Below are positions 1-49,418 of a DNA stretch of 49,418 bases, piece by piece. Positions within the stretch are counted from its first letter, which is position 1. Each line of letters starts with the position of its first letter. The notes below the pieces were generated by a model. It saw only the letters and a list, made by a program, of their open reading frames with translations. It ran no database searches and had not been told where the DNA came from. The DNA comes from Bacteroidota bacterium (GTDB taxonomy: Bacteria > Bacteroidota > Ignavibacteria > Ignavibacteriales > Ignavibacteriaceae), in contig JADFPP010000018.1 in the NCBI GenBank assembly GCA_022562275.1, positions 1-49,418 of the forward strand, written 5' to 3'. A program made the translations under genes and the position numbers.

Positions 1-524
1 TGACCAGAAATACTGTTACATTAAATTGGACAACAGCTACTGAACTAAATAATTTTGGTTTTGAGATTCAACGTTTAACCATTGAAAATGTATGGGAGAA
101 AATTGTATTTGTAGAGGGTTATGGAACAACAACTGAAACACATAATTATTCTTATGTTGATGCTAATCTAACTCCAGGTAAATATTTATATAGATTAAAG
201 CAAATAGATTTTAATGGTCAATATGAATATTCAGATATAATAGAAGTTGAATTAATCCCAGAGCAGTATGCGCTCTTTCAAAATTATCCTAACCCATTTA
301 ACCCAACGACAATACTAAAATATCAAATTTTAGAATTAAGTTTTATTACACTTACAGTTTATGATGTTAAAGGAAATGAAATAGCAACACTTGTTAATAA
401 AGAAAAACCTGCAGGAAGTTATGCGGTTGAGTTTAATGCAACTGGTTTACCAAGCGGTATTTACTTTTACAAACTACAAGCAGGCAATTTTGTTGAAATT
501 AAGAAGTTGGTATTGATGAAATAA
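1..524 (+). CDS. T9SS-secreted protein, C-terminal part (5' end outside window)
   Basis: An open frame runs from base 3 to the TAA at 522-524 with no start in the window, so this is the last 173 codons of a longer gene. The first half resembles the beta-sandwich that often precedes the sorting domain (LNWTTATELNNFGFEIQR). The final 85 or so residues are a type A T9SS sorting domain: NYPNPFNPTTILKYQI, then TVYDVKGNEI, LPSGIYFYKLQAG and a basic KKLVLMK end. The protein should cross the inner membrane by Sec and the outer membrane by the type IX machinery, and be released or attached at the surface. The function of the upstream part cannot be seen. A rho-independent terminator follows 27 bases after the stop. 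Confidence 0.85.
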   Translation, partial: TRNTVTLNWTTATELNNFGFEIQRLTIENVWEKIVFVEGYGTTTETHNYSYVDANLTPGKYLYRLKQIDFNGQYEYSDIIEVELIPEQYALFQNYPNPFNPTTILKYQILELSFITLTVYDVKGNEIATLVNKEKPAGSYAVEFNATGLPSGIYFYKLQAGNFVEIKKLVLMK

Positions 525-551
525 ATCCAGCAACTTAATTTTCTTTCTTCA

Positions 552-586
552 ACTCCTGCTTAATAACATAGGCAGGGGTTTTTTTA
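552..586 (+). terminator. Rho-independent terminator after the T9SS gene
   Basis: ACTCCTGC (552-559) pairs with GCAGGGGT (572-579), with one T-G wobble, across a 12-base loop. A run of seven T follows at once. It ends the transcript of the partial T9SS gene. Confidence 0.8.
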
Positions 587-1162
587 TATTAAATATCTCT
601 ACCTATACCAAAATACTATACTAATTAGTTCTTTCAGAAATCGTTAGTTGAGTCGGTGATTTTTTGCTTAGAATTGAAATTAGAAGCGGTACTGATTGAC
701 AAAAAAACTCAACATCTGTTTCTTATTTGTTTCTTTTGATATAGTACTATAAATTTATAACTCCCTAAAGTTATATAAACAAAGAGCTTACCCAATATTA
801 TTCTAATATAATTTACTTATTGGTTTAATATGTAGCAAATTAAATTTGCGGAAATCGGGGGATAGTTCTTTATGAAAAACTAGAGAGAAAACACATGGGG
901 AGCAACTTAAAAGAGAATGCAGGGGTTCGGGAAAGGACTGCACATCTTATCTCCAATAAAAAACGAATCAGACTTTTTTTTCTGATTATTAATTGTTTTG
1001 AATGGTATAGAAATTGACGTTCTTAATAAATATGGTCAGGAATAATACGTTACTCAAGCATATCTTCTCATCAATACCAAATTATATTCCAATGATTAGG
1101 TTTGGTATTGCAGATAAAATTTTTATCCGGTGTTTTAATCTTTAATTTATTGTCCCAATCAA
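587..1162. other. Long intergenic region upstream of the sigma/FecR fusion
   Basis: I see no convincing gene here. It holds one arm of a long inverted repeat (631-651), a TTGACA hexamer at 696-701 with a poor -10, and a hairpin AATCAGA/TCTGATT at 966-987 whose loop is mostly T. An ATG at 895 opens a 40-codon frame ending at 1017 with only a weak purine-rich site before it; its lysine/phenylalanine-rich product resembles nothing I know. The region may be a long 5' leader of the downstream gene, which has an unusual TTG start. Confidence 0.4.
631..651. repeat. Left arm of a 21-bp inverted repeat (partner at 3320-3340)
   Basis: The 21 bases starting CTTTCAGAAATCG match the reverse complement of 3320-3340 at 20 of 21 positions. 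The two arms bracket the sigma/FecR fusion and the pilin-like gene, about 2.7 kb apart. I found no third copy in the window. Confidence 0.6.
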
Positions 1163-2740
1163 TTGGATCAAGAAAACAAATATATACGATCTTTAATAGA
1201 TAATGCACAACGCGGCAAGATTGTCGCCCAGGAAGAACTATATGAAATGTATTTAGTTGATATATATACATTAATTATACGGTTAACAGGAGATAAAGCA
1301 TTAGCTGAACTGTTTACAAAAAAAACCCTAATAACTGCCTGGAAAGAAATAAATAATAAAGCCCCGGAAAATATTTCATTTGAAGAGTGGCTAAGAAACA
1401 TTGCTATTAAAACCACCTTACATGGCTTGGTTGGCTCTAGCAATAACAAAGAAAAAAATAAAAAGAGGTTATCAACATCTGATAATCAAAGTGCGGCTTT
1501 TTCAACAGACCCGTTTGAGAAAGCAATTGCTGAGTTAGATTACGAAAGCAGAGTAATTATTGTTCTAAATAAAATTTATGGTCATCCATTGGAAACTTTT
1601 TTGGGCTTCATAGGAATTAATAATTCAGAAGCTGAAAGAAAACTATCGGATTCAGTTTTTAATATTTCCAGATCACTATCAGGTATGAAATCAGAAGCAG
1701 GAATAGATACACTGATTAAATCCTTTCCGAGTGAAATACAGCTTGACGGAAATTTAATAAATAGTGCCTTAGATGAGATTAATGAAATTAGGTTTAAAGA
1801 ACTTAAAGAGAAAGGGGCTGATGCCGAGGAACTGGAAGAGCTTATTGAATATGAGAAAAAACGAAAGGCGGCGGGCAAAAATAAAAAAAGAGGCAAGAAA
1901 GTAGTATATAAAAAGGGAAGGGTGCTAATACCCAGTGATAAGATTATTATCGGAATCTTAATAATAACAGCATTAGTATCTTTTACTCTCCACTTTATTA
2001 CCTCAATAAATGAATGGAAGATATCTTTAGTATCCGGAAAGCCATTAAAAAACGAAGTGTCCATAGTTAAAACGGAGGAATTTATACCCGGTGATATGAT
2101 CTCCACCAATGATGTATCATCGGTAAGTATTGATATAGCGGAGATTGGAAGAATCAATATTCTTGGCAATACTTACTTTGGAAGGCTGGATAATGACAAT
2201 AATGGTGAACTGTTAAAGGGTAAGTTGAGAGTGAACACTGTTTTGGCAAAAGAAAACTTACATATTGCTATTCCAGGCGCAACTATTGAAAACATCTATT
2301 CTGGGACGAGATATTCGCTAGAGGTTGACTCAAAAAGTAATTCACTTATTGTACTTGAAAAAGGATGGTTACTAGTAAATTCAGGTGATGATGAAATTAT
2401 ATTTCCGCAAAAATATAATTTGAAAATATTAAGCGGAAGCGGAGTCAGTTTACCATATTATTCAAGGTCTGGCTTTCACTTAGTTACCCTTTTTGAAGAT
2501 TATTTATTTAATGGCAAAAAGAAAATTACACTTAATAAAATAATTGAATCATCTACAGAAAAAGAAACTATTGTTTTGTGGAATCTTCTTCAGAGGGTGA
2601 AACCGGATCAAAGGACTATTATATATGATAAACTTTATAAATTGGTTCCGCATACGGATGATGTTACGAAAAAAGATATGCTATCTCTCGATAAAAACAT
2701 GTTACGAATTTGGTTAGATGAAATTAAATGGTTTCTATAA
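1163..2740 (+). CDS. ECF sigma-like region fused to a membrane-anchored FecR-like domain
   Basis: 525 residues. Residues 11-90 resemble sigma-70 region 2 of ECF factors (LIDNAQRGKIVAQEELYEMY, then TLITAWKEI). Residues 117-172 resemble region 4 (AIAELDYESRVIIVLNKIYG, with a weak helix-turn-helix). A charged linker rich in Lys and Glu (205-253) leads to one transmembrane helix at 260-281. The outer part, about 300-435, resembles the FecR fold seen in periplasmic halves of anti-sigma factors. The topology would be N-terminus in the cytoplasm and FecR-like domain outside, so this looks like a sigma factor tethered to its own sensor. The start is a TTG with no clear Shine-Dalgarno; an in-frame ATG at 1246 has AGGAAG before it but would delete part of region 2. 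The sigma domains are divergent and may no longer bind DNA. Alternatively it is only a structural FecR protein with a degenerate cytoplasmic part. Confidence 0.65.
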   Translation: MDQENKYIRSLIDNAQRGKIVAQEELYEMYLVDIYTLIIRLTGDKALAELFTKKTLITAWKEINNKAPENISFEEWLRNIAIKTTLHGLVGSSNNKEKNKKRLSTSDNQSAAFSTDPFEKAIAELDYESRVIIVLNKIYGHPLETFLGFIGINNSEAERKLSDSVFNISRSLSGMKSEAGIDTLIKSFPSEIQLDGNLINSALDEINEIRFKELKEKGADAEELEELIEYEKKRKAAGKNKKRGKKVVYKKGRVLIPSDKIIIGILIITALVSFTLHFITSINEWKISLVSGKPLKNEVSIVKTEEFIPGDMISTNDVSSVSIDIAEIGRINILGNTYFGRLDNDNNGELLKGKLRVNTVLAKENLHIAIPGATIENIYSGTRYSLEVDSKSNSLIVLEKGWLLVNSGDDEIIFPQKYNLKILSGSGVSLPYYSRSGFHLVTLFEDYLFNGKKKITLNKIIESSTEKETIVLWNLLQRVKPDQRTIIYDKLYKLVPHTDDVTKKDMLSLDKNMLRIWLDEIKWFL

Positions 2741-2792
2741 TATATTATCCATTGCTTTAAGAGAATAAATGCTTACTCCTGAAACCAAGATA

Positions 2793-2809
2793 TTGGCACG
2801 CTAATTGTT
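2793..2809 (+). promoter_or_regulatory. Sigma-54-type (-24/-12) promoter for the pilin-like gene
   Basis: TTGGCACG-CTAA-TTGTT matches the -24/-12 consensus (YTGGCACG-N4-TTGCW) except for T in place of C in the -12 element. Spacing between the -24 GG (2795-2796) and the -12 element is canonical. Transcription would start near 2820, giving a leader of roughly 70 bases before the ATG at 2893. Confidence 0.65.
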
Positions 2810-2892
2810 TTGAATATAGGTTACATTTTACTGAAAATAAATAAAATGTTTTCAAATATAATTTTGAACAAATAACTTCAAATGGAATTATA

Positions 2893-3270
2893 ATGGGATC
2901 ACAACAACTTTTGCTAATCATAGTCGGAATGATTGTCATTGCCGCAGCTATAGCAGTTGGAATTCTTCTGCTCGAAGCCCACTCCGAATCTACAACCAAG
3001 GATAGTATAATATCAGAGAGTACCAACCTGGGTTCTCTGGCTTTGCAGCACTTTAATAAATCAACAGAAATGGGTGGTGGAAATAGAAGTTTTGTCGGTT
3101 GGCAAATTTCTGAACAACTCGATTCCACTTCAAGCGGGACGTATTCAATTGTATCAATAAATGATGAAAAATTGATTTTGAAAGGATTACCACTTGCTAA
3201 TAATATTTATGACTGGGCTGTTAAAACCACAATTACTAAAAGTGAAATCAATACAGAAATAGTGGAATAA
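2893..3270 (+). CDS. Small pilin-like membrane-anchored protein
   Basis: 125 residues. The N-terminus MGSQQLLLIIVGMIVIAAAI is a single hydrophobic helix right after a five-residue head, followed by a soluble domain with TEMGGGNRSFVGW in the middle. The layout (long N-terminal helix, small globular tail) is that of type IV pilins and pseudopilins, but the usual G/FTLIE prepilin cleavage motif with Glu5 is missing. From memory, similar MGSQQLLLI proteins are frequent and unnamed in FCB-group genomes. A sigma-54-like promoter about 80 bases upstream fits, because pilin genes in several phyla are known to depend on sigma-54. The exact role is unknown; the call rests on architecture only. Confidence 0.7.
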   Translation: MGSQQLLLIIVGMIVIAAAIAVGILLLEAHSESTTKDSIISESTNLGSLALQHFNKSTEMGGGNRSFVGWQISEQLDSTSSGTYSIVSINDEKLILKGLPLANNIYDWAVKTTITKSEINTEIVE

Positions 3271-3319
3271 ATTGTTTCACCATTAGACCGTTCAATTCCT
3301 CTGACCTATCCAAACTCTT

Positions 3320-3340
3320 TCAACTAACGATTTCCGAAAG
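3320..3340. repeat. Right arm of the 21-bp inverted repeat (partner at 631-651)
   Basis: Reverse complement of 631-651 with one mismatch. It lies 50 bases after the stop of the pilin-like gene. No target-site duplication or transposase is visible around either arm. Confidence 0.6.
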
Positions 3341-3538
3341 AAAAAATATAAACCAAATTTATTTTCAAAAAACTCAACCTTGTCAAGAGGGGTAAATCCA
3401 CATAAAAAGTTTCTTGCTCTGAATTATCCCTCCATTATTCTTATCTAGTTAAATATCCATTATGAAACATATATATTATTTTGATATGGTATGTTCGATG
3501 GAAATGACGATTACATCAATTTTTCAAACCTTTTCTTG

Positions 3539-3555
3539 CTGGCACATTGATTGGA
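3539..3555 (+). promoter_or_regulatory. Sigma-54-type promoter for the repeat-rich T9SS gene
   Basis: CTGGCACA-TTGA-TTGGA fits the -24/-12 consensus except for G in place of C in the -12 element. The -24 GG is at 3541-3542. The expected start near 3566 leaves a leader of about 32 bases containing the GGAG (3587-3590) used by the GTG start at 3598. Confidence 0.55.
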
Positions 3556-3597
3556 ATTCACTGGTTTTTGGAGAGAAATTAAACCCGGAGATTATTT

Positions 3598-5238
3598 GTG
3601 AAATCAATCATTACCATTTCAGCAATAACATTGTTTTTTTTACCATCTGTATTTTCACAGAATGCAGGAAACAATGTCCCACTTTACGAGAAATTAATTT
3701 TCGAAACACTGCTAGAAACTAACAATCCAATATTAGTAGAAAAAGAAATCCCGAAGGATAGAGAATCTTTACTGAAGCATAGTGTTAAATGGGAGATAGG
3801 TGCGCAATTAGATAATCAGGATGGTTTATCTTTAGCATCAGAAGTATTTAATAAAAAAGATTCTAAAACAACAATTACAAAAACGCTTCTTAAAGGTGGC
3901 CAGCTATTGATGGAATTAATAGAAGAGAGCTGGGATGGATCTGCCTGGGTAAATGAATTTAAAACATCATATACATATAATGGAAATAGTAACCTGATGG
4001 AGCAGCGCTTTCAGAACTCTGATGGTTCGGCTTGGGTAAATCTTGTGAAATATTCATTTACCTATGATGGTAATAACAACCAGACCGAATGGCTTAGCTT
4101 TTCCTGGGATGGTTCTGCTTTTGTAAATTATAATAAGTATTCATATGCGTATGATGAATATAATAATCCGACAGAAGTACTTATCCAAAACTGGGAAGGC
4201 TCTGCCTGGGTAAATGATTTTAAGTACTCATACACTTATGATGGAAATAACAATAAAACTGAATGGCTTGGCCAATCTTGGGTTGGTTCTGCATGGGTAA
4301 ATGATTGGAAGAATTCATACACTTATGATGGAAATAACAACAAGACAGAAATTATTAATCAGAAATGGGAAGGTTCTGCCAGTGTAAATGGTTTTAAATT
4401 TTCATATTCTTATGATGGAAATAATAACCTGACGGAATTTATCTGGCAAAACTGGGAAGATTCTGACTGGGTAACCTTTGTGAAATATTCATTCGGCTAT
4501 GATGGAAATTCCAACCAGATCGAATGGCTTGGGCAAACCCGGTATGGATTTTCTTTAGTGAACGATTGGAAGAATTTATACACGTACGATGAAAATAATA
4601 ACCAGACTGAAATACTTAACCAAAATTGGGATGGTTCAGCCTGGGTGAATGATTGGAAGAATTTATACACCTTTGATGGAAATAATAACCTGGCTATAAG
4701 TATTAACCAGGATTGGGAAAATTCTGCATGGGTAGATGATTGGAATAATTTATACACCTATGATGAAAATAATAACTTAACTGAAAGGCTTAGTCAGAAT
4801 TGGGATGGTTTTGTCTGGGCAAATGAATGGAAGAATTTATACACCTATGATTGGAATAATAACCCAATGAATTTTCTACACCAAACCTGGAATGGTTCAG
4901 CCTGGATAAATGATTACAATTATAATTATTTATATTCAACAGTAACAGCCATTGATGATAATTTAAATCCTATTAATGATTATGTGCTATCAAACAACTA
5001 CCCAAATCCATTTAACCCATCTACAACAATTAATTACTCAACACCTAAGGAAAGTTTAATTAGTATTGTGGTGTATAATGCTTTAGGTGAAGAAGTCGCA
5101 GAGTTAGTTAATGAAATTAAACAAGCTGGTAATTATCAGATAGTGTTTAATGCGAATAGTTTGCCAAGTGGAGTTTATTTTTACAATTTTCAGGTTAAAA
5201 ATTTTATTGAAACAAAGAAGATGATTCTTTTAAAATAA
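3598..5238 (+). CDS. T9SS-secreted protein with tandem 29-residue repeats
   Basis: 546 residues, GTG start with GGAG seven bases upstream. Residues 1-20 are a signal peptide (TLFFLPSVFSQ). From about residue 109 to 455 run roughly eleven full copies and one partial copy of a 29-residue unit with consensus QNWDGSAWVNDWKNLYTYDG followed by NNNLTEWLS. Each unit has conserved Trp, Tyr and Asn, suggesting a repetitive beta structure such as a solenoid or barrel. The last 85 or so residues are a T9SS sorting domain (NNYPNPFNPSTTINYS, SLPSGVYFYNF, KKMILLK end). The product should be displayed at or released from the cell surface, possibly as an adhesin or carbohydrate binder; that role is a guess. 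It follows a sigma-54-like promoter. Confidence 0.85.
   Translation: MKSIITISAITLFFLPSVFSQNAGNNVPLYEKLIFETLLETNNPILVEKEIPKDRESLLKHSVKWEIGAQLDNQDGLSLASEVFNKKDSKTTITKTLLKGGQLLMELIEESWDGSAWVNEFKTSYTYNGNSNLMEQRFQNSDGSAWVNLVKYSFTYDGNNNQTEWLSFSWDGSAFVNYNKYSYAYDEYNNPTEVLIQNWEGSAWVNDFKYSYTYDGNNNKTEWLGQSWVGSAWVNDWKNSYTYDGNNNKTEIINQKWEGSASVNGFKFSYSYDGNNNLTEFIWQNWEDSDWVTFVKYSFGYDGNSNQIEWLGQTRYGFSLVNDWKNLYTYDENNNQTEILNQNWDGSAWVNDWKNLYTFDGNNNLAISINQDWENSAWVDDWNNLYTYDENNNLTERLSQNWDGFVWANEWKNLYTYDWNNNPMNFLHQTWNGSAWINDYNYNYLYSTVTAIDDNLNPINDYVLSNNYPNPFNPSTTINYSTPKESLISIVVYNALGEEVAELVNEIKQAGNYQIVFNANSLPSGVYFYNFQVKNFIETKKMILLK
3922..4957 (+). repeat. Tandem 87-bp coding repeats (about 12 copies)
   Basis: Each 87-base unit encodes 29 residues. 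Segments such as gattggaagaatttatacac recur nearly unchanged between units, while others differ at many third positions. This indicates old expansion plus recent exchange between copies. Copy number can be expected to vary between strains. Confidence 0.85.
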
Positions 5239-5369
5239 GAATGATCTTCCTAACAGCATCAATACTTGTTCTCCGTAGTCTTAACTAATGATGAATGTTT
5301 TCCTGATTTCAGTAAAAAAATCTGCTTGTAATCCGTTAAGATATTTTTAGAATCTTATAAAAAATAAAA

Positions 5370-6038
5370 TTAAGATTTATTTTCTTCTTCGTTCTTAATT
5401 TCATTAATAAAATTTTGAAACTTGGAATTAAAGTGCTCTTTTAACTGATCGTGACTTGGGACTTTAAAACCATTTTCTGCAGCCCATTCCCTGATTCCAT
5501 AACTCATTGCCCTCCACATTGTGCCTATGGGTTCATCAAGTAATAAAAGTTGGTTCATAATGGTATCAATGTCATTTTGATTAATAGAAGATGAGTTTAT
5601 GAATTTTTGCCATTTTTTTGCAATTATAAGACCAAATGCCCATTGCTCACCTTCCTGTAAGCCTTCTTTCACATCTTTCTCATTTTGCTCATAGTATCTA
5701 ATACAAAATTTCAGAAACTTAGCATCGAGTTCTTTTTTCCAATTTTTAATTTTTGTTGTGCTTAGACCGTTCTTGTCCGCCCAATTGCTTACTAGGTGAA
5801 ACAAATCCTGAATAATTACCAATTCAATTTGAGCATTGATGATATTAAAGAGCCGCTTAGCTATATTTTCTACTTCAGATTTCTCAATTTTATCCGAAGT
5901 CAACAATACAAGCCATTGCTCAGCAATTGGAAGCATCATAGAAACTCTATTTTTATATGTTTCCGATGACACTTCAATATCTTTTTTCAATAAAGCGATG
6001 TAACTTTTAACATCTTTTATATATTTTATATTATTCAA
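5370..6038 (-). CDS. Hypothetical protein with internal duplication
   Basis: 222 residues, mostly helical and charged, with no signal peptide in this frame. I do not recognise a family. Two halves align: the first has EQW, then NWADKNGLSTTKIKNW and AKFLKF; the second has EQW, then EWAAENGF, LKEHF and SKFQNF. So it is probably a duplicated helical domain with a conserved (N/E)WA-x-(K/E)NG turn. The start used is TTG with no good ribosome site. The same frame continues upstream, past a single TAA codon, into the signal-peptide-like ORF at 6042-6164, so the true 5' end is uncertain. Confidence 0.55.
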   Translation of the reverse strand: MNNIKYIKDVKSYIALLKKDIEVSSETYKNRVSMMLPIAEQWLVLLTSDKIEKSEVENIAKRLFNIINAQIELVIIQDLFHLVSNWADKNGLSTTKIKNWKKELDAKFLKFCIRYYEQNEKDVKEGLQEGEQWAFGLIIAKKWQKFINSSSINQNDIDTIMNQLLLLDEPIGTMWRAMSYGIREWAAENGFKVPSHDQLKEHFNSKFQNFINEIKNEEENKS

Positions 6039-6041
6039 CTT

Positions 6042-6164
6042 TTATATTAGCACTATTAAGATTTTAATTGCTGCTTCATCAACTTCAAAGAACTGCCAGG
6101 ATTGTGCAATTATAATTTCAACAAAAGAAATGTTTAAAACGATAGCAATAATCTTGATTTTCAT
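6042..6164 (-). pseudogene. Signal-peptide-like small ORF ending at an in-frame TAA
   Basis: An ATG with GGAG about nine bases before it starts a 40-codon frame. The first 21 residues form a plausible secretion signal (MKIKIIAIVLN, then VEIIIAQ), followed by SWQFFEVDEAAIKI. The frame stops at TAA 6042-6044, and the next frame (5370-6038) begins one codon later in the same register. Either a nonsense mutation split a secreted protein of about 263 residues, or this is a truncated secreted-protein remnant that now acts as an upstream ORF. Confidence 0.4.
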
Positions 6165-6192
6165 TATTAGATATCTCCTAAAAAAATCTAAA

Positions 6193-6702
6193 TTAATAAT
6201 CTATTTTAATAACACCACTTGTGAAATTTACACTATCTAAGAAATCCTTAGAATAAGCGACAAAAATAAAAGTTGCGTCTAATCCTTTATCATCAATTCT
6301 GCTCATATCAAAAACGCTATAATCTCTATAGTAGGCTGTATATTTTTTATCGGGAGCTGCCCCGGCTGATTTTAAAGTATAGCTGGCTTTTACAAAATAC
6401 TTAAATCCCGGTTCATCTTCACCAATTCCAAAGGTTCCTGTCTGAGATATATTAATGATTTTGAAATTCAATATTGATGAAGTATATGCAGAACTATTAT
6501 CAATTTTCTGTGTTCCCGTTATATAAATTATACTCGATTGTTTATAAGCTTGTATCTCATCAGCAAACCAACTTGCATTCTCTACATTACCACGTAAAAA
6601 GCCAGTTGCTGTATGATCCTCCTCTCTGTTTATAGGGTTATCTTCTTTAGAGCAACTAATAAGAAGCAATATCACCGGTATCCAGTATAAAAATTTAGAC
6701 AT
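6193..6702 (-). CDS. Hypothetical lipoprotein
   Basis: 169 residues. The N-terminus MSKFLYWIPVILLLISCSKE is a lipoprotein signal with a lipobox ending at Cys17, so the mature protein is lipid-anchored. The rest is beta-rich: a Trp-Phe motif (ENASWFADEIQAYK), a central GTFGIGEDEPGFKYFVKASY, and a C-terminal SVNFTSGVIKIDY. This resembles the many small FCB-group lipoproteins annotated only as domains of unknown function. Its neighbour downstream on the same strand, 28 bases on, is the broken ORF at 6042-6164. Confidence 0.7.
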   Translation of the reverse strand: MSKFLYWIPVILLLISCSKEDNPINREEDHTATGFLRGNVENASWFADEIQAYKQSSIIYITGTQKIDNSSAYTSSILNFKIINISQTGTFGIGEDEPGFKYFVKASYTLKSAGAAPDKKYTAYYRDYSVFDMSRIDDKGLDATFIFVAYSKDFLDSVNFTSGVIKIDY

Positions 6703-6987
6703 ATTTCTAATCTATAAATTTTAGTTATAACTTAAAGAATAATTATTTGCTAAAAAAAGTAAAATTAATACTCAAGACAAGATTGAAATAGAAAATATTG
6801 TTTGATCACCGGATTGCAATTATTCCTTCACTTGTATTTATTAGATAACCATTAATGTTTTAAATAAAATTAATCTTACATATTTTTGTATTCAGAAGAG
6901 CTAACTAAATAGCACTTATTTAATTGCCAACGTAGCTCAGCCAGTCTTCGTTGATTGAAATCAACTTCGCCTGGCAGGCTGGATAAA

Positions 6988-7224
<237 letters not shown>

Positions 7225-7783
7225 CAGAATTATTAAATTTATTCAATAGTTTCCTAATCCCGACTTGTAGGAGACGAGGCGTGCAGGCGGGTTTTAAGTT
7301 GTGATTAATCATTGTTTGAGCAGTCTTTAGGCTGTATGCCATAGTACGACTAATTTTAATAAAATCTCTTTACTCCGTTGAATGTAAGAAGATTTTTTTA
7401 GAATGGTTTTTAATCTTTTACAATATTTTCAACCGGTGCCTGAACTCGGGGTAAATGATTGTCGACGTTTTATATTATTACACGAATCGTTAATAAATCT
7501 ACCATATAATTAATCATTCGCATTCCAAAATTAATTCCTTATTCCACTATTCTGTTTGTCTTTACATCCAAAGAAAAATCATTTCAATAAAAACAACATT
7601 TCTACTTTTTCAGAGAAAAATTTGCTTGAAACCTTATATGTTTATATATTATGAAAGAATAATCTTAATAATTAAGGATTATTTACAGTTATACTTAAAA
7701 TACTCTTAAATTATTACGTGATTAACTTAAAAACATAAAATTAAGTAACAATTTCAAATAAAATTAACAACATCGGAGGTTAA
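7225..7783. other. Intergenic region upstream of the P-II/Amt operon
   Basis: It begins with a 16-base tRNA/palindrome scrap (7249-7264) and a GC-rich imperfect palindrome up to about 7291. The remainder is AT-rich and appears non-coding. A possible promoter is TTGAAA (7626-7631) with a TATTAT-like -10 about 15 bases on. An imperfect inverted repeat, AATAATCTTA with TAAGGATTATT, lies near 7657-7684 and could be an operator. I looked for a -24/-12 promoter, as expected for nitrogen control, and found none. Confidence 0.4.
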
Positions 7784-8122
7784 ATGAAAAAGATAGAAGC
7801 CATTATAAGACCGCATAAGCTGGACGAGCTTCACACTTCTCTTCAGGAGAATGGATTCGCAGGGCTTACAGTTTCTGAGGTAAGAGGTTACGGCAGACAA
7901 AAGGGACATAAAGAAATTTACAGAGGTTCAGAATATAACCTCGATTTTGTTCCCAAAGTAAAAGTTGATCTTGTATGTGCATCGGATAAGTGCGAAACAG
8001 CAATCTCTTTAATTACCAGTATTTGTCGAACCGGCGAAATAGGTGATGGGAAGATTTTCATTTCAACAATTGAAGATGCTATAAGAATACGAACCGGAGA
8101 ATCGGGGAAGGATGCTATTTAA
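7784..8122 (+). CDS. glnK: P-II nitrogen regulatory protein (GlnK/GlnB family)
   Basis: 112 residues, the standard P-II length. Trimeric signal protein that reads ATP/ADP and 2-oxoglutarate and controls ammonium uptake and assimilation. The T-loop is intact, with Tyr51 as the uridylylation-type site in YRGSEYNLDFVPK. The P-II signatures RGYGRQKGH and the B-loop region TGEIGDGKIFI are present. It has a strong ribosome site (GGAGG, 7775-7779). It lies 138 bases before an ammonium transporter, the usual glnK-amtB arrangement, so GlnK naming is favoured over GlnB. Its expected job is to plug the channel when ammonium is plentiful. Confidence 0.95.
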   Translation: MKKIEAIIRPHKLDELHTSLQENGFAGLTVSEVRGYGRQKGHKEIYRGSEYNLDFVPKVKVDLVCASDKCETAISLITSICRTGEIGDGKIFISTIEDAIRIRTGESGKDAI

Positions 8123-8260
8123 GTCTGTTTCTAAAGTTTAAAATATGATCTTCTAAAATGTAGAATAACCCTGATAGCTATTATCAGCCACTATTATCTT
8201 TCGCATGACTTGAGTTAAACAGAAAACAGAATTAATTACATAACAAATAAAGGATTAAAA

Positions 8261-9511
8261 ATGGACAGTCAATTTACAACCGAAATAGCAAATAATTTAT
8301 TTACTATAAATAATTTATGGATGATGTTTGCAACGGCACTTGTTTTTATAATGCATCTGGGTTTTGCGACATTAGAGGCAGGTCTTACCCAGTCTAAAAA
8401 TACAATTAACATCCTATTTAAAAATTCAATAATTCCAGCCATAGGTTTGGTAACCTACGCAATAATAGGTTTTAATCTGATGTATCCCGCTGATTGTATT
8501 CTTGGTGGATTAATTGGATTTTCCGGTTTTGGAATTGGGACTGATGCTGCAGGTGTAACTAACTCCTATAACATTGGTTATACTTACTGGACAGATTTCC
8601 TCTTCCAGGGAATGTTTGCAGCAACTGCGGCAACAATTGTTTCAGGGGCAGTGGCTGAAAGAATTAGACTATCCAGTTTTATAATATTCTCAACATTTTT
8701 CGTCGGAATAATATATCCCATTACCGGTATGTGGAAATGGGGCGGGGGATTTTTAAATAATTTGGGTTTCTACGATTTTGCCGGTTCAACCTTAGTGCAT
8801 TCAGTTGGTGGGTGGGGTGCTCTAACGGGTGTAATATTTTTAGGCCCCAGAATTGGTAAATATATGAAGGGGAAAATTTATCCGATACCCGGTCATAATA
8901 TTCCTTTGGCAGTAATAGGAGTATTCCTTCTTTGGTTAGGATGGTTTGGATTTAACGGAGGGTCTGTTCTTTCAGCTGATCCAGGTTTAGTCTCTCTGGT
9001 ACTTGTTACTACCTCGCTTGCAGCAAGTGCTGGTGCAATAGGTGCAATGGCAACCTCCTGGAGTTTCTTCAAAAAGCCGGACTTAACAATGACGTTGAAT
9101 GGAATTCTTGCAGGACTGGTTGGAATCACTGCCGGAGCTGATTTGATGACCCCCTTTTCCTCAATTATAATTGGTCTTATTGCAGGCGTTATAGTAGTAT
9201 TTGCAGTTATAATTTTCGATAGAATAAAAATTGATGATCCTGTTGGTGCTATATCAGTGCACTTAGTCTGTGGAATATTTGGAACTTTAGCAGTTGGCAT
9301 TTGGGGTGAAAAAGCAGGATTAGAACAGCTCTTTTATCAGGCTATAGGTGTTTTAACAATAGGTGCATTTGTTGTTTCATCAACTAGTCTAATGTGGTTT
9401 ATAATTAAAAAAACTGTGGGAATTAGAGTTTCGCAGGAAGAAGAATATAGCGGTCTGGACATAGGGGAACATGCAATGGAAGCATACCCATATTTTGAAA
9501 AAGTTTCTTAA
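8261..9511 (+). CDS. amtB: Ammonium transporter Amt
   Basis: 416 residues, about eleven transmembrane helices. Trimeric channel that conducts ammonium across the inner membrane. The twin histidines of the pore are present: His180 in VHSVGGWGALTG and His334 in AISVHLVCGIFG. The family signature appears in SGAVAERIRLSSF. The C-terminal tail ends SGLDIGEHAMEAYP, the conserved motif that couples subunits and contacts P-II. There is no cleaved signal peptide; the protein starts directly with helix 1. The operon partner upstream is glnK and downstream (22 bases) is a barrel protein. A short hairpin, CTGATA/TATCAG, lies between glnK and this gene. Confidence 0.95.
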   Translation: MDSQFTTEIANNLFTINNLWMMFATALVFIMHLGFATLEAGLTQSKNTINILFKNSIIPAIGLVTYAIIGFNLMYPADCILGGLIGFSGFGIGTDAAGVTNSYNIGYTYWTDFLFQGMFAATAATIVSGAVAERIRLSSFIIFSTFFVGIIYPITGMWKWGGGFLNNLGFYDFAGSTLVHSVGGWGALTGVIFLGPRIGKYMKGKIYPIPGHNIPLAVIGVFLLWLGWFGFNGGSVLSADPGLVSLVLVTTSLAASAGAIGAMATSWSFFKKPDLTMTLNGILAGLVGITAGADLMTPFSSIIIGLIAGVIVVFAVIIFDRIKIDDPVGAISVHLVCGIFGTLAVGIWGEKAGLEQLFYQAIGVLTIGAFVVSSTSLMWFIIKKTVGIRVSQEEEYSGLDIGEHAMEAYPYFEKVS

Positions 9512-9533
9512 ACAAATTATCAGGAGATTAATA

Positions 9534-10250
9534 ATGCAATTTCAATATATAAAATTACTATTCAGTACTACACTAATAATTATTATTACAAGCAGTTTAC
9601 CTGCACAATCATCTTTTGATCTTAGCGGCGGTGCCCACTTTGTAAATAGATATATCTGGCGAGGATTGGAAATAAATGGTACTCCTAATATTCAACCAAC
9701 AGTTGAAGCAATTTACGGCGGGTTAACTGCAGGCTTATGGGGGTCCTATGCAATTGCTGAAAGCAGCACTTCAGATGAAATCGATCTGTACTTAAGCTAT
9801 ACATTCTCAACAACTTCTGCAGGTGATTTTAGTTTTTTGTTTACAGATTATTATTTCCCGGTTGGCAGCCGGATAAGTGATTTCTCCGACAGTTCATCAC
9901 ATTATTTAGAGGCTTCATTCAATTATTCCGGACCCTCAGCTATCCCAATTTCATTGTATTTAGGTTATACTTTTAAACCAAAACTTACTCAGGCGTTATA
10001 TTGGGAGGTTAGTTATGCAACAACTGTAACCTCATTTGGATTTAATATTTTTGTTGGAGGAACAGATGGCGGTAAGGATGATGCAGCTTATTATGGAACT
10101 ACAGCCTTTGCAGTAATTAATACGGGATTCATAGTTTCAAAAGTTGTTGAACTCAACGAAACTTTCAGTATGCCGTTATCTGTATCTTTTATCCTCAACC
10201 CAAATCAAGAAAAAGTTTATCTTATTTTTGGGGTGGGATTATCAATGTAA
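9534..10250 (+). CDS. Outer-membrane beta-barrel protein (TIGR02001/TorF-like)
   Basis: 238 residues from the ATG at 9534, preceded by AGGAG at 9522-9526; the longer frame from 9471 overlaps amtB and is not used. A signal peptide is clear (LIIIITSSLPAQ). Barrel features: RYIWRGLEI near the start, alternating aromatic strands, and a C-terminal VYLIFGVGLSM with terminal hydrophobic strand. It is a paralogue of the protein at 48276-49100, sharing YIWRG, PNIQP-x-VE, FTDYYFP-like and KVYL-x-FG motifs. Being 22 bases after amtB suggests co-transcription and a role in passing ammonium or another small nitrogen compound through the outer membrane; that role is inferred. Confidence 0.8.
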   Translation: MQFQYIKLLFSTTLIIIITSSLPAQSSFDLSGGAHFVNRYIWRGLEINGTPNIQPTVEAIYGGLTAGLWGSYAIAESSTSDEIDLYLSYTFSTTSAGDFSFLFTDYYFPVGSRISDFSDSSSHYLEASFNYSGPSAIPISLYLGYTFKPKLTQALYWEVSYATTVTSFGFNIFVGGTDGGKDDAAYYGTTAFAVINTGFIVSKVVELNETFSMPLSVSFILNPNQEKVYLIFGVGLSM

Positions 10251-10271
10251 AATAATTCTATTCTTCTAAAC

Positions 10272-10305
10272 AAAGCATTCATCTATCAGCTGAGATGGAT
10301 GCTTT
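10272..10305. terminator. Bidirectional terminator between barrel gene and gltB
   Basis: AAAGCATTCATCT (10272-10284) pairs with AGATGGATGCTTT (10293-10305) with one wobble and an 8-base loop. It sits between two converging genes and can stop both transcripts, although the T-runs are short on both sides. Confidence 0.75.
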
Positions 10306-10318
10306 AATTATTCTAAAA

Positions 10319-13300
10319 TTATTCGTTAAACACCTGAAGTTTCCTGTTAAAATATTGTTCTTTATACATTTTCTTAAAGTCAATCATATCAAGAGCCAAA
10401 GGAACAACTTTAACAAATAATCTTTTTTGCTTATCCCAATCAGATAGAATTTTCTTAGCTATTATGGAACCGGTATGAAATTCGTGGTTGTGTAATGTTT
10501 TGAGTAATAAATCTTCATCATTAGGTTTAATTTTATCAAACCTCACATATTCTGTGTTTATACAATTATCAAGTTCAGCCGATGCATTCCATATAAAAGC
10601 TGTACCACCTGTCATTCCAGCCCCAAAGTTTTTCCCTACCTCACCCAAAACAATAACTGCACCACGAGTCATATATTCGCAGCAATGATTGCCAACTCCT
10701 TCAACTACAGCAGCGGCACCACTATTACGAACTGCAAATCTTTCGCCTGCTTTGCCCGAAACAAACATTTCACCACCAGTCGCCCCATACAGCGCAACAT
10801 TTCCAATTATTGTATTTCCTTCGAGAGACTTTCTAAAATTGCGTGGAAATCTTATGGAAATTAGTCCACCGCTCATTCCTCGTCCAACATAATCATTTGC
10901 AACACCCATAAGTCTGATTTCAATATTATCAACAAGAAAAGTACCTAAACTTTGACCTGCAGATCCTTCCAGATTATATTGAATATGACCTTTAAATGCA
11001 CCCTGACCGTAGAGAAAAGATATGAGACCGGATAACCCTGCCCCAACGGCTCTATTAGTGTTATCAATTTCCCTGTTAACAATAGCTCTGCCGTGAGTCA
11101 TTATAGCGGGTCTTACCTCCTCTATTATTCCTTCATCAATGTGTTGATCAATATTAGTATTGAATGGTTTAATTTTAACTTTACTATTTAAGAAATAACT
11201 TTTCTTATTATTAGATTTTATAATTGCACTGAGATCAATTTTGTTGTCCTTTAAAAATGTACGATAAGAATCGTTGATTTCCAGCAATTCATTATTTCCG
11301 ATTATTTCATCCAGGCTGAATTTACCCATTTCAATAAGTAGAGATCTTACATCGTGAGTAACATTTTTTAAATAATTCACCAGGTTTTCAGGTTTACCTT
11401 TAAATTTTTTTCTCAATTCCGGATCTTGTGTTGCAATCCCGGCAGGGCAATTATTTAAATGGCATCGTCTTGCCATTATACATCCAAGAGCAATGAGGGC
11501 TGAAGTTCCAAAGTCATATTCCTCAGCTCCAAGTAAAGCAGCTACAATAATATCTTTTGCATTTTTAATACCACCATCTACTCTTAAAACAACCCTTTTC
11601 CTTAAACCATTTTCAGTTAGTGTCCTATGCACTTCAGAGAGCCCGATTTCCCAGGGTAACCCGGTATGCTTCATTGAACCTAATGGAGTGGCACCCGTAC
11701 CGCCATCATGTCCGCTTACAAGAACAATATCAGCACCCGCTTTCACTACACCACTTGCAATAATTCCAATCCCAAACTGGGAAACTAATTTCACACATAT
11801 ATTTGCTCTCGGGTTTACCTGCCTTAAATCGTAAATCAACTGAGCAATATCTTCAATGCTGTAAATATCGTGATGTGGCGGCGGAGAAATCAAAGGTACA
11901 CCGGGAGTTGTGTGTCTATCATTTGCTAATGAAAGTGTAACTTTTTCTCCGGGTAACTGTCCGCCTTCGCCGGGTTTTGCTCCCTGTGCCATTTTTATTT
12001 GAATCTCTCTGGCTGCAGATAAATAAAAAGGTGTTACTCCAAATCTGCCGCTTGCAATTTGTTTAACATAACAATTTTCACTCTTATCGGGATTTGAAAT
12101 ACTGTATCTATCCTTTTGCTCCCCACCTTCACCGCTGTTACTTCTAATATTGAGCATTGAAGCAGCACGAGCCAGGGTTCTATGTACTTCTTCAGAGACT
12201 GCGCCAAAAGACATTGCACCAAGACCAAACCTTCTGAGTATTTCCTTTTCCGGTTCAATTTGATCAATTTGCTCAATTTGAATTTCGCTGTCTCTTACAA
12301 TATGTAATAAATCTCTAATGTATACCGGTTTATCAGTTTCTATATTTTTTACATTATTTTTACCCGAAGCTATATTTTGTATATTCCTGAAAATTGTTGG
12401 CGAGAAACCGTGCTGTTCCCCGTTTTTCCGATACCTGAATCTACCATATTCTTCAAATTTTTTATTCAGGATAAATGCTTTCTCTCTTCTATTATTTTGA
12501 ACTTCCCTTAATGTGTCTAAATCTATTCCACCAAGAATACTTTTGACTGAGGGGAAGTAATTCTCTACAAGGGATTGAGAGATACCAATTCCATGATATA
12601 GCATACTTCCATGATAACTATTAACGGTAGATATCCCCATTTTTGCCATTATTTTTAGTAGTCCTTTTTCTAATGCGTATCTATAATTACTAAGTTTGGT
12701 TACCCAGTCATCATCATTATAATGTTCTCTTATTAATTCATAAGCCATATATGGGTAAACAGCACTGGCTCCAAAGCCAATTAAGCAGGCTACATGGTGG
12801 TCTTCTATAACATCGCCTGTAAAACACAGCAAAGCAACTTTGTTTCTTAATCTTTTCTCTATTAGGTGCTGGTGTACTGCCGATACAGACAGCAACATTG
12901 GGATAGGCATTTTCGATTCACTTACTCCTTCGTCAGAAAGGAAAATTATTTTTGTACCGTTTAGAACTACTTTCTCGCACTCAGACTTAATTATTTTCAA
13001 TCTTTGCTCAAAGTTTTCATCCGGATGTACAAGACACTTAATTATTGAATAGGGAAACCATTCATGTTGTGCTAATAATAATTTTACTTCCCTGGGAGAT
13101 AATACAGGACTTTCGATACGAATTGCCGTTTTAAACACATCAGATTCGGATAATAAATTTTCTTCGCTTCCTATATATCTGATGAGACTCATTACGTATC
13201 TTTCCCTGATAGGATCAATAGGAGGATTGGTAACTTGAGCAAAATATTGTTTAAAATAATCATAAAGTTTTGGGGGAGTTTGCGAGATCATTGCCGGAGG

Positions 13301-14794
13301 TGTATCATCACCCATTGATCCAATAGATTCTTTTCCATACTCCGACATCGGAAGAATGAATCGTTCAAAATCTTCCTTATCAATTCCGAATGCAATTCTT
13401 AATCTTCTATCAAATCCTTCAATGGGGTAAGAAAATTCATTAAACTCTTCCTGATTAGACATCCTATCAATAGAAACCAAATTATTTTTTATTGTTTCCG
13501 AATAACTTCCGTTTTTAATAACTTGATTTAGGATTTCATCATCCGAAATAATTCCACTGCCATCTAATCGTACAGCAAAATTTTCTCCTGCTTTCATATG
13601 ATGATGAATAAGAACATTTTCTGAACTTATATCCCCTACACCTGCCTCCGATGCCATTATTATCAATCCATCCTTAGTTATAGTGTACCTAAGTGGTCTC
13701 AATCCATTTCTATCTAATTTAGCAGCAACTATTTCTCCATCTGTAAAAATAAGAGCTGCCGGTCCATCCCAGGGCTCGATGTGGTTTTCGTGAAAGGCAT
13801 AAAAATCTTTGAGACTCTGATCCATATCTGAGTTATATAGATACGGCTCCGGGATAAGCATCATAATGCTCTGAAATAAATTTTTACCACTCTTTACTAA
13901 AAATTCAAGGATGTTATCTAAGCTAAATGAATCACTGCCTGATTGCGAAACTAAGGGCTTGAGCTTTTCTATATTTTTACCCCAGAAAGATGATTGGATA
14001 GAATCTTCTCTTGTTTTCATCCATAACCTGTTACCTTTAATCGTGTTTATTTCACCATTATGAGCTAACATTCTGAATGGTTGTGCCATACTCCAGCTTG
14101 ATATTGTATTGGTCGAAAATCTTTCGTGGAAAACAGACATACATACCTTAAAATTCAATTGATTTAAGTCGTGATAGAATTGAATCAATTGTCCTTTTCC
14201 CATCATGCCCTTGTATACAATAGTCTTTGCTGAAAGCGAACAAATGAATGAAGTTCCTTTATTCAGGTTGATATATGCCTCAACTGACTTTCGCAGCAAA
14301 TATAATTTTGTCTCGAAATCCCTTTTCGTTTTACCTTTATTTGTAAAAAAATATTGAATTATTTCAGGGCAAGTCTCTTCAGCGATCTCGCCTAGAATAG
14401 AATGATTAACAGGAACAATCCTTTGTCCCAAATATTTTATTTTCAGTTCTTTGCAATGGGACTGAATTTCTTCTTCAATTCCTGTAGCTTCTGAATCCTC
14501 AGTAAATACCATTGCTATCCCCAAGGGCTTATTCTGGTCGATATCTATATTCAGCACTGCTTTAATTATCATTGCGAAATATTGCTTTGGAATATCGACC
14601 AGTATTCCAACACCATCACCGGTTTTTTCATCGGCTCCATACGCTCCCCTATGAGACATTTTTTTCAACGCCTTAATTGATAAGTCAATCACTCTTCGAC
14701 TTGGCTTACCTGTAGTTTCTACAATGAATCCGATACCACAACCATCGTGATACTCTGTATTACTTAATATTTGTTTGGGATTATTTTCCATCAT
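10319..14794 (-). CDS. gltB: Glutamate synthase large subunit
   Basis: 1491 residues, full length for the family. It makes glutamate from glutamine and 2-oxoglutarate. Cys19 in YHDGCGIGFIV is the N-terminal nucleophile of the glutaminase domain exposed after propeptide removal. The FMN synthase domain (about 800-1180) includes PGEGGQLPGEKV and GHDGGTGATPLGS. The 3Fe-4S cluster cysteines lie in CIMARRCHLNNCPAG. The C-terminal beta-helix has repeated G-rich turns (GRGMSGG, ATGGEMFVSGKAGERFAVRN). It is the last gene of the branched-chain amino-acid operon. No gltD small subunit occurs in the window, so it is either completed elsewhere or runs on ferredoxin. Confidence 0.96.
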   Translation of the reverse strand: MMENNPKQILSNTEYHDGCGIGFIVETTGKPSRRVIDLSIKALKKMSHRGAYGADEKTGDGVGILVDIPKQYFAMIIKAVLNIDIDQNKPLGIAMVFTEDSEATGIEEEIQSHCKELKIKYLGQRIVPVNHSILGEIAEETCPEIIQYFFTNKGKTKRDFETKLYLLRKSVEAYINLNKGTSFICSLSAKTIVYKGMMGKGQLIQFYHDLNQLNFKVCMSVFHERFSTNTISSWSMAQPFRMLAHNGEINTIKGNRLWMKTREDSIQSSFWGKNIEKLKPLVSQSGSDSFSLDNILEFLVKSGKNLFQSIMMLIPEPYLYNSDMDQSLKDFYAFHENHIEPWDGPAALIFTDGEIVAAKLDRNGLRPLRYTITKDGLIIMASEAGVGDISSENVLIHHHMKAGENFAVRLDGSGIISDDEILNQVIKNGSYSETIKNNLVSIDRMSNQEEFNEFSYPIEGFDRRLRIAFGIDKEDFERFILPMSEYGKESIGSMGDDTPPAMISQTPPKLYDYFKQYFAQVTNPPIDPIRERYVMSLIRYIGSEENLLSESDVFKTAIRIESPVLSPREVKLLLAQHEWFPYSIIKCLVHPDENFEQRLKIIKSECEKVVLNGTKIIFLSDEGVSESKMPIPMLLSVSAVHQHLIEKRLRNKVALLCFTGDVIEDHHVACLIGFGASAVYPYMAYELIREHYNDDDWVTKLSNYRYALEKGLLKIMAKMGISTVNSYHGSMLYHGIGISQSLVENYFPSVKSILGGIDLDTLREVQNNRREKAFILNKKFEEYGRFRYRKNGEQHGFSPTIFRNIQNIASGKNNVKNIETDKPVYIRDLLHIVRDSEIQIEQIDQIEPEKEILRRFGLGAMSFGAVSEEVHRTLARAASMLNIRSNSGEGGEQKDRYSISNPDKSENCYVKQIASGRFGVTPFYLSAAREIQIKMAQGAKPGEGGQLPGEKVTLSLANDRHTTPGVPLISPPPHHDIYSIEDIAQLIYDLRQVNPRANICVKLVSQFGIGIIASGVVKAGADIVLVSGHDGGTGATPLGSMKHTGLPWEIGLSEVHRTLTENGLRKRVVLRVDGGIKNAKDIIVAALLGAEEYDFGTSALIALGCIMARRCHLNNCPAGIATQDPELRKKFKGKPENLVNYLKNVTHDVRSLLIEMGKFSLDEIIGNNELLEINDSYRTFLKDNKIDLSAIIKSNNKKSYFLNSKVKIKPFNTNIDQHIDEGIIEEVRPAIMTHGRAIVNREIDNTNRAVGAGLSGLISFLYGQGAFKGHIQYNLEGSAGQSLGTFLVDNIEIRLMGVANDYVGRGMSGGLISIRFPRNFRKSLEGNTIIGNVALYGATGGEMFVSGKAGERFAVRNSGAAAVVEGVGNHCCEYMTRGAVIVLGEVGKNFGAGMTGGTAFIWNASAELDNCINTEYVRFDKIKPNDEDLLLKTLHNHEFHTGSIIAKKILSDWDKQKRLFVKVVPLALDMIDFKKMYKEQYFNRKLQVFNE

Positions 14795-14877
14795 CCGGTT
14801 ATAATTTAATAATTTTGTGAAAAGTTAGTAAGTGTGTTATAGAATTATATCAGATTAAGAGCAGGAAATTTCAATCA

Positions 14878-16473
14878 TTAGCTCATCTTTAACGCTTTGC
14901 TTTTTTGCAACTTGAATAACTTATGGTTAAAACTATCACACAAAGCCAACCAACTTGCTTCGATAATATTTTCAGACACACCAACTGTGGACCAAATATC
15001 AACGCCATCACTTGATTCTATTAGAACCCTAACTTTTGCGGTTGTCCCTTTTTTCTCATTAAGAACCCGAACTTTGTAATCAATTAATTTTATCATCAAT
15101 ATCTCCGGATAAAATCTTATAAGCGCTTTACGAAGAGCGTTATTAAGTGCATCAACAGGTCCAACGCCATTATCCGCAGTATGTTCTACTTCTCCATCAA
15201 CTTCAATTTTAAGTACAGCTTCGGATGATGTGTACCCTTCATTATCGAATATTACGTTCACTTTTGAGTCAAGCGTTTTAAAGAATGGTGAAAACTCCTT
15301 TGTTTCCGAAGCAAGAAGCAATTCAAATGAAGCCTCCGCCCCATCAAATTGATACCCATCATATTCCAGTGATTTTATAGATGACACTAATTTTTCACTC
15401 AATCCTATATTTCCAACTATATCCACCCCAAATTCTTTGGCTTTGTATTCTATATTACTTTTCCCGGATAAATCGGAAACCAGGACTCTCTGCTTGTTCC
15501 CTACAGAACCGGGAGGAATATGTTCATACATTCGACTATCTTTCATTACTGCACTTACATGTATTCCCCCTTTATGGGCAAATGCAGATTTACCAACATA
15601 CGGCGCATGCGTGTTGGGCACAATATTTAAAACTTCAGATATGAAATTTGAAAGTGAAGTAAGATGAGATAAATCAATTTGTTGATTGACTTCTCTATTC
15701 ATTTTTAAAACGAGATTTGGAATTATGCTGGCAAGATTAGCGTTTCCGCATCTTTCTCCGAGACCATTTATTGTTCCCTGTACATGAACGGCACCTGCTT
15801 CAACAGCAATCAGGGAATTTGCAACCCCTAATTCGCTATCGTTATGAGCATGAATCCCTATTGGTTTATGAATAACTTTCTTTACATTTAAAACGATATT
15901 ATAAACCTCGGATGGAAGTGATCCGCCGTTAGTATCACAAAGAGTAATTACATCTGCACCACCTTTTACTGCTGCTTCCAACATTCTGATTGCAAATTCT
16001 TTATCATTTTTATAACCATCAAAAAAATGTTCTGCATCAAATATGACTGTTTTTCCATGCTCTTTTAAGAAGAGAATAGATGATAATATTAATTCCTCAT
16101 TTTCCTGCTCAGTTAATCCCAATCCTTTTTCGGCATGAAATTTCCAGGTTTTACCGAAAATTGTTATTACAGGTGTTTCAGCTTTGATTAGAGCTAATAA
16201 ATTTTTATCTGAAGTAATTTGATCCGGATATCTTGCTGTTGATCCAAAAGCACATATCCTGGTATGCTTTAGATTCATCTGCTTTACTCTTTCGAAGAAT
16301 TCCACATCTTTTGGATTGCTTCCAGGCCAACCGCCTTCTACAATATCAATACCGAAATCGTCAAGTTTCTGTGTAATTGAAATTTTATCCTGAACAGAAA
16401 GATTCACACCTTCACTTTGTGTTCCATCCCTCAGTGTAGTGTCAAACAATTCAATTTTTGTTAAGTGTTCCAT
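14878..16473 (-). CDS. cimA: (R)-citramalate synthase
   Basis: 531 residues. Condenses pyruvate and acetyl-CoA to citramalate, the first step of threonine-independent isoleucine synthesis. The alpha-IPM synthase-like barrel starts with IELFDTTLRDGTQSEGVNLS; metal-binding HAHNDSELGVANS and GTINGLGERCGNANL are intact. The EGGWPGSNPKD and GKTWKFHAEKGLGLT stretches are typical of the CimA (TIGR00977) branch rather than LeuA. The C-terminal domain is the LeuA-type regulatory dimer domain. It lies 20 bases after leuD. Its presence next to leuCD is consistent with the isomerase working on citramalate as well. Confidence 0.92.
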   Translation of the reverse strand: MEHLTKIELFDTTLRDGTQSEGVNLSVQDKISITQKLDDFGIDIVEGGWPGSNPKDVEFFERVKQMNLKHTRICAFGSTARYPDQITSDKNLLALIKAETPVITIFGKTWKFHAEKGLGLTEQENEELILSSILFLKEHGKTVIFDAEHFFDGYKNDKEFAIRMLEAAVKGGADVITLCDTNGGSLPSEVYNIVLNVKKVIHKPIGIHAHNDSELGVANSLIAVEAGAVHVQGTINGLGERCGNANLASIIPNLVLKMNREVNQQIDLSHLTSLSNFISEVLNIVPNTHAPYVGKSAFAHKGGIHVSAVMKDSRMYEHIPPGSVGNKQRVLVSDLSGKSNIEYKAKEFGVDIVGNIGLSEKLVSSIKSLEYDGYQFDGAEASFELLLASETKEFSPFFKTLDSKVNVIFDNEGYTSSEAVLKIEVDGEVEHTADNGVGPVDALNNALRKALIRFYPEILMIKLIDYKVRVLNEKKGTTAKVRVLIESSDGVDIWSTVGVSENIIEASWLALCDSFNHKLFKLQKSKALKMS

Positions 16474-16493
16474 TTGTTTAATTAATTTTATTT

Positions 16494-17054
16494 TTAGATT
16501 ATCATTCCTGTTTTTCGAGCATATTTAAATAATCCACCTTCCTGAATAATAGGCAAAACATCTCCAAGTGGTTTTAAATTATATAATAGATTTTCAGTAA
16601 TATTTTTGAGTGAATTATTCTCCAAATCAATTTCAAGTAAATCACCGGTTTTTATTTTATCAATTAATTTTTCAGTTGATTCGTACGGAACAAGAAATCC
16701 CCCATCAACAGAGTTGCGATAAAATATTCTGGCATATGATTCAGCAATAATTGCCTGAACACCTGCTTTTTGTAATGCAAATGGAGCATGTTCTCTCGAT
16801 GAACCACAACCGAAATTTGTGCCGCCGATGATAATATTGAATATTGATTTGTATTCATCATCATCAATAAATGGAATACTCCCTTTAGGTAAACCTGATT
16901 GAGAAACTGGCACACCCGATAAGGCAAAATGACCATACTTTTTTGCTTCATCTTCATCTGTTAAACTATAAACCAGATGCTCTGCCGGAATTATTTGATC
17001 AGTGTCAATATTATTTCCAAGGACAAAAGCTTTACCATAAATTATTTTTTTCAT
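16494..17054 (-). CDS. leuD: 3-isopropylmalate/citramalate isomerase small subunit
   Basis: 186 residues, short aconitase swivel-domain type. It pairs with LeuC to isomerise 2- to 3-isopropylmalate, and probably citramalate to methylmalate. Signature residues: NNIDTDQIIPAEHL near the start and GCGSSREHAPFAL in the middle. It is separated from leuC by a 242-base gap containing palindromes, unusual because leuC and leuD normally abut. No strong ribosome site is seen before the ATG. Confidence 0.93.
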   Translation of the reverse strand: MKKIIYGKAFVLGNNIDTDQIIPAEHLVYSLTDEDEAKKYGHFALSGVPVSQSGLPKGSIPFIDDDEYKSIFNIIIGGTNFGCGSSREHAPFALQKAGVQAIIAESYARIFYRNSVDGGFLVPYESTEKLIDKIKTGDLLEIDLENNSLKNITENLLYNLKPLGDVLPIIQEGGLFKYARKTGMII

Positions 17055-17130
17055 TTTTTTTACTGTCCAATATCAGTGATATTTTATATTTTATTTTTAT
17101 TAAATAAGTCATCTAAAAAAAACTAATAAA

Positions 17131-17244
17131 AACCGTTAAAACGGTTCAGGTTTTTATTTTGGTCTCATTAACCCACGACTTAATCCGCCTATGGCGGAGT
17201 GGGTTAATGACAACCTAACCATTTTTTTAACCGTTAAAACAGTT
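17131..17244. repeat. Composite palindromic element between leuC and leuD
   Basis: CATTAACCCAC (17166-17176) pairs perfectly with GTGGGTTAATG (17199-17209), with an inner CCGCC/GGCGG stem. On each side lies a copy of AACCGTTAAAACGGTT (17131-17146) or its near-copy AACCGTTAAAACAGTT (17229-17244), each itself a palindrome. The whole looks like a small non-coding inserted element. Transcribed inside the operon, it would form strong RNA hairpins. Confidence 0.8.
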
Positions 17245-17296
17245 TATAATTATGTCACTTACTCATAAATTTACCTTTTTAGAGAGAACTCATTAA

Positions 17297-18592
17297 TTAA
17301 AGAAAATCTCTTGGGTCAGTAATTACACCTTTAATTGCCGAGGCAGCTACTGTTAATGGAGAAGCCAGGTAAACTTCAGATTTTTTGCTTCCCATTCTCC
17401 CGGGGAAGTTTCTGTTTGTGGTTGATATTACAACATCCTTATCAACTGCTCTTCCAATAGTATCATCTGGTCCTCCAAGACAAGCTGCACAGGAAGACTG
17501 AGCTATTTCACATCCGGATTTTTCAAATATTTCTTTTAAAGAAATACCACTTATCGTTTCTGTTTCAAGTTGATTTGCTGTTTCGGTACTTGCAGGAACA
17601 ATAAATGTTGGTACTTTAACTTCCTCTCCAAATAGAAACTTTGCCGCAAAACGAAAGTCCGTAATTTTTCCACCGGTACACGAACCGATATAACACTTTG
17701 TTAAATTGGTTCCGGAAACATTTTGAACAGTGTCCCTGTTATCCGGGCTATGTGGTTTTGCAATAAGCGGCTCAATTGTTTCAACATCATATTCGTATTT
17801 ACTATGATATTCTGCATCAACATCGCTGTTGAAAATTTGAAATGATTTATCTGTTCTTTGTTTTACATAGTCAATAGTAACTTCATCGGCAGCAATAATT
17901 CCGTTCATTCCACCTGATTCAATTGCCATATTTGTTAAGGTCATTCTTTCTTCCATTGATAGTGCAAATACTGTTTCACCATCAAATTCCATTGCGCGAT
18001 AGGTAGCACCATCGGTTGTAATATCACCCAGTATTTGGAGCATAAGATCTTTTGCTGTTAAATATTCCGGAAGTTTTCCGTTAAAGATAAATTTTATTGA
18101 CTCAGGAACTTTCTCCCAAATTTTACCTGTACCAAGAATAAATGCTGCATCTGTATTTCCAACACCTGTTGCAAACATTCCAAATGCGCCGGAAGTACAT
18201 GTGTGTGAATCAGTTCCAAATAATACAGTTCCGGGTACATTGTATCCTTCCTCAGCCAATGCAATATGACATACTCCTTTATATCGGTCTGTTCCAACAT
18301 CATAATAATTTTCAATCTGATAATCCTTAGCGAATTGTCTGAGAATATCAACATTTCTATTAGCGTGCTTATTTGCTGTAAATATGTAATGATCCGGAAA
18401 TATAACCAGTTTACTTTTGTCCCAAATTTTGGCATTCTCACCAAATTCATTTTTCCATATTGCAATAGTTGGCGGTCCGCATATATCGTGTGTCATTAAA
18501 ACATCAACATTTAACCAGATATTTTCGCCCGGCTTTACGGTTTTTTTCTCTGCCGATCTCGCAAGTATTTTTTCAGTTATTGTCATTCCCAT
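17297..18592 (-). CDS. leuC: 3-isopropylmalate/citramalate isomerase large subunit
   Basis: 431 residues, the shorter archaeal-like class. Aconitase-fold enzyme with a [4Fe-4S] cluster. The cluster cysteines are in YIGSCTGGKI and SSCAACLGGPDD. The substrate motifs FGTDSHTCTSGAFG and NRNFPGRMG are intact. AAGGAG precedes the ATG at a good distance; a second ATG two codons in is possible. Starts 14 bases after leuA. It works with LeuD in leucine synthesis and, given CimA, probably in isoleucine synthesis. Confidence 0.95.
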   Translation of the reverse strand: MGMTITEKILARSAEKKTVKPGENIWLNVDVLMTHDICGPPTIAIWKNEFGENAKIWDKSKLVIFPDHYIFTANKHANRNVDILRQFAKDYQIENYYDVGTDRYKGVCHIALAEEGYNVPGTVLFGTDSHTCTSGAFGMFATGVGNTDAAFILGTGKIWEKVPESIKFIFNGKLPEYLTAKDLMLQILGDITTDGATYRAMEFDGETVFALSMEERMTLTNMAIESGGMNGIIAADEVTIDYVKQRTDKSFQIFNSDVDAEYHSKYEYDVETIEPLIAKPHSPDNRDTVQNVSGTNLTKCYIGSCTGGKITDFRFAAKFLFGEEVKVPTFIVPASTETANQLETETISGISLKEIFEKSGCEIAQSSCAACLGGPDDTIGRAVDKDVVISTTNRNFPGRMGSKKSEVYLASPLTVAASAIKGVITDPRDFL

Positions 18593-18606
18593 TTAAGTAT
18601 TCTCCT

Positions 18607-20187
18607 TTAAGTCACTTCGGAAAATGAATCTTCATTATGAAACATTGTTAGTTCTGCTTTGAATATCTCTTGTTGATTAATCGCTTGAATATAAGCTTTA
18701 CCACTTGCTTCTATCACATCCGTTGATACCCCCCTGCCGTTAAACGATTGATGTTCTTGTCTAATCCGTACAATTACTTCACCAAGAGCTTTTCTTCCCG
18801 AAGTTACTGACCTGACCTGGTATGATTCTATTTTGGGTTGAATGTTCAGTGCTCTGTCTATTGCGTTAAATAGAGCATCAACTGATCCGTCGCCTGTGGC
18901 AGAATCGGAATATTCTGTATCGTCTCCTTTAATTGTAACAGTTGCCGTAGGGATTGAATTTGTGCCGGAGTTTACATTAATATAAACTAATTCATAGTAA
19001 CCTTGTTCTTTTTTAATTTCATCTCCCATCAATACGCGTAAGTCTTCATCAAATACTTCTTTCTTTTTATCTGCCAGATCTATAAACAGCTCATACACTT
19101 TTTGTAATTCTTTATCGGTTAATTCATACCCTAACTCTTGTAAACGTGCTTTCAATCCATGTTTGCCGGAATGCCTTCCCAAAACAATTTTTGTTTTTTG
19201 AACTCCAACTGTTTCGGGAGTTATTATTTCATAAGTTTCACGATTTTTCAGCATTCCGTCCTGGTGTATGCCCGACTCATGAGCAAATGCATTTTCACCA
19301 ACTATGGCTTTGTTTGGTTGAACAATAACACCGGTAAAAGCGGAAACCATTCTGCTTGTATTATAAATTTCTTTTGTAGTAATATTTGTAGATAAATTGT
19401 ATAAGTCTTTTCTAACTTTTAAAGCCATCACTAATTCCTCTAAAGAAGCATTACCGGCACGTTCTCCAATACCATTGATTGTACATTCAACCTGTCTTGC
19501 GCCGTTTTCAACACCGGCTAAGGAGTTTGCAACTGCCAGCCCAAGATCGTCATGGCAATGAACACTGATTATTATATTTTCAATATTTTTTACACGTCTT
19601 CGTAATTCGGCGATTATCTTGCCGAACTCAGAAGGCATTGTGTATCCTGTTGTATCGGGGATATTGACAGTCGTAGCTCCTGCTTCGATTGCGGCTTCAA
19701 TAACTTCGGCTAAATAACCAATATCAGTTCTTCCTGCATCTTCAGCAGAAAATTCGATATCATCGCAAAAAGTTTTTGCGTACTGAACCATGTCATAGGA
19801 CATGCGAATTACTGTTTGCCGTTTTTCTTCGAGTGATTTTCCATATCTATCACTCTTGAATTTACCGAGGATGTGATAGTCTGAAGTACTTGAAAAAGTA
19901 TGTATTCTTTTTTTATCTGCATTTTGAATTGCTTCATAAGCTGTTTTTATATCAATTTCTTTTGTGCGTGAGAGCGCTGCAATTCTTACTCCAATTTCAC
20001 CCGCAATCCTCTTAACAGCCTCAAACTGTGCAGGTGAAGAAACAGGAAATCCGGCTTCAATAACATCAACATTCAATTTTTCAAGTTGTTTAGCAATCTC
20101 CAGCTTTTCGAATATATTTAACGAAGCTCCGGGAGATTGTTCACCATCCCTTAAAGTTGTATCGAAGACTATTACTTTATCTCTCAT
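18607..20187 (-). CDS. leuA: 2-isopropylmalate synthase
   Basis: 526 residues. Condenses 2-oxoisovalerate with acetyl-CoA, the committed step of leucine synthesis. The TIM barrel opens with VFDTTLRDGEQSPGASLN; the metal site is VHCHDDLGLAVANS, and the conserved CTINGIGERAGNASLEE follows. FAHESGIHQDGMLK is in the linker. The last 130 or so residues are the LeuA dimer domain that binds leucine for feedback inhibition (GDGSVDALFNAI). Starts 35 bases after leuB. Confidence 0.96.
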   Translation of the reverse strand: MRDKVIVFDTTLRDGEQSPGASLNIFEKLEIAKQLEKLNVDVIEAGFPVSSPAQFEAVKRIAGEIGVRIAALSRTKEIDIKTAYEAIQNADKKRIHTFSSTSDYHILGKFKSDRYGKSLEEKRQTVIRMSYDMVQYAKTFCDDIEFSAEDAGRTDIGYLAEVIEAAIEAGATTVNIPDTTGYTMPSEFGKIIAELRRRVKNIENIIISVHCHDDLGLAVANSLAGVENGARQVECTINGIGERAGNASLEELVMALKVRKDLYNLSTNITTKEIYNTSRMVSAFTGVIVQPNKAIVGENAFAHESGIHQDGMLKNRETYEIITPETVGVQKTKIVLGRHSGKHGLKARLQELGYELTDKELQKVYELFIDLADKKKEVFDEDLRVLMGDEIKKEQGYYELVYINVNSGTNSIPTATVTIKGDDTEYSDSATGDGSVDALFNAIDRALNIQPKIESYQVRSVTSGRKALGEVIVRIRQEHQSFNGRGVSTDVIEASGKAYIQAINQQEIFKAELTMFHNEDSFSEVT

Positions 20188-20222
20188 TTTTTTCCATGGT
20201 TTGGTTATTCTTTTTTACTTAT

Positions 20223-21320
20223 CTATAATGTAAAGACCCCTAAAGCCTGTTCATTATATATTTCTTCAAATTTTTGTATAATAATTTTTGTCATCTCTGT
20301 TGTTCCGACGATATTATTCTCTTCATTTCCAATATCCGCTGTTCTATAACCCTCATCTAAAGTTCGTTCAATCGCATTGAATATCAGTTCTGCAGCTTTG
20401 TGCATATCAAAAGTATGCTCAAACATCATAGCAACAGACGCAATACTTGCAATTGGATTAGCTATGTTCTGACCGCAGATATCAGGAGCGCTGCCATGTA
20501 CCGGTTCATAAAGAGCATAACTTGACCCAAGACTTGCTGACGGCAGCATACCCAGGCTTCCTGTAATCATGCCCGAAATATCACTTATTATATCTCCGAA
20601 CAAATTTGAGGTAAGAATAACATCAAATTGTTTTGGATCCCGAACAATCTGCATCGCAGCATTATCTACATACATATTCTTTAATTCTATTGTGGGATAA
20701 TTATTTGCTACTTCTTCCACCACCTTTCTCCAAAACTGGGAACACTCAAGCACATTTGCTTTATCGACTGAAGTAACTACGTGTTTTCGTTTGGAAGCTG
20801 CTTCAAAAGCCATGCGGGTAATTCTCTCTATTTCAAATTTTGTGTATATCATAGTATTCCATCCCTTATCTTCATCATAACCTCTCGGTTCGCCAAAGTA
20901 AATTCCGCCGGTTAATTCACGGAAAACAATAAAATCTGTTCCTTTAATTACTTCCTTTTTCAATGATGAAGAATCAATCAAAGCCGGATAGACTCTCGCC
21001 GGTCGAATGTTAGTAAATAATCCCAGAGATTTTCTAAGTTTTAGTAGTGCGGCTTCCGGCTTTAAATGATGTGGCAAAGTTTCCCATTTATATCCGCCTA
21101 CCGCACCAAGAAGAACAGCATCAGAATCATAACAAGCCTGCAAAGTTTCCTGGGTAAGCGGAGTACCGAATTTATCGTATGACACACCACCGAACAATTT
21201 CTCTTTAGTACTGATGTCCACATTAAATTTATTAGCTACATACGTTAATACACTTACTGCCGCTTCCGTTACTTCCGGTCCGATTCCATCGCCGGGAAGT
21301 AAGATTATTTTTTGTGGCAT
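20223..21320 (-). CDS. leuB: 3-isopropylmalate dehydrogenase
   Basis: 365 residues. NAD-dependent oxidative decarboxylation of 3-isopropylmalate to 2-oxoisocaproate in leucine synthesis. Motifs: LLPGDGIGPEVTEAA at the start, RPARVYP (substrate arginines), TGGIYFGEPRG, and NLFGDIISDISGMITGSLGM for metal and cofactor. GGAG lies eight bases before the ATG. The 139-base gap to ilvC upstream is AT-rich without a clear terminator, so it is probably in the same transcript. Confidence 0.96.
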   Translation of the reverse strand: MPQKIILLPGDGIGPEVTEAAVSVLTYVANKFNVDISTKEKLFGGVSYDKFGTPLTQETLQACYDSDAVLLGAVGGYKWETLPHHLKPEAALLKLRKSLGLFTNIRPARVYPALIDSSSLKKEVIKGTDFIVFRELTGGIYFGEPRGYDEDKGWNTMIYTKFEIERITRMAFEAASKRKHVVTSVDKANVLECSQFWRKVVEEVANNYPTIELKNMYVDNAAMQIVRDPKQFDVILTSNLFGDIISDISGMITGSLGMLPSASLGSSYALYEPVHGSAPDICGQNIANPIASIASVAMMFEHTFDMHKAAELIFNAIERTLDEGYRTADIGNEENNIVGTTEMTKIIIQKFEEIYNEQALGVFTL

Positions 21321-21459
21321 ATTTCAATCTCCGTTTTCATAAAATTTATTTAGCATTTATTTTAATAAAATTATAAAGTCTATATTTCTATCTTCAAGCA
21401 AGTAGTTAATAAATTATACAATGTCCTATCATATCAAATACTTATTTCAATTAAAATGA

Positions 21460-22500
21460 TTACTGAGGACGTAATTTTCTTACCTGTTCTCCTACCTGCC
21501 ATATCTCTGATTCTCTCATTTCTTTTAATTCCAACTCTAATTTTTCCCGGTAATCAGGTTTTCGTCCGGCTTCAATAACAATTTTTGCTTCATTTCCATT
21601 GGCAACGCTGTCATAAAGTTCATCAAAAACAGGTGATACAGCATCACGGAATTTATGGCGCCAATCTAATGCGCCCCGCTGAGCCGTTGTGGATACATTC
21701 GCCAGCATCCAGTCCATTCCCTTCTCGGCAACAAAAGGCATCAGGCTTTGGGTTAACTCTTCAACCGTTTCATTAAATGCTTCAGACGGCGAATGCCCAT
21801 GTTTCCGTAAAACATTATATTGTGCGTCAAATAATCCGGCTAAGGCACCGATTAGAATACCTCGTTCACCTGTAAGATCGGAATATACTTCTCGTTTAAA
21901 ATCTGTTTCAAATAAATATCCGGAACCAATTCCAATACCCAACGCACTAACGCGGTCTTTTGCCCTGCCTGTTGCATCCTGATATATAGCAAAACTCGAA
22001 TTTAGTCCCTTGCCTTCTAAAAACAATGAGCGCAATGATGTACCGGAACCTTTTGGTGCAACGAGAATAACATCGATATCTTTTGGTGGTATAATCCCTG
22101 TTTGCTCTTGATAGGTTATTCCGAAACCATGTGAGAAATACAAAGCATTACCAGGTTTTAAATGTTTCTTTACTTTTGCCCATTGTGATATCTGTCCAGC
22201 GTCTGAAAGGAGATACTCAATTATAGTACCTTTTTCAACTGCATCTTCAATTTCAAACAAAGTTTCACCTGGTATCCAGCCATCTCTAACTGCTTTATTC
22301 CATGTTTCTGAATCCTTCCGCTGACCAACAATTACATTAAAACCATTATCCTTCAAATTTAATGATTGTCCGGGACCCTGGACACCGTATCCTATTACCG
22401 CAATCGTTTCATCTTTTAATACATCAAGAGCCTTCTCTAAAGAAAACTCATTACGGGTAACCACATTTTCCTCTACACCACCAAAGTTAATTACAGACAT
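21460..22500 (-). CDS. ilvC: Ketol-acid reductoisomerase
   Basis: 346 residues, class I length. Converts acetolactate and acetohydroxybutyrate to dihydroxy acids using NADPH. The Rossmann loop is VIGYGVQGPGQSLNLKDNG, followed by VGQRKDSETW, whose Arg/Lys/Ser residues bind the NADP phosphate. KGSGTSLRSLF and DLTGERGILIGAL (metal-binding acidic residues) are present. It carries out the second common step of valine and isoleucine synthesis, next to ilvBN in the operon. Confidence 0.96.
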   Translation of the reverse strand: MSVINFGGVEENVVTRNEFSLEKALDVLKDETIAVIGYGVQGPGQSLNLKDNGFNVIVGQRKDSETWNKAVRDGWIPGETLFEIEDAVEKGTIIEYLLSDAGQISQWAKVKKHLKPGNALYFSHGFGITYQEQTGIIPPKDIDVILVAPKGSGTSLRSLFLEGKGLNSSFAIYQDATGRAKDRVSALGIGIGSGYLFETDFKREVYSDLTGERGILIGALAGLFDAQYNVLRKHGHSPSEAFNETVEELTQSLMPFVAEKGMDWMLANVSTTAQRGALDWRHKFRDAVSPVFDELYDSVANGNEAKIVIEAGRKPDYREKLELELKEMRESEIWQVGEQVRKLRPQ

Positions 22501-22616
22501 ATCTTCTGATTTCCTTTATTGATTTTAAAATTTATTTCATTTAGAATATGAATTGATTTCACAATAGGTTTTTTGTAACTCCGTTATGACAGTATTGAAT
22601 TTTACAAATATTATAT

Positions 22617-23159
22617 TCATACAAGAGTTTCCTGTTTTTGTTTTTCCATTTCATGCAAAGATTCATTAAACCGCCACATAGGTTTGATGATTGCTACTCT
22701 TCCTGAACGAACAAACTCGATAACACCAAATGGTTCAAGCTGTTCAAGTAATTCTTGTGTCTCTTCTTTGTGCCCGCTTTTTTCAACAATTAGAAATTCT
22801 TCTTCAACGGATAAAATTCTTGCATGATGCTGGCGCATGATTTTCTCTAGTTCTGCCCCTTTTTTTATAACTTTGATTGGCAGCTTATAAAGGGCAATTT
22901 CCTGGTAAATTATTTCATCCAATGTGTGATAGTATGCCTGGAAGACTTCAATTTGTTTTTCGATCTGCTTCACAACTTTTCTAACCATATCCCTTGTTTC
23001 CGTTACAACAATAGTGTAGCGATAGATATCGTGAGCTTCAGTTTCAGATGCTGTTATACTATCGATGTTTATATGTCTCCTGGTAAAAATAATTGAGATA
23101 TGACTCAATATCCCAATACGATTTTCTGTAAATACCGATATCGTAAATTGTTCTTTCAT
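22617..23159 (-). CDS. ilvN: Acetolactate synthase small (regulatory) subunit
   Basis: 180 residues. N-terminal ACT domain (FTISVFTENRIGILSHISII, then RRHINIDSITAS) binds valine to inhibit the catalytic subunit. The C-terminal part has the usual extra domain of ilvN/ilvH proteins. GGAG sits six bases upstream of the ATG, and the gene follows ilvB by 18 bases. Confidence 0.93.
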   Translation of the reverse strand: MKEQFTISVFTENRIGILSHISIIFTRRHINIDSITASETEAHDIYRYTIVVTETRDMVRKVVKQIEKQIEVFQAYYHTLDEIIYQEIALYKLPIKVIKKGAELEKIMRQHHARILSVEEEFLIVEKSGHKEETQELLEQLEPFGVIEFVRSGRVAIIKPMWRFNESLHEMEKQKQETLV

Positions 23160-23177
23160 TATTTCTCCAAATTATAA

Positions 23178-24947
23178 TTAATCTAATCTAATTTCTGCTA
23201 CTGATGAACCAGTGGGTATCATTGGGAAAACATTATCTTCCTTGGCGACAATTACTTCCAGCAAATATGCGCCGTCATAATCCAGCATTTCCTGAATATC
23301 CATACTAAGATTATCTCTGGTTTCAATTTTTTTGCTTTTAATACCGTAACCCTGCGCAATCGCAACAAAATCCGGATTATCCATAACTGTAGAAGCATAT
23401 CTCTTATCAAAAAACATTTCCTGCCATTGTCTTACCATACCCAGGAAATTATTATTTAAGACAACAATTTTAAGATTTACCTTTGTTTGTAAAATTGTCC
23501 CAAGTTCCTGTATTGTCATTTGGAAACCACCATCGCCAATAATTGCAACAACGGTGCGGTCTGGGGCAGCTAATTTAGCTCCATAAGCAGCAGGCAGCCC
23601 AAATCCCATTGTCCCTAGTCCGCCGGAAGTTATATTACTCTTACTTTGTTTGAATTTAGTATAACGGCAGGTAATCATTTGATGTTGACCCACATCTGAA
23701 ACAATAACTGCATTATCATCGGTCTTTTCTGAAATAAGGTGAACAACTTCTCCCATTGTTATTTCTCCCTGGGTTGGAAAAATATCATTTTGAATAATTT
23801 TTTCATCTTCAATTTGTTGCAGCTTGTAAAATTCTTCTATCCACTTTATATGCGTTTTTTTATCGATAAGCTTTGTAAGCATAGGTAGTGCTTCCTTTAC
23901 ATCGGCATGGATTCCAATTGTGGCTTTTATAATTTTATTAATTTCTGCTGTATCTATATCTATGTGGATTATTTTTGCCTGCTTTGCATACCGAGAAACA
24001 TCACCGGTTACCCTATCATCGAAACGCATACCAACGGCGATAAGAACATCACATTCATTAGTTAATTTATTCGGAGCATAATTACCATGCATACCCAGCA
24101 TTCCCATATTTAGTGGATGGCTGGATTCCAGAGCAGACAATCCAAGTATAGTCCAGGCAGCAGGCAAACCACCTTTTTCAATAAACTGCTTAAATTCTTC
24201 CTCTGCTTTTCCGAGGATAACACCCTGACCAAATAAAACAAAAGGTTTCTCTGCATTATTAATAATTTCTGCTGCTTCTTCAATCTTGTTTATTTTTATT
24301 ACAGGTATTGGTATATAACTACGGATATTTGTACATTTTTTATATTCAAAATTCAATTCGCTAAATTGAGCATCTTTGGTAATATCGATTAAAACAGGTC
24401 CTGGACGGCCACTTTTTGCAATGTAAAAAGCTTTTGCAAATACCACCGGAATATCTTCGGATTTTGTTACCTGTATATTCCATTTTGTTACAGGCATTGT
24501 AATACCAATAACGTCAGTTTCCTGAAAAGCATCTGTACCCAGCAGATGACTTCCTACCTGTCCTGTAATACAAACGATTGGTGTTGAATCTATATAAGCA
24601 TCTGCTATTCCTGTTATAAGATTTGTAGCACCTGGTCCCGAAGTTGCTATACACACGCCTATATTTCCTGAAACACGTGCGTAACCCTGCGCTGCATGTA
24701 CAGCTCCTTGCTCGTGTCTGGTGAGTACATGATGCAGTTGATCCTGATACTTATAAAGTTCATCATACACCGGCATTATGGCTCCACCGGGATAACCAAA
24801 TATTGTATTAACTCCTTCAGCAAGAAGGGATCTGACCACGGCTTCAGAACCTGTTATTCTAATGCCTTTATCTTTATCAGATTCAAAAAAATTATAATCC
24901 TCTGAATTGTCTGACAATGCTGCTTTTGACATTACAGCCTCTTTCAT
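23178..24947 (-). CDS. ilvB: Acetolactate synthase large (catalytic) subunit
   Basis: 589 residues. Thiamine-diphosphate enzyme making acetolactate and acetohydroxybutyrate. The N-terminal domain holds the catalytic Glu in the LTRHEQGAVHAAQGYAR stretch. The cofactor motif is IIGDGGFQMTIQELGTILQ through VVLNNNFLGMVRQW. A roughly 30-residue N-terminal extension precedes the first conserved block (ITGSEAVVRSLLAEGV). GGAG seven bases before the first ATG supports the long start; the next ATG is five codons later. Confidence 0.96.
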   Translation of the reverse strand: MKEAVMSKAALSDNSEDYNFFESDKDKGIRITGSEAVVRSLLAEGVNTIFGYPGGAIMPVYDELYKYQDQLHHVLTRHEQGAVHAAQGYARVSGNIGVCIATSGPGATNLITGIADAYIDSTPIVCITGQVGSHLLGTDAFQETDVIGITMPVTKWNIQVTKSEDIPVVFAKAFYIAKSGRPGPVLIDITKDAQFSELNFEYKKCTNIRSYIPIPVIKINKIEEAAEIINNAEKPFVLFGQGVILGKAEEEFKQFIEKGGLPAAWTILGLSALESSHPLNMGMLGMHGNYAPNKLTNECDVLIAVGMRFDDRVTGDVSRYAKQAKIIHIDIDTAEINKIIKATIGIHADVKEALPMLTKLIDKKTHIKWIEEFYKLQQIEDEKIIQNDIFPTQGEITMGEVVHLISEKTDDNAVIVSDVGQHQMITCRYTKFKQSKSNITSGGLGTMGFGLPAAYGAKLAAPDRTVVAIIGDGGFQMTIQELGTILQTKVNLKIVVLNNNFLGMVRQWQEMFFDKRYASTVMDNPDFVAIAQGYGIKSKKIETRDNLSMDIQEMLDYDGAYLLEVIVAKEDNVFPMIPTGSSVAEIRLD

Positions 24948-24976
24948 AGGCTATGCTCCTGAAATATTATTAAATT

Positions 24977-26653
24977 TTAGTTTTTATCGGTTATACATCC
25001 TTGCGATGCTGACGATACCGAAATTGCGTAACGATACAACACACCGCGCTGCACTTTTAATGGTGGCTCCTGCCATTTTTTTCTTCTTTCATCTTTTTCC
25101 GCTTCTGAAATTTCCACTTCGATTAAATTATTTTTCGTGTCAATAGTTATCATATCACCATCCTGTATCAGGGCAAGCATTCCTCCTTGTTGTGCTTCGG
25201 GCGAGATATGACCTACAACAAAACCATGTGTTCCACCCGAGAATCGTCCATCGGTTATAAGGGCTACATCATTTCCTAAGCCGCAACCCATAATTGCAGC
25301 AGTTGGTTTCAACATTTCAGCCATTCCCGGACCTCCTTTTGGTCCTTCGTAACGTATGACTATTACATCACCTTTTTTAATTTTTCGGGCACTAATAGCA
25401 TCATTTGCCTCGTATTCAGAATTAAATACAATAGCCGGTCCACGGAATATTAATCCTTCCTTTCCGGTAATTTTTGCTACGGCACCTTGTTCAGCAAGAT
25501 TTCCATACAGAATCTGTATATGTCCGGTTTTTTTAATTGGGTCTTGAATGGATGCAATAACATCCTGACCATCTTTGAGCGATGGGACATCTTTTAAATT
25601 TTCTTCAACTGTTTTGCCCGTTACAGTTTTGCAATCCCCATGAAACATATTATTTTCCAATAGATATTTCATTACAGCAGGGATACCGCCAATTTTGTGT
25701 AAATCTTCCATCAAATATTTCCCGCTGGGCTTCATGTCTGCAAGAATTGGAGTTTCGTCACTAATCCGTTGAAAATCCTCAAGGTCTAACTCAATATTAG
25801 CTGCATCTGCAATAGCCAGCAGATGCAATACAGCATTCGTTGATCCTCCGAGTACTATTACTAAAGTAATTGCGTTTTCAAAAGATTTTTTTGTAAGGAT
25901 TTTACTAGGTGTCAGGTTTTGTTCTAAAATGTTCAATATGGCTTTTCCTGAGAACACACACTCCTCCTCTTTGCCGGAAACAATTGCTGGTGTGGAAGAA
26001 CTGAACGGTAAACTCATGCCTAATGCCTCAATAGCTGATGCCATAGTATTTGCTGTATACATACCACCACACGCACCCTGACCAGGGCAGGCATTGCGTA
26101 TAATATTTTTAAATTCATACTCATCAATTTTTCCAGCTACTTTTTCACCCCACGCTTCAAATGCTGATACTACATCAAGTTTTTTGTTATTATAATTTCC
26201 AGATGCAATTGTGCCGCCATAAATCAAAATTGCCGGTCTGTTTAAACGGCACATAGCAATCAATGCTCCAGGCATATTCTTATCGCATCCAACAACAGAG
26301 ATAAGACCATCGTAGCTTTGGGCTTGTACAACTGTTTCAATGGAATCAGCAATTAAATCTCTTGATGGTAAGGAATAACGCATTCCGGGAGTACCCATTG
26401 AAATTCCGTCACTAACCCCGATCGTATGAAATACCAGCCCGACTAGTCCCGAATCGATAACACCTTGTTTTACAAGTTGAGCAAGATCATTTAAATGCAT
26501 ATTACACGGGTTGCCATCAAAGCCTGTGCTTGCAATACCAATGAAAGGTTTTTTAAGATCAGATTCATTTAATCCTAAGGCGTAAAGCATTGCCTGAGAT
26601 CCAGGTTGAGAATCATCTTGTGTAATTGATCTGCTGTATTTATTTAATTCCAT
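24977..26653 (-). CDS. ilvD: Dihydroxy-acid dehydratase
   Basis: 558 residues. Dehydrates dihydroxy acids to the 2-oxo acids of valine and isoleucine, with an iron-sulfur cluster. Cluster ligands: Cys50 in [10 protein letters not shown], the cysteine in [10 protein letters not shown], and that in [17 protein letters not shown]. The C-terminal block [20 protein letters not shown] is intact. It is the first structural gene of the operon; its ATG is 28 bases after the U-tract of the attenuator terminator, and no Shine-Dalgarno is obvious. Confidence 0.96.
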
Positions 26654-26681
26654 TTTTGTAATTATTCAATGTGGGGAACAT

Positions 26682-26715
26682 AAAAAAAGCTCTTCTCGTG
26701 AGTGAGAAGAGCTTT
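26682..26715 (-). terminator. Attenuator terminator of the ilv-leu operon
   Basis: On the minus strand AAAGCTCTTCTC and GAGAAGAGCTTT form a perfect 12-bp stem with loop ACTCAC (26715 to 26686), followed by seven U. It lies between the leader peptide and ilvD. Its 5' arm plus loop (TTCTCACTC, 26700-26708) is perfectly complementary over nine bases to GAGTGAGAA in the leader ORF (26739-26747), giving an antiterminator. Confidence 0.9.
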
Positions 26716-26725
26716 ATGATAATTA

Positions 26726-26806
26726 TTATTTTACGCTATTCTCACTCATTATATTTGGATAATAGTATCCCGATAATAATATGAATGAGAATAACGATAT
26801 TAACAT
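26726..26806 (-). CDS. ilv-leu operon leader peptide (attenuator)
   Basis: 26 codons from ATG 26806 to TAA 26728-26726. It holds four Leu, all TTA, and three Ile, all ATA, with ATA-TTA-TTA in a row at codons 9-11, plus three Tyr and one Val. Codons 4-11 overlap the 5' arm (26795-26775) of a 15-bp pause hairpin with 26758-26735. A ribosome stalled at the Leu/Ile codons would free the 3' arm to pair with 26700-26708 and prevent the terminator. A ribosome reaching the stop would cover it and allow termination. An in-frame TAA just before the ATG fixes the start. The ribosome site is weak. Confidence 0.8.
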   Translation of the reverse strand: MLISLFSFILLSGYYYPNIMSENSVK

Positions 26807-26830
26807 TTAAGTTTTTCAAAATTCAGTTTG

Positions 26831-26962
26831 CCTATAAGGAGGCTTCGCGTAACCTTGTTTAATTAAAAAAACAATTATTTAAAACTTGACAACACTTATT
26901 GTATTCCAACATTTTTGCTATGCTGCGCCCCCCTTTAAGAGGTTATGCAAAGGTTCCTATAA
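26831..26962. repeat. 132-bp element with imperfect terminal inverted repeats
   Basis: CCTATAAGGAGG-CTTCGCG-TAACC at 26831-26854 matches, with several mismatches and one gap, the reverse complement of GGTTATGCAAAGG-TTCCTATAA at 26941-26962. The interior is AT-rich apart from a C-run at 26928-26933 and has no ORF. It lies exactly between the two attenuators and may be a small non-autonomous insertion. No target duplication is clear. Confidence 0.4.
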
Positions 26963-26965
26963 AAC

Positions 26966-26993
26966 AAAAAAGCCATTCTTAATTGGAATGGCT
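26966..26993 (-). terminator. Upstream (distal) attenuator terminator
   Basis: Minus strand AGCCATTC and GAATGGCT form an 8-bp stem with a 7-base loop, followed by six U. Two further complementary arms lie upstream: GGAATGGC (27015-27008) and GCCATTC (27049-27043). All four segments can pair in the alternating 1:2, 2:3, 3:4 pattern of a transcription attenuator. Confidence 0.75.
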
Positions 26994-27023
26994 GCTGAAA
27001 TACCTATGCCATTCCACCATCAT
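26979..27023 (-). CDS. Putative 14-residue leader peptide of the distal attenuator
   Basis: ATG-ATG at 27023-27018 begins MMVEWHRYFSSHSN, ending at TAA 26981-26979 inside the loop of the distal terminator. It overlaps arms 2 and 3 completely, so translation would control their folding. The composition has Trp, Tyr, Phe and two His but no run of one residue, so the sensed signal cannot be read off. An in-frame TAA lies five codons before the first ATG. Confidence 0.5.
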   Translation of the reverse strand: MMVEWHRYFSSHSN

Positions 27024-27109
27024 TGAATAATGAGCAGGTTAAGAATGGCGATTATAATATTTCTAAAATTCATAATGAATATTTTTAATTATCAAAAATT
27101 TAAGGGACA

Positions 27110-27138
27110 AGTTAATTATTTAATTATTCTAATGTCAA
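27110..27138 (-). promoter_or_regulatory. Candidate promoter of the ilv-leu operon
   Basis: The minus strand has a perfect TTGACA (27138-27133), then 17 bases, then TTAACT (27115-27110), a poor -10. Transcription from here would include both attenuators. A TATAAT at minus 27056-27051 is an alternative -10 but has no matching -35 and would cut off the first arm of the distal attenuator. Confidence 0.35.
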
Positions 27139-27385
27139 GTTTAAAAACTAGTTTTTTTCTTTTGGGCAAAATTTTGTAAGATAGAAATGAAAGTTATGAA
27201 CTATACTATATTAATTTATTAAACTCACACATTACATAAGTCTATTCTTCCTCTTCATAGCAGTTATCCCTTCAAGGCAACGTAAACCGAATACTTCCGA
27301 AGTAATCACGCGTAGTAAAAGTATGTTTTTATTATAAGAAATTACGTTGAAGATATGAATTTAATAAGGGAAGACAATCGGGAAA
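27139..27385. other. Intergenic region between ilv leader and sulfotransferase-like genes
   Basis: AT-rich with no ORF that resembles a gene. A moderately GC-rich patch at 27270-27315 (CTTCAAGGCAACGTAAACCG onward) looks like a decayed fragment but has no recognisable coding content. No clear terminator for the gene ending at 27386 is visible. Confidence 0.3.
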
Positions 27386-29482
27386 TTATTTTAGTAATAT
27401 AAATTTTCTTGTCCGTATGAATTCACCGGCATTCATTCTATATAAATATATTCCACTGGCAAGACCGTCACTTTGTAATTTAAAAGAGTAATCACCGGCA
27501 TTAAATTCTCCATTTATGAATTCGAATATTTCCTCACCTAAAAGATTGTAAATTTTTATTATCACTCTTTCTCTTTGCGGAAGACTAAAACTGATAGTTG
27601 TTTCGGGGTTAAAAGGATTTGGAAAGTTTTGCGAAAGCGAATAGGATAAAACAGTATGTTTTGTATCTTGAACAGGAACAACATCTGTGCCACCGATGAG
27701 TACAACCTGGTGCCCAATTAGTAAAGTATCATTCACAGATCTGATGTTTAGTTTATCAGTATAATAGCCGTTAGCATCCGGTTTAAACATTAACCTTAGT
27801 TTAATTGATTTGAGGGGTGGGATTATAAGCGGCAAACTATCTACGACTGAAAATACGGACTCGCGTGAGAAAATTTCGTTAATTATAACTGCTTCATCTT
27901 TAGGATTACGTAATTCTATTAACCGGATAGAAGAATCCCCAACATCAACCGAACCAAAATCCATTGAATCAACATTTACAATAAACAAGTTAGTTTTCCA
28001 GTTAAATCTATATGAACGATATTGATGAGCATACGAAGTAAATATTATTTCAAATTCAATTGAGTCTTTTGAATTAATTTCTGTAATTGAAGGAGCTTGA
28101 TTTTCTCCCCAACTAATAAGAGTATGACCATTACCTAATTCCTGCACACCACCTCTTGAAGCAGTAAATACAGTCTGGTCCCGGGAGTATCTTCTAACAA
28201 GTCTTGCTATTAAATCCTGCTCATCAAGTATGTACTCAACGAAACTTGAGTATGCCGGAATTAGATACTTGCCATTATCAAAGAATGCCAAATGACCGTT
28301 TGAAAATCTTCTTACATCGTGTTGTCTTGAGAATCCCCTATTATCATTTTGGAATTGAAACTGATTTTTCTCACCGCCAAACCGCCAGATTATATCACCT
28401 GATTGTCTATTAATTTTTGTTATCTCATTAAAGTTTCTTGTGGAAAGAAGAATATTTCCATCCCTGTCAATTTCAATTGCATTACAATGTGTCCAATCAA
28501 TTTGATGCTGTGTTAAATCAATGAAATTATCAACATCGGTAATATCATAATGATCAAATGATCTCCATCTCCATATTTCATTATCATTAGCATCCATATG
28601 ATGGATAGTATGTGCGATTAATAATGCAGCGGTATCGCCATTCGCAACATACTGGCTCATATCTATTGTGAGATGTTCCCTGCCTAATAAATAATAACTA
28701 CTATCTTCTAATACTTGCAGCTCATGTATATCAAGGGCAAAGCCATCAGGAATAATATACTGTCTGGTAGGAATCCCGGAGTTATCCATACCGTAACTAT
28801 TTGCAGAATAAATATTGTATGTAAGTTCCCCTGTAGCCTGGTATTTAAAATCGAAAATTGTCCCCAAAACTTTTTTATAAAAAACAGGAGTAAGGTCGTT
28901 ATCAACAATTAATAGATGCCCGGTGCTCCCTTTGGTAAGACCCAAAAGAAGATAATCTCGCATCGGGTTATTATTTGTTGTAACTGCAAACTCCGGATAA
29001 GTTAATGGGGAACTAATATCATCTGATCCACTATTATCATAATTATAATCAACGGGACTATGCTCATATTCAATAATATGTGTTTGTGAATTATAATCTC
29101 TTGTGCTGAAAGTAAAGACAAGCTCTGGAAACTCGGTTCCTGTAGTTGTAATAATTCCATCTTTCAGTTTTACAGTAACGGACTCGTACTCTGCAAAAGG
29201 TTGATATGGTTTAAATAGAATAGTTTTTGAATTCTCAACCAATAGTAATTCGCCATTGTGAAAACCACTTTTAGAGCCCACCACTTCAAGTAAACTATTT
29301 AGAATGTTTGTCTTATCGAGTACCGAACCCTCTCTAATAATTATACTTGTGTAAGGTGTGTTAAGTTTAGAATTGGGCATTGGAGAGATATACTGATATT
29401 CTTTAAAATTTAATTCTTGAGCAGAACAAAAAAATGTTACGCCAAGCAGAATAAATATCAGCAAATAAAAGTTCAATCTCAT
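27386..29482 (-). CDS. T9SS-secreted arylsulfotransferase-like protein (short paralogue)
   Basis: 698 residues from the ATG at 29482. The frame extends 11 codons further to a TTG, but the ATG gives a clean signal peptide (MRLNFYLLIFILLGVTFFCS). A bacterial Ig-like domain spans about 20-120. The central beta-propeller-like region resembles the arylsulfotransferase family (PF05935/PF14269): LDIHELQVLEDSSYYLLG, DWTHCNAIEIDRDGN, INRQSGDIIWRFGG and RQHDVRRFSNGHLAFFDNG. Histidines in these stretches are candidates for the sulfate-carrying residue. A choice-of-anchor-like Ig domain (about 510-610) follows, then a T9SS sorting domain (NFPNPFNPETTISFSL). It should be extracellular, moving sulfate between phenolic compounds; substrate unknown. 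Tandem paralogue of the next gene upstream. Confidence 0.85.
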   Translation of the reverse strand: MRLNFYLLIFILLGVTFFCSAQELNFKEYQYISPMPNSKLNTPYTSIIIREGSVLDKTNILNSLLEVVGSKSGFHNGELLLVENSKTILFKPYQPFAEYESVTVKLKDGIITTTGTEFPELVFTFSTRDYNSQTHIIEYEHSPVDYNYDNSGSDDISSPLTYPEFAVTTNNNPMRDYLLLGLTKGSTGHLLIVDNDLTPVFYKKVLGTIFDFKYQATGELTYNIYSANSYGMDNSGIPTRQYIIPDGFALDIHELQVLEDSSYYLLGREHLTIDMSQYVANGDTAALLIAHTIHHMDANDNEIWRWRSFDHYDITDVDNFIDLTQHQIDWTHCNAIEIDRDGNILLSTRNFNEITKINRQSGDIIWRFGGEKNQFQFQNDNRGFSRQHDVRRFSNGHLAFFDNGKYLIPAYSSFVEYILDEQDLIARLVRRYSRDQTVFTASRGGVQELGNGHTLISWGENQAPSITEINSKDSIEFEIIFTSYAHQYRSYRFNWKTNLFIVNVDSMDFGSVDVGDSSIRLIELRNPKDEAVIINEIFSRESVFSVVDSLPLIIPPLKSIKLRLMFKPDANGYYTDKLNIRSVNDTLLIGHQVVLIGGTDVVPVQDTKHTVLSYSLSQNFPNPFNPETTISFSLPQRERVIIKIYNLLGEEIFEFINGEFNAGDYSFKLQSDGLASGIYLYRMNAGEFIRTRKFILLK

Positions 29483-29550
29483 ATAGAAAACATAAATATT
29501 TATTATTCCCACCAAATATTATGAATATAGTGTACTTAACATGCGATACA

Positions 29551-32457
29551 TTATTTGAGCAGTATCATTTTTTTTACTGATTGAAATATTTCCTTTCCGT
29601 TAACAGGAATTGCTCTGATGGAATAAAAATAAATTCCGGAAGCAACACCGTTTGAACTCCATTTTACTTCATAACTTCCGGCATTTTGGGTTAGATCAAT
29701 TATCTCAGCAATATTTTCACCAATAGAATTATAAATTGTTAAATTCACTTTACTTTGGATCGGTATAGAATATCTTATAGTTGTTGATGGATTAAACGGG
29801 TTCGGATAATTTTGCTCGAGTCTATAATCGGTAGCGATTTCATCTATTTGTTCAACACCTACGGGAATATAAACTACAGAAAAATTATTATCACTCATAT
29901 CCTGTAAACTTCCATCTCTCAAACTTGTAATCATAACTTTGTATGTATTATCCGATGGGATACTATCTGTTAATGTCCATCTAAAGCCTCCCGCTATTGA
30001 ATAAACTGTATCAATAATAACGCTGTAAAAATTATCATCTCTGAGCAATTCTATTTTTACACTATCCATCAAATTATGATCCCATTTTATTGTAAGGGAG
30101 CTATCCGTTTGCCAAACCTCACCACCATTGGGAAAAGTTATGTGTAAAAAGGATACAGTTGAATTAAAACTCCATACCTCAGACCAGTCACCCCAACCTG
30201 CCAAATTTTTAGAACGAACTCGCCAGTAATACTGCTGATCTGATAATAGTGCAGCTAATGTATAATAGGGTTCAGTCAAAGAAGAATCATTAACTTCAGT
30301 TGAGTTGAAATTTGCTTCTGTTGAAACCTGTAACCAAAACTTGTTGGCAAATCCTTGCGGAGACCATTCAAAAGCTAACAGAAGATCCTGATTTACAATC
30401 TGATTATCTTCCGGGGAAACTAATTGAGGAGTTGTAGGAATAATGTTTACATCAGGATAGGTAAAAATAAATTCACCAAGATGACTGATAGAACTTACCA
30501 TGAGTTCATTTGTGCCAGCGTTGTAGGTGGTTGCGAGAGAGAAAAATGTACCGCTTCCAACGGACGTTCTACTATAAATTGTAATGTTATCAGGGTCAGT
30601 GATAAAAGGCAGATGATCTAATTGGAAATAAACATCAACATTTAGTGAGTCTATTCCAAAAGCTTCTGCAGAAATTCTATGTGGATAGATTTCTGGGGCT
30701 CTTCCTGTGAATTGTGAATTTTCCGGTCCATATTCATAGTTTTTTACAGTAACGGAGTTGTATAGAATTGAATGAATTAAATTAAATTTAATTCTTGTGG
30801 CTGTTGTATCACCAAGTTCATTAAATACATATGTATTGCCTTGTAATACCTCAGTAATGGTAACCGATGCCGCCGGCAAGCCGCTTGCCCATGGAAAGCG
30901 GAAAGCTCTGTAGGATGCCAGTTCGGGAGGGAAAAACATCTCGAAAGCTATAGAACCATCGGGGTGTATTTCGGTAAGGACAGGACCGCCAAAGGCGCTA
31001 ACCGTTCCCCAACCAATTAAAGTATTACCATTAGATAATCTTTGCACAGATCCCATTGCAAATGCATAATGCTCACGGTTATGATCGTATTCCCAAACAA
31101 GAGTAGCGGTTTTTCCAATCTCATCAAGTTTGTATTCAATTCCCCTCGAGTAAGGGGGGGAATGAAAATCACCGTTATCGAATAATGTAATGTTGCCGTT
31201 TTCTATTCTTCTAATGTCATGTGGTTCAGCAAAATAGTTTGGTGCATTTTCAGGATGTTCATTAATAAAAGTGAACTCGTTTTGCTTTCCGCCAAGTCTC
31301 CAAATAATTTCACCTGTCTGCCGGCTTATTTTTGTAACCTCCGAAAGATGTCTTCCGATAAAAAGTAAATTTCCATCCTCATCCAAATCAACTGCATTTA
31401 GATGCACATAATCTATTTGTGATGCCAGAAGATCATCGTATGTATCAGTAACCGGGATGTAATCCCAGCTTCTCCACTGGAACACAACATTTTTATTTGC
31501 GTCAAGTTCCTGTATTATTCCCCCGATCACAATTGCATTTGGATCACCACCCGGAATTATTTTACTCATATCAAATGGCTGGGGGTCATATATCATTAAT
31601 AAATAGTGTCCGTTAGGCATTATCAAAAATTCATGCAAATCAGCCTGATAACCATTACCTGCTTTAACTGAATCGATCACCGTTAGTGATGTGTCCATAA
31701 TTTTGAACTGCCCGTAACTATAACCCTGGAAAAATTGAAATACTTCGGAGTAACTTAATAACCCGTTTTGCTGAACCTTAAAATCAAATCCGGCTATTGG
31801 AGCCATTCGTTTGTATTTTATAGGATTACCTGTATTATCGAGTATCATTAAAAAGAAGCCGTCAGTGTTGGTCCCTCCAAATCTTACATTTGAAATAAAG
31901 ATGTTACCGGGTGCCGGATTATCTACTGTACCTATTGTAATTACAGGAAAGTCCACAGGAAGGGTATCAAGAACTGAAGCATTCGTTGGAATCTGTGGTG
32001 AATATAAGTCTTCCGCGGTAATCCCCATATCAAGTCTCTCAACAGGATCCATTATTATCGGTTTTTGCAGAGGAGTAATAGAAAAATTGTATGATACCGG
32101 ATTAATTAATGTACCGGTGTTAGTTTTGATACCACTATTCAATGTAACCGTTACCGTTTCACCCGGGGCAAACAATTCATAAGGGTTAAACAAAACTGTT
32201 TTCCCATCATCGGATAATATAAATTCCCCATTGTGAAAACCGCTTAGCGATCCTATTACTTTTATCAGATTATCTTTAGTCAATGTTGACTGATCAATAT
32301 AATTTTTATGACCGAAAATAATATTCGTTTCCCGTGAAAGAAGTTTTGAACCGGGGAGAGGCGAAAGATATTGAAAGGTCGACTCTTCCTGAGCTTCAAT
32401 GTTGGTTGAGAGTAATAGTATTATAAATAATACTGATAGCTGTTTGATTAGTTTCAT
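29551..32457 (-). CDS. T9SS-secreted arylsulfotransferase-like protein (long paralogue)
   Basis: 968 residues with signal peptide (LIKQLSVLFIILLLSTNIEA). Order: Ig-like domain (about 25-130), arylsulfotransferase-like region (about 190-540) with LHEFLIMPNGHYLLM, QIDYVHLNAVDLDEDGNLLF, SRQTGEIIWRLGG and EPHDIRRIENGNITLFDNG. An extra beta domain follows, then a fibronectin-III-like domain (about 690-775, PQLVSPEDNQ through YWRVRSKNLAGWGDW), a further beta domain and the T9SS tail (NYPNPFNPSTTIRYSI, KKMILLK end). It lies 68 bases upstream of its shorter paralogue on the same strand, probably one transcript. Extracellular enzyme; substrate unknown. Confidence 0.87.
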   Translation of the reverse strand: MKLIKQLSVLFIILLLSTNIEAQEESTFQYLSPLPGSKLLSRETNIIFGHKNYIDQSTLTKDNLIKVIGSLSGFHNGEFILSDDGKTVLFNPYELFAPGETVTVTLNSGIKTNTGTLINPVSYNFSITPLQKPIIMDPVERLDMGITAEDLYSPQIPTNASVLDTLPVDFPVITIGTVDNPAPGNIFISNVRFGGTNTDGFFLMILDNTGNPIKYKRMAPIAGFDFKVQQNGLLSYSEVFQFFQGYSYGQFKIMDTSLTVIDSVKAGNGYQADLHEFLIMPNGHYLLMIYDPQPFDMSKIIPGGDPNAIVIGGIIQELDANKNVVFQWRSWDYIPVTDTYDDLLASQIDYVHLNAVDLDEDGNLLFIGRHLSEVTKISRQTGEIIWRLGGKQNEFTFINEHPENAPNYFAEPHDIRRIENGNITLFDNGDFHSPPYSRGIEYKLDEIGKTATLVWEYDHNREHYAFAMGSVQRLSNGNTLIGWGTVSAFGGPVLTEIHPDGSIAFEMFFPPELASYRAFRFPWASGLPAASVTITEVLQGNTYVFNELGDTTATRIKFNLIHSILYNSVTVKNYEYGPENSQFTGRAPEIYPHRISAEAFGIDSLNVDVYFQLDHLPFITDPDNITIYSRTSVGSGTFFSLATTYNAGTNELMVSSISHLGEFIFTYPDVNIIPTTPQLVSPEDNQIVNQDLLLAFEWSPQGFANKFWLQVSTEANFNSTEVNDSSLTEPYYTLAALLSDQQYYWRVRSKNLAGWGDWSEVWSFNSTVSFLHITFPNGGEVWQTDSSLTIKWDHNLMDSVKIELLRDDNFYSVIIDTVYSIAGGFRWTLTDSIPSDNTYKVMITSLRDGSLQDMSDNNFSVVYIPVGVEQIDEIATDYRLEQNYPNPFNPSTTIRYSIPIQSKVNLTIYNSIGENIAEIIDLTQNAGSYEVKWSSNGVASGIYFYSIRAIPVNGKEIFQSVKKMILLK

Positions 32458-32600
32458 TTACTACTCCCGGATTTTTCAAAATTATAGATATAAATGGAAT
32501 TTGTTATGCGGGGAAATATTATCATTAATAATATAATTACCCGGAATATACATAATGTATTATGAAAATTAGCCATAGAAACAAGACAAATCAAATATAG

Positions 32601-32918
32601 AAATATATACTATACTACTTTTTTAGATTATCTGACTTCTACGGAATTATCGGAGGGAACAAATTAATGCGGCAGATATTTAAACTTTTCCAGGAAATAT
32701 CAGAATCGGAAGCTACAGTTTTAATTCAGGGTAAATCAAGTACCGGCAAAGAATTAATTGCTAATTTCATACAAGTAACCAGCCGCCGTAAAGACAAACC
32801 ATTTGTTAAAGTTAATCGTTCAATCTTCGCTGAAAATTTACTTGCGAGTGAATTATTCGGTCATATTCGAGGTGCTTTTACAAATGCAATAAAAGTTAGA
32901 ACCGGAAGATTTTCCTAA
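32601..32918 (+). pseudogene. Fragment of a sigma-54 activator AAA+ domain (NtrC-like)
   Basis: The frame opens after TAG at 32598-32600 and is recognisable from YGIIGGNKLMRQIF (32640 on). It continues through ATVLIQGKSSTGKELIA (Walker A, normally GESGTGKE), then ELFGHIRGAFTNAIKVRTGR, where GAFTNA stands for the sigma-54-contacting GAFTGA loop. It stops just before the Walker B region. The receiver, Walker B, arginine finger and DNA-binding parts are absent. An ATG at 32667 with GGAGG before it could still start an 83-residue peptide, but the similarity begins upstream of it, so this is a remnant. Confidence 0.8.
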
Positions 32919-33105
32919 TAGCAAATAATTGTATTCAGAAAATTTCTATTCTTTAGTTTTAATGGGTGAGATTGTGCATCTATTTTTTTATGCCTTTTGA
33001 CCACCTGGAAACGATTAATTATGTAACAATTACCGACGATAATTTTGTGTAAATATTTTTACCACTATAACAAGTGATTAACAATATCTCTAACGACATT
33101 GTGGG

Positions 33106-33122
33106 TGGCACTAAACTTGAAA
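33106..33122 (+). promoter_or_regulatory. Sigma-54-type promoter for the small membrane protein
   Basis: TGGCAC-TAAAC-TTGAA matches the -24/-12 pattern except for A in place of C in the -12 element. The -24 GG is at 33107-33108. The expected start near 33132 leaves about 40 bases before the ATG at 33172. Confidence 0.5.
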
Positions 33123-33171
33123 ATCACAATTAACCGTATAGAATAAAACTAATTAAGGAGAGCATCAAACT

Positions 33172-33285
33172 ATGGGAATAACAGAAATTGTTGTAATTGT
33201 ATTTCTTCTAATGTTAGGCTACCTGGCATACAATAATTCAAAAAAAGTTTCAAAAGAACTTGAGAAATTCAGCACAAAAAAATAG
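33172..33285 (+). CDS. Small single-helix membrane protein
   Basis: 37 residues: MGITEIVVIVFLLMLGYLAY forms one membrane helix, followed by a basic/acidic tail (NNSKKVSKELEKFSTKK). AAGGAG at 33155-33160 precedes the ATG by 11 bases. A sigma-54-like promoter lies upstream. No family is recognised. It could be a pilin-assembly or stress-related small protein, but nothing in the sequence decides. The downstream gene rpiA converges on it. Confidence 0.6.
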   Translation: MGITEIVVIVFLLMLGYLAYNNSKKVSKELEKFSTKK

Positions 33286-33325
33286 TGATTAAAATAGAAA
33301 TGGAACTAAGGATGGTTGTAAGGAA

Positions 33326-34033
33326 TTAATCGGTCTTTAATCTTTCTGATTCAATTACATCGCATTCCTTTCCTCTCCCGATAATAACTATATCACAAAT
33401 ATTAAGAAACAAACCTGTCTCGACAACACCCGGAATTAATTGTAATTCATTATTAATCTTCAATGGATATACAATTTTATTTAATTTCAAATCAATAATA
33501 TTATGTCCCCCGTCCGAAATAAAATTCTTATTATCTTCCATTCTAAATTTTGGACTATATCCGAGTTGAACTAATTTGGTAAATGTATGATTTGAGCCGA
33601 ACGGAACAACTTCAACCGGCAATGGGAAGTTGCCAAGTTGTTTTACAAATTTTGATGAATCTATAATCCAGATATTTTTTTGAGAAGCACTTGAAACGAT
33701 CTTTTCATATAACAATGCACCGCCGCCGCCTTTAATACCATTCAACTGTGAATCAACTTCATCCGCACCGTCAATTGTAACATCAATCTTTTCAACAGCG
33801 TTCAATTCAACAACCTCAATTCCTAGTGATTTGGAAAGAGCACCTGTAGCATTCGATGTTGAAACGGTTTTTATGATCAAACCATCTCTTATTTTTTCAG
33901 CCAGACTTTCTATAAAAAATTTTACAGTTGAGCCGGTACCAAGACCAACAATCATTCCGCTTTCAATAAATTCAATGGCTTTATCTGCAGCAGCTTTCTT
34001 TTCAATGACTAAATCAAGAATTGTTTTTTGCAT
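33326..34033 (-). CDS. rpiA: Ribose-5-phosphate isomerase A
   Basis: 235 residues. Interconverts ribose-5-phosphate and ribulose-5-phosphate in the pentose phosphate pathway. Signatures: GLGTGSTVKFFIESL, TIDGADEVD (catalytic acidic residues) and KGGGGALLYEKIV (catalytic Lys). Full length. It stands alone between a small membrane protein and a divergent PLP-enzyme gene. Confidence 0.95.
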   Translation of the reverse strand: MQKTILDLVIEKKAAADKAIEFIESGMIVGLGTGSTVKFFIESLAEKIRDGLIIKTVSTSNATGALSKSLGIEVVELNAVEKIDVTIDGADEVDSQLNGIKGGGGALLYEKIVSSASQKNIWIIDSSKFVKQLGNFPLPVEVVPFGSNHTFTKLVQLGYSPKFRMEDNKNFISDGGHNIIDLKLNKIVYPLKINNELQLIPGVVETGLFLNICDIVIIGRGKECDVIESERLKTD

Positions 34034-34180
34034 ATCTCAAGATTAAAATTTTGAATTTGACTCTATAAAATCGGTTTTCTTTTCATTCCAGGCAAATGCT
34101 TTTTTGTTAGAGTTACGTTTTATTATATATTCGGCTAATTAAAAATAGCAGTTAACAATATTCAGGAATATGAAAAATTC

Positions 34181-34203
34181 ATCCTCGAAAAGTTTACGAG
34201 GAT
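34181..34203. other. Hairpin in the divergent rpiA/PLP-lyase gap
   Basis: ATCCTCG (34181-34187) pairs with CGAGGAT (34197-34203) around a 9-base loop. It lies about 100 bases before the PLP enzyme start. On the minus strand it is followed by a short T-rich run. It may be a 5' leader hairpin or an operator. Nothing else is visible in 34034-34300 besides the AAGGAG of the downstream gene. Confidence 0.3.
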
Positions 34204-34300
34204 TAAAGGTGTGAATAAAATTAATACTTTGTTCATACTGTCAACATTCAAATATAAAACCAAATTAAAATTAGATTAAAAATGTTTAAGGAGAATAAAA

Positions 34301-35506
34301 ATGCATCACTTCGATCCTAGTAAAGAAATTCAGGACCACTTAGTATTTGGCGAGTATGGTGGAGTAAATCCATCAATAACAGATTCATCAACATATACTT
34401 TTCTTAGTCCCGAAAAGATGAAAGAACTTTTTGTTCATGAAATTGAAGGCTGCTTTTTATATTCGCGCCATTGGAATCCAACAAATAAAAATCTTGCGGA
34501 TGTTCTTGCACGGCTTGAAGACAGCGAAGCAGCAATTGTAACCTCTTCGGGAATGTCTGCAATATCATCAACGATATTACAAATTTGCAATACGGGTGAT
34601 GAAGTGATTTCAAGCAGAACCATATACGGAGGGACTTATGCGTTGTTCAAAAACTTTCTTCCGAAGTTGGGAATAAACGTAAAGTTTGTTGATATACTTA
34701 ATCTTGAAGCAGTGAGAACATCCATCACGGATAAAACAAAAATTATCTATTGTGAATCAGTTAGTAATCCGCTGCTTGAAGTAGCTGATATTCCAAATCT
34801 CAGTAAAATAGCTAACACAAATAATTTAAAGCTTATGGTTGATAATACATTCAGCCCTATTTCTATTACACCGCTTCATTTAGGAGCTCATATTGTTATC
34901 CATAGTCTAACCAAATTTATTAACGGAACTAGTGATTGTGTTGCCGGCTGTGTTTGTTCAACACAGGAATTCATCGCAGACTTAATGGATATTAATTCCG
35001 GTGCTGCAATGCTGCTTGGACCAGTACTTGATAGTTACAGAGCCGCAAGCATACTTAAAAATTTGCATACACTTCACATAAGAATTAAAAAACATAGTGA
35101 AAATGCATTGTTTTTAGCAAAAGAACTAAAAAAACTTGGCTGTAAAGTTTTCTATCCGGGTTTACCAAACCATAATGGATACCACCTCATGAATGAATTG
35201 ATGAACGAGGGTTTTGGTTACGGCGGAATGCTTGCCGTTGATGCGGGAGATATAGAAACCGCGGATAGGTTTATGGTGAAAATGCAGGATGAAAAAGTTG
35301 GTTATCTTGCTGTGAGTTTAGGTTATTTTAAAACATTGTTCAGCTCACCGGGTCAAAGTACCTCTTCCGAAATCCCTGAAGAAGAACAGCGTACTATGGG
35401 ATTGAGCGAAGGACTTGTAAGAATATCAATTGGTTTGGATAACGATATGGCAGAAACTTTTAAAAGAATAAAAAAATGTTTAAATGAAGTTGGATTGTGT
35501 AAATAA
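34301..35506 (+). CDS. Cys/Met metabolism PLP enzyme (methionine gamma-lyase-like)
   Basis: 401 residues. Fold type I PLP enzyme of the Cys/Met metabolism family (PF01053). YSRHWNPTNKNLADVLARLE, the GMSAISSTI loop and the VDNTF motif (Asp binding the PLP nitrogen) are present, as is the Schiff-base lysine in HSLTKFINGTSD. EGLVRISIGLDN near the end is the usual C-terminal block. The best fit is a gamma-lyase (methionine to methanethiol, 2-oxobutyrate and ammonia) or a related cystathionine enzyme; motifs alone do not settle the reaction. AAGGAG precedes the ATG. A YjeF-like gene follows 58 bases on. Confidence 0.85.
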   Translation: MHHFDPSKEIQDHLVFGEYGGVNPSITDSSTYTFLSPEKMKELFVHEIEGCFLYSRHWNPTNKNLADVLARLEDSEAAIVTSSGMSAISSTILQICNTGDEVISSRTIYGGTYALFKNFLPKLGINVKFVDILNLEAVRTSITDKTKIIYCESVSNPLLEVADIPNLSKIANTNNLKLMVDNTFSPISITPLHLGAHIVIHSLTKFINGTSDCVAGCVCSTQEFIADLMDINSGAAMLLGPVLDSYRAASILKNLHTLHIRIKKHSENALFLAKELKKLGCKVFYPGLPNHNGYHLMNELMNEGFGYGGMLAVDAGDIETADRFMVKMQDEKVGYLAVSLGYFKTLFSSPGQSTSSEIPEEEQRTMGLSEGLVRISIGLDNDMAETFKRIKKCLNEVGLCK

Positions 35507-35564
35507 TTTATATCATGCACTCTGTCAATACTCATTCACAGATTAAAAATAAATAACACTTCCA

Positions 35565-36296
35565 ATGATAAAAGAATTTGTTACAAATACCGGCTTGATA
35601 GTTCTTGCAGTTACAAAAGAACAAATGATTAAAGTTGACCGTATAGCAGTTGAGGAAATAGGACCAAATTTATTTCAGATGATGGAAAACGCCGGAAGAA
35701 ATCTTGCATTAACAAGTATTGAATTGATTCTTAAAAGATCATTGGGCAAAAGGATAATGGTATTTGCCGGGACAGGCGGGAACGGCGGCGGTGGGATTTG
35801 TGGGGCAAGACATCTGCTGAACCACGGTTATGAACCAATTGTAATTTTAAGTAATGAAAAAAAGATGCAGGAGATTCCTGCCTATCAATTGGGAATTTTT
35901 AGGAAAGCCGGAGGTGAAATTATTCCGGTTGAAAAAGCGAAAGATGTTAGAGCTGATTTGATCATTGATGCAATAATTGGTTATTCTTTAATTTCTGCAC
36001 CCAGAGGAAATGTTTTGGAAATGATTAATTTCATTAATAGAAATAATATCCCAACAATTTCTTTAGATATTCCAACCGGAGTTTTAGTAACATCTGGCGA
36101 GAATCCGGGCGAATTTGTAAAACCTGAGATAACATTAACTTTGGCTCTTCCTAAAACTGGACTTTATCCTGATAAGTGTGGTGAGATCATACTTGCTGAT
36201 GTCGGAATTCCTAAAGTTGTTTATGAAAAAATAGGTTTGAAATATAATTCTCCATTCTCCGATAAGTATATTATTCCGATTTCTGTGAAGGAGTAA
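35565..36296 (+). CDS. YjeF_N domain protein (NAD(P)H-hydrate epimerase-like)
   Basis: 243 residues, N-terminal YjeF domain only, without the kinase-like dehydratase domain. The family repairs hydrated NADH/NADPH. VMVFAGTGGNGGGGICGARH is the phosphate/metal loop, but the usual NNGGDG Asp is Gly here (NGGGG). DAIIGYSLISAPRG and LDIPTGVLVTSGE match the later blocks, including the Asp. The lost loop Asp may mean altered activity. Its 3' end overlaps the converging PAP2 gene by 26 bases. Confidence 0.8.
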   Translation: MIKEFVTNTGLIVLAVTKEQMIKVDRIAVEEIGPNLFQMMENAGRNLALTSIELILKRSLGKRIMVFAGTGGNGGGGICGARHLLNHGYEPIVILSNEKKMQEIPAYQLGIFRKAGGEIIPVEKAKDVRADLIIDAIIGYSLISAPRGNVLEMINFINRNNIPTISLDIPTGVLVTSGENPGEFVKPEITLTLALPKTGLYPDKCGEIILADVGIPKVVYEKIGLKYNSPFSDKYIIPISVKE

Positions 36297-37176
36297 AATA
36301 GTCTGTTGAGTATTTGATAAGAAGCAAAAATAAAATTATTACTATATAACTACCGAATAATATATCCGAAGCATAATGAGCACCTATTATCACTCTGCTT
36401 AGAGCCAAGGTAATTCCCCAGCTCATTATAATCATAAGCACAATGGTTTTCATATAAACATTTTTAGTCTGTACTAAAATTAACAGCGGTAAAATCATCC
36501 AACCCATTGCTGCATGTCCCGAAGGAAAGGATTGATTTCCATTTATTCCGTTTGGAAGAAACCACGGAGTGAAGTTAGAGTAAAGTGCATCAAGGTCTTT
36601 AAACCTAACTCTTCCCCATAATTGTTTTATTGGTTGAACTAACATGAGATATCCAAATAAGCCAAGTAATATGGATACTTTGGAGAATGTTTTTAACTTA
36701 TCGGAATAATTGAGCTTTTTTAATCTGATATATAGGAACCAGTTGAGTACAAAAAAAATCAGATAAATGTACCACTTATACTGAGTAACAAAATCATAAT
36801 TGTCTGTAACTTCGATATAGATTGTAAGTGACATACGTCTTGACAAATATACTGCTGCAAGGAAAATAAATATGATAAATGAATAATATTTGAATTTACT
36901 CCCCGATTTATACGAAGCAATAAATATAACAGCTCCGGCATAAAGAACAAGAAGCCCGGGGATCTCACCAAAACTCCAAAGGAAATTTGCCCAACCAGAA
37001 TTCTGATTTACAACAGATATTGAGATTTGAAGATCAGTAAATGCGAAATAAGCTGAAAGCATTGCCCATATAAGCACCAAATTATTAATTAAGATATTTG
37101 TGTTCTGTTTATTCAAATTTCCACCTGTTTTACTTCTTAAAGATATTCCTCTGCGGACATTTATCAAACCTATCAT
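36271..37176 (-). CDS. PAP2-family membrane phosphatase
   Basis: 301 residues with about six or more membrane helices. The three PAP2 blocks are visible: KQLWGRVRF (usual K-x6-RP, here Phe for Pro), QSFPSGHAAMGW, and SRVIIGAHYASDILFG with the catalytic His and Asp. Such enzymes remove phosphate from lipid phosphates such as undecaprenyl pyrophosphate or phosphatidate. The start ATG lacks a ribosome site and the first 25 residues are polar and basic, so a later start is possible. Confidence 0.8.
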   Translation of the reverse strand: MIGLINVRRGISLRSKTGGNLNKQNTNILINNLVLIWAMLSAYFAFTDLQISISVVNQNSGWANFLWSFGEIPGLLVLYAGAVIFIASYKSGSKFKYYSFIIFIFLAAVYLSRRMSLTIYIEVTDNYDFVTQYKWYIYLIFFVLNWFLYIRLKKLNYSDKLKTFSKVSILLGLFGYLMLVQPIKQLWGRVRFKDLDALYSNFTPWFLPNGINGNQSFPSGHAAMGWMILPLLILVQTKNVYMKTIVLMIIMSWGITLALSRVIIGAHYASDILFGSYIVIILFLLLIKYSTDYFTPSQKSE

Positions 37177-37245
37177 CTCATTTGGGAAGTTATAGAGGTT
37201 TGTTGTTAGTTGATGATTACAATAGTTTCTTACATGAGTTATAAA

Positions 37246-38721
37246 TTATTTTAGCATTCCTTTTTGATCCAAGAAGGAATTAAAAGAGTAATCGTATTTG
37301 TTGTATTCTATTAAAAATTGAATTCTATCTAGTGATGATTTTAGTTCTTTATTTAGGATGTATAATTCATTAAAAGTGAGTAGCGAGTTTCGAACTGGCG
37401 TGTAGATTTTAGTTATTGCTTTGTGATCTTTTGAAATAAAGGCTTCATATTTATTTCTTAAATAAAAATTACTCCCCTCAGCTGAGAGTGCATCGTCGAA
37501 TACTAATAATATGTTGTAAACAATATAATCTTGGTTAACACTTAATCCGGTAAGTTTGCAGAATCCTTCAAAATCTCTGTTAATATCTAATAATCTTTCA
37601 ACCTGTTGTCCCGCTCCGCTTTTTTTAGATGCATATCTCCTATCAAATTCTTGAAAAAACTTTTTTGGGGTAGACTCATATCTCAAGTTCAATCCCATCA
37701 AAGTTGACTTAATTTCAAAAAGGAGTATTGATTTGTTATGTATTATTCCAAAATCAGCATACTCGTAATCAACCTTTGAGACATTCAATTCCTTAGTAGT
37801 ATTGTCAATTAATAAATCCCTAAGATAGTCTTTAATCGTAGGCTCAACGATCTTTTCCCCAAATAAATCTCTAAAGTTTTTTCCTTCATTTGTGCCACTT
37901 AAACAATGATAAGCTCTTCGAATAAGTCCAATGAATAACAGATGAATTCCGCCCACAAATAACTGGTCATTGAACTTGATTAGGGGATATGTTTCAATGA
38001 ATTTATATTCAAAAGGAACTTCCAATTTAGGTTTTCTTGATTCCCACTTTTCAGATATCTCATTAATATTTAGTGAAAGAAGGCTGCTAATTTGATTGAA
38101 ATCATAATTGTTAATCTTTTTAAGAGAAAAATTATCTAGTATTTCCAAGTAATCTGAAAATTCAATTCCTGTTTTATTTAGAAACATTGCTGCATAATTT
38201 TCAAATGAATCAGACATTGAAATTCTCTCATAATATTTCTTAAAGAAAAGAATACTTGCTTGGATATCAGTAGCAGTTATTAAATCTCCTATCCACTTAA
38301 AGGAGACAAATAAACTTCTTTCGATAGGAGTAGTTATTTCTTTTAATAATTTTTCCTCACTTATTTCCAAAATATCATTAGCGCACAAAAATAATTCTAG
38401 TATATCAGTTCCCGGAATATTCAATAGGGTTTTATCACCCCGATTATGTTTTCTTGAATAGAATATTTGGAAAAGAGTTGATAATGCTCTTCTATGCAAC
38501 CAAATTGAATCATCGATTGGTTTCACTATAGTATTCTGAATTTGAAATAAGTTTTTTGGTTTATTGTTAATATTTATTTCTTGGGCTAATTTGCTCAAGA
38601 GACTTATTATTGTATATGAATTATACTTATCAAAAACATAGTTAATCAGCATAAAGTAATAAGATAAACTCTTCCTAAACCCATAGTAATCACTATGTTT
38701 ATAGTACTTGATTACTTGCAT
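37246..38721 (-). CDS. Hypothetical protein with predicted PD-(D/E)xK nuclease core
   Basis: 491 residues, no family recognised by name. The first 300 residues are helical. At 316-340, KVDYEYADFGIIHNKSILLFEIKST has the beta-hairpin layout of PD-(D/E)xK nucleases, with Asp323, Glu336 and Lys338 as candidate metal/catalytic residues. The C-terminal part holds ADFGII-like strands and a QQVERLLDIN helix as in restriction-type enzymes. It stands alone on its strand between PAP2 and the arsenic operon. It could be a stand-alone defence nuclease or a mobile-element remnant. Nuclease activity is inferred from the motif only. Confidence 0.55.
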   Translation of the reverse strand: MQVIKYYKHSDYYGFRKSLSYYFMLINYVFDKYNSYTIISLLSKLAQEININNKPKNLFQIQNTIVKPIDDSIWLHRRALSTLFQIFYSRKHNRGDKTLLNIPGTDILELFLCANDILEISEEKLLKEITTPIERSLFVSFKWIGDLITATDIQASILFFKKYYERISMSDSFENYAAMFLNKTGIEFSDYLEILDNFSLKKINNYDFNQISSLLSLNINEISEKWESRKPKLEVPFEYKFIETYPLIKFNDQLFVGGIHLLFIGLIRRAYHCLSGTNEGKNFRDLFGEKIVEPTIKDYLRDLLIDNTTKELNVSKVDYEYADFGIIHNKSILLFEIKSTLMGLNLRYESTPKKFFQEFDRRYASKKSGAGQQVERLLDINRDFEGFCKLTGLSVNQDYIVYNILLVFDDALSAEGSNFYLRNKYEAFISKDHKAITKIYTPVRNSLLTFNELYILNKELKSSLDRIQFLIEYNKYDYSFNSFLDQKGMLK

Positions 38722-38786
38722 TTCTCTCTAAGTTTTATAAAATGAATTTTCATAAATAAAAATTAACAATATTCTAAGGTAAAGAC

Positions 38787-38824
38787 TTGACATTAAAATA
38801 TATTCATCGTATATTTACGATGAA
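38787..38824 (+). promoter_or_regulatory. arsR promoter with ArsR operator palindrome
   Basis: TTGACA (38787-38792), 17 bases, TATATT (38810-38815): a near-perfect housekeeping promoter. The perfect palindrome TTCATCGTA-tatt-TACGATGAA (38803-38824) covers the -10, the usual site for autorepression by ArsR-family proteins. Binding of arsenite to ArsR would release it. Confidence 0.85.
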
Positions 38825-38841
38825 CGATAAAGAAAATAAAA

Positions 38842-39159
38842 ATGGCAGTATCAAAAACCGAAGAGTTTAATAAAACCGATGTTGAATTAGCTGAAATTGC
38901 TAAAGCACTATCTCATCCGGCAAGGATAAATATCCTGAAAATTCTTAACGATCTCAATTCATGTATGGTTGGCAGAATAGTTGATTTGCTTCCACTCTCT
39001 CAATCAACAGTATCACAGCATTTAAAAGAATTAAAAAGAGTTGGGCTGATACGCGGAGAAATTGATGGACCCAAAATTTGTTATTGTACAAATCCAAAAG
39101 TTTTAGATAAAGCAAAAAGGGAGTTCAATAAATTATTTTCACAAGTATGTAAATGTTAG
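38842..39159 (+). CDS. arsR: ArsR-family arsenic-responsive repressor
   Basis: 105 residues, winged helix-turn-helix. The recognition helix is in [19 protein letters not shown]. The classic metal motif CVC on the DNA-binding helix is not kept: only Cys41 (NSCMVG) is at that place. Other cysteines are Cys80 and Cys82 (KICYC) and Cys103 and Cys105 (VCKC at the very end), so arsenite may be bound at a different site. First gene of arsR-arsM-arsC-acr3, behind its own operator. Confidence 0.92.
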
Positions 39160-39171
39160 AAAACTGTCTTC

Positions 39172-39285
39172 CTGAGCTTGCCCGCCCGCCTTTGGTGGGT
39201 CGAAGGATGACCAAATAAATTAAATTAATGTTTTGTCACATCTGTCTACCGACAAGCAGGCCTCGACAAGCTCGGTGTGACACAA
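39172..39285. repeat. GC-rich palindromic intergenic element between arsR and arsM
   Basis: Two parts: GCCCGCCCGCC-TTTGGTGGGT with a flanking CTGAGCTTG/TCGAAGGATGAC (39172-39212), and a second unit from TTGTCACA (39233) to TGTGACACAA (39285) with inner CGACAAGC/GCTCG-type arms. It resembles the elements at 45091-45254 and 40675-40735 and stands out as GC-rich in AT-rich DNA. Confidence 0.65.
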
Positions 39286-39302
39286 TTATAAAGGAGTAAA
39301 AA

Positions 39303-40112
39303 ATGCAAACAAACGAAAAATTAAAGCAGATGGTAAAAGAAAAATATGGGGAGATTGCAGAAAGCGGTTCTTCTTGCTGCGGACCGACTTCATGCTGTGG
39401 TCCCACTAACAAAGTTGTAGATTATTCAATTATGCAGGATGATTATACAAATCTTGATGGTTATGTTGCCGATGCAGATCTTGGTTTAGGTTGCGGACTG
39501 CCAACTGAATTTGCTGGGATTAAAGAAGGAGATACCGTTGTCGATCTCGGTTCGGGTGCAGGTAACGATGTTTTTGTTGCAAGAGCAATTGTTGCTGAAA
39601 AGGGAAAGGTAATCGGTTTGGATTTCACACAGGAAATGATTGACAAGGCGAACGAGAATAAAGAAAAAGTTGGTTTTACAAATGTTGAATTTAAATTAGG
39701 CGGGATCGAAGATATGCCTTTGGAAAATGATACAGCGGATGTTGTAGTTAGTAATTGTGTGCTCAATCTTGTACCCGATAAAGAAAAAGCATTCGCGGAA
39801 ATGTATAGAATAATCAAACCAGATGGACATTTCTGTGTGTCGGATATAGTACTTAAAGGCGAACTTCCGGATGAGTTAAAAAAATCTGCAGAGATGTACG
39901 CGGGCTGTGTTTCTGGTGCGATTCAGCAGGCTGATTATTTAGAGATCATTAATAATGCAGGCTTTAAAAACGTTGAAATAAAAAAGACAAAAGTGATTGA
40001 ACTGCCCGATGATATATTAAAGAATTATCTTTCCGATGAAGAAATGAACATCTTTAAAGAAAACAAGATCGGAATATTCAGCATAACCGTAGTTGGCTAT
40101 AAAATTTTTTAA
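39303..40112 (+). CDS. arsM: Arsenite S-adenosylmethionine methyltransferase
   Basis: 269 residues. Methylates As(III) to volatile or less bound forms. The SAM motif is VVDLGSGAGNDVFVA. The three arsenic-binding cysteines are present: Cys64 (GLGCGLP), Cys152 (VSNCVLN) and Cys202 (AGCVSGA), the last two 50 residues apart as in known ArsM proteins. The N-terminus has an extra SCCGPTSCCGP double cysteine pair that may bind arsenic or help load it. Second gene of the arsenic operon. Confidence 0.94.
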   Translation: MQTNEKLKQMVKEKYGEIAESGSSCCGPTSCCGPTNKVVDYSIMQDDYTNLDGYVADADLGLGCGLPTEFAGIKEGDTVVDLGSGAGNDVFVARAIVAEKGKVIGLDFTQEMIDKANENKEKVGFTNVEFKLGGIEDMPLENDTADVVVSNCVLNLVPDKEKAFAEMYRIIKPDGHFCVSDIVLKGELPDELKKSAEMYAGCVSGAIQQADYLEIINNAGFKNVEIKKTKVIELPDDILKNYLSDEEMNIFKENKIGIFSITVVGYKIF

Positions 40113-40240
40113 TTTACAAATAGCAAATCTCAAATAACAAATAAGCACCAAGATTCAATTAACGAAGTTTAAAATATTGTTATTTGGAAATTGTAATTTA
40201 TTTGTCTTTTGGTTTTTGAAATTTGGAATTTCAATTAGGA
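40113..40240. repeat. Low-complexity inverted AT-rich element between arsM and arsC
   Basis: The left half is made of CAAATAGCAAATCTCAAATA-type words, and the right half of their complements (TTATTTGGAAATTG, TTATTTGTC, GAAATTTGGAATTTC). It can fold back on itself over most of its length. Such CAAATAACAAAT-rich elements look like non-autonomous intergenic repeats. It holds no gene. Confidence 0.5.
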
Positions 40241-40249
40241 AATAATGTT

Positions 40250-40672
40250 ATGAAGAAAATATTAATACTTTGTACCGGTAATTCCTGCCGCAGCCAGATG
40301 GCAGAAGGGTTCCTGAAATCATTTGATAGTGAACTTGAAGTATTTTCTGCAGGAACAATAGCAGCGGAAAAAGTAAATCCTAATTCTGTTATAGTTATGG
40401 ATGAAGTTGATATTGATATCAGCTCACAGTTCCCACAAAATGTGGATGAATTTGTCAATCAATCTTTTGATTATGTTATAACAGTTTGCGACAATGCTAA
40501 AGAAATGTGTCCTGTGTTTACAGGACATGTTAAACATCAAATTCATAGTCCATTTGATGATCCGGCAGATGCAGCAGGAACAGAGGAGGAAGTTATACTG
40601 GTGTATAGGCGAGTGCGGGATGAAATAAGAGAAAGCTTTAGTGAATTTTACAAAAAGGAAATAGAACACTGA
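40250..40672 (+). CDS. arsC: Arsenate reductase, thioredoxin-coupled type
   Basis: 140 residues from the ATG at 40250; a TTG-led extension to 40223 runs through the upstream repeat and is not used. Low-molecular-weight phosphatase fold with the P-loop LCTGNSCRSQM (Cys8, Arg14). Redox cysteines Cys80 and Cys87 in VCDNAKEMCPVF match the Staphylococcus ArsC relay. It reduces arsenate to arsenite for ArsM and Acr3. AGGAAA lies upstream. Confidence 0.93.
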   Translation: MKKILILCTGNSCRSQMAEGFLKSFDSELEVFSAGTIAAEKVNPNSVIVMDEVDIDISSQFPQNVDEFVNQSFDYVITVCDNAKEMCPVFTGHVKHQIHSPFDDPADAAGTEEEVILVYRRVRDEIRESFSEFYKKEIEH

Positions 40673-40674
40673 TG

Positions 40675-40735
40675 CCCGCACCAACTCCCTGCCGCAGCGG
40701 GCATAAGCAAATCCGCTATAGGTGGACAGGTTAAA
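40675..40735. repeat. GC-rich palindrome between arsC and acr3
   Basis: GCCCGC (40675-40680) pairs with GCGGGC (40697-40702), with a CTGCCGCAG core. A second unit AATCCGCTATAGGTGGACAGG follows. It fills most of the gap between arsC and acr3 and belongs to the same type as the other GC-rich palindromes in the window. Confidence 0.6.
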
Positions 40736-40766
40736 CGGATCTTCACTGATTAAACCAGAACTGAAT

Positions 40767-41810
40767 ATGTCTCCTGCAGAGAAAAGATTAAAATTCTTAG
40801 ACCGCTATCTAACGCTATGGATATTTATTGCAATGTTTGTGGGGGTATTCTCTGGTTACTTCTTTCCAGGTATTGTTGATTTCTGGAATCAGTTTCAATC
40901 GGGCACAACAAACATTCCAATAGCAATCGGTTTGATCCTTATGATGTACCCGCCGCTTGCAAAGGTAAAATATGAGGAACTCGGAGATTTATTTAAAGAC
41001 GTAAAAGTACTTTCACTTTCATTATTTCTTAACTGGATTGTAGGTCCGATTCTTATGATTGTACTTGCAATGGTATTCCTCCCCGATTCACCTGAATATA
41101 TGACGGGTTTAATTTTGATAGGATTAGCGAGATGCATTGCAATGGTAATTGTTTGGAATGATTTGGCAAAGGGAGATAGAGAATATGCTGCTGGATTGGT
41201 TGCTCTCAATTCAATATTCCAGGTGCTTTTATTTTCGGTTTATGCGTACTTATTTCTTTACGTAATTCCAGATTGGTTTGGATTCCAAACTTACACTGTA
41301 AACATTACAATTGGACAAATAGCAGGAAGTGTTCTCATTTATCTTGGCATTCCATTTTTGGGAGGAATGATTACCCGTTTCGCACTATTAAAACTTAAGG
41401 GGGAAATTTGGTACGAAAGAAAATTTATTCCAAAGATAAGTCCGCTTACCTTAATTGCATTGCTATTTACAATAGTAGTAATGTTTTCATTAAAAGGAGA
41501 ATACATTGTTCAACTTCCGCTTGATGTTATCAGGATTGCTATACCGCTTGTATTTTATTTTGTTATAATGTTTTTCATCTCATTTTATTTAAGTAAAAAA
41601 AGCGGTGCAAATTATCCAAAATCAACTGCTATATCATTCACTGCTGCAAGTAATAATTTTGAGCTGGCTATTGCAGTTGCAATTGCTGTGTTCGGAATTA
41701 ACTCAGCGGTAGCTTTTGCAACGGTTATAGGTCCGTTGGTTGAAGTACCTGTCTTGATTGGGTTAGTCAATGTATCTTTGTGGTTGAAGAGGAAATATTT
41801 TGCAGACTAA
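40767..41810 (+). CDS. acr3: ACR3-family arsenite exporter
   Basis: 347 residues from the ATG at 40767, matching the family start [20 protein letters not shown]. The longer GTG frame from 40722 would translate a palindromic repeat. About ten membrane helices. The essential cysteine is Cys123 in [18 protein letters not shown]. It exports arsenite by proton exchange. Last gene of the arsenic operon; it ends 11 bases from the converging ATPase gene. The ribosome site is poor. Confidence 0.93.
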
Positions 41811-41821
41811 TCATCCGTAAA

Positions 41822-42967
41822 TTATTTATAAAGATTTATCTTCGGGTCAGCAAAACGCTGCAGGGGCACAACAATGATCTTTTTTTCAAGCCGGTATTCA
41901 TCTTTGCCAGGATAGATGACAAAAATCTTGCTCAGGTTTAAATCCTTTAGTGCAAACCGCATAGATTTTGTTAACTGTGGTGCATCGGCAAATTTAAACT
42001 CTATTCCCCAGTTCTTACCTTTACTCTGCCAATATAAATCGAGTTCAGCACCGTTATTGGTACGCCAGAAGAACACACTCTGATAATTTTGTTTAAGAAC
42101 TCTTAAAACTGTACTTAATGCAAACCCTTCCCACGAAGCACCAAGCGAAGGATGTCCTAAAATCCGTTCGGTGGAATCAATAGAAAGTAAATAGTGAAGA
42201 ATTCCGCTGTCGGTAAAATATATCTTTGGATGTTTAACTATCCTTTTACCGATATTTGCATACCATGGCATCAAAATGCGAATCATAAAAGTGTTTACAA
42301 GAATTTCGATATACTTTTTTACTGTAAAATCCGATATACCAAACGATCGACCGAGTTCCGAGTAATTAATGATTTTACCGTGATAATGACTTAGCATCAA
42401 CCAGAACCTCCTTAAAGTTGCAGCGGGAATTTTAATCCCAAGTTGAGGTATATCCCTTTCTAAAAAAGTTGAAATATAATTCTCAAGCCAGTTGAAACTC
42501 GACTCATTTTTCTTTGCCAGATAAGACAGTGGAAGCCCGCCGCGGAGCCAGAGTTTTTTCCAGTTTTTGCCGCCCACATCATAAAGCTGAAATCCCTCAA
42601 GATAATGGAATGCTATTCTGCCTGCGAGTGATTCGCTGCTTTGCCGTATTAACTCGCGTGATGCACTTCCAAGGATCAGGTACTTCTGTGATTTATTAGT
42701 GTCAACCAAAAATCTAAGCAAAGGAAATAATTCGGGTTTTCTTTGAATTTCGTCAATTACTATCAGTCCTTTAAGATCTTCAAGAGCAAGCTGCGGATTA
42801 TCCAGTGCTGCTAGGTGTCGCGGATTTTCAAGATCAAAATAGTGCTTGGCGGAAAACTCTCTTGCTAATGTTGTTTTTCCGCACTGACGCGGTCCAAGCA
42901 GTACCATAACCGGATATTGTCCGATTAGTTTTTTAACCGATGATATTTCTACTTTTCTTTTTATCAT
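41822..42967 (-). CDS. AAA ATPase with DUF4143 domain
   Basis: 381 residues. Walker A VLLGPRQCGKTTLAREF, Walker B GLIVIDEIQRKPELF, sensor-like LILGSASRELIRQSSESLAGR. The C-terminal DUF4143 part has ALSTVLRVLKQN and FFWRTNNGAELDLYWQSKGK, a nuclease-like fold in which EFKFADAPQ gives E-x-K. Such proteins are common and scattered, often in mobile or defence settings, with no settled function. It sits between acr3 and the ferredoxin-cyclase gene and bears no evident link to arsenic. Confidence 0.88.
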   Translation of the reverse strand: MIKRKVEISSVKKLIGQYPVMVLLGPRQCGKTTLAREFSAKHYFDLENPRHLAALDNPQLALEDLKGLIVIDEIQRKPELFPLLRFLVDTNKSQKYLILGSASRELIRQSSESLAGRIAFHYLEGFQLYDVGGKNWKKLWLRGGLPLSYLAKKNESSFNWLENYISTFLERDIPQLGIKIPAATLRRFWLMLSHYHGKIINYSELGRSFGISDFTVKKYIEILVNTFMIRILMPWYANIGKRIVKHPKIYFTDSGILHYLLSIDSTERILGHPSLGASWEGFALSTVLRVLKQNYQSVFFWRTNNGAELDLYWQSKGKNWGIEFKFADAPQLTKSMRFALKDLNLSKIFVIYPGKDEYRLEKKIIVVPLQRFADPKINLYK

Positions 42968-43034
42968 AAATTATTCTTGTGATAAGTATATGAATTGTAC
43001 CACGAAAAATCAAGTTGTCACCTCGAAATTTCCT

Positions 43035-43047
43035 GGATAAATTATCC
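43035..43047. promoter_or_regulatory. Short palindrome upstream of the ferredoxin-cyclase gene
   Basis: GGATAA-A-TTATCC is a perfect 13-base palindrome about 90 bases before the start. A second short one, GATCAG/CTGATC, lies 15 bases further on. Either could be an operator. No confident promoter was found. Confidence 0.3.
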
Positions 43048-43138
43048 TGGGAAAATATGATCAGTCTGATCTTTGTTATGAGATAATATGCAAAATAATA
43101 CTCTTTTTTCATTATTTTTATAATTAAAAAGCATTTGT

Positions 43139-44059
43139 ATGACTATTGAATTCCTAAACGAAAAAGTAATTCCAATTCAAGCCAATCAAACAATTCTTCA
43201 GGCATCTTTAGAAGCAGGCATTCCGCATTATCATGCCTGCGGCGGGAAAGCAAGATGCTCAACCTGCAGGGTAGTTGTGCAGGAAGGGAAGGATAATCTT
43301 TCAGAACCGAACAAAGCAGAATTGAAATTGCGCGATCAGAAAAAATTCCCTAAAAATGTTCGTCTTGCATGCCAAACGAAAGTTATAAGTAACGATGTTA
43401 AAATTCAGAGAATAATAAGAGATGAAACGGATCTCGATCTTTATGTTTACGGAAACCATTGTGAAAATTTACAATCTGTTGGCGATGAAAAACCGATGGC
43501 ACTTTTCTTTTTGGATATAAGAAACTTCACACCGTTTATAGAACAGCATCTTCCGTTTGATGTGATACATATAATAAGACGCTTAAACATTATGTTTAAT
43601 GATATTATAGTTGAGCATAAGGGAAAAATACTTGAGTTTACTGGTGATGGTTTTTATGCGGTCTTCGGTTTTGATGAACCAATTAAAGAAGCAGTTAACA
43701 ATGCTTACAAGGCAGGCAAACAAATTCTTGATTCACTTATCGGGCTGAATGAAAACTACATTACAAAATACTTTGATCATAAAATTGATGTTGGCATTGG
43801 TTTACATTCAGGAAAGGTTATTGTTGGTAAAACCGGGGTTAAAGAGCATAATCCTTATATGGTAATGGGTCTCCCGGTTAATGTAGCTGCACGACTCGAA
43901 TCAGCCACAAAAGAACTGAATAATAATTTCGTTATTTCCGAATATGTTTATGAAATGTTAAATGGGCGAAGTAATTCAGCAGAGCAAAAACAAATTAAAT
44001 TAAAAGGCGTAAGCGAACCGTTTTGTGTTAGGTTGATGGGGAAGGGTTATAACTATTAG
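43139..44059 (+). CDS. [2Fe-2S] ferredoxin-class III nucleotide cyclase fusion
   Basis: 306 residues, no membrane segment. Residues 1-92 are a plant-type ferredoxin domain with cluster cysteines Cys34, Cys40, Cys43 (ACGGKARCSTC) and Cys78 (RLACQTK). Residues 118-300 are a class III adenylate/guanylate cyclase domain. Metal-binding Asp126 (FFLDIRNF) and Asp170 (FTGDGFYAVFG), and the transition-state Asn248 and Arg252 (VNVAARLES), are kept. The base-selecting Lys is Glu166 (LEFTGDG) and the second selector position is Met241 (PYMVMG), so the product nucleotide is open. The layout suggests a cyclase that reports redox state or oxygen. It stands alone between two minus-strand genes. Confidence 0.9.
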   Translation: MTIEFLNEKVIPIQANQTILQASLEAGIPHYHACGGKARCSTCRVVVQEGKDNLSEPNKAELKLRDQKKFPKNVRLACQTKVISNDVKIQRIIRDETDLDLYVYGNHCENLQSVGDEKPMALFFLDIRNFTPFIEQHLPFDVIHIIRRLNIMFNDIIVEHKGKILEFTGDGFYAVFGFDEPIKEAVNNAYKAGKQILDSLIGLNENYITKYFDHKIDVGIGLHSGKVIVGKTGVKEHNPYMVMGLPVNVAARLESATKELNNNFVISEYVYEMLNGRSNSAEQKQIKLKGVSEPFCVRLMGKGYNY

Positions 44060-44081
44060 CCGCGAATTACACAAATTAACA

Positions 44082-44981
44082 CTAATGTTTCCCATTAATA
44101 ACCAGCCCAACATCTTTGCACTGCTCGCATTCAAACTGCAATGTGATGTGATTAATACCAAATTTAGTTTTTAATAATGCCTCAATCTGCTCACCCAAAA
44201 GATTACTTTTACTTATCATCATATCTGCAACATCAATGTGAGCTTCAAGATGAACATCGTTTTCTCCGACCGTCCAGATATGCACATGGTGAATGTTCTC
44301 TACTTTCTCCAGTTTTTCCACTTCAGTTTGTATCTCTCTAATCGAGATATCCGGCGGGGCGCCTTCCATCAATACGTGAATTGCATTCGATAAAATTTTA
44401 AAACTTACCCGCGTAATGTAAACAGCAATTAAAATTGTTAATAGAGGATCGAGCCAATACATATTCCAAAACGTAATTGCCAATCCTCCGATTATTACAG
44501 CAACGGAAGAAACAGCATCACTAAGAAGATGAAAGTAAGATGACCTGATATTCATGCTCTTCTTAGCATCCCGCTTTAGTAATAATGTACCGGCTATGTT
44601 TGCGGCTAATCCGATTGATGCAACAACCGTCATTAAAATACCTTTAATCGGTTCCGGATTTTGGAATCTCAGTATTGCTTCGTAAAAAAGATAAATTGAA
44701 ATTATAACCAGCACCGATGAGTTTATAACAGCAGCAAGAATTTCAGCACGTTTAAGACCAAATGTATGCTTTGAAGAGCTGTCTCTTTCTTTTAACCTTA
44801 TTGCTATGTAACTGATTATAACCGAAATAGCATCACTAAAATTATGAAGTGCATCCGAAATTAATGCAAGACTGCCGGATATTATTCCGCCAATAACTTC
44901 TACTACAGTAATGAGCAAATTCAAGAGAACTGTAATAATAAGTCTTATTCCAGTGGAGGAATGTGAATGATTGTGAGCCAT
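44082..44981 (-). CDS. Cation diffusion facilitator metal exporter (CzcD/ZitB-like)
   Basis: 299 residues. N-terminal histidines (MAHNHSHSS), six membrane helices and the metal sites SDALHNFSDA and HLLSDAVSSVAV (His/Asp pairs in helices 2 and 5). A cytoplasmic domain with HVHIWTVGENDVHLEAHIDV follows. Exports Zn or a related divalent ion against protons. The tail FECEQCKDVG adds two cysteines that could bind metal. Next to the ArsP_2 gene in a metal-handling neighbourhood. Confidence 0.92.
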   Translation of the reverse strand: MAHNHSHSSTGIRLIITVLLNLLITVVEVIGGIISGSLALISDALHNFSDAISVIISYIAIRLKERDSSSKHTFGLKRAEILAAVINSSVLVIISIYLFYEAILRFQNPEPIKGILMTVVASIGLAANIAGTLLLKRDAKKSMNIRSSYFHLLSDAVSSVAVIIGGLAITFWNMYWLDPLLTILIAVYITRVSFKILSNAIHVLMEGAPPDISIREIQTEVEKLEKVENIHHVHIWTVGENDVHLEAHIDVADMMISKSNLLGEQIEALLKTKFGINHITLQFECEQCKDVGLVINGKH

Positions 44982-45090
44982 AAAAAAATTATTTCAAATA
45001 CTTTGTCATCAAATATAATAAGTAATTGGATTACGATTCTATGTAATTTTGAGTAGAGCTAAGTTTTCCTTTGAAATAATAAAATGAAAT

Positions 45091-45254
45091 TGTCATTCTG
45101 TCCCGACTTGTCGGGATCAGAATCTCATCAATTAGAAGAAGATCCTGAATCGAGCCTGCCTGACGGCAGACAGGTTCAGGATGACACAAAGAAGTTAGGA
45201 CACCACATAATTTTGGAATATCCTTAATTTCACTCGATTCTATTCAGAATGACA
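45091..45254. repeat. Palindromic intergenic element with TGTCATTCTG ends
   Basis: TGTCATTCTG (45091-45100) and CAGAATGACA (45245-45254) are perfect inverted ends. Inside are the hairpin TCCCGACTTGTCGGGA (45101-45116, the same core as the palindrome in the tRNA copies) and CCTGCCTGACGGCAGACAGG (45155-45174) flanked by CCTGAA/TTCAGG. It looks like a composite of small mobile palindromes. Confidence 0.75.
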
Positions 45255-45320
45255 GGTGTAGAATATCAATAAAAACAAAATTGAGTATATTTAATTTTTT
45301 AAGCAAAAATAACTGGATTT

Positions 45321-46343
45321 ATGATTCTTGAAATACTAAAACATGCAGTTCTTATAACCAGTTTTGTGTTTATAATGATGTTGTTGATTGAGTATATCAA
45401 CGTACAGACTCACGGAAGCTGGCAGAAGAAATTAAAGAAAACCAAATTCGGGCAATATGCACTTGGGATAATATTAGGTGCAATTCCCGGCTGCCTTGGT
45501 GCATTTACAATTGTTTCGCTTTACTCACATGGTGTGGTTAGTTTCGGTGCACTTGTAGCAACCATGATAGCAACCAGCGGTGATGAAGCTTATGTTATGC
45601 TCACGCTTTTTCCACAAAAAGCTTTACTATTAATTGTTATCTTATCAGTGGTTGGTTTTGCCGCAGGATATTTGGTCGATAAAATTTTTACAAAACAGGA
45701 AAAGTTATTAGAAAAGTTCGGGCATTCTTTACAACTGCACGAAGAAGAACTCAGTGATTGTTATCCAAAAGGTTACATCTTAAAACAACTAAAGGAAATA
45801 ACTATTGAAAGAGTATTATTATTAAGTGTTTTAAGTTTATTCCTTACGTTAATATTATTAGGTACGATTGAACCCTATGAATGGAATTGGGTGAGAATCA
45901 CTTTATTGGCAGGAACCTTGTTTGCAATGTTTGTCGTGCTCACTGTCCCCGATCACTTTTTGGAAAAGCATTTGTGGGAACACGTGCTTAAAAAACATCT
46001 GCTTAGAATTTTTCTCTGGACGTTTGGTGCGCTGTTAGCAATTCATTTATTAGAGAGTTATATAATTCTTGATAGATGGGTTGAAGCTAATATAATAACA
46101 GTACTAATTGTTGCGGTGTTAATAGGTTTTATTCCTGAATCGGGACCGCATTTGATTTTCGTTACTTTATTTGCAAGCGGTACAATTCCATTTGGAATAT
46201 TACTGGCAAGCTCTATTGCACAGGATGGACATGGCGCTCTTCCGCTGCTTGCAGTTTCTAACAGAGGATTTATTACTTTAAAGGTTATTAATATTATCGT
46301 TGGTTTTGCGGTCGGACTTACAGCAATTCTATTTGGGTTTTGA
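45321..46343 (+). CDS. ArsP_2-type 10-TM putative heavy-metal exporter
   Basis: 340 residues, about ten membrane helices in two halves. GAIPGCLGAFTIVSLYSHG with TSGDEAYVMLTLFP in the first half is echoed by IGFIPESGPHLIFVTLFASG with QDGHGALPLLAVSNRG in the second, an internal pseudo-repeat typical of PF11449. The family is annotated as putative arsenic, manganese or heavy-metal export; the substrate is unproven. Placed between a CDF exporter and a lysine-pathway gene. Confidence 0.85.
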   Translation: MILEILKHAVLITSFVFIMMLLIEYINVQTHGSWQKKLKKTKFGQYALGIILGAIPGCLGAFTIVSLYSHGVVSFGALVATMIATSGDEAYVMLTLFPQKALLLIVILSVVGFAAGYLVDKIFTKQEKLLEKFGHSLQLHEEELSDCYPKGYILKQLKEITIERVLLLSVLSLFLTLILLGTIEPYEWNWVRITLLAGTLFAMFVVLTVPDHFLEKHLWEHVLKKHLLRIFLWTFGALLAIHLLESYIILDRWVEANIITVLIVAVLIGFIPESGPHLIFVTLFASGTIPFGILLASSIAQDGHGALPLLAVSNRGFITLKVINIIVGFAVGLTAILFGF

Positions 46344-46463
46344 TATGCAGCAGCAAAGTCCATACAAACCAGAATGAGAAAAATTATAAATCTAAGTTTA
46401 CCACTGTAATTGACATTAACGGTTCTATAAACAAGGAACATTATTATTATAATTCTTAAAATC

Positions 46464-47780
46464 TTATAAAACAATTGTCTCCTTTTTAAATGAAAAGCCC
46501 AAAGTTTCCATTTCTTCCAAAATAGGTTCGTACATTTCTTTTGTCGATGGTATACACACACCTTTTCTAGTAATTTTCCCATCTAAAATTAGTTTTGCAG
46601 CAATAGCCGGTGGTAAGGAAACCGCTCTTGACATGGCAGAATCACTATAAGGAATACCTTCGACCAGCATACTGGAAATTCGTTTTTCTTTTCTATCAGG
46701 AAATTCAACAATCATTTCGTTGTGAACGATTATCATATCTTTTTCATGTGGTTCGTACGACATCTTTTTCAGCATCAGATCCACAAGCAGATTCGAATTT
46801 GTGCCGCTGTTTATTGATATCTGAACATTATCAAATAATCCGAGCCAATCTAATTTTTTAACAAAATCATCATTAACATCCAGACTTATTGATTTTGCAA
46901 ATTTAATTTTTATATCTTCTGTAGTTGAAGAGCCAATGAGATTAGCAATAAATTGGCTATATGTAGTGTTCTTAAAATTCTGTTCTTTGTTATTCTCAAT
47001 CAATTTTATTTTTAGGAGGTTTATCATCGTGTTGCAATAACCGATATACCGCAGTAAACCTTTGTAGATGGAAATATTTTCATCCAATCCGAATTCTTTT
47101 AAATAACGGGTGCTGTCGCTGCTGGGATAAGTTTCAAATGTACCGATTCCATGAATATCCACCAACCTGTGATGCTCAAACTTTACGGCTGCTTCAATTA
47201 CTTTTCCATCTACCTGGTAAGTAGCAGGTGATACTGCTGAACGCATAAGTCCATTTGGATCCCATGAGAATTTATAACCCCAGGGATTGCGATTATGCTC
47301 AAACGAAGGCAGACCTGCGCCATAGGATTCAATTTTTGTGATTTTCCCACCCATAGAATGCACTTCATCAATCATTTGTTTTAACCCCATGTTGTCGAGT
47401 CCAGGATCTTCACCAAGTTCCGTAAGAATAAGTGTCTCTTGTTTTTTTGCTTCTTCATCAAAACATTCAATGCCGGGATGTTTAAAGTCTGTTGTTATCA
47501 TCGGAGTTTTGTGTTTCAGACATAGTTCGGCAACTACCGTATGACATGATCGAGGTATCATTACAATAACAATTTCAACTTCCCTTATTATCTTTTCCAA
47601 AGCATCAACTTGATCAATTGTCCAACTTATTGAAGTACCAAGCGGTCTTCCTGCAATTACTTTCTCTGCTTTTGAAACGGTGCGCGTTGCAATAATAACT
47701 TCATATTTACAAATATCAATAAAATAATCAATCATTGGTTTTACTACATAACCTGCACCTAAAACTGCTACTTTCTCCAT
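46464..47780 (-). CDS. Saccharopine dehydrogenase-like protein
   Basis: 438 residues. Rossmann start KVAVLGAGYVVKPMIDYF, then the saccharopine dehydrogenase C-terminal domain with TELGEDPGLDNMGLKQMID, GAGLPSFEHNRNPWGYKFSW, PNGLMRSAVSPATYQVDGK and HGIGTFETYPSSDS. The length and blocks fit the glutamate-forming (Lys9-like) branch of lysine degradation or aminoadipate metabolism. A partner lysine-forming enzyme is not in the window. AAAGGA precedes the ATG. Confidence 0.87.
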   Translation of the reverse strand: MEKVAVLGAGYVVKPMIDYFIDICKYEVIIATRTVSKAEKVIAGRPLGTSISWTIDQVDALEKIIREVEIVIVMIPRSCHTVVAELCLKHKTPMITTDFKHPGIECFDEEAKKQETLILTELGEDPGLDNMGLKQMIDEVHSMGGKITKIESYGAGLPSFEHNRNPWGYKFSWDPNGLMRSAVSPATYQVDGKVIEAAVKFEHHRLVDIHGIGTFETYPSSDSTRYLKEFGLDENISIYKGLLRYIGYCNTMINLLKIKLIENNKEQNFKNTTYSQFIANLIGSSTTEDIKIKFAKSISLDVNDDFVKKLDWLGLFDNVQISINSGTNSNLLVDLMLKKMSYEPHEKDMIIVHNEMIVEFPDRKEKRISSMLVEGIPYSDSAMSRAVSLPPAIAAKLILDGKITRKGVCIPSTKEMYEPILEEMETLGFSFKKETIVL

Positions 47781-48275
47781 TTTCTAATCCTTTCTTTTAA
47801 ATAATTAACTTCTATTATCAATGTTCTATAATTCCTTGAGTAAAAAGAAGTGTGATCAGATCTATTCATGAGAAACCATCCCTAACCACGTTGCATTTAC
47901 TCTATGTTGTGCACCGTTAATTTTTGTCCTGTACAATGTAATAAAGCTGTAATTTACAAAAATTTTGATTGCGACCCGTGATACTTTGATTTATTAATTC
48001 CGGATTAAATAATACCCCGAACCATGGATCTTCATAGCCTTTTAAGGAACAACAGTGTTCAAGGTTCTTTTGAGTTGTGCCGCCATGGTTAATTCTCTTC
48101 CTTTTATGTACGGATCTTTAAGAGGCTGAATGAGAGTCATCGTTTAGTGAGTTTTAAAATATCAATTATTTAAAAAAATGATATCTTGTCTTCAGATAAT
48201 TATTTTTTTCATTGATTATTATCATTATTATTGTAGCAACTTTACATTATTATTCATTAAAAAAGAACAAAGACA
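47781..48275. other. Intergenic region with decayed minus-strand coding sequence
   Basis: On the minus strand, an ATG at 48140 opens a frame (MTLIQPLKDPYIKGRELTMA onward) that stops at 48042-48044. A neighbouring frame then stays open through SLKGYEDPWFGVLFNPEL to about 47927, and a third ends LYRTKINGAQHRVNATWLGM near 47866. The protein-like pieces in successive frames suggest a frameshifted dead gene; no family is recognised. AACCATGG/CCATGGTT (48020-48027 and 48083-48090) also form an inverted repeat. The last 130 bases are AT-rich and probably hold the promoter of the barrel gene. Confidence 0.35.
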
Positions 48276-49100
48276 ATGAAAATTAAAAATTTAATCATTC
48301 ATATTGTAATGATTGTTTCAGTGATTGTCGGTTCTATCAACCTTGGTTTTGCGCAGGATTCGTCACAAACTTCATCAATAGTAAGTTTGGACTTGGGCGC
48401 TGATATAGTAAGTCGATACATATGGAGGGGAACTCAGCTTGGAGGAGCATCACCAAATATTCAACCATACGTAGAAATGGGAATTGAAAACTTTGTTCTA
48501 GGAACCTGGGGAGCATATTCTCTGGGCGGAGATAACCCTTTTCAGGAATTTGATTTATATGCTACGTACAATTTATTTGATGATAAAGTATCTATTACGC
48601 TAACCGATTATTTTTTCCCGGATGAGTCATCGGATTATAAATATTTTGATTATGCTGACACTACAACAGGGCATATAATTGAGGTATCAGTTAGTTTTAA
48701 CGGAACCGATAAAATACCTTTTTCGGCTTTTATTGCCGTCAATTTATACGGAGCTGATGCCAGCAGAATTTCCGATAATCCTGCCTCTTTAAACAGTTTA
48801 GATGGCATACAAAACTCAACCTATTTAGAATTGGGTTATGAAACTTCACTAAATAGTGGTGTTAAATTTGAAGCCTTTGTAGGTTTCAATCTAACAGACC
48901 CACGCTCAGCAGATCTTTCCGGGTCAGGCTATGTAGGTGAAACCGGTTTTTATGGTAATGATATAGGTGTTGTGAATTTGGGTATTACTGTATCAAAAGA
49001 TATTAAGATCTCTGAAGATTTCAGTTTGCCAATGATGACTTCAGTGATTACCAATCCACAAGCACAAAAAGTATATTTGGTCTTTGGCTTCTCATTATAG
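48276..49100 (+). CDS. Outer-membrane beta-barrel protein (TIGR02001/TorF-like), second copy
   Basis: 274 residues with signal peptide (IVMIVSVIVGSINLGFAQ). Shares SRYIWRG, SPNIQPYVE, GTWGAYSLG, LTDYFFPDE and the end QKVYLVFGFSL with the protein at 9534-10250. Repeated amphipathic aromatic strands indicate a small barrel. It is followed after 51 bases by an ammonium transporter gene, so the pair is probably one operon. It is about 36 residues longer than its paralogue. Confidence 0.82.
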   Translation: MKIKNLIIHIVMIVSVIVGSINLGFAQDSSQTSSIVSLDLGADIVSRYIWRGTQLGGASPNIQPYVEMGIENFVLGTWGAYSLGGDNPFQEFDLYATYNLFDDKVSITLTDYFFPDESSDYKYFDYADTTTGHIIEVSVSFNGTDKIPFSAFIAVNLYGADASRISDNPASLNSLDGIQNSTYLELGYETSLNSGVKFEAFVGFNLTDPRSADLSGSGYVGETGFYGNDIGVVNLGITVSKDIKISEDFSLPMMTSVITNPQAQKVYLVFGFSL

Positions 49101-49151
49101 AGGTCGTAGGCTTAATTGCGAAATATTATTAATTAACAGGAATTAAATATT

Positions 49152-49418
49152 ATGGACACAGGAAACATAGTTTTTATGATCTTATGCACCAGCTTGGTGA
49201 TGCTGATGACACCGGGGCTTGCTTTTTTTTATGGCGGTTTAGCCGGCAAGAGAAACATATTAGGGATAATGATGCAAACCTTTGTATCATTGGGAATCAC
49301 TACAATATTGTGGGTTGTTGTAGGTTATTCACTATGTTTCAGCGGCGACATTGGGGGTATTATTGGTAACCTTGACCTGGCTTTTTTGAAAGGTATAGCC
49401 TTCGATGAAGCCTGGGGA
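49152..49418 (+). CDS. Ammonium transporter, N-terminal part (cut by window end)
   Basis: 89 codons visible from the ATG at 49152 (AGGA about ten bases before), with no stop. NIVFMILCTSLVMLMTPGLA and FFYGGLAGKRNILGIMMQTF are the conserved first helices of Amt/AmtB proteins. It differs from the Amt at 8261-9511, whose first helix reads MHLGFATLEAGLTQSKN, so it belongs to another Amt subgroup. Forms a unit with the barrel gene upstream. Confidence 0.9.
   Translation, partial: MDTGNIVFMILCTSLVMLMTPGLAFFYGGLAGKRNILGIMMQTFVSLGITTILWVVVGYSLCFSGDIGGIIGNLDLAFLKGIAFDEAWG

Follow-up and report, generated by a model that had tools for sequence, protein, structure and literature searches.

The window, a 49,418-nucleotide stretch of an Ignavibacteriaceae genome, carries a tandem of two complete transcription attenuators ahead of an ilv–leu operon, each with an intrinsic terminator and mutually exclusive pairings, and both conserved in a second genome, Ignavibacteriae bacterium isolate IGN16 (G120, in which loci L067 and L028 are one place). 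The sequence-only reading that preceded this work had proposed such a tandem, and on the sequence features described below we regard it as real. Very likely the two units form a serial leader-peptide attenuator that reads the same signal twice, with one input and two gates. Less firmly, although we still favour it, the pair would belong to a conserved and so far undescribed Bacteroidota class in which two ribosome-mediated attenuators answering to the same branched-chain amino acid (BCAA) signal stand in series within a single transcript as a multiplicative and steeper gate, are inherited or transferred with the ilv genes and, here, were retained despite being split by a mobile element.

Organization of the operon leader

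All genes of the controlled operon lie on the minus strand. The first is ilvD (24977–26653; NCBIfam TIGR00110), followed by ilvB, ilvN, ilvC, leuB, leuA, leuC, leuD, cimA and gltB (10319–24947), an order backed by NCBIfam matches. Co-transcription from ilvD through gltB is plausible because the intergenic gaps are short and the one exception, the 242 nt between leuC and leuD, holds only a chance-level hairpin (a small hairpin with a T-tail at 17130–17147, minus strand; terminator-like sites in that scan occur at chance level). Upstream of the distal attenuator, the sequence TTG-N21-TAACTTG (27108–27138, minus strand) is promoter-like by consensus match and aligns with TTG-N21-TATTTTG in IGN16, giving TTG-N21-TAxxTTG as the form common to both genomes. 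Since this sole recognisable promoter lies upstream of both units, a transcript from it would have to pass both, as had been proposed.

The distal leader ORF, MNFRNIIIAILNLLIIQ (27020–27073, minus strand), comprises 17 codons with six Ile, three Leu and no Val, and falls below the customary size limit for ORFs; a cut-off of 20 codons conceals the real leader. The homologous ORF in IGN16, MKTIKNILVLIISIIIIQ, contains Val and ends identically (…TCATTATTCAATGA). Alternative-pairing analysis places segment 1 (GCCATTCTTAACC, 27037–27049) within the leader codons. Segment 2 (TGGTGGAATGGC, 27008–27019) follows directly after the leader stop, and its GGAATGG is kept in IGN16. The terminator scan and pairing define segment 3 (AGCCATTCCA, 26984–26993), which serves as antiterminator and terminator arm, segment 4 (GAATGGCT, 26971–26978) and the U-tract TTTTTTGTTTT (26961–26971), all on the minus strand. 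The resulting intrinsic terminator (26993–26971) has 8 bp followed by a T-run. Pairing energies are −15.2 (1:2), −12.9 (2:3) and −9.9 kcal/mol (3:4), with the antiterminator competing with the terminator, and the fold z-score is only −2.7. The distal leader had previously been identified as the 14-codon ORF MMVEWHRYFSSHSN, which begins at the stop codon of MNFRNIIIAILNLLIIQ and ends in the terminator loop. Its counterpart in IGN16, MTAEWYINFRKSHSIKEWLF, is alike only at the codons of the pairing arms (EW and SHS) and holds no run of any regulatory residue. We therefore rejected MMVEWHRYFSSHSN as a sensor: it arises as a by-product of pairing-arm sequence, the true leader being the Ile/Leu-rich 17-codon ORF that precedes it (27073–27020).

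The proximal leader ORF, MKNLNVNIVILIHIIIGILLSKYNE (26742–26819, minus strand), starts with TTG and aligns with the ATG-started MKNFSLINIILLIIVIIIPGYWE of IGN16; the frame (26819–26742) is open and rich in Ile, Leu and Val (ILV-rich) in both genomes, with two Val codons in the window. The TTG start, where IGN16 has ATG, may render translation of this leader weak and favour termination. Segment 1 (CGTTATTCTCATTCAT, 26781–26796) lies within the leader codons by alternative-pairing analysis, and segment 2 (ATGAGTGAGAATAGCG, 26734–26749) pairs from a position that contains the leader stop. Segment 3 (26699–26715) supplies both the terminator arm (26715–26704) and the antiterminator partner (26708–26699), and segment 4 (26686–26697), found by terminator scan and pairing, is followed by a U-tract to about 26682; all four are on the minus strand. 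Pairing energies are −25.2 (1:2), −17.4 (2:3) and −17.4 kcal/mol (3:4), antiterminator and terminator again competing, and the fold z-score is −7.0. The terminator (26715–26686) has the 12 bp, followed by a T-run, that had been assigned to it, and the antiterminator, given earlier as nine bases, is 9–10 bp long. The 26-codon leader frame of the same account, MLISLFSFILLSGYYYPNIMSENSVK (26806–26726), does not survive comparison, as several stops break it in IGN16.

Two intrinsic terminators were observed on the minus strand, against 0.3 expected in shuffles. Two full signatures, each made up of a terminator, an antiterminator and an ILV-rich leader ORF, lie in the window leader; among 3000 dinucleotide shuffles, one contained a single signature and none contained two. 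In both units the terminator precedes the first structural gene, an ORF with codons for the end products lies upstream of the terminator, segment 1 falls within that ORF, the 2:3 antiterminator is exclusive, and ORF and pairing are conserved. With the insert described below removed, the whole leader (promoter, both ORFs and both terminators up to the ilvD start) is collinear with that of IGN16 without a large gap, and the alignment scores 104.9 compared with 18.8 ± 4.2 for shuffles. The distal hairpins, on whose conservation in relatives the sequence-only reading had let its case depend, are thus present in IGN16. Rfam models (Thr_leader, Leu_leader, T-box and riboswitch) gave no match at gathering score; Thr_leader matches some relatives weakly, below that score.

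The insert between the attenuators

The two units do lie apart, as had been noted (about 170 bases), but the intervening sequence is not a plain spacer. Positions 26838–26958 are occupied by a dispersed repeat, a 121 bp insertion with imperfect terminal inverted repeats (AGGAACCTTTGCATAACC and GGTTACGCGAAGCCTCC), present in about 20 copies in the genome and absent from the IGN16 site. It is flanked by TTAT at 26959–26962 and 26834–26837, computed for the window as the two copies of a target-site duplication. When the leader was searched against the genome at the DNA level, about 20 further places matched, each of them over the stretch between the attenuators, and 4 bp target duplications (TTAT, TATG, TATA, TATT, TAAT and TAAC) could be read off among the listed copies. 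The insert is thus short, non-coding and multi-copy, with terminal inverted repeats and a target-site duplication, as in a miniature inverted-repeat element (MITE). The MITE-like family (L234–L252) is unnamed and contains no ORF; this genome has about 20 copies of it and a genus mate (G004) has one. At the DNA level, searches in relatives matched the insert repeat and not the attenuator leader.

The gates look far apart in the window because this element is inserted between them: the gap from terminator to next leader is 151 nt, compared with 5–47 nt in all other pairs, and would be about 26 nt without the insert. As the insert-free leader aligns with that of IGN16 without a large gap, the attenuator pair is older than the insertion. 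The locus offers a natural experiment on two gates whose spacer was lengthened by a mobile element.

Signal, mechanism and relation to known systems

Summed over 14 tandem pairs, Ile, Val and Leu residues number 87, 30 and 17 in the distal peptides and 92, 27 and 19 in the proximal peptides, and nothing in the leader peptides of these pairs points to another amino acid. Both gates most likely read a single signal, the supply of isoleucine, valine and leucine. We infer leader translation, stalling, termination and the multiplicative logic from the arrangement of the leader. Transcription would start at the single promoter near 27138–27108, and the polymerase would meet the distal attenuator first. 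When charged Ile- or Leu-tRNA is scarce, a ribosome would stall on the distal Ile/Leu codons over segment 1, allowing segments 2 and 3 to pair and the polymerase to read through; when charged tRNA is ample, the ribosome would reach the stop beside segment 2, segments 3 and 4 would pair and transcription would end near 26966. A polymerase that escapes would then meet the independent second attenuator with its Val/Ile/Leu leader. There, stalling on Ile/Leu (or Val) codons would free segment 2, and a ribosome at the stop, which lies inside segment 2, would hide it; a second escape, at about 26682, would lead into ilvD. Readthrough would approximate the product of the two escape probabilities, so that repression would be tighter and the response to the one signal steeper. 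The MITE-like element entered between the gates later.

Several other readings were weighed. The distal attenuator had been thought to sense a different signal, and such a two-input device would have the distal unit respond to His, Trp, Tyr or Phe through MMVEWHRYFSSHSN and the proximal unit to BCAA. The tandem attenuators of mgtCBR do take different signals (PMC3641672), and MMVEWHRYFSSHSN exists and ends in the terminator loop; however, the better leader, with its six Ile and three Leu among 17 codons, stops where MMVEWHRYFSSHSN starts, the IGN16 version of MMVEWHRYFSSHSN diverges outside EW and SHS and has no regulatory-residue run, and in every other tandem pair the distal leader is rich in Ile and Val. 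With equal Ile/Val/Leu composition at both positions over the 14 pairs, we consider a second input very unlikely. A milder version, in which the leaders differ within BCAA (distal Ile/Leu, proximal Val/Ile/Leu) and give a graded or AND-type reading of the end products, draws on the absence of Val codons from the window's distal leader and the two in its proximal leader. Val is present in the IGN16 distal leader, however, and the composition is the same at both positions across the pairs, which leaves this version rather doubtful.

The remaining two alternatives would demote the distal unit. If the insert brought or exposed a promoter, the proximal unit alone would control ilvD and the distal unit would be a relic ending a short RNA. 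A 121 bp repeat of mobile type sits exactly between the gates, it widens the gap well past the range of other pairs, and it could hold a promoter of a kind that the consensus scan does not recognise. Yet no consensus promoter match was found between the gates on the sense strand in the 14 pairs scanned (in the window, no TTG/TAnnTTTG-like site), and the distal unit is intact, its promoter, its leader and its four segments all being conserved with IGN16; we judge this explanation unlikely. It is more improbable still, indeed hardly credible, that the distal hairpins do no more than terminate the upstream gene (27386–29515). That gene is on the same strand as ilvD, with 313 nt separating its end from the distal leader, but the conserved promoter-like site and the ILV-rich leader lie between, and in IGN16 another gene sits upstream and the double-attenuator structure is kept all the same. 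A same-signal pair in series remains the preferred reading.

In classical ribosome-mediated attenuation, as in the enterobacterial ilvGMEDA, leu and thr leaders, an ORF with end-product codons lies over segment 1, 2:3 pairing forms the antiterminator and 3:4 pairing the terminator; the textbook amino acid operon has one leader peptide and one terminator. Both units of the window resemble these attenuators in their leader codons over segment 1, a stop beside or in segment 2 and a biosynthetic operon downstream, but differ from them in that two complete units stand in series on one predicted transcript and match no Rfam family. The Bacteroid-trp RNA motif is a trp leader attenuator, from which the window differs in serving ilv instead of trp and in lacking an Rfam match. 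Weinberg et al. (2010; PMC2864571) list that motif (RF01692) for Bacteroidetes as a candidate structured RNA. The Salmonella mgtCBR virulence/Mg2+ operon has tandem attenuators for ATP and proline (Lee & Groisman, 2012; PMC3641672), a case that its authors describe as singular, biosynthetic genes normally having a single attenuator (PMC3641672). As in the window, a single leader there holds two short ORFs and attenuation is decided twice; in contrast, both window leaders are ILV-rich and point to one signal, where those of mgtCBR answer to different ones. Tandem T-boxes and riboswitches likewise multiply or combine control through serial leader elements, and T-boxes also read aminoacylation, with the modes of action of tandem T-boxes still unknown according to a review (PMC7583486); none of these elements is present here, and the proposed sensor is the translating ribosome. 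In some Gammaproteobacteria the rimP leader carries a tandem terminator (Naville & Gautheret, 2010; PMC2965389), resembling the window in that a further terminator, with an antiterminator, lies upstream of the first but differing in that no amino-acid leader peptides are described for it (PMC2965389). Within a partial coverage of the literature, no account was found of an amino acid operon with serial leader-peptide attenuators that read the same signal, or of BCAA attenuation in Bacteroidota; such silence is weak evidence. The recurrence of a same-signal pair raises the question of what a second identical gate buys: lower basal leak, a steeper response or noise control.

Distribution and origin of the tandem

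Of 188 distinct ilvD-upstream regions, 41 held one signature and nine held two by a strict detector, which scored none in 564 shuffles; a relaxed reading adds six pairs, for 15 tandems including those of the window and IGN16. The background in real sequence is eight stray signatures in 1.46 Mb, counting both strands. Similar tandems stand ahead of ilvD, or of the gene that precedes it, in a further set of about 18 genomes of Bacteroidota, chiefly Flavobacteriaceae. If ilvD is preceded by another gene, the leader is placed before that one; tandems in this position occur in Tenacibaculum, Cyclobacteriaceae, Chryseobacterium and probably Myroides, and one more tandem genome, in family f27, has a leader resembling that of Chryseobacterium. 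A draw of 40 upstream regions across the phylum contained one tandem. By these predicted units, Flavobacteriaceae and Weeksellaceae commonly carry the pair, which is not universal. A pattern match in another genome (G348, L041) was rejected, as its terminator lies beside other genes and has no leader.

Leaders of different families share a common logic and too little common sequence; conservation was judged by frame conservation, shuffles and partner swaps. The distal unit of Flavobacteriaceae is of one type (A; for example MKKQILNIISIIVIVIISQG, with terminator GCCTTCC..GGAAGGC) and the proximal unit of another, distinct type (B; for example MKLRNLTIIICVIINSV, with terminator CCTGTATCA..TGATACAGG). 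In swap tests, segment 2 of type A pairs better with its own segment 3 than with that of another leader (0 of 2000 permutations, z = 3.6, relatedness not being controlled), and type-B leaders are too uniform in sequence to tell own from swapped partners. Many Flavobacteriaceae genomes retain a single unit, A or B, so that two are not indispensable.

Among the Ignavibacteria the pair was found in just two genomes, the window's and IGN16. In the IlvD tree these two and a third genome (G097) fall on the Flavobacteriaceae side, away from other Ignavibacteria. Forcing all Ignavibacteria together was rejected (p-AU = 9e-11), and placing the window and IGN16, both on long branches, as sisters was not (p = 0.07). 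A close IlvD is absent from all five genus mates searched (G001–G005) and from most of the window's family, and the other close IlvD genes in that family lack an attenuator. Because the window IlvD groups with Flavobacteriaceae and not with other Ignavibacteria, the unit was probably transferred, transfer being the simplest reading of the tree; it appears to travel with its genes, as the window IlvD belongs to a lineage other than that of the resident Ignavibacteria. The window's group shows a patchy occurrence of BCAA synthesis. ORFs of 7 to 11 residues, and long ILV-rich ones, in the leaders of other Ignavibacteria (L010–L040) were rejected as they lack a terminator structure, and these genomes have no attenuator at ilvD.

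Some individual leaders depart from the general pattern. That of Meridianimaribacter (L051, about −183 to −138 before ilvD) has a type-A attenuator and, after it, an ILV-rich ORF that lacks a terminator and is possibly a decayed second gate. In Aquimarina (L056) the two units are near copies (MKTSNINIINVISNVVIISPR and MVMKAIKNISINVISIVVIISLR), which suggests a local duplication; in other Flavobacteriaceae the A and B units are distinct. Near the ilvD leaders of three Flavobacteriaceae, SAM-II riboswitch matches lie on the opposite strand (L064 3333–3392, L185 238–297 and L218 282–387, all minus strand, the last below gathering score).
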